A program made the position numbers and the translations under genes. From Deltaproteobacteria bacterium (GTDB lineage: Bacteria; Desulfobacterota; Binatia; HRBIN30; JACQVA1), in contig JACQVA010000248.1 in assembly GCA_016210005.1 (NCBI GenBank), forward strand, positions 1-36,455: DNA of 36,455 nucleotides. The letters run 5' to 3'. Every line of letters begins with the position of its first letter. The stretch's first letter is position 1. Below are positions 1-36,455 of the stretch, in pieces. The notes below the pieces were generated by a model. That model made no database searches. It was not told where the DNA came from and worked only from the letters and a program-made list of their open reading frames with translations.

Positions 1-104
1 CTCTTATGCTGCCACACCCGCGTTGCCAGCTGTGAGGTCACCCCAATGTAGAGCGTGCCGTTCCGTTTGCTGGCCAGGATGTAAACGCAGAACTGCTTGT
101 CCAT
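1..104 (-). CDS. GIY-YIG nuclease-like protein, 5' part only
   Basis: The gene reads leftward from an ATG at 104 and runs off the window edge after about 34 residues. The visible part carries the VYIL and LYIG halves of the GIY-YIG motif, followed by a TxRVWQH segment, as in small single-domain GIY-YIG (UPF0213/YhbQ-like) proteins. It encodes the same residues as the first 34 codons of the complete copy at 36124-36396; the two coding differences (27 and 51) are both silent. Small stand-alone GIY-YIG proteins are nucleases or nuclease-like proteins of uncertain role. The rest of the gene lies outside the window. Confidence 0.7.
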   Translation of the reverse strand, partial: MDKQFCVYILASKRNGTLYIGVTSQLATRVWQHK

Positions 105-124
105 AGCGCCAAACGCGAAACTGG

Positions 125-144
125 ATTCCCGCTTTCGCGGGAAT
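125..144. repeat. ATTCCC-N8-GGGAAT palindrome (dRS3-like), left copy
   Basis: An 8-bp inverted repeat (ATTCCCGC / GCGGGAAT) with a TTTC loop lies 20 bases upstream of the partial GIY-YIG start. The pattern ATTCCC-N8-GGGAAT is the one used to define neisserial dRS3 elements. Similar GTCATTCCCGC-type repeats are common in many proteobacterial genomes. The resemblance to dRS3 is from memory; common origin is not shown. Confidence 0.65.
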
Positions 145-258
145 GACGGCCATAACACCGAACAGGATCAGGGTCGGCACCACGTTACCCACAAATTTGT
201 CGCGCACCGGCTGCGGCGTGCTTGACCCTGGCAACGGCCCCGGTTATCACCGGCGCCG

Positions 259-2547
259 TTGGTCACCTCAGCCCATCTTCGGCTTCAGGCCCGGTTTGCC
301 GTTGCGCGGCGAATCGTCATTTACGCTTTGGTGCCCGCGCTGGTGCTGGCTGCGGTTGTTTTGGGGCGTACTGTGGCGGCGGCGTCCACGCCGAACCCCA
401 CGGCGGCGCCGCCGAATGCGGCCACCGTGACAGTTCACGAGCTGCACGGCCTGGCGCGTAGCGCCTGGCCGGTAACTACCGGCGTGCCGTTCCCGCGCGG
501 CCAGCTCCGTGATGCAACGACGCTGGCGGTGCGGCCCGCCGGTGGCACTGCGGTGGCGTTTCAATCCCGCGTGCTCAGCCGCTGGGATGACGGCAGCGTG
601 CGCTGGCTACTGGCCGACTTCCCGGCCTCCGTCGGCGCACACGGGACGCAGGCCTACCACATCACCTCCGGTGGCGCGGCGGTGGCGGCGGCATCGGCGG
701 CGGCGCGCGTGCAAGTACAGGAGCAGCCGGGCGCCATCGCGGTTGACACCGGACCGCTGCGCTTCAAGGTGCCGCGATCTCGCTTCGCCATATTGGAAGA
801 CGCGCAGCTAGACCGGCATTCGCTGCTGGCTGGGCCCGTCGGCGCGGCCTTGGCGAGCGGCGGCACCGGGCTGAGCGCACCGCGCCCGCCGCGCACCGTG
901 CTCGTGCGCGACCGCGGCCCGGTGCGCGCCGAGATCGAGCTGCGAGGTGAGTTCGCTAACGGCTTCGACTACGTGGTGCGCTTGCACGCCTACGCCGGGC
1001 AGGCTTTTGTGCGCGTCCTGTTCACCTTTGTGGCCACCGGCCCGGAGCCCTTCACCCCGCTGCAACAGCTCGCGGTACAGGCGCCGCTGCCGCGTACAGA
1101 GAAGCGAACCTATCGCATCGGCGTCGAAGGGCAGCCCGCCATTACCGGCACCGCCTCCAAGGCCGGGCTGGCGCTGGTGCAAGAAGACAATCTCGGTTTC
1201 CGCCTCGATAAGCGTCTACGCAGCGGCAAGGCGGCAGGATGGCTGGAGGTCGAGAGCCCGGGCGGCGGCATCGCGATCTCAGCCCGTTTCTTCTGGCAGG
1301 AGTATGCCAAGGGCTTTCAGCTGCAGCCGGACGCTTTGGTCTACGACTTGTGGCCGCCCGAGGTGCCGCCGGCGTCGATCGGCGTGGGTGCTGCCAAGAC
1401 GCACGAGTTTGCGGTGCTGTTCTTCGATCACACGCCGCCGGCCGGTTTCACTGCCGCGCTCGCGGCCCCGCTGGTGGTCACACTCGATCCGGCGGCGGTG
1501 GTAGCCTCGGGAGCACTGCCCAACGCGGCGGCGGCGAGCCCGGCCAGCAGCAGCTTTCTCCAGCGCCTCGGCGAGGCCTTGCCCCAGGTGTCCGCGCGCT
1601 CGGCGCGTGAGAAGTGGGACGAGGGCGCCGGCATCTACTGTCCGCCGCCGGCGCAAGAACGGCCGCGCACGGGCGCATTCGGCATGTTGAACTGGGGCGA
1701 CTGGAATTTCCCCGGTTGGCACGACACCACCAAGGGCTGCGATTGCTGGGGCAATCTCGAATACGATTTCGCCCAGGTCGCAGCGCTCGGGTTCGTCGCA
1801 ACCGGCAAGCCGGCATTCCACGAAGCCATGACCGTGGCCGCGCGCCATTTCATGGACGTAGACATCATCCACGCGCAGCCGAAAGAGCCGGCTTGGGTGG
1901 GGATGAATCATCCCAAGAACCCACTTCACTTCAACTTCGTGCGCAGCGGCGTCGATCTCGGCCACACCTGGACCGAGGGCCTGCTCTCCTTCTACTACCT
2001 CAGCGGCGACGAGCGCGCGCTCGAGGCCGCCCGCGGCATCGCCGACTATCTGGTGCGGCGTCTCGATACCACCATTTTGCGGGCCAACCCGCGGCAGTGG
2101 GGTTGGCCGCAGATCGCCCTGCTCGCGGTCTATCAGGCCACCGGCGACGCCCGTTACAAGAACGCGGCGCTGGGCTATGCCCGGCGGGGGGTGGCGGCGC
2201 ACGGCCCGACTGTCAGTGGCGAGTGGAAACTGGGCGTGTTGGCCGACGCGCTCGCCGACACTCACGCTGCCACCGGGGATCCCGAGATCGAAAAGTGGCT
2301 GCGACAGTATGCGCGGGCGGTGATTGCTGAACTCGGCGGTGACGTGCGGCTCTACCCTGCGGTGGCATATGTTGCCCGGTTGACCGGCGATGCGCGCCTC
2401 GGCGCCTCGGCGCAACGCGCGGTGGCCCGGCTCGAGTTCGGGGCTTGGGCCAAGCCGTTCACCATCGCCGGCCGGACGGGGTTTCGTATCCTCTCGTTGC
2501 TACCCGCGGCCGGTGCGACGCCGAAGGGCGAAAGCGGCCGGCGGTAG
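259..2547 (+). CDS. Secreted PcRGLX/YetA-like polysaccharide lyase-type protein
   Basis: The 762-residue product has an N-terminal arginine pair and hydrophobic stretch ending in an AAA-type site (about residues 18-42), which looks like a signal peptide. A beta-rich region from about residue 62 includes WPVTTGVPFPRG and SRWDDGSVRWLL, typical of the N-terminal RIFT-barrel domain of exo-rhamnogalacturonan lyase-like/YetA proteins. From residue 478 come NWGDW and WGNLEYD, then helix pairs resembling an alpha/alpha toroid up to the C-terminus. Family members act on rhamnogalacturonan-type or other acidic polysaccharides; the substrate here is unknown. There is no ATG near the start. TTG at 259 is chosen because it keeps the whole signal peptide, so the exact start is uncertain. 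The pectinacetylesterase-family gene at 3836-5647 suggests a shared plant-polysaccharide theme. Confidence 0.75.
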   Translation: MVTSAHLRLQARFAVARRIVIYALVPALVLAAVVLGRTVAAASTPNPTAAPPNAATVTVHELHGLARSAWPVTTGVPFPRGQLRDATTLAVRPAGGTAVAFQSRVLSRWDDGSVRWLLADFPASVGAHGTQAYHITSGGAAVAAASAAARVQVQEQPGAIAVDTGPLRFKVPRSRFAILEDAQLDRHSLLAGPVGAALASGGTGLSAPRPPRTVLVRDRGPVRAEIELRGEFANGFDYVVRLHAYAGQAFVRVLFTFVATGPEPFTPLQQLAVQAPLPRTEKRTYRIGVEGQPAITGTASKAGLALVQEDNLGFRLDKRLRSGKAAGWLEVESPGGGIAISARFFWQEYAKGFQLQPDALVYDLWPPEVPPASIGVGAAKTHEFAVLFFDHTPPAGFTAALAAPLVVTLDPAAVVASGALPNAAAASPASSSFLQRLGEALPQVSARSAREKWDEGAGIYCPPPAQERPRTGAFGMLNWGDWNFPGWHDTTKGCDCWGNLEYDFAQVAALGFVATGKPAFHEAMTVAARHFMDVDIIHAQPKEPAWVGMNHPKNPLHFNFVRSGVDLGHTWTEGLLSFYYLSGDERALEAARGIADYLVRRLDTTILRANPRQWGWPQIALLAVYQATGDARYKNAALGYARRGVAAHGPTVSGEWKLGVLADALADTHAATGDPEIEKWLRQYARAVIAELGGDVRLYPAVAYVARLTGDARLGASAQRAVARLEFGAWAKPFTIAGRTGFRILSLLPAAGATPKGESGRR

Positions 2548-2558
2548 CCCCGGTTGAC

Positions 2559-3302
2559 CTACCACTTCGCGCCGTTCAGCACATGCACCGGGCGCTTGGC
2601 CTTGCGCTCGCGGCGCAGCAGCACGTAGAGCGCGCCCGCGCCGCCGTCACAGGGTCGGGCGCTGGCAAAGGCCAACAACAGCCGCGACCACTGGCCGCGC
2701 GCCAGCCAGCTCACCACCTTGCTCTTGAGCACCGGCACCTGGTCCTTCGAGTTGAGGCCGCGCCCGTGCACGATGAGGACGCAGCGCAAGCCGGCCTGGA
2801 AGGCGCGCAGGAGAAAGCGGGCGACTTCCGTGCGCGCCTCGGCGGCATTCAGGCCGTGCAAGTCGAGGTGCGCCTGGTAGGCAAACTCGCCGGCGCGCAA
2901 GCGACGCAGCAGGCGCGGATCAACGCCGCTGGCCAGGCCCTCGACGTGCTCATCGCTGTCCGAGATATCGAAGTGGCCGCTGCCGGCCACCAGTTCCGAG
3001 AGCTCGGCCAGCGCCTCGGCATCGTCGCTGACCACCGCTCGCGCCGTCGCGGCCGGCGGTGGCTGATCGATGCGAGCGCGCTGCGTCCGGTCAAGCGGCG
3101 CGACGCTCTTCATCTCGCGCCAGAATGCGCCGAGATCGTCCTCCGGGGGTGCGGCGGGCATGGCCGCGGGAGGTGGTGCCGGCGGCTTTTGCGGTGCCGG
3201 CGGGTTGGCCACCAGTTGGCGCAGCCGGCGGAAGGGCTGATGCGAGAAGGCCGCGGCGCCGGCTCGCGCCGGCGGTCCGCGCCGGTCACTACGTCGCCCC
3301 AT
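2559..3302 (-). CDS. Smr-domain protein (YdaL/SmrA type)
   Basis: This is a 247-residue protein. Its first 55 residues are proline-, alanine- and arginine-rich and probably disordered. The C-terminal half is a clear Smr domain: LDLHGLNAAEA, then VLIVHGRGLNS, then a DGGAGALYVLLRR segment. These are the conserved LDLHG, HGxG and GGxGxxxV blocks. Smr domains are nucleic-acid nicking or RNA-binding domains, found alone or at the end of MutS2. The layout, with an N-terminal extension, a DLGAFWREM-like segment and the Smr domain last, matches the stand-alone SmrA/YdaL group. The gene follows the one at 3323-3760 by 20 bases on the same strand and is probably cotranscribed with it. It ends 11 bases from the end of the lyase-like gene (convergent). 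Confidence 0.88.
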   Translation of the reverse strand: MGRRSDRRGPPARAGAAAFSHQPFRRLRQLVANPPAPQKPPAPPPAAMPAAPPEDDLGAFWREMKSVAPLDRTQRARIDQPPPAATARAVVSDDAEALAELSELVAGSGHFDISDSDEHVEGLASGVDPRLLRRLRAGEFAYQAHLDLHGLNAAEARTEVARFLLRAFQAGLRCVLIVHGRGLNSKDQVPVLKSKVVSWLARGQWSRLLLAFASARPCDGGAGALYVLLRRERKAKRPVHVLNGAKW

Positions 3303-3322
3303 GGGCTGGCCTCAGCTGCCGT

Positions 3323-3760
3323 TCACTCCAGCTGCGCGGGCTCGTCGACTTCTTCCGCTTCAGCAGTGTCGCGATGGACTTCATCACGAATGATGCGCTC
3401 GGTGGCTGCGGCGAGGTACTCGGTCAAGGCTTTGTTCAGCGCCTGAAACTCCGGCCACAGAACCGTGTGTACGAAGGAGTGCGGCGCCCGCAGCATGACC
3501 GTCGTGTAGCGCTGGCGCCTGTAACGGTAAGGATGCAGCTCGTAGCGCCGGCACAGCGCAACGAACAAGCGCCGCGCCCAGGAATCGGGGAAGGTGAACT
3601 TGGTTTCGATCGGCCGCTCGCTGCGCTGAGCTTGCGCCAGGCGCTCGCGGATGCGCTCCAGCGCGGCGGCCGCCGCCAAACGTTCCCCGTCGGTGCCGGC
3701 GCCGGCAAACAGGGCTTCGATTTTGCGCAGTTTGGCGCGTAATTGCTCATCGTCATCCAT
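3323..3760 (-). CDS. Small DUF2786-like hypothetical protein
   Basis: This is a 145-residue protein with no signal peptide. Residues 7-42 form charged helices (KLRKIEALFAGAGTDGER) that resemble the start of DUF2786 proteins, which have a KIxKLLALA-type helix. The middle is basic and aromatic (RRYELHPYRYRRQRY). The last 25 residues are acidic. I do not know its function. It lies between the pectinacetylesterase-family gene (75 bases upstream on the same strand) and the Smr gene (20 bases downstream), so it may be in one transcript with Smr. The DUF2786 assignment rests on the N-terminal helix only. Confidence 0.6.
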   Translation of the reverse strand: MDDDEQLRAKLRKIEALFAGAGTDGERLAAAAALERIRERLAQAQRSERPIETKFTFPDSWARRLFVALCRRYELHPYRYRRQRYTTVMLRAPHSFVHTVLWPEFQALNKALTEYLAAATERIIRDEVHRDTAEAEEVDEPAQLE

Positions 3761-3835
3761 GCCGCGCTTTTGAACGGTTCGAGCCAGAGTGTCAATCGGG
3801 GAAATAATCGGGGCCGAATCGCATGCCGCGCGCGC

Positions 3836-5647
3836 TTACGGGCAGACGATCTCGACCGCGGAGCCGATCTGCTGGAACGGGGGCTGCAGCGGGTTCGGCT
3901 GCGGATCACCCGGCCGGGTGGTCTCACAATCCGTACACTGGACGTTCACCCATGCCGCATCGCGATTGCGCATCGCCGTGGCCCAGTCCTTGAGCGCCGG
4001 TGTGCCGCCGATGGTGTCGTCGTTGTAGACGGCCGCGTTGCTGCCCCAGCCGGTGTGCCGCGAGCCCCGCCCGATGTAGTAGCGATAATTTCCGGTGCTC
4101 ACCGCCGCAGCGGTGTCCACTGCCTGTTGCAGCATTTCGTCGTGCCACTGGCAGGTCGAGTGCCACCAGTTGAGCCACTCGAAGACGTTACCGGGATTGA
4201 GCATGACGTTGTAAAAGCCGGTCTGGCCGCCGGTGCCGCCGTCGTAAGCCGTCGTATAATGCGCCCACGCGGTATTCGGGAAATAAGCCGCCACCAACTG
4301 AGTGTAGGCCGGGATGCCGGCGCCGCTAGCGATGGCATCGCGCAGGCCGGGGACGTAAGCGGGCACGTTGCCGGCGAAGTTCCACGATGGGAAGTTGTCG
4401 CGCATGAAGGCCGGCGTGATGACCCCGTTGCCGGCATCGCCGAGCACGCTGAACTTCGAATTGGGCCAGACCTGGTGCAGTAGCGGGGCGTTGAAGAAGG
4501 CGCCGTAGGCGCCCGCACTCGAGCCGGTCACGAAGACCTCGTCGGGGTTGACGAAGTGTTCGCGGGCCCACTTCTCGACCACGCGCGCGTTCTGGTAGCC
4601 GAAGTGGTTGACCCGCTCGAGCGCGCTGCCGTTGATGTAGTCCTGGTGGGTGTCGCCGAAGTGGATATCGCCGGTGCAGTACGAGATGAAGACCACGCTC
4701 CAATCCTTGAAGGGGTTGTCCGGATTGCCGAGATCGCCGAAGCCAGCCTGCTGGATGTTGGGGTTGTCGTCGCCGTTGGGGTCGACGCTTTGGTCGAAGG
4801 TGCCGATGTCGCAGGTGGTGTAATCCCAGCAGGCACCGCCGCCCTGGTAGTACATGACGAGCTTGTTCGCGCTGCCGCGCTTGGCGAAGAAGTAGTACGG
4901 CGTGTCGCGCGAGCAGAGCGGGGTAAAGGAGCGCCCTTGGTACAGCACCGTGCCTGCGGGTGCGATGGTGGTGAACTGGGTGTCGTCGACGTTGGGCGAG
5001 ACGGTGGTGTTGGTGACTACATCGGCCACCAGCTCCTCGACCCTGCCCGTGAGCCGGCTGAGCGTCGCCAGCGTCGGGCAGTTTTGAGCGGTTGCCTTAG
5101 CGAAAGCCACGGCGAAGTTGTTGCGCGCCGTAGTTTGCCCGTTGTCGCGCCTGGTTGTACCCAATGACGGCCGGGCGATGTAGCCCGCCTCGGCGCTGAG
5201 CAAGGCCGCGCATTCGGCCGCGGCGGCGCCGAGCAGAGCCGCGCCGCACTTGGCGTGATAGCTGTTACCGGCGACATCGAGGCCGGCGTTCACGTCACTA
5301 ACCACGGCGGCAACGGCGTCTTTGATCAGCGCATCGATCGCGGCCGCGGCGGCCGTCGTATCGGCGCAGTCGATGTTTTGCCTTGCCGCGTTGTCGTTGG
5401 CCCTGGTCCATGACGCCGCCAGTCTCTGGGATGAGCGCGCCAGAGCCAAGTCGCGGCTGGCGTCATTCTGGCTCCATTGCCATCCCCGCCAGGCGGTGAG
5501 CACGGCGCGGCAGAACAAGCTCGCCGCACTCTGCTTGGCGCTAACGCAAGTGTTGCCCGGGTAAGTGCGACTGTGCGCCGCGCCCGGCCGCAGCAGCAGC
5601 AACACGAGCGCAGCCGCCAGTGTCGAAAACCGAAACTTCGATCGCAT
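3836..5647 (-). CDS. Secreted pectinacetylesterase/Notum-family esterase
   Basis: This is a 603-residue protein. The start at 5647 is preceded by AGGAGG (5655-5660) at good spacing and gives a typical signal peptide of about 25 residues; the frame is open further upstream but lacks these features. Residues 30-200 are an alanine-rich helical domain with several cysteines and no recognised family. The C-terminal part has YYQGGGACWDYTTC (oxyanion region), FISYCTGDIHFGD, and GSSAG with the likely nucleophile Ser377. His531 in SRHTG is a candidate catalytic histidine. These are the marks of the pectinacetylesterase (PF03283) family of serine esterases, which deacetylate pectin in plants and remove lipid in animal Notum. 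Bacterial members are secreted and poorly studied, so the substrate is not known. Confidence 0.85.
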   Translation of the reverse strand: MRSKFRFSTLAAALVLLLLRPGAAHSRTYPGNTCVSAKQSAASLFCRAVLTAWRGWQWSQNDASRDLALARSSQRLAASWTRANDNAARQNIDCADTTAAAAAIDALIKDAVAAVVSDVNAGLDVAGNSYHAKCGAALLGAAAAECAALLSAEAGYIARPSLGTTRRDNGQTTARNNFAVAFAKATAQNCPTLATLSRLTGRVEELVADVVTNTTVSPNVDDTQFTTIAPAGTVLYQGRSFTPLCSRDTPYYFFAKRGSANKLVMYYQGGGACWDYTTCDIGTFDQSVDPNGDDNPNIQQAGFGDLGNPDNPFKDWSVVFISYCTGDIHFGDTHQDYINGSALERVNHFGYQNARVVEKWAREHFVNPDEVFVTGSSAGAYGAFFNAPLLHQVWPNSKFSVLGDAGNGVITPAFMRDNFPSWNFAGNVPAYVPGLRDAIASGAGIPAYTQLVAAYFPNTAWAHYTTAYDGGTGGQTGFYNVMLNPGNVFEWLNWWHSTCQWHDEMLQQAVDTAAAVSTGNYRYYIGRGSRHTGWGSNAAVYNDDTIGGTPALKDWATAMRNRDAAWVNVQCTDCETTRPGDPQPNPLQPPFQQIGSAVEIVCP

Positions 5648-5675
5648 ACGGGAGCCTCCTGCGCGTTGGGTAACT

Positions 5676-6683
5676 CTAGAACCGGTCCGACAGCCAGAAT
5701 ACTGAGCGTTCGGGCGGAAGCAGCTGCTGGAAGAAATCCTGGTGTTCGATCTCCGCCCGCGTGCGGCCGAGCTTGCGCGCCAACTGCTCGGGCGACACCA
5801 ACCGCCACATCCAGAACACATCCTCGACCAGACGGGTGGCGACCCCGCGCTGGCGCAGCAACTCCAGCACCTCGGGCTCGAACGCGAGCTGAACGAGGGT
5901 GCCGGTCCAGCCGGCCGCTTCGACCACGTGCAGGCGACAGACAAGGTCCGCTAGTGCCGGCGCGTGGCCGGGCAGGTAGCCGTGCTCCGTGACGACGTAG
6001 TAATCGTACAATGGCGTGGCGCGGGCGTAGGCGACGATAGGCTGACCGGCTTCGGTGCCGGCGCGGGCGACGAGGAAGTCCTCGGCCGGATTGCCCGCGT
6101 AACGTAGTTGGCCGAGCCAGTAGCGGCGGTCGCGCACCGTGGTGCCGGGGAGTTGCCCGCTGTACGCCTGGTAGAGTGCCATGATCGCGTCGAGATCGCG
6201 CTCGGGCACAAAGCGCTCGATGGCGTGGCGGCCGGAAATCAGCGGCTGCCCTGGGTCAATGAAATTGAAAAGCCGCCGGTGGCTGCACCAGCCCAAGCGG
6301 CTGTAAAAGTTAATGCGCACGGCGAAGAGCAGCGAAAGATCGAATTTCTTTTCCTCCATCGCTGCAATCGCTCGGGTCAACAGTCCTGAGGCCACGCGCT
6401 GTTCGCGATAGGCGGGAGCGGTGAAAACGTTGCCGACGCCACCAACTCGCAGCGTTGCGCCGTTCACGCGGATGTCCTTGGTGAACACTTGCAGGGTGCT
6501 AACCAAACGCTCGCCGTCAGCGGCAACGAAGCAGAGGTCGTCGCGAAACGCCGGGTCGTGGGCGAAGTAGCGGCCAAAGAAGTCGCGGCTGATCCACTGG
6601 TCGAGCAAGTCGAGCACGGCGCCGCGCTCGGGGGATGAAATCGTGCGCAGCGTCAAGGTCGTCTCCGTGCCCGGGTCAGCCAT
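5676..6683 (-). CDS. Eis-like GNAT N-acetyltransferase
   Basis: This is a 335-residue protein. The N-terminal half has a GNAT fold: after strands around VSTLQVF comes VGGVGNVFTAPAYREQRVAS, where the V-x-T/P-x-x-R-x-x-x-x/G region is the acetyl-CoA-binding loop. It is followed by a helix and LLFAVRINFYSRLGW, matching the FYxRxGW signature. The C-terminal half looks like a second, weaker GNAT domain, as in Eis-type enzymes. Eis relatives acetylate amines on small molecules or proteins; the substrate here is unknown. ATG 6683 is chosen because the family begins close to the first strand (LTLRTISSPE); upstream codons are not family-like. No strong ribosome site is visible. It is divergent from the AbrB gene, and they share 93 bases containing an inverted repeat. 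Confidence 0.75.
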   Translation of the reverse strand: MADPGTETTLTLRTISSPERGAVLDLLDQWISRDFFGRYFAHDPAFRDDLCFVAADGERLVSTLQVFTKDIRVNGATLRVGGVGNVFTAPAYREQRVASGLLTRAIAAMEEKKFDLSLLFAVRINFYSRLGWCSHRRLFNFIDPGQPLISGRHAIERFVPERDLDAIMALYQAYSGQLPGTTVRDRRYWLGQLRYAGNPAEDFLVARAGTEAGQPIVAYARATPLYDYYVVTEHGYLPGHAPALADLVCRLHVVEAAGWTGTLVQLAFEPEVLELLRQRGVATRLVEDVFWMWRLVSPEQLARKLGRTRAEIEHQDFFQQLLPPERSVFWLSDRF

Positions 6684-6713
6684 GGCCGCGCGAGTGTAGC
6701 GCCGAAAAACGGC

Positions 6714-6745
6714 ATTGCAAACCGAGCCCGCTGTTGTCTTGCAAT
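6714..6745. promoter_or_regulatory. Inverted repeat ATTGCAA-N18-TTGCAAT, candidate operator
   Basis: Two 7-bp arms, ATTGCAA (6714-6720) and TTGCAAT (6739-6745), are exact inverted repeats 18 bases apart. They lie in the spacer between the divergent GNAT and AbrB genes. AbrB/MazE-type proteins often bind inverted repeats near their own start, so this could be the AbrB operator. The sequence is clear; the function is inference. Confidence 0.35.
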
Positions 6746-6776
6746 TTCGCGGGCGATGCTCCAACTTGCCGCGGTC

Positions 6777-6974
6777 ATGGCCACCAAGCCGATCACCGAA
6801 GTTGTCAAGCTTGGCCGCGCCGGCCAGCTGATCCTATCGCGCCGAGTGCGCGCCGCCTTCGGGCTTCAGGAGGGAGACGAGTTGGTGCTGACGGTCGAGG
6901 ACGAGCGGTTGGTGTTACGGCGCAAGGCCCGCCGCTTCGGCGAGTACTTGGGCAACCTCCCCCTCAAGTCGTGA
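6777..6974 (+). CDS. AbrB/SpoVT-type DNA-binding protein (orphan)
   Basis: This is a 65-residue protein. It has the swapped-hairpin AbrB pattern: VVKLGRAGQLILSRRVRAAFGLQEGDELVLTVEDERLVLRR, where residues 8-48 match the KLGxxGQIxxPxxxRxxLGxxxGDxL family pattern. Such proteins act as antitoxins or small transcription regulators. No toxin gene (PIN, MazF or Doc) follows it; the next gene 69 bases downstream is a HAD phosphatase, so it is an orphan here. ATG 6777 is preferred over the upstream 6756 because the family starts just before the first strand. Confidence 0.8.
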   Translation: MATKPITEVVKLGRAGQLILSRRVRAAFGLQEGDELVLTVEDERLVLRRKARRFGEYLGNLPLKS

Positions 6975-7043
6975 GGACATCGCGGCTGCATGCTCGGGGC
7001 CGCCTTCGTTGCACCTGCCTGACGGTCGTCGTAGGGTACCGGC

Positions 7044-7712
7044 ATGACCACGCTGATTGCCTTCGATCTGGACGGCGTGCTTTACAGCTCGGAACCGTTC
7101 ATCGCCGACGCCTATCGCGAGGCGATGGCGGCAGTTAATGAAGAGCGGCCCGGTTCATTTGCGCGCGTGCCGAGCACGCGGGAGATTCTCGATCACGTCG
7201 GCTGGCCGGTAGCGACGATCTTGGCGCGGCTGTTTCCCGCCGTGGCTGGTGCGGCGGTGGATCGGCTCCAGGCGGCCACACTTGAAGTGATTTGCGGGCG
7301 CGTTGCCGCACGTGCCGGGGTGCTTTACGAGGGCGTGGCCGAAGGGCTGCGTGCACTGCATCAAGCTGGGCACCTGCTGGCCGTCGCCTCGAACGGCCGC
7401 CATCGCTATGTGGAGACGGTGCTTGCCACCTACGGTCTCAGCGAGCTGTTCGTGGCGCCGATAACGGCGGATCAAGTTGGCAGCAAGCCGGCGGTGCTTG
7501 GCGGCTACCTCGAGCGGCACCGTCTTAGCCCGGCGTACACGGTGATGGTGGGTGATCGCGCCAGCGATGTGGAGGCGGCGCGGGTGGTTGGGTGTCATTT
7601 CATCGGGTGCGACTACGGTCACGGGCATCGCCACGAGATCGAGGGTGCCGGCCCCACTGTCAGTCGATTCGGCGAGGTGCCGGCGGCGGTAGCCTATTTG
7701 CTGCACGCATGA
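7044..7712 (+). CDS. HAD-superfamily phosphatase (phosphoglycolate phosphatase-like)
   Basis: This is a 222-residue protein with all four HAD motifs. Motif I is AFDLDGVL (Asp8 nucleophile and Asp10), motif II is VASNG, the motif III lysine is in VGSKPAVL, and motif IV is MVGDRASDVEAA. The helical cap between motifs I and II is type C1, as in phosphoglycolate phosphatase and related small-molecule phosphatases. The substrate cannot be read from sequence. It stands 69 bases after the AbrB gene on the same strand. A second HAD protein of the beta-phosphoglucomutase group lies at 19943-20623; the two are not close copies. Confidence 0.85.
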   Translation: MTTLIAFDLDGVLYSSEPFIADAYREAMAAVNEERPGSFARVPSTREILDHVGWPVATILARLFPAVAGAAVDRLQAATLEVICGRVAARAGVLYEGVAEGLRALHQAGHLLAVASNGRHRYVETVLATYGLSELFVAPITADQVGSKPAVLGGYLERHRLSPAYTVMVGDRASDVEAARVVGCHFIGCDYGHGHRHEIEGAGPTVSRFGEVPAAVAYLLHA

Positions 7713-7812
7713 GAATTCGCTTGGTGTGGGCGTAGCGGCGGGTTAAGATCGGACGCGATTCGGCCGAGGCATTGCCAGACGGGGTAACCAGCCAGCAACG
7801 CGAGAGATGTGC

Positions 7813-8025
7813 ATGGGTCTGTGGGCGCGACTATTTCGCCTTCATCGGCCGGCCGAATCCGCGAGGACCGAGATTGAACCGGCGCCGCCCAAGCAGGTGG
7901 TCCGGCTGCCCCGCGAGCCCTTCGTCTTCGAATGCCGCGTGTGCGGTAAGATCTTCGATGCCCGCCGCAAGCGGCCGCTCTGCCCAGAGTGCGACAGCCG
8001 AGACGTCGAATTGCTGAGCGCGTGA
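7813..8025 (+). CDS. Small zinc-ribbon protein
   Basis: This is a 70-residue protein. After a basic, proline-containing N-terminus it has FECRVCGKIFDARRKRPLCPECDS, with two CxxC pairs 16 residues apart that should bind one zinc, like FmdB-type or rubredoxin-like ribbons. ATG 7813 has GAGAG (7802-7806) at 6-base spacing; the ATG at 7807 would directly abut that site. The function is unknown. The acyl-CoA dehydrogenase gene ends 51 bases further on in the opposite direction. Confidence 0.65.
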   Translation: MGLWARLFRLHRPAESARTEIEPAPPKQVVRLPREPFVFECRVCGKIFDARRKRPLCPECDSRDVELLSA

Positions 8026-8076
8026 ACCGCCGCCGATGTATTCCCGTAGCCACGCCAACGGCGGTCAGGTTCCTGG

Positions 8077-9219
8077 CTATTGCTTGAGCAGATTGCGCGC
8101 GATGACAACGCGCTGGATCTGCGAGGTGCCTTCGTAGATCTGCAAGAGCTTGGCGTCCCGCATCAGCTTCTCAACGGGGTAGTCCTTCATATAGCCGTAG
8201 CCGCCGAAGACCTGCACGGCGTCGGTGGTGATCCGCATCGTGGCATCGGCACCGAAGGCCTTGGCGTAGCTCGAGACGATGGAGGCTGCGGCTCCCTGAT
8301 CGATCATCCATGCCGCCTTGTAAGTCAGCAGGCGCATCGCTTCGAGTTCGATGGCCATGTCGGCAAGCATGAACTGGATGGCCTGGAAGTTAGCGATTGG
8401 CTGACCGAATTGCTTGCGTTCGAGCGCATATTTCGTCGCTTCGTCGAGTGCGCGCTGTGAGAGGCCAATGGCGATGGCACCGATCTCGGGCCGCGTGCGA
8501 TCGAAGGTCTGCATGGCGATCTTGAAGCCCTGGTCCTCCGCCCCTACCAGCGCCCGGCGGGGTACTTTCACGTCTTCGAGCACGACCTCGGAGGTGTCGG
8601 CTGCTCGCTGGCCGAGTTTGTTGTGCATGCGGGTCTTGCGGATACCGGGGAGATCAGCCTCGACCACGAAGCAGGAAATGCCCGCGTGGCGTAGCTGCTT
8701 GTCCTTGGTGGCGAAGATCACGTACCAGTCCGCCACGCTCCCGTTCGAGATGAAGTGCTTGACCCCGTTGAGGACGTACTCGTCGCCCACACGGCGGTAG
8801 GTGGTCGAGATCCCTGCGACATCCGAGCCCGCCCCCGGCTCGGTGGTGCAGAAGGCCGCGTAGCTGCACTCGCGCGTCAACCGGCCGAGGTACTCTCGTT
8901 TCTGCTCGTCACTGCCGGCGACCAGCAAGGGCGTGGCGGCCAACCCATTGGCGGCCAGGGCGTTGGTGATGCCAGCGCAGCCGTAGTTGAGTTCTTCGAG
9001 GATCAAGATGGTATCGAGCACGCCCAGGCCCGGCCCGCCGTACTCGCGCGGTACTTCGAGGTTCATCAGGCCGAGTTCCCAGGCCTTCCGGCAAATGGCG
9101 TCGGGGAAGATCTCCTCCGCGTCATGCTTGGGGGCCAGCGGAATGATCTCCTCGCGGGCAAACTTACCAGCCAGCTCCTTGAGTTCGGCTTGTTCGGGGG
9201 TCAAATCGAAACCAAACAT
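8077..9219 (-). CDS. Acyl-CoA dehydrogenase
   Basis: This is a 380-residue flavoprotein of normal family length. The start at 9219 is preceded by GAGAGGAG, and the first residues (MFGFDLTPEQAELKELAGKF) are family-like; the longer frame to 9306 is not needed. It has FCTTEPGAGSDVAGI (FAD and substrate loop), FISNG, QAIQFMLADM, QVFGGYGYM and LQIYEGTSQIQ, which carries the catalytic Glu of the short/medium-chain class. It oxidises acyl-CoA thioesters to trans-2-enoyl-CoA and passes electrons to ETF. No other beta-oxidation genes are next to it, so chain length or a role in aromatic or branched substrates cannot be set. It is divergent from the FG-GAP gene. Confidence 0.95.
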   Translation of the reverse strand: MFGFDLTPEQAELKELAGKFAREEIIPLAPKHDAEEIFPDAICRKAWELGLMNLEVPREYGGPGLGVLDTILILEELNYGCAGITNALAANGLAATPLLVAGSDEQKREYLGRLTRECSYAAFCTTEPGAGSDVAGISTTYRRVGDEYVLNGVKHFISNGSVADWYVIFATKDKQLRHAGISCFVVEADLPGIRKTRMHNKLGQRAADTSEVVLEDVKVPRRALVGAEDQGFKIAMQTFDRTRPEIGAIAIGLSQRALDEATKYALERKQFGQPIANFQAIQFMLADMAIELEAMRLLTYKAAWMIDQGAAASIVSSYAKAFGADATMRITTDAVQVFGGYGYMKDYPVEKLMRDAKLLQIYEGTSQIQRVVIARNLLKQ

Positions 9220-9378
9220 GGCCACTCCTCTCACGGTCGCGGTATTCGCCACACGGCAATATTCGTCCGTACCGATCCGCGACCCTTGTGTAGCCCGTTG
9301 CGGCACTTAAGGCCAGGGCGAACGCCATCCAGACGCGCAGGGGAGGTGGCATGCCAGGCGGCAATGCGTCTTTTTTGT

Positions 9379-9407
9379 TTGACAAACGGCCGCGTCCGAT
9401 ATTGATT
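9379..9407 (+). promoter_or_regulatory. Possible sigma70 promoter of the FG-GAP gene
   Basis: A perfect TTGACA (9379-9384) sits in an AT-richer patch about 90 bases before the start at 9474. At 17-base spacing the -10 position reads TTGATT (9402-9407), a weak match. Nothing better is seen in the divergent spacer 9220-9473. Confidence 0.2.
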
Positions 9408-9473
9408 TGGATACTAATCGCGGTGCCGGTTCTTCGGGGCCTTGGCGCGCTTGCGATAGTGAGGAGAAACGGG

Positions 9474-11129
9474 ATGAATCGAAACCACTACGCGGTTGCA
9501 CTGCTCTCGGCTTTGGTGGTCGTTGGGGGTACGTCCGCGCATGCGCTGACCGCGACACCGTCCCCCACTCCCACCCCCACCTATGTGTCAGAGCTTCCGG
9601 AGATTACCTTCCAGCCGAGTCAAGCGTTTTCCGTAGCACGGAACCCGGAGTTTATGGACGTGGCGGATTTCAACCGCGACGGGCTACCGGACATTGTGAT
9701 TAGCTCGCCCACGTCGAAGAAGGTGTCGATTCTCCTTAGCGACGGCTTGGGGAGCTTCAGTACCGGGGTATCTGCGGGACCAGTCGGCAAGTACCTACGT
9801 TCGGTTGCCGCAGGTGACATAGACGGTGATGGGATCGTCGACGTCGCGGTGATCGACAACCTCGGGGACGACGTATTCATCTTCCTCGGCAATGGAGACG
9901 GTTCACTTAAGCCGCCGACGGCCCTGGCGACGAAGCGGATGCCCTGGGGGATCGCGATCGGCCAGCTTGACGGTCAGCCGGGAAACGATCTGGCCGTGAC
10001 CAACCAGCTGGATAACACTGCGTCGATATTCTTCAACCGCAATACTGGGCATACCTCGTTTGCAGGCCCAAGCAATTTCCCCGTCAGCACAAAGCCAGGG
10101 CAGTTGATTTCCGGGGACTTCAACGACGACGGTTTCACGGATCTGGTGGCACTCAACACTGGTAACCTCGGCTCGAACGACGTAACCGAGTTGATCGGCA
10201 ACGGGTCTGGTGGCTTCCAAAGCAAGGGCAACTTCCTGGTCAAGGAAGGGGCACGGCAAATGACGGTTGGCGACTTCAACGGGGACGGCTTTCCCGACAT
10301 CGCCATCGTGAATGGTATCGCTTCGACGCACCAGGTCTTCACCAGTGCGTTCACCGTGCTGTTGTCGGACGGTCTGGGATTCTTTAGCCAGGCAGTCACC
10401 ATCGATGTCGACTGCGCAGTTGTATTGACTGTTGATGTGTGCATGCCGAAGGCGATTGCCGCTGGAGATTTCGACCGCGACGGAAACGTGGACATTGCCG
10501 TGGGCGTCTCGTTAGCCAATGCCGTGTTCATTTACGCCGGCAATGGGGACGGAACCGCGGATTTTGTGGGCCAACCTGTGCCTCTCGCCGCCGTACCAAA
10601 CTTCATGGTCGCAGCTGATTTTGATGACGATGGGCGACTGGACCTGGCCGTTTCCGAATCTGCGACCGGCTACACGCCCGCGAACGTGCAGCTCTTGCAA
10701 AACACTAGCCCCTTCCCCCCCACGCCGACACTTGCACCGTTTGTAACCCCCAGCGGCACGGTTCGTCCCCCGGTCACCCCGAGCAAGAACCAAGGGCAGA
10801 TTTGCAGCGATGACGATGAATGCTTCACCGGTTTTTGCGAGCAGGAGCGCTGCTGCGATCGCGCGTGTAATGGACAGAGCGAACGCTGCGACGTCGATCC
10901 CAACCCGGGCACTTGCGTGACCGTTCCAACGCCGATGCCGTCACCGACCCCGAAGCCAACCGGCGGCGGCGGGGCTTTCGTCAGCCGCAGCGGCGGTTGT
11001 TCAGCCGACAACGGCAACGGCACCCCGCTCGGGGCCACGGCAGTACTGCTGGTGCCGGGAGCGCTATGGCTAGGGCGGCGCCGGATCCTGGTCCGGGCGT
11101 TGGCTCCGGCCCGCCGCCGTTTGCGTTAG
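9474..11129 (+). CDS. Secreted FG-GAP/VCBS beta-propeller protein with MYXO-CTERM-like tail
   Basis: This is a 551-residue protein. ATG 9474 follows GAGGAGA (9461-9467) and gives a clean signal peptide ending in SAHA. A Thr-Pro-rich linker comes next, then seven propeller blades carrying DFNRDGLPDIVI-like calcium loops; the third blade (QLDGQPGNDLAV) has lost several ligands. Then come a second Pro/Thr linker, a cysteine cluster of about 10 Cys (GQICSDDDECFTGFC to GTCV), another Thr-Pro linker, and a tail with SGGCSADNG, a hydrophobic segment and arginines. This tail resembles the MYXO-CTERM surface-sorting signal of myxobacteria. It is probably a surface or secreted binding protein; the ligand is unknown. 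Its last 60 bases overlap the convergent nuclease gene. Confidence 0.85.
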   Translation: MNRNHYAVALLSALVVVGGTSAHALTATPSPTPTPTYVSELPEITFQPSQAFSVARNPEFMDVADFNRDGLPDIVISSPTSKKVSILLSDGLGSFSTGVSAGPVGKYLRSVAAGDIDGDGIVDVAVIDNLGDDVFIFLGNGDGSLKPPTALATKRMPWGIAIGQLDGQPGNDLAVTNQLDNTASIFFNRNTGHTSFAGPSNFPVSTKPGQLISGDFNDDGFTDLVALNTGNLGSNDVTELIGNGSGGFQSKGNFLVKEGARQMTVGDFNGDGFPDIAIVNGIASTHQVFTSAFTVLLSDGLGFFSQAVTIDVDCAVVLTVDVCMPKAIAAGDFDRDGNVDIAVGVSLANAVFIYAGNGDGTADFVGQPVPLAAVPNFMVAADFDDDGRLDLAVSESATGYTPANVQLLQNTSPFPPTPTLAPFVTPSGTVRPPVTPSKNQGQICSDDDECFTGFCEQERCCDRACNGQSERCDVDPNPGTCVTVPTPMPSPTPKPTGGGGAFVSRSGGCSADNGNGTPLGATAVLLVPGALWLGRRRILVRALAPARRRLR

Positions 11130-12998
11130 TATGCTCGACAGCGCGGCCTCCCACTCCGACAATTGCTGGGAGGCCGCGCTCGCATCTTGCAATCGAAACA
11201 CGAAGCCGTCGCGCTCGCCGCGGTCGCGTAGCCAGGCCGCCAGAATGGTGGTGCCGGCAACATCCGCGTCAGCCACGGGCGCATCAGCGTTTGCCTGAAT
11301 GCACTCGCTCACACGTTGCGCGAGCGCCAGCAGGTCCTCGACGCCTTGCAGGGTTCGCCGCTCAATCAGCCGGCCGCTCACCACCAGATAGGCCAGCGCC
11401 GCGCCGCCGCGATGGTGCGGTTGCAGCACCAGAAAATTGTGCTGCGCAACTACCCAACCCAACGTTCGCTGGCGCTTGAGCAGCCGCTCCAGCTCTTCGA
11501 GGTCTCGCTGCGCCCTGGCCGCAGCTTCAAAACGCAGGGCCTCGGCATGGGCCGTGCGTTGTCGTGTGAGCTCGCCGCGCGCCCAGTGGGTTTGGGCGGG
11601 ATCCCCGGCCAGCAGTCGCCGGAACGCTTCCACCTGTTCCCCATACTGGGCAGCCGCCACCCGGCTGGCACACGGCGCGGTGCAGGCGTCGGTCTGCCCC
11701 TGCAAGCAGGGCGTGGCTTCAGGATTCGGGCGTAGTCGTCCCGCACAGGTGCGCAACTTGAACAGGCGCGCCACCAACGCCATCGCCCGCAGCGCGGATT
11801 CGCGCGATCGGAACGGACCGAAGTATTGCCCGCCCCGCGCCGCTGCTCGGCAGGTGGCAAGTAAGCGCGGGAAGCGGGCATCGGCCGTCAGCTTGAGAAA
11901 CGCGATCTGCGGCAGATGTTTGTGGAGACGATTGTACGGCGGTTGTTCGCTGCGAATCGCCTCGGCTTCGCGGAGCGCAGCTTCCAGTTCCGAGCCGGCG
12001 TGCTCGGTGTCGAGGCGGTGGATGTGGCGGATGAGATCGAGGGTCTTGTCGCTGTGGCCGTTGGCATTACTCAAGTACTGACTCACCCGCTGGCGGAGGT
12101 TCTTGGCCTTGCCGATGTAGAGCAGGCGGCCGTCTTCGCCATAGAAACGATACACCCCGGGCGCGGGGGCAAGGGCAGCAATGGCTTGGCGCGGTAGCGG
12201 ACAGAAGAACACCCGGCCATCGCGAGCGTTCGCTTGCAGGGCGAGAGCCTGATCGAGCCGAGTGCTGCCGCGCGCGGCTAGCAGGTCCAGGAAGTGCAGC
12301 AGAATCTCGGCCGTGATCAGCGCGTCGCCGAGCGCCCGGTGGCGATCCACCAGCGCGATGCCGAAGTGCGCTGCCACCGCATCGAGACCGCGCCGGCGCA
12401 GCTGCGGCAGCAGCCGCCGCGCCAGCTGCAACGTGCACAGATGCGGCTGATGCAACGGGCGGCCCAACTGCGCCTGCGCCGCGGCGTTGAGAAACCCCAG
12501 ATCGAAACGGGCGTTGTGTGCCACCAAGACGCGATCGCCGGCGAACTCCATGAACGCCGGCCACGCCTCGGCCAGCAGCGGCTGCCCCGCCAGCATCTCG
12601 CCGGTGATGCCGGTGAGATGCGTAATGAACCGGGGCAGCGACCGGGCAGGATTCACCAGGCAACTGAAACGCTCGGCCACGCGGGCGCCCTCGACCCGCA
12701 CCGCGCCGATCTCGATGATCGAATCGCCCCGTTGCGGTGCGCCGCCGGTGGTTTCAACATCGACCACCACGAACGCGGTCTCCGCCAAAGACCGAGCCAG
12801 CGCCGCATGCACGGTTGCCACCCAACGTTGCTCCGCCCTGCAGAAGCTGAAGCGCGGGTCGCCGGCGAGCAAAGCTTGAACAAACCGTGGGCCGAACTCC
12901 CGATCGCCGCCGGGCTGAGTGAAGACGAGATCCAACAGCTCGCCGGTGGTGGCGCCGCCGGGGCGGGTGAGCAAGTAGCGATGCAGAGTCTCTCGCAT
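11070..12998 (-). CDS. DEDDh exonuclease fused to UvrC-like GIY-YIG nuclease
   Basis: This is a 642-residue protein. ATG 12998 has AAGG 7 bases upstream; TTG and GTG codons lie just before it. Residues 1-70 resemble a small winged-helix domain. Next is a DnaQ-type 3'-5' exonuclease with FVVVDVETTG (DxE), LVAHNARFDLGF and HRALGDA (DEDDh). From about residue 270 there is a UvrC-like GIY-YIG domain (APGVYRFYGEDGRLLYIGKAKNLRQRV), then the UvrC cysteine/UVR region (YFGPF, LRTC, CTAPC). The C-terminal RNase H-like and HhH domains of real UvrC are absent. Such fusions (Cho-like nucleases with an added exonuclease) are known in several phyla and are thought to act in nucleotide excision repair. It follows the P450 gene on the same strand. 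Confidence 0.87.
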   Translation of the reverse strand: MRETLHRYLLTRPGGATTGELLDLVFTQPGGDREFGPRFVQALLAGDPRFSFCRAEQRWVATVHAALARSLAETAFVVVDVETTGGAPQRGDSIIEIGAVRVEGARVAERFSCLVNPARSLPRFITHLTGITGEMLAGQPLLAEAWPAFMEFAGDRVLVAHNARFDLGFLNAAAQAQLGRPLHQPHLCTLQLARRLLPQLRRRGLDAVAAHFGIALVDRHRALGDALITAEILLHFLDLLAARGSTRLDQALALQANARDGRVFFCPLPRQAIAALAPAPGVYRFYGEDGRLLYIGKAKNLRQRVSQYLSNANGHSDKTLDLIRHIHRLDTEHAGSELEAALREAEAIRSEQPPYNRLHKHLPQIAFLKLTADARFPRLLATCRAAARGGQYFGPFRSRESALRAMALVARLFKLRTCAGRLRPNPEATPCLQGQTDACTAPCASRVAAAQYGEQVEAFRRLLAGDPAQTHWARGELTRQRTAHAEALRFEAAARAQRDLEELERLLKRQRTLGWVVAQHNFLVLQPHHRGGAALAYLVVSGRLIERRTLQGVEDLLALAQRVSECIQANADAPVADADVAGTTILAAWLRDRGERDGFVFRLQDASAASQQLSEWEAALSSILTQTAAGRSQRPDQDPAPP

Positions 12999-13050
12999 CA
13001 CCAACCTTCTAGCACCAGCCGCAGAAAACGAACAAGTGGCGAAAACGACC

Positions 13051-13065
13051 GCCGGCTACGCCGGC
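13051..13065 (-). terminator. Short GC hairpin at the P450 stop, weak terminator candidate
   Basis: A 6-bp stem (GCCGGC twice) with a 3-base loop overlaps the P450 stop codon. On the minus strand it is followed within a few bases by TTTT. The stem is short and the T-run is not adjacent, so the terminator role is weak. Confidence 0.2.
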
Positions 13066-14258
13066 ATCAGACGCAGCGGCAGACTGGTGACCGCCTGGAA
13101 TACGATACTCGGGTGGAGCGGTAACGACTCGCTGCCGGTGCGCTCGAAGCTGCTCGTGGCCGACAGCAAGGCGCGCAGCGCCACCTGGGTTTCGAGCCGC
13201 GCGAGGTTGGCGCCCAAGCAGTAATGGACGCCGAAGCCGAAGGCGAGGTGCTGATTGTCCTGCCGGCTGAGGTTGAATTCCTCCGGGTCCGTAAATACTT
13301 CCTCGTCCCGGTTGGCAGAACCGAGCCAGTTGATCACAAACTGCCCGGCTTCGATCGTGTGGCCGTGCAGCTCCACCGGCCGGGTGGCGAGGCGCGGATC
13401 CATTTGCACGGGTGAGGCGTAACGCAGCACTTCCTCCACCGCGGCGGGCAGCAAGTCGAGGTTCGCCCGCAAGCGGGCCAACTCCTCGGGATGTGCCAGC
13501 AGTTCGAGGACCGCGTTGCCGATCAGCGTGGTGGTGGTCTCGTTGCCGGCCACCAACAGCAGCGTCAGCATCTGCAGCATCTCGTCGTGCGACAACCGCG
13601 AGCCTTCCAGCTCTGCCTGTACCAGCCCGGTGAGCAAGTCCTCGCGCGGGCAGCGCCGGCGTTCCTCGGCCAGGCTCGAGAAGTAAGCGCCCATCTCCGC
13701 CACCAGAGTGCGCAGGTGCTGCATCCGCTCCGCCGTCGGCGGAGCGAACAGTGCGTTGCCCAGGTTCTCTACCGCCGCGTCTGACCAGCGCTTGAACTGC
13801 TCGCGGTCCGCCGGCGGGATGCCGATGATCTCGGCGATGATGATGACCGGCAACGGGTAAGTGAGCGCTTGCACCAAGTCGACCTCGCGCTGCTCCAGTG
13901 CGTGGTTGACCAACTCGTTGGCGATCTCGTGCATGCGCGGTTCGAGGCGCCGAATGATGCGCGGCGTGAATGCCTGGTTGACCAAGCCGCGTAGCCGCGT
14001 GTGCGCCGGCGGATCTTGGCCGAGCATGCTGGGCGGCGGCAGGTCCTCCGCACTCACCCCGGGCGGGGGCGGAAACCGGTTCGACCAGGTCTTGGAATCC
14101 TTCAGAATCGTCTGGATGTCGCCGTAGCGAAAGACCGAGACCACGGGCAGCTCGGGATGCCGGTAGACCGGCTGCTCACACCGCGCCCGCGCATAAAGTG
14201 GGAAGGGGTCGCGGCGCGTTGCCGGATCGAACGGGTTGAAGGTGAACTCGGCGCTCAT
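13056..14258 (-). CDS. Cytochrome P450
   Basis: This is a 400-residue soluble bacterial P450. Seen motifs are HTRLR (86-90, C-helix), AGNETT (237-242, I-helix oxygen-activation site), ExxR (Glu276-Arg279), and FGFGVHYCLG with the haem ligand Cys347. There is no membrane anchor. It is a monooxygenase that needs a separate electron donor; no ferredoxin or ferredoxin reductase gene is in this window. Its ATG overlaps the stop of the upstream redoxin gene in an ATGA, so translation is likely coupled to that gene. If the upstream TGA codon is a true stop, ribosomes would reach this ATG less often. The substrate is unknown. Confidence 0.95.
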   Translation of the reverse strand: MSAEFTFNPFDPATRRDPFPLYARARCEQPVYRHPELPVVSVFRYGDIQTILKDSKTWSNRFPPPPGVSAEDLPPPSMLGQDPPAHTRLRGLVNQAFTPRIIRRLEPRMHEIANELVNHALEQREVDLVQALTYPLPVIIIAEIIGIPPADREQFKRWSDAAVENLGNALFAPPTAERMQHLRTLVAEMGAYFSSLAEERRRCPREDLLTGLVQAELEGSRLSHDEMLQMLTLLLVAGNETTTTLIGNAVLELLAHPEELARLRANLDLLPAAVEEVLRYASPVQMDPRLATRPVELHGHTIEAGQFVINWLGSANRDEEVFTDPEEFNLSRQDNQHLAFGFGVHYCLGANLARLETQVALRALLSATSSFERTGSESLPLHPSIVFQAVTSLPLRLMPA

Positions 14259-15313
14259 GGCTTACTCGGTTCGGTGACGGGCAGTGGCTGGTAGTACGGC
14301 CGGCCGCGCTCCCGCCACTCCGAGTACATGTCGAAGAAGGCCGGCCCCATAGCGTCGAGACCGCGGATCGGCAACGAACCGCGACGAATGGTGAAGTCAT
14401 GTGGCGCCAACTCGCCCGCACGCGCGAAGTGCACTTCGGCTGCGGCCACTTGGTCGGCCTGGTGCAAATGCCAGCCGAGCACGAATTCCGCGCGTGCCAG
14501 TTGCTCCTCGGCCGTCGGCCGGGGCAGCAACCGCCGCACCTCGTCGGCGGCAAGCGCCAGTTCGCCCTGCTTCACCCACGCGCGCACAGCGTCCAGATGC
14601 GGTGCCGACTCGAGGCCGTGAAGGTCCTTGAACTGGTCGCTGCCAAACGCGACATCGTTTGGCCTTACGATCCGGCCACACTCATCGATCCAGACCACCG
14701 TCGGCACGTTGATCATGTCGTAGAGATCGGCCACGACGTGCTCGCTATCGATCAGGCTTGGATGTGTCGGTGCCGCCGCCTCGATGAACGGGCGCGCGTC
14801 TTCGGCGCTCTTGTCCAACGCCACCGTGATCACGGTGAAACCGCCGTCTCTGAGTTCCTGGTGCAGTGCCTGCCAGACCGGCAGGTCGTAGCGGCACCCT
14901 CACCAGGAGGCGTAGGCGACCAGGAGCACCTTCCGGCCGCGGTAGTCGGAAAGCGAATGTCGCGTGCCGCTCAGATCCGGCAGCGTGAAATCGGGTGCTT
15001 GCAGCGACGCGAGCTGCCCAGCTCGGTCGTCAGCCGAGACCCCGAGGCAGGCGACGCGAGCGTCGCCATCGACCGCCAGTGGCTGGCGCAGCAGCGCGGC
15101 GAAGCCGGCAAGGTCCACGCCCTCGGCCGTGAGCAATGTCGCCGCGTCAGTTACCGGAACACAACGCGTGCCCTTACAGAAACCCTGCGGCTGCCATTCC
15201 CAGCCGAGTGCAGCCTGCAAGGCGGCAGGGCGTAGTCGCAACCGCCCGTCACTCATGCTTGCTTGCACCTCGGCGGCCCGCCCTTCCACCAAGAGGGTCC
15301 ATCGTTCCGCCAT
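14255..15313 (-). CDS. Candidate selenoprotein: TlpA/ResA-like redoxin with Sec138
   Basis: One frame from ATG 15313 (AAAGGAG at 15320-15326, 6-base spacing) runs to the stop at 14255-14257, broken only by TGA at 14900-14902. Read through, it encodes 352 residues. Residues 1-100 are a domain with a CKGTRC pair (Cys46, Cys51). The redoxin starts at APDFTLPDL (106-114). LLVAYASW-U-GCRYDLP follows, so the TGA sits exactly at the first redox position. Homology continues without a break through TVITVALD to INVPTVVWIDE, where Pro204 is the cis-Pro. The last 110 residues are TPR-like helices. Such a protein would be a thiol/selenol oxidoreductase; no signal peptide is seen, so it is probably cytoplasmic. 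The spacing is U-x-C and not CxxC, which is unusual. The alternatives are a nonsense mutation or a sequencing error; the hairpin after the TGA argues against both. Confidence 0.75.
14869..14885 (-). promoter_or_regulatory. Candidate bacterial SECIS hairpin
   Basis: On the coding strand a perfect 6-bp stem CCTGCC / GGCAGG closes a five-base loop GGTCT. The stem begins 14 bases after the TGA and the loop begins 20 bases after it. Bacterial SECIS elements lie directly 3' of the UGA, with a short loop that has G in its first two positions. From memory, E. coli fdhF carries GGUCU in its SelB-binding loop. Loop, position and stem all fit; a chance hairpin cannot be excluded from one sequence. Confidence 0.65.
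14900..14902 (-). other. In-frame TGA, probable selenocysteine codon 138
   Basis: This TGA lies between TGG (Trp137) and GGG TGC (Gly139, Cys140). Reading frame and family similarity are intact on both sides. Redoxin relatives are expected to have Cys here, and TGC/TGT differs from TGA by one base. Confidence 0.7.
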
Positions 15314-15379
15314 AGAGCTCTCCTTTGTCGCTAACCGGGCTAAGCGGGATACCGACCTAAGTCAATGGGGCGCGTGGCG

Positions 15380-15520
15380 TCAAAGTCGTGGCGCGACTGT
15401 CTGCGATGCCGCGGGTTGGCCGGGCTGGTCCGTACCGAAGATCTCCCGGCGCTCTAACCCGCGCGCGATCACGTGCTGGAACATATCTGGCGACGCCGGC
15501 CGAAGCGCAGTGCCGGTCAT
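15380..15520 (-). pseudogene. N-terminal remnant of a Y1 (REP-associated) transposase
   Basis: In the 268-base spacer between the divergent redoxin and DUF2333 genes, a 46-codon minus-strand frame reads LRPASPDMFQHVIARG then LERREIFGTDQ. This matches the start of IS200-like Y1/REP-associated tyrosine transposases (LRxxxPGxxxHVIxRGxxRRxIFxDD). Similarity stops after about 30 residues. The catalytic HUH and Tyr regions are missing, so it is a decayed fragment. It lies just upstream of the redoxin promoter region. Confidence 0.45.
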
Positions 15521-15581
15521 GATGTCGGGCGTTTTCTTTGCGCTGGTTCACTCCCGGCTGCCGGCATGCTACCCACTGTAC

Positions 15582-16505
15582 ATGGCGGAAAACGAATCGA
15601 CGGCAACTCGGACGAGGGCGCACGCCCCGCAGCTGCTCGTACTGCTGGTGCTGATGCTGCTGCTGGCAGCGCCATTCGCACTCTACTTGGCGCAAAAGCG
15701 TCACAACGTCTTGTCGCTCGATATGGCCGCTCGCTTCCCCGAGAACCAACGGCTCACCGGCGGCGAGGTGTTCGCCACCACTATAGCGGAGATCATGGAG
15801 CACGAACTCAGCGGCGGCACCGGCTGGCGGCCGAATGATTTCATCCTCTGGAGTCCAAGGCTGTGGGCCGACAACAACGCCAACCGCCAGCTTGGTATCC
15901 TGCTAGCAGCACGCGAGAGCATGCGGGTGTTCAAAGACCACCTCACCAAGGTCTCCAGCAACGAGTACGATGCCAACCTGGTATTGGCCGACACCGCTCT
16001 ACGAAACGATGCCTTCAAACTGTGGCTGCCGTCGGCAGAGAGCAAGTACAGCCAGGCGGTGCAGCGGCTGCGCATTTACGTTGACGGTTTGAAGGCCACA
16101 CCGATGCGGTCGAAGCCGATCAATCAGCGCAACGCCGAGCTCATCCGGCTGGTGCAAGCGTGGACCGATCTGCTCGGCGACGCCCACGCCGCGCTTTACC
16201 GCCCCGACGGCCTGTGGCAGACCGACGACGATTTCTACCACGCTCAAGGCGTGGCCCACGTGATCTTTCACCTGGTGCAGGCCGTCGAGCGCGAGTATCG
16301 TCACGGGGAGGATACCAAGCCGATCATTCGCACGCTGCTCAACGAGGTGGCTGACGCTCTCGGCCAGGCGGCGGTGCTCAAACCGCTCGTCGTGTTCGAC
16401 GGCAGCCCGAGCGGCCTGTTCGCCAACCATCGCCGCAACCTCGATGCCTTCGTCAATGAGGCGCGCCAGAAGCTCTATTCGGTGCGTGAGGAACTGGAGA
16501 AGTGA
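15582..16505 (+). CDS. DUF2333 family membrane-anchored protein
   Basis: This is a 307-residue protein. The N-terminus (MAENESTATRTR) precedes one transmembrane helix rich in Leu (about residues 17-40). A periplasmic helical domain follows, with GGEVFATTIAEIMEHEL, GWRPNDFILWSP and a long DNNANRQLGIL segment. These are typical of DUF2333 (PF10095), known mostly from proteobacteria and without a set function. The ATG at 15582 is chosen because it places a short charged segment before the helix; the frame stays open far upstream but overlaps the divergent redoxin gene. There is no operon partner. The gene ends 7 bases from the end of the convergent hydrolase gene. Confidence 0.8.
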   Translation: MAENESTATRTRAHAPQLLVLLVLMLLLAAPFALYLAQKRHNVLSLDMAARFPENQRLTGGEVFATTIAEIMEHELSGGTGWRPNDFILWSPRLWADNNANRQLGILLAARESMRVFKDHLTKVSSNEYDANLVLADTALRNDAFKLWLPSAESKYSQAVQRLRIYVDGLKATPMRSKPINQRNAELIRLVQAWTDLLGDAHAALYRPDGLWQTDDDFYHAQGVAHVIFHLVQAVEREYRHGEDTKPIIRTLLNEVADALGQAAVLKPLVVFDGSPSGLFANHRRNLDAFVNEARQKLYSVREELEK

Positions 16506-16512
16506 GCGCGGC

Positions 16513-17184
16513 CTAGCCCTGCTCGCCGTATAGCTGCGCCAGACGAGTGAAGGCCAGGTGCAGGTCCGCAGCCACCGTTTGCGCCCCCGGCGCTTGCCGG
16601 ACTGCTTGCCACCACGGCGGGCGGGGCGTGCCGTCTTCGAGCAGCAGCAGCCGTCGCGCGGCGTGGGCGAACGGGGCCGCATAATCAGGCGGGCGCACGT
16701 CGCGGGCGAGCGCCCGCACCAGCGGATCGTGACGGGTGGTCTCGCTAGCCGGCGGCTCATCGGGAGCAGGGCTATCAAGCAGCGGGAAACGTGGCCCGGT
16801 AAAGTCGGGCTGCGCACCGCCACCAGCGAGGCCCGCCCCGGACAACAGCAGCGCGGCGGGAACAAGCTCGGGGCGCGTGCCCGCCAACAAGAGGGCGACG
16901 TACGCGCCCACCCCAGCACCCGCCAAAGCCGCGCGGCCGATTTGCGCCAAGGCCGCGTCGGCATCAGCGGCCAGCAACTCGGGGGTGTAGCCGCCGCCAG
17001 TGAGCCACTCGGAACGGCCATGGCCGCTGAAGTCGAGGGCGTAGATCGACCCGGCCCACACCGCCGGTGCCTCGCCCCAGCTGGCGCTCTCCTCGTACAG
17101 CCCGTGCAACAGCAACAAAGCCGGCCCGTCGCCGCGGCGGACTTGGTGCAGTTCGAGCGCGATGCGTCCGTGCCGAATACGCAT
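16513..17184 (-). CDS. Alpha/beta hydrolase-fold protein lacking the nucleophile
   Basis: This is a 223-residue protein with a recognisable alpha/beta hydrolase layout: ALLLLHGLYEESASW (oxyanion HG), YALDFSGHGRSEW, then AGAGVGAYVALLLAG at the nucleophile elbow. The usual GxSxG reads G-A-G-V-G, so the serine is replaced by Gly91. The C-terminus also lacks the usual GxGHxxxxE histidine block. It is therefore probably not a hydrolase, though it may bind ligands or a partner. Its ATG overlaps the stop of the next upstream gene (TGATG), an active-looking hydrolase of the same fold, so the two are likely made in fixed ratio. Confidence 0.8.
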   Translation of the reverse strand: MRIRHGRIALELHQVRRGDGPALLLLHGLYEESASWGEAPAVWAGSIYALDFSGHGRSEWLTGGGYTPELLAADADAALAQIGRAALAGAGVGAYVALLLAGTRPELVPAALLLSGAGLAGGGAQPDFTGPRFPLLDSPAPDEPPASETTRHDPLVRALARDVRPPDYAAPFAHAARRLLLLEDGTPRPPWWQAVRQAPGAQTVAADLHLAFTRLAQLYGEQG

Positions 17185-18071
17185 CAGGACTCCAGGAAGT
17201 CGATAACCGCGGCGGCCGTCTCCACCGGCTTTTCCATGTGAACGAAATGCCCGGCGCCGGCGATGGTGCGCACTTGGAGGTCATTCACATGCGCCAGCCG
17301 CTCTGCCAGAAGCGCTTGCGGCAGCGGGCCCCAGGTGTCCGGCTCCGAGCCCACCAGGGCCAGCAAGGGCACGCGCAAGGCGGCGTAGCTCGGGCCGATC
17401 CATTCGGGCCGCCACGGGCCGAAGCCGTGACCCATGATCGGGTCATGTTTCCAGCGCCACCCGTCGCTGTCTGCGCGCGCACCGTGGAAGAGGAAGTAGC
17501 GCAGCCACTCGCGCGACAAGCGCGGGTTTTGTGCCCGCCGCCGTTCGACCAGCTCGTCGAGGCCGGCGTACGGCCGCCACGCTTTGTGCTGCGAGAACTT
17601 GCGGCGGCCATCGAGAAACTGGGCGAAGCGCGCCGGGGTCGGTTCTTCCTCCGGGCGCAACGGCAACGGTCCAAAGCCGTCGATATTGATCACCTTCATC
17701 ACCAGCTCCGGCGCCGCGCAGGCGGCATCCGTCACTTGCCCACCGCCTTTGCTGTGGCCAAGCAGATGCGCGGGCCGGCCGAGCGAGCGCAAGACGTTGA
17801 CGATGTCGAGGATATCGTTGGGCCAGGTGTAGGCGTCGGCCCAGCTCGAGTCGCCGTGGCCGCGGGCATCGATGGCGAGCACGTGAAATCGGCGCGCCAG
17901 CAGCGGTGCCAGCAGCGCGAAGCTACGCGCGTGATCCCACATGCCATGACACATCACCAGCGGTTGCGCTGCGGGATCACCCCAGGAGAGCGCATTGAGG
18001 CGCACCCCGGCCGAGTCGATGGTATGCGTGCGTTGCGGCGGCGCGACACCGGCGAAGTTCGGCTCGATCAT
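17184..18071 (-). CDS. Alpha/beta hydrolase (active-site residues intact)
   Basis: This is a 295-residue protein. It has LVMCHGMWDHARSF (oxyanion), VLAIDARGHGDSSW, the nucleophile elbow LLGHSKGGGQ (GHSKG serine) and the histidine block IAGAGHFVHMEKP near the end. A lid region with several Trp lies between. The family includes epoxide hydrolases, haloalkane dehalogenases and esterases; a GHSKGG elbow does not single out one. It is the first gene of a two-gene unit with the serine-less relative, and is divergent from fhs with a 175-base spacer in which I see no clear promoter. Confidence 0.9.
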   Translation of the reverse strand: MIEPNFAGVAPPQRTHTIDSAGVRLNALSWGDPAAQPLVMCHGMWDHARSFALLAPLLARRFHVLAIDARGHGDSSWADAYTWPNDILDIVNVLRSLGRPAHLLGHSKGGGQVTDAACAAPELVMKVINIDGFGPLPLRPEEEPTPARFAQFLDGRRKFSQHKAWRPYAGLDELVERRRAQNPRLSREWLRYFLFHGARADSDGWRWKHDPIMGHGFGPWRPEWIGPSYAALRVPLLALVGSEPDTWGPLPQALLAERLAHVNDLQVRTIAGAGHFVHMEKPVETAAAVIDFLES

Positions 18072-18246
18072 GCTGAGCGGAGCATACGCGCCGGCGCGTC
18101 GATGGCAAGATCACCGGCACAATCGTGAGATGAAGCGGGCGAAGGCTCGCGGTTGAGAGCTGCGTGCCGGCTGCGCACACCGCTTGACGCCGATGCCGAC
18201 GGCTGTGTATGGCGCAGCTCATGTGGAGGCGATGCTTCCACCTCTG

Positions 18247-19926
18247 ATGGCCAACATGCCCAGCAACGCCGAGATTGCGCGTTCGATTTCCCTGCGTCCG
18301 ATTGCGGATGTCGCCGCCCGCCTCGGGCTGCAGCCGGCCGATCTCTGCTTGTACGGCAACGAGGTCGCCAAGGTAGCGCCGGCGGTGTTGCAGCGGCCGC
18401 GGGTACGGCCGGGCGCCGCGCGCCTGGTTCTGGTATCGGCGATCACACCGACGCCGGCGGGCGAAGGCAAGACCACGACCAGCATCGGGCTGGCCGACGC
18501 CTTCAGCCGCTTGGGCGAATCAGTGTGCGTGGCCTTGCGCGAGCCCTCGCTGGGTCCGTGCATGGGCGTCAAGGGTGGCGCCACCGGCGGTGGCTACAGC
18601 CAGATCGCGCCGGCCGAGCGCATCAACTTGCACTTCACCGGCGATTTCCATGCCGTGACTTCGGCTCACAACCTGCTCGCCGCGCTGCTCGATAACCACA
18701 TCTATTTCGGCAACCGCCTCGGCATCGATCCGCGCCGCGTCCTGTGGCGCCGCGTCATCGACATGAACGATCGCGCGCTGCGCAACGTCATTGTCGGCCT
18801 GGGCGGGCCGCAACAAGGGGTGCCGCGCGAGACCGGCTTCGATATCACCGCGGCCTCCGAAGTGATGGCCATGCTGTGCCTCGCCAGCGGCACCGACGAC
18901 TTGCGCGTGCGTCTCGAGCGCACGCTGGTCGCGTTCACCCACGAGGGCCGGCCGGTAACCGCCGGCCAGCTGGCGGCCGCCGGCGCCATGCTGGCGCTGT
19001 TGCGCGAGGCCCTGCGCCCCAATCTGGTGCAGACGCTCGAGGGCACGCCGGCGCTGGTGCACGGCGGCCCGTTTGCCAACATCGCCCACGGTTGCAGCAG
19101 CGTGCTGGCCACGCGCCTGGCGCTGCATCTGGCGGACTGGGCGATCACCGAGGCCGGCTTCGGCTTCGATCTCGGCGCCGAGAAGTTCTTCGACATCAAG
19201 TGCGCCGGCGCCGGTCTCGATACCGCGGCGGTGGTGCTGGTAGCAACGATACGGGCGCTCAAGCTGCACGGCGGGGTGAAGCTGGCCGAGCTCGCCAACG
19301 CTGACGCCGGGGCGGTGGCGCGCGGGTTGCCCAACCTCGACAAGCACGTCGAGAACATCACCCACTTCGGCGAGAAGCCGGTGGTGGCGCTCAATCGCTT
19401 CGCCGGCGACAGCGAGCAAGAGATCGAGGTGGTACGCCGGCACTGCGCCGCGCGCGCCGTGCCGTTCGCCGTTGCCGATCACCATGCGCGCGGCGGCGCC
19501 GGCGCCATCGAGCTGGCGCGCACGGTGATGGCGCACGCGGAGCAGCGCAGCCAGCCGTTTCGCCCGCTGTACGATTGGGCGCAACCGGTGCTTGAAAAGA
19601 TCCGCGCGGTCGCACAGAAGATGTATGGCGCACGTGATGTGCTGTTCACCAAGAGCGCGGAGCGTGACCTCGCCGACGTTGCCCGGCTGGGCTACGCGCG
19701 GTTACCCGTCTGCATCGCCAAGACGCAGAACTCGCTCTCCGATGATCCCAACCTGCGCGGGCGGCCGGCCGATTTCGACGTGACCGTGCGCGGCCTCCAG
19801 ATCAACGCCGGCGCGGGCTTCCTGGTAGTCCTCACCGGCGACATCCTGCGCATGCCCGGCCTTCCCAAACAGCCGCTGGCGGAGTCAATCGATCTTCAAG
19901 GCGAGGATATCGTCGGCTTGGCGTAG
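18247..19926 (+). CDS. fhs: Formate-tetrahydrofolate ligase
   Basis: This is a 559-residue protein, the usual family length with this start. It makes 10-formyl-THF from formate, THF and ATP in one-carbon metabolism or the Wood-Ljungdahl methyl branch. Seen are EIARSISLRPI at the start, the P-loop TPTPAGEGKTTT, REPSLGPCMGVKGGATGGGY, NLHFTGDFHAVTSAHNLLAALLDN, and GFGFDLGAEKFFDIKC. ATG 18247 is chosen because the following residues (MANMPSNAEIAR) align with the start of known FTHFS proteins as I recall them. GGAGG at 18225-18229 is too near ATG 18232 and rather far from 18247, and the frame is open back to TTG 18184. No other one-carbon gene is adjacent. Confidence 0.96.
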   Translation: MANMPSNAEIARSISLRPIADVAARLGLQPADLCLYGNEVAKVAPAVLQRPRVRPGAARLVLVSAITPTPAGEGKTTTSIGLADAFSRLGESVCVALREPSLGPCMGVKGGATGGGYSQIAPAERINLHFTGDFHAVTSAHNLLAALLDNHIYFGNRLGIDPRRVLWRRVIDMNDRALRNVIVGLGGPQQGVPRETGFDITAASEVMAMLCLASGTDDLRVRLERTLVAFTHEGRPVTAGQLAAAGAMLALLREALRPNLVQTLEGTPALVHGGPFANIAHGCSSVLATRLALHLADWAITEAGFGFDLGAEKFFDIKCAGAGLDTAAVVLVATIRALKLHGGVKLAELANADAGAVARGLPNLDKHVENITHFGEKPVVALNRFAGDSEQEIEVVRRHCAARAVPFAVADHHARGGAGAIELARTVMAHAEQRSQPFRPLYDWAQPVLEKIRAVAQKMYGARDVLFTKSAERDLADVARLGYARLPVCIAKTQNSLSDDPNLRGRPADFDVTVRGLQINAGAGFLVVLTGDILRMPGLPKQPLAESIDLQGEDIVGLA

Positions 19927-19942
19927 CTGAGCGGCGTTGTGC

Positions 19943-20623
19943 TCACAGCACCAGCAGCGGAAAGTAACGCAAGCTCTCCAGCACCACGTCGGCGTCGCGG
20001 AAATCTTGATCGGCAGTCCAGCGATTGGGCACGGCGACGCAGAACATGCCGGCGTTGTGAGCGGCGCTGACGCCGGGGCCGGAATCCTCGATCGCGACAC
20101 AGGCGGCCGGCGCTAGTCTCAGCCGCGCGGCGGCTAGCAGATACACGTCGGGGGCGGGCTTGCTCGCGCGCACTTCCGGATCTTCGCCCGACACCCGTAC
20201 CGCAAGCACCTCGCCCAGCCCCAGGGCGGCCAGCAGCGCGTCAATGACCGCGCGCGTCGATGACGAGGCGAGCGCCAGCGGCAGCCCGGCGGCGTGCAGC
20301 TGGTGCGCCAGCGCCACCGCCTCCGCGATCGGCTCCACGCCGGCGGCGATCTCCTCCAATCGCGCCCGCGTGTGCGCCGCCAGCAACTCCGCCACCGGCA
20401 CCGTGATCCCGCGCTGGGCACACCAAGCCGTCCATGAAGCCCGCTCGCCGATACCGATGAAGCTGCGGTATTCGGCTTCGCCGATCGACTGGCCGAAGCG
20501 CGCCAGCACCCGATTGGTGGCGCGGAAATGGATCGGCTCGGAATCGACCAGCACGCCGTCGAGATCGAACACCACCGCGCCAACGTTGCGTTCACGTTCC
20601 AAGCGGCGGCGAGCATTGGGCAT
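19943..20623 (-). CDS. HAD phosphatase, beta-phosphoglucomutase-like
   Basis: This is a 226-residue protein. Motif I is VVFDLDGVLVDSEP (Asp20, Asp22), motif II is ALASSS, motif III is the Lys in ASKPAPDVYLLAA, and motif IV is AIEDSGPGVSAA. The DGVLVDSE and EDSxxGxxAA blocks place it in the beta-PGM/YqaB/GS1-type group, acting on sugar phosphates or similar small phosphates. The length is normal. It reads away from the giant cyclase array 142 bases behind it, and is convergent with fhs (16 bases). Confidence 0.9.
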   Translation of the reverse strand: MPNARRRLERERNVGAVVFDLDGVLVDSEPIHFRATNRVLARFGQSIGEAEYRSFIGIGERASWTAWCAQRGITVPVAELLAAHTRARLEEIAAGVEPIAEAVALAHQLHAAGLPLALASSSTRAVIDALLAALGLGEVLAVRVSGEDPEVRASKPAPDVYLLAAARLRLAPAACVAIEDSGPGVSAAHNAGMFCVAVPNRWTADQDFRDADVVLESLRYFPLLVL

Positions 20624-20764
20624 GCGCCCTTGTACGAAGCGCGCCCGCTCGGTTCAAGCACAGGCTGTTCCGGGATAGGCTCCAGGCTTCAAGTCGGGAT
20701 TCTCACTTGCGGTTTGCAGGTTCGGCCGTGCCATAGGTTCATCGGACGTTTCGTCATCGAGGAG

Positions 20765-23700
20765 CTACTTGGGAGCCAGCGAGTCAGCCAGTGCGCGCGC
20801 CTGACGAAGCGCCTCTAAGGCCCCCTGGCGCTCGAAGACCTCGAGCGCTTGGGTGGCGCGCGCCCGTGCCGCCTCGCGCTCGCCGCGATGCGCGTGGAGC
20901 AGCGCCAGCTCGAACATCGCCGAGCCCGAGTAGCCGGCGAGCCGGTGCAGCGGATGATCCGCGGTGCGCTCGAGGAGTGCGCGCGCCTTGCGCCGGGCCG
21001 GCAACACGTGGCGGATGATGAAGCCGGGGTTGCGCAGCAGCACCGAGAGGTCGGCACGACCCTCGCGGCGCGCAATCCGCGCGTACACGATACCCAGGAT
21101 GTTGGTGGCCACGACCTCGACCCAGGGGCAGCTCGGCTGGCGGCGCGCCGCCTCGATGATGCTGATTCCTCGCGACGGCTCGCCAAGGCTCATCACCGCG
21201 GGCCCCGTCGCAAGCCGGATGATCGTCGAGATAATATTCTGGGAGAGCTGGTCCGCGGCCGGAAGCACCTCCTGCGCGAGCCGCACGAGTTCCTCCGAGC
21301 ACTGCGCCGTCCCAAGCGCCGAGGCCAGGTACACGGCCGACAAGTGCCGATACGCCGGGTCCAAAGATGCTTCGAGAGCGGCCTTCCCGGACTCGATCGC
21401 GCGTTCATGCTCGAAGGCGGCCGAGTGACAGATCGCCAGGGAGGCGTGGCCGAGGACCGCCGCGCGCGAGTTGCCCGTCCGTGCGGCGATCGCGAGGAGA
21501 TCCTCGGCGGCGAGCCGTGCACGCTTCAGGTCACCAGTCATCGCCGCGGCCATCACGATGGCCCCCAGAGGTTTGAAGACGACGTACGGCTCGTCCGGAA
21601 ACTGCTGCCCCAGAATCATGGCACGTTCGCCGGCTGCAATGGCCTCTGACGGGCGCGCCAGCAAGGCGAGGGTCCACGCGCGCCAGGTCTCGGCGTAGGC
21701 GAGGACGTGCGCACTCCCTGCCTTCTCGCCAAGCTGAGCGGCGCGGTCGAGGTGCTCGATCGAGGCCGGGTATTCCTCGTGCCAGTAGAGCATGTGACCG
21801 GTCCAGCCCAGATATAGACCTAGAAGCTCGGGGTCCCCGACACCCTCGGCTACCTTCAAATTCGCCTCGAGCAGCAACCGCCAGGCCCTGCAGTCACCTT
21901 GGTAGTAGTGGACCAGCGACCAGTCGTTGAGGAGCTCAACCAGCGCGCGGTCCTCTGCCGGCGTGCGCTCTCGTTCGCTGAGTAGTGCGTATGCGTTGCG
22001 GTAGTGAGTGGCGGCGTCTTCGATCGCGTAGCGTGCCACGCACTTCTTGCCGGACTCGCGGAGGTAGTGGACGGCCTTGTCGACGACGCCGGCGTGCAGA
22101 AAGTGATACGCCAGCGTCTCGACGAACTCCGGCATCCGGTCCGCGAAAATCCGCTCCATCGCGAAGGCGGCGCGCTGGTGCAGTGCCTGGCGCTCGCTCT
22201 TGAGCAGACCGTCGTAAGCGACCTCCTGGGTGAGCGCATGCTTGAAGATGTACTCGACATCGGCCGCGCCGCTGCGGGCGCGGATCAAGTCTGCCGCTTC
22301 GAGCTGCGCCAGACTGGGCTGCAGCCCGTCGGCCTCGTCGTCGGCTTCGCCGGTCACCTGGGCCACGACGGAATACAGAAACTCGCGGCCGATGACGGCG
22401 GCGTTGCGCAGCACGCGCCGCCGGGGCTCGTCGAGCCGGTCGATGCGCGCGGCAATCACGCCGCGGATAGTCGTAGGCACTACCGCTTCGGAGAGCGCTC
22501 CGGCGATCTTCCACGTCCCATTGCGTGTGAGAACGTGGGTTTCTACCAGAGAGTTGACGACCTCTTCGACGTAGAACGGGTTGCCGTCCGAGCGCTCCTC
22601 AATGAATCGGGTGAGCGCGTCCGGAGGCTCGCTGCCGAGCAACGACTGGAGTAGCTCGCGCGTCTGGCGCGACGACAGCTCGCGCAGTTCGAGGACGCGT
22701 GTCCCCGGACCGGGGGCGTAGCCCGGACGATAGTTGCAGATGAGCACTGCGGGGACCTTGAAATCCGTGGTCAAGCCGCGCACCAGCGTCACCGTCGACG
22801 TGTCCGCCCAGTGCAAGTCCTGGAGACAGATCACGGTGGGTCCCCGGCAAGCGAGGGCGGCGAGGAGGCGGCGGACGGCGTCGAAGAGCAAGCGCTGGAA
22901 CGCCTCGCGGTCGATCACTGGGCCGTCGGCCAGCTCGATGTTGTAGAGCCGCGCGATGACCGGCAGCACCTCGCGCGAGGATTCGACCAGCGCACTCACG
23001 CCGGCCTCGACCTTCAGGCGTACCGCCGCCGGTTTGTCGTTCTCGTCGATCCCCCAGCTCCGGTTCAGCAGGTCGATCACCGGAAAGTAGGGAATGTTCT
23101 CCGCGTACGGGTAGGCGCGCCCTTCGATCCATTGGATGTCGTTGCCGACGCGGGCGCGAAACTCCTCCACCAACCTCGTCTTGCCCGTACCTGCCTCGCC
23201 GCAGATGGCGATCACCGCCGGCCTGCCGTCGCGCATCTGCTCTGCTGCACCCAAGAGGACACCGATCTCCTCTTGCCTCCCGACGAAGGCGCCGCGGAAA
23301 CGGGCAGACGCTGCGGCCCTCGATGAAGCTCCGACCACACGCGCGACCGCTACCGGTTCTGCCTTGCCTTTCACCTCCCGCTGGCCGAGATCCTGCAGCT
23401 CGAAGGCGCTAGCGACGAGCTTGCGCGTCTCCGGGCCGATCCAGATCTCGCCTTCCCCGGCGAGGCTCATGAGACGTGCCGCCAGGTTGATGGTGTCGCC
23501 CAGCGGGCCAGCGGTGCCGTGGTCGAACTTGAGCTCGCCGGTGACCACCAGGCCGGTATTGACGCCAGTGTGCAGAGCGATTGGCCCGCCGGTGCGCTTC
23601 TCCACCTCCGGGCTGAGCGCCTCCACGGCCTCATGCAGCTCCAATGCGGCGCGCACGGCACGCTCCGGGTCGTCCTCGTGCGCCGCCGGCACGCCGAAGA

Positions 23701-24010
23701 TTGCCATGATCGCATCGCCGATGAACTTCTCGATGTGACCGCCGTAGCGCCCGACGATCTCGGCAGCGCGCCCGAAGATGCGGCCCATGATCTCGCGCGT
23801 CTCCTCGGGATCGAGCTTTTCGGACAGCGCCGTATAGCCGGTCAGGTCGGAGAACAAGACCGTGACCTGTTTGCGCTCCGCCTCGGCCGCCGGCGGTGAC
23901 GCGGCGCCGCCCTTGAGAGCAGCGCCGCACTGGTTGCAGAAGCGTGCCGCCGGCGCGTTGCCGCAGCCGCACGCGGGGCATTGTCCTTCGCTGAGCGTCT
24001 CTGAACTCAT
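20765..24010 (-). CDS. Zinc-ribbon / class III cyclase / STAND ATPase / TPR protein, catalytic set complete
   Basis: This is a 1081-residue cytoplasmic signalling protein. Its start has GGGAGG at 5-base spacing. A zinc ribbon (Cys11, 14, 25, 28) is followed by a nucleotide cyclase domain. Metal-binding Asp55 (FSDLTG) and Asp99 (FIGDA), Lys95, Asp172 (GDTIN), Asn175 and Arg179 are all present, the full set expected for an adenylate cyclase. An AAA_16/STAND ATPase follows: Walker A GEAGTGKT (271-278) and Walker B ICLQDLHWAD. From about residue 600 to the end there are TPR-like helices that probably sense a partner or ligand. The gene is last in the minus-strand array, 45 bases after the beta-lactamase-fold gene. 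It is the best candidate in the array for real cAMP synthesis. No cAMP receptor is in the window. Confidence 0.9.
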   Translation of the reverse strand: MSSETLSEGQCPACGCGNAPAARFCNQCGAALKGGAASPPAAEAERKQVTVLFSDLTGYTALSEKLDPEETREIMGRIFGRAAEIVGRYGGHIEKFIGDAIMAIFGVPAAHEDDPERAVRAALELHEAVEALSPEVEKRTGGPIALHTGVNTGLVVTGELKFDHGTAGPLGDTINLAARLMSLAGEGEIWIGPETRKLVASAFELQDLGQREVKGKAEPVAVARVVGASSRAAASARFRGAFVGRQEEIGVLLGAAEQMRDGRPAVIAICGEAGTGKTRLVEEFRARVGNDIQWIEGRAYPYAENIPYFPVIDLLNRSWGIDENDKPAAVRLKVEAGVSALVESSREVLPVIARLYNIELADGPVIDREAFQRLLFDAVRRLLAALACRGPTVICLQDLHWADTSTVTLVRGLTTDFKVPAVLICNYRPGYAPGPGTRVLELRELSSRQTRELLQSLLGSEPPDALTRFIEERSDGNPFYVEEVVNSLVETHVLTRNGTWKIAGALSEAVVPTTIRGVIAARIDRLDEPRRRVLRNAAVIGREFLYSVVAQVTGEADDEADGLQPSLAQLEAADLIRARSGAADVEYIFKHALTQEVAYDGLLKSERQALHQRAAFAMERIFADRMPEFVETLAYHFLHAGVVDKAVHYLRESGKKCVARYAIEDAATHYRNAYALLSERERTPAEDRALVELLNDWSLVHYYQGDCRAWRLLLEANLKVAEGVGDPELLGLYLGWTGHMLYWHEEYPASIEHLDRAAQLGEKAGSAHVLAYAETWRAWTLALLARPSEAIAAGERAMILGQQFPDEPYVVFKPLGAIVMAAAMTGDLKRARLAAEDLLAIAARTGNSRAAVLGHASLAICHSAAFEHERAIESGKAALEASLDPAYRHLSAVYLASALGTAQCSEELVRLAQEVLPAADQLSQNIISTIIRLATGPAVMSLGEPSRGISIIEAARRQPSCPWVEVVATNILGIVYARIARREGRADLSVLLRNPGFIIRHVLPARRKARALLERTADHPLHRLAGYSGSAMFELALLHAHRGEREAARARATQALEVFERQGALEALRQARALADSLAPK

Positions 24011-24055
24011 ACTGCCTCCCGCGACGACTCTTAGGTCAGGCCACAGCCGCTGCCA

Positions 24056-25261
24056 TCAATCCTCCACGGCCGCGGTGATCGCGTTCTGGAAGAGGTCGAA
24101 GTTCCAGAGCAGGTTGTAGTCCGGGTTCAGCCGCGTGGTCACTTCGAAGTAGGCTCCGACCAGTTCGTGGTCGCGATCGATCCAGTAGTTGACGCCCCCG
24201 GCGCCGGGGTGGCCGAACGTGCCGAGTGGCTGCAGGCTGCCGTCGAAGTACTTCCATTTCGTGGGCGACACGATTTGCCAGCCGTAACCCCACGACGCGC
24301 GCTCCATGACGAGGTTGAGCAGGAGCGCACCGAGGCCGGGCACTTGGTCACGCGTCATGGCCGCCACCGCGGCGGGAGAGAGAATGCGCGCGTCGCCGTA
24401 ACGGCCACGGTTCAGAAACATTTGCCCGAAGACGGCCATGTCGCGCGGTGTGGAGAAGGCTCCAGCCCCGCCGTACGGCGTCCGCTGCCATTGGCGCGAG
24501 CCGATGCACGGCAAGACCGGTTCTTCAGGATTGCCGAACGGAATGTCGGGCGCGCGCTGCACCACCCGGTGCGACTCGGACTCCGGCACCACATAGTAGG
24601 TGTCGTGCATGCCGAGCGGATCGAAGATGCGCTCCCGTGCCACGTCCTCGAGGCCCCGGCCCGAGAGGCGCCGTACAATCTCGGCGAGCAACTCGTAGTT
24701 GTGGCTGGAGTAGACCATCACTTCGCCAACGCGCGCGACACGCGGGGCGTCCCAGAAGAGTGAGAGCCACTGGTGAATGATCGGGTCCAGCCCTTCGGGA
24801 CACGGCGGCGCTTTAAAGCCGGCTGCGAGCTTCTTTGCCCTGTGCTCGATCCAGGGCGGATCGATCTGAAACGGGTAACCGGTGGTGTGGGTCAACAGGT
24901 GGTGGACGAGGATCTCGTCGGTGCCGTCGCCGGAGATTTCGGGCAGGTAGTCCTTCGCCGGGCGATTGAGTCCCAGGAGCCCATCCTCGACGAGCTGCAT
25001 CACCAGCGTGGCGGTGATCGGCTTGGTGATGGACATGACCGGGAAGAGCGCGCCACGTTCGAGCGGTCGCGAGTCGGGTCCGGGGCCGAGGACGCCGAAG
25101 GCTTCGTTCAGCACGACTACGCCGCGCCGCGCCACGCAGACGCCGAGAGTGGGGGTGTGCCCCTCCGTCACCCAACGTGCGCATAAGTCGCGAGCGCGCG
25201 CGACTCGCTCGGGGAGCATGCCCACTTCCTTTGGAGAACCTGGTCGCAGCTTCGTCGTCAT
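24056..25261 (-). CDS. Serine beta-lactamase-fold hydrolase (class C/EstB-like)
   Basis: This is a 401-residue protein with no signal peptide. It has SxxK (Ser77-Ile-Thr-Lys80), a Tyr184 motif (VYSSHNYE), LLTHTTGYP and GHPGAGG near the C-terminus, as in class C beta-lactamase-like esterases and peptidases. Lacking a signal peptide, it is more likely a cytoplasmic esterase than an antibiotic-resistance enzyme. The frame extends upstream to 25543, but ATG 25261 overlaps the stop of the preceding cyclase gene in an ATGA, which together with the family start (PGSPKEVGM) fixes it. It is thus embedded and translationally coupled in the cyclase/ATPase operon. Confidence 0.9.
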   Translation of the reverse strand: MTTKLRPGSPKEVGMLPERVARARDLCARWVTEGHTPTLGVCVARRGVVVLNEAFGVLGPGPDSRPLERGALFPVMSITKPITATLVMQLVEDGLLGLNRPAKDYLPEISGDGTDEILVHHLLTHTTGYPFQIDPPWIEHRAKKLAAGFKAPPCPEGLDPIIHQWLSLFWDAPRVARVGEVMVYSSHNYELLAEIVRRLSGRGLEDVARERIFDPLGMHDTYYVVPESESHRVVQRAPDIPFGNPEEPVLPCIGSRQWQRTPYGGAGAFSTPRDMAVFGQMFLNRGRYGDARILSPAAVAAMTRDQVPGLGALLLNLVMERASWGYGWQIVSPTKWKYFDGSLQPLGTFGHPGAGGVNYWIDRDHELVGAYFEVTTRLNPDYNLLWNFDLFQNAITAAVED

Positions 25262-28200
25262 CCGTTCCTCACTTCCAAGACTTGGGGGTCGGCCTCGAAG
25301 GCCGCGCGGATCTCCGGGTCGGCGATGCGCGAGGACATCTCGTCGAGCAGCGCGCGGGCTGCGGCACGGTCGCCGCTCGCGCCCCGCTGATCTCCCGTGG
25401 CGTGGCGGGCGCGCGCGCGCGACGCCAGTATGCGCCATGTCCGCGTGCGAAAACTCTTCTCCTCGGCTTCGCGGATCGCCGCGTCGGCGCGCTCGAGGAT
25501 CTCTTCCCAGCGCTGCAAGCCTGCCCGCGCGTGCAGACCCCATTCAAGCGCGATGAGGCAACCGCGCCGCTGTCCCAGCTTCCTGGCGCCTTCCGCCAAT
25601 TGATCCGCGACGTCGACCGCTTGTGCAAACTCGCCGCGCGCGAGCGCCGCTTCGGCAAAGGCGAACGGCGACGGATGGAAACCGATCTCGTCACTTGTCC
25701 GCAGCACCCAGGCAGCGAGGTCGGCGCCGGCATCGCCGCGCCGCGCCGCGATGACCGTCAGCAGATCCACCATGCCGCGCTGCATCCACGTCCGCGACAG
25801 CCGCCCGGCTTCCGCCAATACCTCTTTGGCCACCGCTTCGGCACGGTCGAGGGCGCCGAGCGCCGCCAGCCACACCGCAACGCCGAACTCGCGCATGCAG
25901 CGCCCGAAGGGGTGGGCGTCGTCGGCGACCTCCTGCTGGAACGAGGTCCAGGCTTCGTCGAAACGGCCGAGATCGGTGAGCGCCAGGCCCTTGATGCTGG
26001 CGTACTGGACAGGAGGCGAGCCGAGCTGCTCAGCGAGGGTGACGCCTTCGTCGCAGGTGACCACGCACTGTTCGAAGTCGCCGCGCATCCAGTAGTGCCA
26101 CATGAGCCAGAACAGATGCTCCTTCAGGCGCAATGGATCGCGGCGCGCCTCGAGGCGCTGGCGCAGGCGCATCGCTTCGGCATGCGCTTCACCGAGTTGC
26201 AGGAGCTTGATGCGGGCCGATGCGGCTTCGATTTCGAGCTCTTCGTCGCCGAGCGCGGCAGCCAGCAGGCGTGCCTCCTCGATGTTGGCAACCGCCTGGC
26301 TGTGGTAGTCCTGCCAGAAATCGGTGAACCAGCTCGTCGGGATGAGCGCCTGGCACATGGCGCGCTTGTCGTCGATGGTCTTCGCCAGCGCATACGCCTG
26401 CTCGTAGGAGGCGCGCATCTTCTCAGCGTATCCCTGCTCGTCGAGGGAGCGGATCCAGAGACCGCGGCTACGCATGAGCAGCAGTTCCACCTCGTGCGCG
26501 CGATTGCCGGACTGCTGTGCGGCGGCGAGCAGGGGCTCGATATCGGCGAGCGCCTCGCGGCCGCGGAAGAGATCGAGCTTGAGCTGGGCGCGTGCTTGCA
26601 GCACGGCGTCACGCTCCGCGCCGGACGGTGCGATCGCCAGCGCGTCGGCAAACGCGGCGAGCGCCTCGTCGAGGCGGGCCAGGCCGCGCAGCGCGCGCGC
26701 GCGCAGGCGTAAGACGCGCATCGCGGCTTCGGCGTCACTGTCGGGCAGCACGGTGCGCGCGGCATCGAGATCGCGCAGCGCGTCTTCGAAGGCGAGCGCG
26801 TCGAGCGCGCGCTCCGCGGCGCGCACCAGCCAGCTCGCGGTGCGTTCGCCTGGGGCTGCGGCGCCGGCCTGGTAGAGGTGATACGCGATATCGGGCGCAT
26901 GGGCCTCGGCGTCGCGCGCGTGGAGTGTCTCCAGAGCGTCGGCCATGCGCAGGTGCAGCCGCTGCCGCCGCGCGGTGGAGAGCAGCGAGAGCAGCGTCTG
27001 GCGGATCTGTTCGTGCACGAAGGCGTAGCGCGCCTCGCGCCCGGTGGAAATGTCCTCGATGAGCGTGGCGCGTCCCGCCTCATCGAGCGCGTCGAGCAGG
27101 TCGTCCTCGTCCACGCCCTGGAAGGCGGTGAGCAAGTCGAAGCGGAAGGCCTTGCCCGCCAGCGCGGCGATCGTCAGGACGCGGCGGCAGTCGTCGCTGA
27201 CACGCTCGAGCCGCTGTCCGATGACCAGGCCGACGCTGCGTGGTACGTCGGTGTCGGCGATCTGTACACCCGAGCGCCACTGGCCCGCCTCGTCGAACAG
27301 CTTGCCCGCCTCGTGGAGATGACGAAACACCTCTTCCACGAAGAACGGATTGCCTTCGGTCTCCGCGTAGACGAGCGCCACCAGCTGCTGCGGCGGCGTG
27401 CTGCCCGCACGGCCGGCGAGGACCGCGGCGACACCGTCGGCGGTGAGGCGACCGAGTCGGATCTCTTCGGCGAGGCGCTGGCGCAGGAGTTCAGGGAGGA
27501 CGGCGGCCAGCGGGCGGCCGGGCTTGAGATCGGTGTCGCGGTACGTTCCCACCACCAGCACCGGGATCTGCGCGAGCCGCTGGGCCAAGTGTCGGATCAG
27601 GAGCAGCGTCGACTCATCAGCCCAGTGGAGGTCTTCGAACACGAGCAGTAGCGGTGTCGCACGCGCAGTGCGCTCGAGGAACTCGGAGATTCCGTGGAGC
27701 AGGTAGCGCCGCTCCTGCTCGGGCGGGAGTGAAACGGGCTCTGGAATGTCCGAGTAGCGCACGCGCAGCTCGGGCATGAGCTTGGCGATCTCGGGCGCGT
27801 TCTCGCCGAGTACCCGGCGGAACGCCTCGGGCGATCCTTGGCGCGCCGCCGCCTCGAGGTGCTCGATGGTGGGCAGGTAAGGCGGCGCACCCTGCTGGTC
27901 GACGCAGTGGCCGGTCAACACCATGAGCCCGAGCCGCTGCGCCGCGGCGGCCGCCTCCTCGACCAGCCGCGACTTGCCCACGCCGGCCTCGCCGCCGATC
28001 AGCATCAGCGTGCCGCTGCCTGAGCGGGCACGCTCCACCGCCTGCAGGAGCCTCGTGCGCTCCTGGGCGCGGCCGACGAACGGCGTGCGCTCGCTCCCCG
28101 AAAGGACGCCGCTGGCCTCGGCGGTTGTCCACGGCACCTCCCAGAGATGCCAGGGTGCGTCGATTCCCTTGAGTACGAACTCGCCGCGGTCGACCAGCTC

Positions 28201-28653
28201 GCCACGCGCGGTGCCGAGAACGCCGTGCACGGTATCGGAGGCGAAGATCCCACTGGCCGTCGCCACCGACTCGATACGCTTGGCGACAATCAGCGTCTCC
28301 CCGTGCAGGCCGCCATCCTCGCTCAGTACCTCGCCGGTATGCAGGCCGACACGGAGCTGCACGGCACTATCGGGTCGGTTGCGATTCCGGCGCGCGATCG
28401 CGCGTTGGATATCTTGCGCGCACACTACGGCACGCCGCGCCGACTGAAACGCCACCATGAGTCCATCGCCGGTGTCCTTGATGACGACCCCGCGTTGCTT
28501 ATCGACTTGCTCTTGGGCCAGAGCGGCCAGCTCGCGCTCCACGGCCGTGGCGGCCTCGTCTCCCAGCCGCTGGTTGAGCAACGTCGAGCCGACGAGGTCG
28601 GTAGAGAGCACCGTGACCGTGCCCTCGGGGAGCGAGACCGTTTCAGCAGACAT
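25258..28653 (-). CDS. Cyclase-like / STAND ATPase / TPR protein, no zinc ribbon
   Basis: This is a 1131-residue protein. ATG 28653 has GGAAGG at 5-base spacing; a GTG at 28686 is in frame but less likely. The cyclase-like domain starts at once: Asp19 (STDLVGST), Lys59 and Asp63 (KDTGDG) are kept. The block aligned to GDTINLAAR reads GETLIVAKR, so the purine-position Asp is Glu119 and the transition-state Asn is Ile122. Cyclase activity is doubtful. The ATPase has Walker A GEAGVGKS and Walker B LVFEDLHWAD. The last 600 residues are TPR-like repeats. Unlike its neighbours it lacks an N-terminal zinc ribbon; a ribbon remnant lies out of frame just upstream. Its stop overlaps the next gene's ATG. 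Confidence 0.9.
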   Translation of the reverse strand: MSAETVSLPEGTVTVLSTDLVGSTLLNQRLGDEAATAVERELAALAQEQVDKQRGVVIKDTGDGLMVAFQSARRAVVCAQDIQRAIARRNRNRPDSAVQLRVGLHTGEVLSEDGGLHGETLIVAKRIESVATASGIFASDTVHGVLGTARGELVDRGEFVLKGIDAPWHLWEVPWTTAEASGVLSGSERTPFVGRAQERTRLLQAVERARSGSGTLMLIGGEAGVGKSRLVEEAAAAAQRLGLMVLTGHCVDQQGAPPYLPTIEHLEAAARQGSPEAFRRVLGENAPEIAKLMPELRVRYSDIPEPVSLPPEQERRYLLHGISEFLERTARATPLLLVFEDLHWADESTLLLIRHLAQRLAQIPVLVVGTYRDTDLKPGRPLAAVLPELLRQRLAEEIRLGRLTADGVAAVLAGRAGSTPPQQLVALVYAETEGNPFFVEEVFRHLHEAGKLFDEAGQWRSGVQIADTDVPRSVGLVIGQRLERVSDDCRRVLTIAALAGKAFRFDLLTAFQGVDEDDLLDALDEAGRATLIEDISTGREARYAFVHEQIRQTLLSLLSTARRQRLHLRMADALETLHARDAEAHAPDIAYHLYQAGAAAPGERTASWLVRAAERALDALAFEDALRDLDAARTVLPDSDAEAAMRVLRLRARALRGLARLDEALAAFADALAIAPSGAERDAVLQARAQLKLDLFRGREALADIEPLLAAAQQSGNRAHEVELLLMRSRGLWIRSLDEQGYAEKMRASYEQAYALAKTIDDKRAMCQALIPTSWFTDFWQDYHSQAVANIEEARLLAAALGDEELEIEAASARIKLLQLGEAHAEAMRLRQRLEARRDPLRLKEHLFWLMWHYWMRGDFEQCVVTCDEGVTLAEQLGSPPVQYASIKGLALTDLGRFDEAWTSFQQEVADDAHPFGRCMREFGVAVWLAALGALDRAEAVAKEVLAEAGRLSRTWMQRGMVDLLTVIAARRGDAGADLAAWVLRTSDEIGFHPSPFAFAEAALARGEFAQAVDVADQLAEGARKLGQRRGCLIALEWGLHARAGLQRWEEILERADAAIREAEEKSFRTRTWRILASRARARHATGDQRGASGDRAAARALLDEMSSRIADPEIRAAFEADPQVLEVRNG

Positions 28654-28759
28654 GGGGCCTTCCGTGTGCGCGGCAGTGTGCTTCACGTCCGTGGGGCGCC
28701 ACCACGCGGGCGAAGACCGAATCGACGAGATTTGCGGCTTGGCACTTCGGGCATCTCAT
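28643..28759 (-). pseudogene. Out-of-frame zinc-ribbon remnant
   Basis: An ATG at 28759 opens a 38-codon frame starting MRCPKCQAAN, almost the same as the start of the zinc-ribbon gene at 28809-29750 (MRCPSCQHEN). Similarity ends after the first CxxC knuckle. The frame stops inside the start of the next cyclase gene, in a different frame. It looks like a leftover of a zinc-ribbon N-terminus that the cyclase gene at 25258-28653 lost. It is too short to be sure. Confidence 0.3.
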
Positions 28760-28808
28760 GAGGGTTCCCTTATCGCGTCATTTGCGGTTACGTCAGCGGA
28801 GAAACGCA

Positions 28809-29750
28809 TCATGGTGTCGCTATCTCCACGGGCCACTGCACGGCGTGCATCGTGTAGGTGCCGCTCAACCCCTTCAGCGCCGCCTCCCGCGCGCCATCGA
28901 AGCGGATGTCGCCGGCGCTCTGGGTGAGTTCTTTGACCAGCGCCGATACCAGGACCTCGCCGCCCTGCGCCTGCGCCGCGATACGGGCGGCGAGGATCAC
29001 CGCCTTGCCGAAGAACTTGTCAGCCTCGCGGATGGCTTCGCCGGTGTGCAGGCCGATGCGCACCTTGATGGGCTGCTCGGGATGGGCCGCGCTGTAGGCG
29101 GCCATCTCGCGCTGAATGGCGATGGCACACAGCAGGCCGCGGCGTGCGCTCGGGAAGGCAAGCAGGAAGCCGTCGCCTTGCAGCTCGACCTCGAAGCCGC
29201 CGTGGGCCGCCAGCTGCTCGCGCACGATGCGGTTGTGCTGGCCGATGACAGCTCGCGCTTTCAGATCGCCCAGTCGCTCGGTCATCGTCGTAAAACCTTC
29301 CATGTCGCTGAACATGATGGTCACCGTGCCATCGGGCGCGGCCTGCCCGCGCAAGTCGGGCTTCTTCGCGCCGACGGACGCGGCGACTATGTCGATGGAA
29401 CGCTGTAGCTCGCCCGACTGCGCGCCTTGCGCGCGCAGCTTGAGCGCGAGTGCCATGTCGAGCCAGCCTTTGAGGCCGAGTTCTTGCGACGTGGCGAGCG
29501 CCGTGCCGAGGAGGGCGCGCGCCCGCTCGCGATCGCCCGGGCCGTTGCGGTCGAGCCGCATGCGGGCGTAGTCGATCTGTGTGCGCGCTGCCCAGGCGCG
29601 GGCGCCGAGCCGGCGGTCCATCGTTCGCGCATCTTCGAAGTGCCGCAGCTGCACGCCGCACTGAGCGCAGCTCAACGCCAGCCGCCCGCCGCATTCGAGG
29701 CAGAACTTGGCGCCGTCCGGATTTTCGTGTTGGCACGAGGGGCAGCGCAT
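28809..29750 (-). CDS. Miniature zinc-ribbon / TPR tail / C-terminal cyclase-like protein
   Basis: This is a 313-residue protein. Residues 1-32 are one complete zinc ribbon and half of a second (CPSC, CLEC, CAQC). At residue 33 the sequence passes without linker into a TPR tail (QLRHFEDARTMDRRLGARAW, PGDRERARALL) that normally ends an ATPase/TPR protein. From about residue 138 there is a class III cyclase-like domain (FSDMEGFT, QGDGFLLAF, LHTGEA). In the substrate positions, Lys is Glu, Asp is Lys and Asn is Ile, with only Arg kept, so classical activity is unlikely. The parts look like the two ends of a larger protein whose ATPase centre was deleted in frame. It starts 3 bases after the upstream gene, so it is still in the operon and may be a working small variant. 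Confidence 0.75.
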   Translation of the reverse strand: MRCPSCQHENPDGAKFCLECGGRLALSCAQCGVQLRHFEDARTMDRRLGARAWAARTQIDYARMRLDRNGPGDRERARALLGTALATSQELGLKGWLDMALALKLRAQGAQSGELQRSIDIVAASVGAKKPDLRGQAAPDGTVTIMFSDMEGFTTMTERLGDLKARAVIGQHNRIVREQLAAHGGFEVELQGDGFLLAFPSARRGLLCAIAIQREMAAYSAAHPEQPIKVRIGLHTGEAIREADKFFGKAVILAARIAAQAQGGEVLVSALVKELTQSAGDIRFDGAREAALKGLSGTYTMHAVQWPVEIATP

Positions 29751-29753
29751 GGC

Positions 29754-30464
29754 TCAGACCTGCAACGCCTTCGCCAAGCGCGCCGCGTGGCCGGTGGCGC
29801 CGATCGCCTCGTACAGTCGATGCGCTTCGCGCAGATGATGCCCGCGTGCCACGGCGTCGCCGCACACGCGGGCCAACTCGGCGCGTATCTCGGCGATGAG
29901 CGGTTCGAGACCGCGCGCTCCCGTCTCCGCCACCGCAGCCGCCGCAGCTTGCAGCGCGTCCTCCACCGCTCCCCGAGCCCGCTGACCATGCTCGGCGCAG
30001 AGCGCGTAGGCCAGCGCCACGTACTGCTGCACGAGGACCTTCTGCCCGCGCTCCTTTCCCAACGCGATCGCCTCTTCGGCCAGCTGCCGGGCGCGCGCGG
30101 CGTCGCCCCGCCCGAGCGCCGCGCGGGAGAGCGTGGCCAGATTCAGGCTCTCGAACTCGAGACCGACGCGCCGCTCGCGCGACCGGTCGAGCACTCCAGA
30201 GGTTACGTCCTCGGCCTCCTCCTCATTCCGGACTCGCGACCCTTCGACCGTGCCCGGGACAGGCTGTCGACGCTCGACCGGAGCAGCGCAGGCGAGGACG
30301 CTGCCGTCGCGCACCGCCACCCCCTGCACATCGACCAGCTCGTCGATTAACTCGTCCAATTCGGTGCCGCGGAGCTCCAGCTCGCGGCCCAAGGCGCGCA
30401 CGGAAAGACGACCTTGCTGTTCGAGGACCTCACGGGCGCGCTGCAGCTTGGCGACGAAGCTCAT
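29754..30464 (-). CDS. Miniature array protein: N-terminal winged-helix-like segment joined to TPR tail
   Basis: This is a 236-residue protein. Residues 1-60 (AREVLEQQGRLSVRALGREL to VRDGSVLAC) resemble the N-terminal helical segment that in many long cyclase/ATPase proteins directly precedes ERRQ-LTVLFCDLVGST. Here ERRQ (64-67) is present, but the cyclase and ATPase domains are absent. After a short linker the sequence becomes a TPR tail (ARQLAEEAIALGKERGQKV, AHRLYEAIGATGHAARLAKAL). An in-frame internal deletion explains this best. Its ATG overlaps the stop of the upstream giant gene (ATGA), and it ends 3 bases before the next gene, so it keeps operon spacing. Its function is unknown; it may act as an adaptor. 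Confidence 0.65.
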   Translation of the reverse strand: MSFVAKLQRAREVLEQQGRLSVRALGRELELRGTELDELIDELVDVQGVAVRDGSVLACAAPVERRQPVPGTVEGSRVRNEEEAEDVTSGVLDRSRERRVGLEFESLNLATLSRAALGRGDAARARQLAEEAIALGKERGQKVLVQQYVALAYALCAEHGQRARGAVEDALQAAAAAVAETGARGLEPLIAEIRAELARVCGDAVARGHHLREAHRLYEAIGATGHAARLAKALQV

Positions 30465-33400
30465 CGTGTCATCTCCTCGATGTGCGCCGCGAGGCGTGCG
30501 GCGTTGGCGCTCGCGCCCATCTCGCAGTAGAGGTCACGCGCCTGCTCCGGCTGGCGCCGCGCGTCGTCCAGCTGCCCATCGCGCTCGCAGAGCGCGGCAC
30601 GCTCGACGTGGACGTAAGGGAGGTAGACGCGCATACCCGTCGTCTCGGCAACTTCGTGTGCGCGGTCGAGTGCTGCAGTGGCCGCCGCGACATCTCCTTC
30701 AGCCCTCAGCATTCGAGCCCGGGCCAACTCGAGCCGCGCCCGCGCGCCCTTCCAATCTCCAAGAACGACGAAGGCTTGCTCGACGGCGGTCCGGGCACCC
30801 GGGACATCTCCGCTGTCCAGCCGGGCGTCGGCGAGGTCGCCGAGTGCGCCGGGCACGAGATAGATTCCGACGCCGTTGGCTCGGGCCAGGTCGATCGCCC
30901 CGGTGAGATGTCTGATGGCCTCGGTCGCTGCTCCCCGACGGGCAAGCACCAGACCCAGAATCCAGTACACGTAGACGCGACCGAAGGAGGACCCGACCCT
31001 TTCGACGCCGTCGAGGGCGCTGCCTGCATGACGGAGCGCCGCCTCGACATCGCCGGCAAACGTCGCGACGCGTGCCAGCCCTGCCTCGCACCACGCGACC
31101 ATCTCGGTTGCGCCGAGGCGTTGCAGGACCTCCCGGCCGTGTTCAAATGAGGCGCGGGCCTCGCCCAGGTGCCCACACTCGGTGAGGAAGAGGCCCCGGA
31201 AATGATGCGCGGCGGCATGGGGCACGTTGCCGAGCGGAGGGCTGCTCTCACTCACGCCGCAGGCGAACAGCTGGATTGCCTCGTGCACACGTCGCAGAGC
31301 GTCCGAGAGCTCGCCGAACACCCACTCGTTGAGGCTGGTGCTCCACAGCCCCCAGCACCGGAGGTCGTTGTCTCCGGAGGCATCGGCAACGCGGAGCATC
31401 TCCGCACCGAGCTGACGTGCCTGCCCCACTTTCCCCCGCATCGAGAGCGTGACCATGTACGAAGCGATGGCGTAAAACCGCGCCCGCGCTGTACCGATCC
31501 GATCGGCGAGCGCCCGCGCCTCTTCGAAGAGCTGTTCGGCGGCCTCCTCCGACATTCCTCCCACGCGGAACGAGGCGGCGGGCAGCCGCGCCCTGGCCTT
31601 GAACGCGATCTCGGCGGCGCCGTCGCCCGTAGCATCGGCTTGGAGCAGGCCGCGCACGCGCTCCCAGTGCCGGCACGCCTCCACGGGCGCATTCATGCCG
31701 GCCCATTCGGCGGCGCGCGCGTACCAACGGGCCGCGTCGAGGGCCTCGCCTGCCGCCTCGAAATGATGCGCCACGAGACTCGCGCGCTCGTCCAAGCGCT
31801 CCGTCTCACCTGCAGCGAGGGCGCGCGCCACGGCCGCATGGATGCGGGCGCGCCGCACGCGCAGCAGCGATTCGTAGGCGACCTCCTGCGTCAGCGGGTG
31901 TTTGAAGGAGTACTCCGCATGTGGGTAGAGGGAGGTCTCGTAGAGGAATTCGCTTGCGGTGGGCGTGCGCAGTAGGTCGGGGAGCGGCGTGTCGATCGGC
32001 GCGTCGGCGACGACCTGCTCGAGGATCGGGAGGCTGAACTCCTTGCCGATCACCGCCGCCGTTTTCAGGAGCAGCTTCGCGTGTTCGCCCAGGCGGTCGA
32101 TGCGCGCGGCGAGGAGATCGTGGACGGTGGCTGGGATATCGAGGTCAGTGACCGGGCGGACGAGCCGCGGTGGCCCGCCGTCGTCGTGAACCAGGGTCCC
32201 CTGATCGCGAAGCGCCTGGACGACCTCCTCGACGTAGAAGGGATTTCCCCCCGTCCGTTGTCGGATGGTATCGCGCAGCGCCGCGAGCGACGGGGCCGTG
32301 CCGAGCAGCTCGCCGAGCAGCTCGTCCACGGCTTCGGGGCCGAGCGGGTGCAGCGGGAGTTGCTGGTAGTAGGAGCGCTGCATCCAGGCCGCGTGGAACT
32401 CAGGCCGGAAGTTGAGCAGCAGCAGGCTGCGCGTACCCGCCGTGGCCTCGACGAGCACCTCGAGCACGGACGCGCTCGCGTGATCGATCCAATGGAGATC
32501 GTCGAGCAGTATGACCGCCGGCTCGCGGCGGCTGCGCGCCTGCATGATACGGCGAAGGAGGCCCGCTTGCGCGCGCTCGCGCGCCTCGGGATCCATCCGC
32601 GGTGCCGGACGCTCCGGGTCCGGAAACCCGAGCATGTCGAAGACGAGCGGCAGATCGTCTCGCAGCGCATCGTCAAGCAGCACCAGTCGGCCGGCGACCT
32701 TCTCGCGCGCCGCCTGTGGTGAGTCCTGCTCGACGATCCCGAAGGACGCCCGCTGGTACTGGAGGATCGGAAGGAACGGCACCATCTGGCCGTGGGCGAG
32801 GCACTGGCCCTCGTTGACCGGAATGCCACGAGCCCGACAGCGCTGCGCGAACTCCCAGCACAAGCGGCTCTTGCCCGTACCGGCCTCGGCGACGACGCCC
32901 ACCACTTGGCCGTGCCCGGCGAGGGCCTGCTCGATCGCGGCGTCGAGCACTGACATCTCGGCCGTGCGGCCGACGAAGCGCGAGAAGCCGCGGGCTCGCG
33001 ACCGATCGAGCCGGCTGCGCGCAGTACCAAGCCCTTCGAGGGCAAAGACGCCGACTGGGGCGCGGACGCCCTTCACCGTGAACGCCCCGAGATCGCGGAA
33101 CGTGAAGTACCCAGTGACGAGCGCGGCCGTGTGCTCAGTCAAGTAGATTGTGCCGGGCTCGGCCACCTGCTCCATGCGCGCCGCGAGCCCGACGGTGTGC
33201 CCCTGCGCGGTGTAGTCCATACGCAGGTCGTCGCTGATGGCACCGACGACGACCTCGCCGGAGTTGAGTCCCATCCGCGCGGCCAGACTGAGCCCGTGCG
33301 TGCGCCGCACCTCGTCGCCGTGCCGTCGCAGGGCGTCGCGCAGGTGCAGAGCGGCGTAGCAGGCGCGCTGGGCGTGGTCCTCGTGCGCGATCGGCGCGCC

Positions 33401-33877
33401 GAAGAGAGCCATGATGCCGTCGCCGGTGTACTGGTTCACCGTGCCCTCGAAGCGGTGCACGCCGTCGGTGAGAATTGCGAAGAAGCGATCGAGAATCGCG
33501 TGCCGCTCTTCCGGATCGAGCTGCTCGGCCAATTCCATCGAGCCCTTCACGTCGGCGAACAGGACAGTCACTTGCTTGCGCTCGCCTTCGAGCGCGGACT
33601 TGGATTGCAGAATTTTGTCGGCGAGATGTTTGGGCGTGTAGCTGCGTGGGGAGGGGTTGTTGGTTGTTAGGTTGTTAGTTGGTAGGGAAATGGTCTGGCT
33701 TTCAGCTTTCAGCTTGCGACTTTCGGCTACTAAGGAAGCGCCGCACTCGTTGCAGAACTTGGCCGCCGCCGGCAGCTCGGCACCGCACTGTGCGCACGGG
33801 AGTGCGAAGCCGCGGCCGCATTCGAGGCAGAACTTCGAGTTCGGCGGGTTCTTGTGGCCGCAGGTCGGGCAGTTCAT
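30461..33877 (-). CDS. Double zinc-ribbon / cyclase-like / STAND ATPase / TPR protein, first gene of the array
   Basis: This is an 1138-residue protein. It has two zinc ribbons (Cys3, 6, 17, 20 and Cys28, 31, 42, 45). A linker (51-80) is encoded partly by heptameric repeats. The cyclase-like domain keeps metal Asp109 (LFADVKGS) and Asp153 (TGDG), but Gln149 replaces Lys, and GHTVGLAAR replaces GDTINLAAR, so Asp is His and Asn is Gly. This variant is common in this protein type, and cyclase activity is doubtful. The ATPase has Walker A AEAGTGKS and Walker B ILLDDLHWID. The C-terminal half is TPR-like. It probably senses through ribbon/TPR contacts and switches through ATP. The likely start has GAGGAG about 10 bases upstream, a long spacing. 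Confidence 0.9.
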   Translation of the reverse strand: MNCPTCGHKNPPNSKFCLECGRGFALPCAQCGAELPAAAKFCNECGASLVAESRKLKAESQTISLPTNNLTTNNPSPRSYTPKHLADKILQSKSALEGERKQVTVLFADVKGSMELAEQLDPEERHAILDRFFAILTDGVHRFEGTVNQYTGDGIMALFGAPIAHEDHAQRACYAALHLRDALRRHGDEVRRTHGLSLAARMGLNSGEVVVGAISDDLRMDYTAQGHTVGLAARMEQVAEPGTIYLTEHTAALVTGYFTFRDLGAFTVKGVRAPVGVFALEGLGTARSRLDRSRARGFSRFVGRTAEMSVLDAAIEQALAGHGQVVGVVAEAGTGKSRLCWEFAQRCRARGIPVNEGQCLAHGQMVPFLPILQYQRASFGIVEQDSPQAAREKVAGRLVLLDDALRDDLPLVFDMLGFPDPERPAPRMDPEARERAQAGLLRRIMQARSRREPAVILLDDLHWIDHASASVLEVLVEATAGTRSLLLLNFRPEFHAAWMQRSYYQQLPLHPLGPEAVDELLGELLGTAPSLAALRDTIRQRTGGNPFYVEEVVQALRDQGTLVHDDGGPPRLVRPVTDLDIPATVHDLLAARIDRLGEHAKLLLKTAAVIGKEFSLPILEQVVADAPIDTPLPDLLRTPTASEFLYETSLYPHAEYSFKHPLTQEVAYESLLRVRRARIHAAVARALAAGETERLDERASLVAHHFEAAGEALDAARWYARAAEWAGMNAPVEACRHWERVRGLLQADATGDGAAEIAFKARARLPAASFRVGGMSEEAAEQLFEEARALADRIGTARARFYAIASYMVTLSMRGKVGQARQLGAEMLRVADASGDNDLRCWGLWSTSLNEWVFGELSDALRRVHEAIQLFACGVSESSPPLGNVPHAAAHHFRGLFLTECGHLGEARASFEHGREVLQRLGATEMVAWCEAGLARVATFAGDVEAALRHAGSALDGVERVGSSFGRVYVYWILGLVLARRGAATEAIRHLTGAIDLARANGVGIYLVPGALGDLADARLDSGDVPGARTAVEQAFVVLGDWKGARARLELARARMLRAEGDVAAATAALDRAHEVAETTGMRVYLPYVHVERAALCERDGQLDDARRQPEQARDLYCEMGASANAARLAAHIEEMTR
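33655..33725. repeat. Heptameric repeats inside the linker of the first array gene
   Basis: On the plus strand there are three GGTTGTT units (33655-33661, 33662-33668, 33670-33676) and two GCTTTCA units (33698-33704, 33705-33711), followed by degenerate GCTTGCG and ACTTTCG. The patch is visibly less GC-rich than its surroundings. In the minus-strand gene it encodes the Lys/Asn/Thr-rich linker between the zinc ribbons and the cyclase domain without breaking the frame. Confidence 0.5.
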
Positions 33878-33907
33878 TGGCTGGCCGCTCCTCTTCTCTT
33901 ACTGTTC

Positions 33908-33935
33908 GCTGACAGCTGATAGCCGATAGCTGATT
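33908..33935. repeat. Four tandem heptamers upstream of the array
   Basis: GCTGACA, GCTGATA, GCCGATA and GCTGATT follow each other without gaps at 33908-33935. They start 31 bases in front of the first array gene. The period of 7 is shared with the different heptamers inside that gene. Short heptameric repeats are known as dispersed elements, for example in cyanobacteria (STRR); relation to those is not shown. Confidence 0.55.
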
Positions 33936-34055
33936 CGCTCCGCGTGTCCGGTCGCGTCCAATCCAGAGAACCGAGTGTTCGTCCCTTTGGCCCCGGCGTT
34001 GTGCCAGTCCCAGGGAGGCGGCCGTTCATATCGATCCGCTGGCGTCCGGTGATAT

Positions 34056-34080
34056 CGTAAGAATCCATTGCATTCTTACG
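34056..34080. promoter_or_regulatory. Perfect 9-bp inverted repeat before the DUF4143 ATPase
   Basis: CGTAAGAAT (34056-34064) and ATTCTTACG (34072-34080) are exact inverted repeats with a 7-base spacer, ending 24 bases before the ATPase ATG. The sequence is AT-rich in a GC-rich setting. There is no T-run, so it is not a terminator. It fits an operator, or a recognition site for the ATPase or its source element. Confidence 0.5.
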
Positions 34081-34104
34081 GTAGACCCGTGATGATGTCC
34101 TGCG

Positions 34105-35283
34105 ATGGAAGCCGTCCCGCGTCTGCTCGCGCTCCCGAACCGTTCCTTCTTCGTCTTCGGTCCGCGCGGCGTCGGGAAGAGCACCTGGCTGCGACAGGTG
34201 TTGCCGCGCGAGACTCCGGTTTTCGATTTGCTGCGCAGCGACGTGTTCCTCGACCTCGTCCGTGACCCGGTGCTCCTTGAGGCGAAGGTCGGCCGGCGGG
34301 CCGCCGGCAGTTGGGTGTGCATCGACGAGGTGCAGAAGGCGCCCACCATTCTCGACGAAGTCCACCGACTCATCGAGGGGCGCAAGTGGCGCTTCGCGCT
34401 GAGCGGCTCGTCGGCACGCAAGCTGCGGCGCGGCGGGGCGAACCTCCTCGGCGGGCGTGCCGTCACGCGTGCCCTCGGACCGTTCTCGTTCGCCGAGCTC
34501 GGCCGGCGCTATGATCTCGACCGGGCGCTGGAGTTCGGCACGCTCCCACTGGTGGTGGTCAACCCCGACAGTGCCGCGGACACGCTCTCTTCTTACGTCC
34601 ACACCTACTTGCGGGAAGAGATCCGCGAGGAAGGCGTGGTGCGGAAGATCGACCCGTTCCTGCGTTTCCTGCAGGTGGCCGGTTTGTTGAACGGACAGGA
34701 GTTTAGCGGCGGCAACGTCTCGCGCGACGCCCGGGTCCCCCGCAGCAGCATCGACGGATACTTCTCGATTCTCGAAGACACCCTGCTGGGCACCTTCCTC
34801 CCTGCGTATCGCCCTCAGGTCAAGGTGCGCGAGCGCGCCCACCCGAAGTTCTTCTGGTTCGACCCCGGTGTCGCGCGTGCGGCGGCTGGCTTGCTGCGCG
34901 ATCCCGTGGATGCCGCGTGGCGCGGCGGGGCGCTGGAGACGCTCGTGCTGCACGAGCTGCGGACCTACAACGCGGTGGCGGCGAAGGAACGGCCGATCGC
35001 GTTTTATCGAACCGCTGCGGGATCGGAGATCGACTTCGTCATCGAAACCCGGCGGCGCACCACCAGCGTCCCTCCCCGTGTCGTCTGCATCGAGGTCAAA
35101 GCCGCGACGCGCTGGAAGCGGGAGTGGGAGGAGCCGATGCGTTCCCTGGCACGCACCAAGGGCATCACCGTGCAGCGGATGCTCGGGGTGTATCGCGGCA
35201 CGGAGGTCCTGACGTTCGACCGCCTGGACGTCCTGCCCGTCCTGGAGTTCCTGCGACAGCTCCACGCCGGGATGATCTTCTGA
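34105..35283 (+). CDS. AAA ATPase with DUF4143 domain
   Basis: This is a 392-residue protein. The AAA_14 part has Walker A FGPRGVGKST (19-28), Walker B WVCIDEVQKAP and sensor ALSGSSARKL. The C-terminal DUF4143 part has GSEIDFVIE and CIEVKA, the E/D-x-K pattern of PD-(D/E)xK-like folds. Members are widespread, often horizontally moved, and poorly understood; nucleic-acid or toxin-antitoxin-like roles have been suggested. It is the only plus-strand gene in this part and sits between the array operon and a related TPR tail, consistent with insertion into a longer array. A perfect inverted repeat stands just upstream. The start ATG 34105 fits the family N-terminus (PRLLALPNRSFFVFGPRG). Confidence 0.9.
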   Translation: MEAVPRLLALPNRSFFVFGPRGVGKSTWLRQVLPRETPVFDLLRSDVFLDLVRDPVLLEAKVGRRAAGSWVCIDEVQKAPTILDEVHRLIEGRKWRFALSGSSARKLRRGGANLLGGRAVTRALGPFSFAELGRRYDLDRALEFGTLPLVVVNPDSAADTLSSYVHTYLREEIREEGVVRKIDPFLRFLQVAGLLNGQEFSGGNVSRDARVPRSSIDGYFSILEDTLLGTFLPAYRPQVKVRERAHPKFFWFDPGVARAAAGLLRDPVDAAWRGGALETLVLHELRTYNAVAAKERPIAFYRTAAGSEIDFVIETRRRTTSVPPRVVCIEVKAATRWKREWEEPMRSLARTKGITVQRMLGVYRGTEVLTFDRLDVLPVLEFLRQLHAGMIF

Positions 35284-35291
35284 AGCGCACG

Positions 35292-35798
35292 TCATCCGGC
35301 AAGCAGCATTTCGATCTGTTGCACACGCGCCGGCGCGCCGATTTCTGTGAAGAGCTTCTTCGCCTCGCGCGGCGCGCCTTCGCGCGCGCCGCTGTCGCCT
35401 ACGAGGCGGGCGAGCTCGGCGCGGTCGAATAGGACGAGCGGCGCCAAGCTGGTCGCGCCGGTCTCGGCGATGAGCCGCTCGGCGTCGTCCAGGGCGGCGT
35501 GGATGGCGGGCCCGGCCGCGACTCCCTCTTGGATAAGGAGTAGTGCCAGCGCCCGCTGGGCGTAAACGAGATCCGTCGGCATGCCGATGCGCCGTCCCAG
35601 CGCGACGGATTCCTCGGCCAGGGCGCGAGCGCGCGTGAGGTCGCCCGCACCGAGACAGGCTTCCGCGAGCCACGACACGTACCGCGCTTCGCTCTCGAGC
35701 GCAGTGCGACGCTCACGAGCAATTGCGAGCGCATGCTCCAGCGACTCGAGATCGCGCGGCGCAATCGCAGTCGGCCCGATAGCGTCGTTTCCGTGCAT
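35292..35798 (-). CDS. TPR tail of an array-type protein (truncated)
   Basis: From ATG 35798 it encodes 168 residues. LESLEHALAIARERRTALES to IEMLLAG is a TPR-like tail that closely follows the pattern of the C-terminus of the protein at 29754-30464 (ETGAxxLxPL, RAELARLxGD, REAxxLxxEIGA). Zinc-ribbon, cyclase and ATPase regions are absent. The frame extends upstream to 35933, but those residues resemble nothing. It is best read as the 3' remnant of another giant gene, cut off by rearrangement near the DUF4143 gene, whose end is 8 bases away. It may still be translated, since a short upstream frame with a good ribosome site overlaps its ATG. Confidence 0.5.
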   Translation of the reverse strand: MHGNDAIGPTAIAPRDLESLEHALAIARERRTALESEARYVSWLAEACLGAGDLTRARALAEESVALGRRIGMPTDLVYAQRALALLLIQEGVAAGPAIHAALDDAERLIAETGATSLAPLVLFDRAELARLVGDSGAREGAPREAKKLFTEIGAPARVQQIEMLLAG

Positions 35799-35884
35799 CA
35801 GATGTTCCGGGTGGCCGGCAGCTTGCCCATTGCGCTGGGTCCCCCACGGTCGACCACTCGCATTGCCATCACAAGCTGACCCAT
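35798..35884 (-). CDS. Possible 28-residue leader frame before the TPR tail
   Basis: ATG 35884 has GAGGAG (35890-35895) at 5-base spacing. The 28-codon frame ends in a TGA that overlaps the ATG of the TPR tail (TGATG). The peptide (MGQLVMAMRVVDRGG start) resembles nothing I know. The signal is the spacing and overlap only; it could be chance. Confidence 0.25.
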   Translation of the reverse strand: MGQLVMAMRVVDRGGPSAMGKLPATRNI

Positions 35885-36104
35885 CCGATCTCCTCAGCCC
35901 TGGGCAGCGGCGGCATTTCGTCCGCTGCGGCACAGGCCACGACCGTTACGAAGCGACTGCGCTCAGCGCAGCCAGACTTGTCTTATGGGTAAGCCCTTAC
36001 TCCGCTGCCTGACTCAACGCAATGATGGGCCGGCGGCCGCTGGCATTCGGGTGTGCGACGAATCTGTGGGTAACGTGCAGCCGACCGGGCAAATCCTCAC
36101 CTGT
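35885..36104. other. Spacer without recognised gene
   Basis: Between the leader frame and the GIY-YIG gene I see no family-like frame on either strand. A 15-base palindrome CTGCGCT-C-AGCGCAG lies at 35957-35971. Promoters for either side may be here but cannot be named. Confidence 0.4.
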
Positions 36105-36127
36105 CTGACAGTACTGTGTACTGTCAG
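36105..36127. repeat. Perfect 10-bp inverted repeat over the GIY-YIG stop codon
   Basis: CTGACAGTAC (36105-36114) and GTACTGTCAG (36118-36127) are exact inverted repeats with a 3-base spacer. The GIY-YIG stop (36124-36126) is inside the right arm. No T-run follows on the minus strand, so a simple terminator is unlikely. It may mark the downstream edge of the nuclease-gene unit. Confidence 0.5.
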
Positions 36128-36396
36128 GCCGAGGCCCATGGCCGAAAGGGACGCAATTTGTCATCTTCCAGGCGCGGCGCCACTTCTTCAGCTGCTTCTC
36201 CCGCACGATTTGCGGTCTCTGCGCAGCCGTGCGCTTCGTAGTAGACCAGCTTGTCAACGCCGTACTTGGCCGAACAACCCTCCACCACCTTGCTCTTATG
36301 CTGCCACACCCGCGTTGCTAGCTGTGAGGTCACCCCAATGTACAGCGTGCCGTTCCGTTTGCTGGCCAGGATGTAAACGCAGAACTGCTTGTCCAT
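36124..36396 (-). CDS. GIY-YIG nuclease-like protein, complete copy
   Basis: This is a 90-residue protein from ATG 36396; an 18-codon upstream extension reads through the palindrome (FPRKRESS) and is not family-like. The motif FCVYILASKRNGTLYIGVTS holds the GIY and YIG halves (VYI and YIG). It is followed by the conserved Arg in TRVWQHK and an acidic position in a helix (LVYYEAHGCAETANRAGEAAEE). It is a single-domain UPF0213/YhbQ-type protein of normal length. The C-terminal 10 residues may be altered by the inverted repeat that overlaps the stop. Its first 34 codons encode the same residues as the partial gene at the left edge. Role unknown; the pairing with a dispersed palindrome suggests a mobile unit. 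Confidence 0.8.
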   Translation of the reverse strand: MDKQFCVYILASKRNGTLYIGVTSQLATRVWQHKSKVVEGCSAKYGVDKLVYYEAHGCAETANRAGEAAEEVAPRLEDDKLRPFRPWASA

Positions 36397-36455
36397 AGCG
36401 CCAAACGCCAAACTGGATTCCCGCTTTCGCGGGAATGACGGCCATAACACCGAAC
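36293..36455. repeat. Right copy of end-repeat unit
   Basis: This copy matches bases 1-163 in the same orientation with three mismatches. It covers the 5' half of the complete GIY-YIG gene and the palindrome, and is cut by the window end. Both copies run off the window, so the full length of the repeated unit cannot be seen. Confidence 0.85.
36417..36436. repeat. ATTCCC-N8-GGGAAT palindrome (dRS3-like), right copy
   Basis: It is identical to 125-144 and stands at the same distance (20 bases) upstream of the complete GIY-YIG start. Confidence 0.65.

Follow-up and report, generated by a model that had tools for sequence, protein, structure and literature searches.

Whether an in-frame TGA at the redox cysteine position of a redoxin is read as selenocysteine (Sec) is the question raised by this locus, which lies in a window of 36,455 nucleotides (the whole stretch of DNA analysed here). 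A first-pass annotation had described a candidate selenoprotein at 14255-15313, a 352-codon frame broken by a single TGA, and had left the strand unstated. We confirmed this frame and placed it on the minus strand, where it runs from 15313 to 14258 with its stop TGA at 14257-14255. Counted from the ATG at 15313, codon 138 is TGA (14902-14900), in the context YASW-U-GCRYDL. The automatic list of open reading frames splits the frame at this point into 14900-15313 (137 aa) and 14255-14833 (192 aa). The claim that redoxin similarity resumes past the TGA proved correct, as the Pfam AhpC-TSA match (63.5 bits, cut-off 26; residues 105-215) crosses codon 138. The features of the locus are as follows.

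14255 to 15313, minus strand: predicted selenoprotein gene (352 codons and stop), a redoxin with a UGC active site, an N-terminal CX4C domain and a TPR-like C-terminal part
14900 to 14902, minus strand: in-frame TGA predicted to be read as Sec138 (TGA in 58/61 loci, TGC in 3/61)
14870 to 14884, minus strand: SECIS-like hairpin with stem CUGCC/GGCAG and loop GGUCU, the loop starting 20 nt past the TGA
14894 to 14896, minus strand: Cys140, invariant in 35/35 sequences, the proposed resolving partner of Sec138
15005 to 15313, minus strand: N-terminal domain, residues 1-103, with Cys46 and Cys51 (CX4C), without a convincing Pfam match
14654 to 15004, minus strand: redoxin domain, about residues 104-220, from profile matches
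14279 to 14596, minus strand: helical C-terminal part, about residues 240-345, described as TPR-like from weak matches of the family
15320 to 15326, minus strand: AAAGGAG, resembling a ribosome-binding site by its sequence, 6 bases upstream of the ATG
13056 to 14258, minus strand: neighbouring cytochrome P450 gene, whose ATG overlaps the stop of the selenoprotein gene as ATGA

Sec machinery of the source genome

The first-pass annotation had proposed a search for Sec machinery in the same genome, and all four components were found over their cut-offs: tRNA-Sec (77.8 bits against a gathering score of 47; anticodon tca), selB (409.1 bits against 242.25), selA (595 bits against 267.9) and selD (402.3 bits against 125). 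Fewer of the 14 control genomes exceeded the cut-offs for selB (2), selA (1) and selD (2) than for tRNA-Sec (5), which makes the protein searches the more selective ones. The four genes are spread over four contigs (C148, C247, C150 and C9) of a 268-contig assembly that is 97.57% complete and 4.52% contaminated. One of these contigs could conceivably be foreign, although selA is present in 123 of the 148 genomes of the class. The SelD gene (L018, contig C9) has an in-frame TGA of its own, HGAG-U-ACK, which fits the UxxK motif listed for SelD in the accessible part of a 2026 review (PMC13188914). SelD is probably itself a selenoprotein, so that a second gene of this genome seems to use Sec.

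The codon at position 138 in relatives

Including the source genome, matches to the protein were found in 50 of the 148 genomes of the class (E 1e-25) and in 7 of the 395 genomes of a phylum sample (E 1e-30). Codon 138 was read in 61 loci, made up of 59 class matches, the complete set of those that span the codon, and two Planotetraspora loci; the count leaves aside L028 and L029, two redoxins in which the match is confined to the redoxin part, the second pieces found in G440 and G464, and the short match L024. L083 and L085 stem from a single genome, where each sits at a contig end, and they may be two parts of the same gene. TGA was found in 58 loci and TGC in three, so the alignment of relatives that had been suggested gave Sec or Cys codons only; this fits a redox cysteine between YASW and GCRYDL and agrees with the earlier view that the TGA is not a random nonsense mutation. 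By genome, 49 of the 50 matching members of the class carry TGA at this codon, which makes a base-calling error very unlikely. Over the five relatives compared, amino-acid differences were fewer downstream of the TGA than upstream.

Outside these genomes, 20 stretches of viral contigs fitted a pattern and none was confirmed as a relative, and 89 plasmid records matched, none covering more than 80% of the query. The best plasmid match, on a Streptomyces sp. NBC_00536 plasmid (L093, 1501-2077), is unannotated, falls into two pieces and covers 54% of the query; it corresponds to the C-terminal half of the family and looks broken by eye.

An alternative explanation is that the UGA is decoded as an ordinary amino acid, either by a changed code, which would give the same-looking open frame, or by programmed read-through without Sec. 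However, TGA is the stop of three of the eight other window genes examined and of the selenoprotein gene itself, the full Sec machinery is present, and the alternative codon in relatives is one for Cys in all three cases, which leaves this reading very improbable. That two separate genes are involved, one for a short N-terminal protein and another for part of a redoxin begun past the TGA, is what the two frames of the automatic list would suggest, but the downstream frame starts at 14833 (GTG), beyond the active site, and the TGC relative L032 is one unbroken frame of 349 codons, so this can be dismissed with near certainty.

A SECIS-like hairpin with a covarying loop

The sequence CUGCC-GGUCU-GGCAG starts fifteen bases past the TGA. 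GGUCU is also found in the loop of the Escherichia coli fdhF SECIS, where SelB reads an exposed GU. The hairpin was evaluated in 57 of the 58 TGA copies (the contig ends in L085), and all five stem pairs were present in each of them, with one pair being G-U in three copies. As the conserved LPVWQ accounts for much of the stem conservation, synonymous sites give a more telling test. At the stem Leu, CTG is used in 56 of the 57 copies compared to a mean of 32% at the other Leu positions of the same genes, and the stem Gln codon is CAG in 56 of 57 compared to 75% at other Gln positions. The exception in both cases is L026, where Leu is TTG and Gln is CAA, a double synonymous exchange from C-G to U-A that keeps the pair.

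The loop codons encode Pro (Ser in three copies) and Val (Gly in three copies), and their third bases combine as G-C in 24 copies, C-G in 20, A-C in 8, A-T in 3 and A-G in 2 (n = 57); in all 13 copies with A, this base can pair with the next U. Watson-Crick combinations at this third-position pair occur in 47 of 57 copies, compared to an average of 21.9 and at most 36 in 20,000 shuffles, which ignore relatedness. The mutual information of the loop pair is 0.92 bit, the runner-up among adjacent codon pairs from -30 to +40 having 0.46. When relatedness was allowed for, at least ten changes were found at the Pro position on the tree, and all six independent G/C pairs changed together (p value 0.031, the lowest that six pairs can give). 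Ten control codon pairs showed nothing alike, the highest values being 2.0 in the same and 3.3 in the other direction at +36/+37, and several of them had too few pairs for a judgement.

The accessible part of PMC13188914 gives the bSECIS criteria as a loop of 3-9 nt, a stem of 4-16 bp, a G in the first two loop positions, a spacing of 16-37 nt and a minimum free energy of at most -7.5 kcal/mol. As a 21-nt piece, the window hairpin lies within all of these ranges (loop GGUCU of 5 nt, stem of 6 bp, spacing of 20 nt, -11.3 kcal/mol). A G in the first two loop positions is present in 57/57 TGA copies, and 55 of the 57 reach -7.5 kcal/mol, L039 and L033 being weaker. In the Cys form L032, stem and loop G are retained (-10.6 kcal/mol) with the loop bases unpaired (C-C), and the stem is lost in L022 and L023. 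Because the Cys form L032 passes and two TGA copies miss the energy threshold, general SECIS criteria do not separate the hairpin. Folded alone, the window RNA prefers a competing stem, with z scores of -0.01 (63 nt), -1.81 (53 nt) and -2.77 (116 nt), and the Rfam scan gave no SECIS match and one chance-level match on the other strand. The covarying loop could serve as a signature in searches for further members.

These data also bear on the idea that the gene is a pseudogene, or that a Cys codon became TGA by mutation or through an error of the assembly; any of these would leave a frame interrupted by a single TGA as observed. The identical TGA in nearly all matching genomes of the class, an amino-acid change that is not greater past the TGA than ahead of it, and the covariation of the hairpin all argue against such an origin, to which we give hardly any credence. 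Overall, the machinery, the conserved TGA, the hairpin and its covariation support the initial proposal, and we are highly confident that the minus-strand gene at 14255-15313 encodes a real selenoprotein with Sec at its redox active site.

Exchange of Sec and Cys among relatives

The tree comprised 58 rows (the partial L061, L083 and L085 were omitted) and was rooted at the midpoint only. One branch (100/100) parts the clade of the window protein, with 18 Sec and three Cys forms, from 37 Sec rows. The Cys form of G093 (L032) groups with the Sec form L038 (99/95), which would most simply mean that Sec was replaced by Cys, with the caveat for its place that L032 has a long end branch and an odd composition. 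Where the Planotetraspora pair belongs is uncertain (support 85/33, with a long-branch warning). The G093 assembly is 100% complete in about 20 contigs; it gave no selA match, its best selB match (192.1 bits) is under the cut-off, and its tRNA-Sec match (50.8 bits) is just over the cut-off of 47 that five of the 14 controls also exceed. In this genome, Sec may well have given way to Cys together with the loss of the selenium machinery. P. silvatica also has a Cys form, yet it gave a tRNA-Sec match of 70.2 bits, so Cys is not coupled to a loss of tRNA-Sec there.

As a weak test of co-occurrence, selA was found at E 1e-80 in 45 of 49 TGA genomes compared to 78 of 98 genomes without a match to the protein. 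The four TGA genomes without selA at this threshold are G444, which has selB and tRNA-Sec, G462, which has a selB fragment, G451, which has a tRNA-Sec, and G447 (80% complete), which has no Sec machinery over the cut-offs. Two genomes, G001 (L026, L027) and G453 (L045, L060), each contain two UGC selenoprotein genes, one per clade.

Protein architecture and proposed mechanism

Cys46, Cys51, residue 138 and Cys140 are invariant in all 35 aligned sequences, which were taken from the 61 loci. The CKGTRC part had been regarded as foreign to standard redoxins, and residues 1-103 indeed gave no convincing Pfam family, the only match being a chance-level one to TonB_C (E 0.27, residues 7-43). Used alone as a query against 15 genomes of the order (E 1e-4), this N-terminal domain gave nine matches, all at sites of whole-protein matches. 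In the C-terminal part, TPR_2 matches weakly in 28 of the 35 members (E up to 1, best 1.7e-5), the window protein itself being without a match, and designed TPR proteins are matched by the family profile at the whole-sequence level (best 2.2e-16), no individual segment passing by itself. By eye, neither a signal peptide nor a hydrophobic N-terminal segment was seen, and the protein is therefore presumably cytoplasmic. AlphaFold2, run on the window protein and two Planotetraspora relatives, gave a mean pLDDT of 45.9 and thus no geometry in support of a relay between the CX4C pair and the UGC site. A Foldseek search of the PDB with this model found no match at E 0.001 or better; its top rows, N-terminal domains of ushers (E 0.017), were discarded because they rest on the poor model.

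The in-frame UGA, its conservation, the RNA signal, the machinery and the invariant residues are read from the sequence, and they suggest a mechanism. SelB bound to the hairpin would deliver Sec-tRNA-Sec, and the ribosome would insert Sec at residue 138. The product, probably located in the cytoplasm, would be a thiol-disulfide oxidoreductase with the ResA/AhpC-TSA fold, whose Sec selenolate may attack a disulfide or peroxide substrate, after which Cys140 would resolve the intermediate as a Se-S bond within the UGC motif. The Cys46/Cys51 pair may pass reducing equivalents to this bond, with electrons presumably flowing in that direction, or it may bind a metal, and the TPR-like tail may serve as a docking site for a partner.

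The role of Cys46 and Cys51 is where an alternative has most weight. They could form a structural or metal site that is non-catalytic, a rival to the CX4C relay only and not to the decoding of Sec, and consistent with this both Cys are kept in the three Cys forms too; their invariance in 35/35 sequences fits a redox role equally well. We consider such a site plausible, with not quite an even chance of being correct, and a relay from CX4C to the UGC site a tentative and rather doubtful proposal. It is likewise unlikely, though worth stating, that the clade of the window protein is an unnamed subfamily with a self-contained relay, in which CX4C would reduce the Se-S bond of UGC within one cytoplasmic polypeptide and the TPR-like tail would choose the client.

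Gene neighbourhood

Neighbourhoods were compared for L026-L059, with flanks of about 1.5 kb where contigs allow, and in four stretches of 15-16 kb. Since the P450 start overlaps the selenoprotein stop, Sec read-through could influence the translation of the P450. Within this sample, a P450 like that of the window adjoins the gene in G001 only, without overlap. Ten flanking open reading frames scanned in the four 15-16-kb stretches revealed no shared partner; their matches included P450 (L086), CbiX and an epimerase-like protein (both L087), MarR (L088) and FKBP (L089).

Elsewhere in the window, three large proteins within 13 kb on the minus strand (20765-24010, 25258-28686 and 30461-33877) each combine an adenylate/guanylate cyclase with an AAA_16 ATPase domain, and one minus-strand frame (11070-13004) fuses an exonuclease (RNase_T) domain to a GIY-YIG domain.

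Comparison with known families

The closest named family is NCBIfam NF041054, WAxxUGC_long ('ResA-like WAxxUGC motif-containing protein'), whose profile of 354 positions is of similar length and shares the UGC. The window protein matches it over residues 25-226 with E 7.5e-79, but its 265.6 bits are under the cut-off of 300, and its motif is YASWUGC compared to WAxxUGC (WASWUGC in some members of the same clade, e.g. L038). All 15 members tested of the 21 in the window protein's clade fell under the cut-off (179.7 to 271.9 bits), whereas five of the six tested from the 37 of the other clade were over it, L034 being under at 290.9. The members over the cut-off stand across one tree branch from the window protein's clade, which by its sequences is a sister subfamily that NF041054 leaves unnamed. 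Because they fall under this cut-off, its members may well be annotated as two genes or flagged as broken.

'Prx-like (UGC-containing)' selenoproteins appear in the accessible part of the 2008 Global Ocean Sampling study (row: pfam00578, UGC, 46, 15, 855; PMC2398784), a UGC-containing Prx-like protein is named in that of PMC9312934, and that of the 2026 review lists a 'UGC-containing TlpA disulfide reductase family protein' (PMC13188914); no UGC was found in PMC5029168. The window protein shares PF00578 and UGC with the entries of PMC2398784 and PMC13188914, a likeness by description in the accessible text. The first-pass annotation had called U-x-C unusual, which holds in comparison with CxxC, but UGC is already a catalogued motif. 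In a literature search lying largely outside subscription journals, the term WAxxUGC was not found, nor was anything further on the window protein's subfamily among the matches listed.

With the ResA/TlpA oxidoreductases the protein shares the redoxin domain, with E 3.3e-12 for the match to solved ResA structures. It differs from them in having UxC instead of CxxC, extra N- and C-terminal parts and no hydrophobic N-terminal segment by eye, and it scores 66.8 bits against the cut-off of 170 of the ResA model NF002854. The kind has been known since 2008, and the gene described here is, as judged from these comparisons, a well-supported additional selenoprotein of that kind rather than a new phenomenon.
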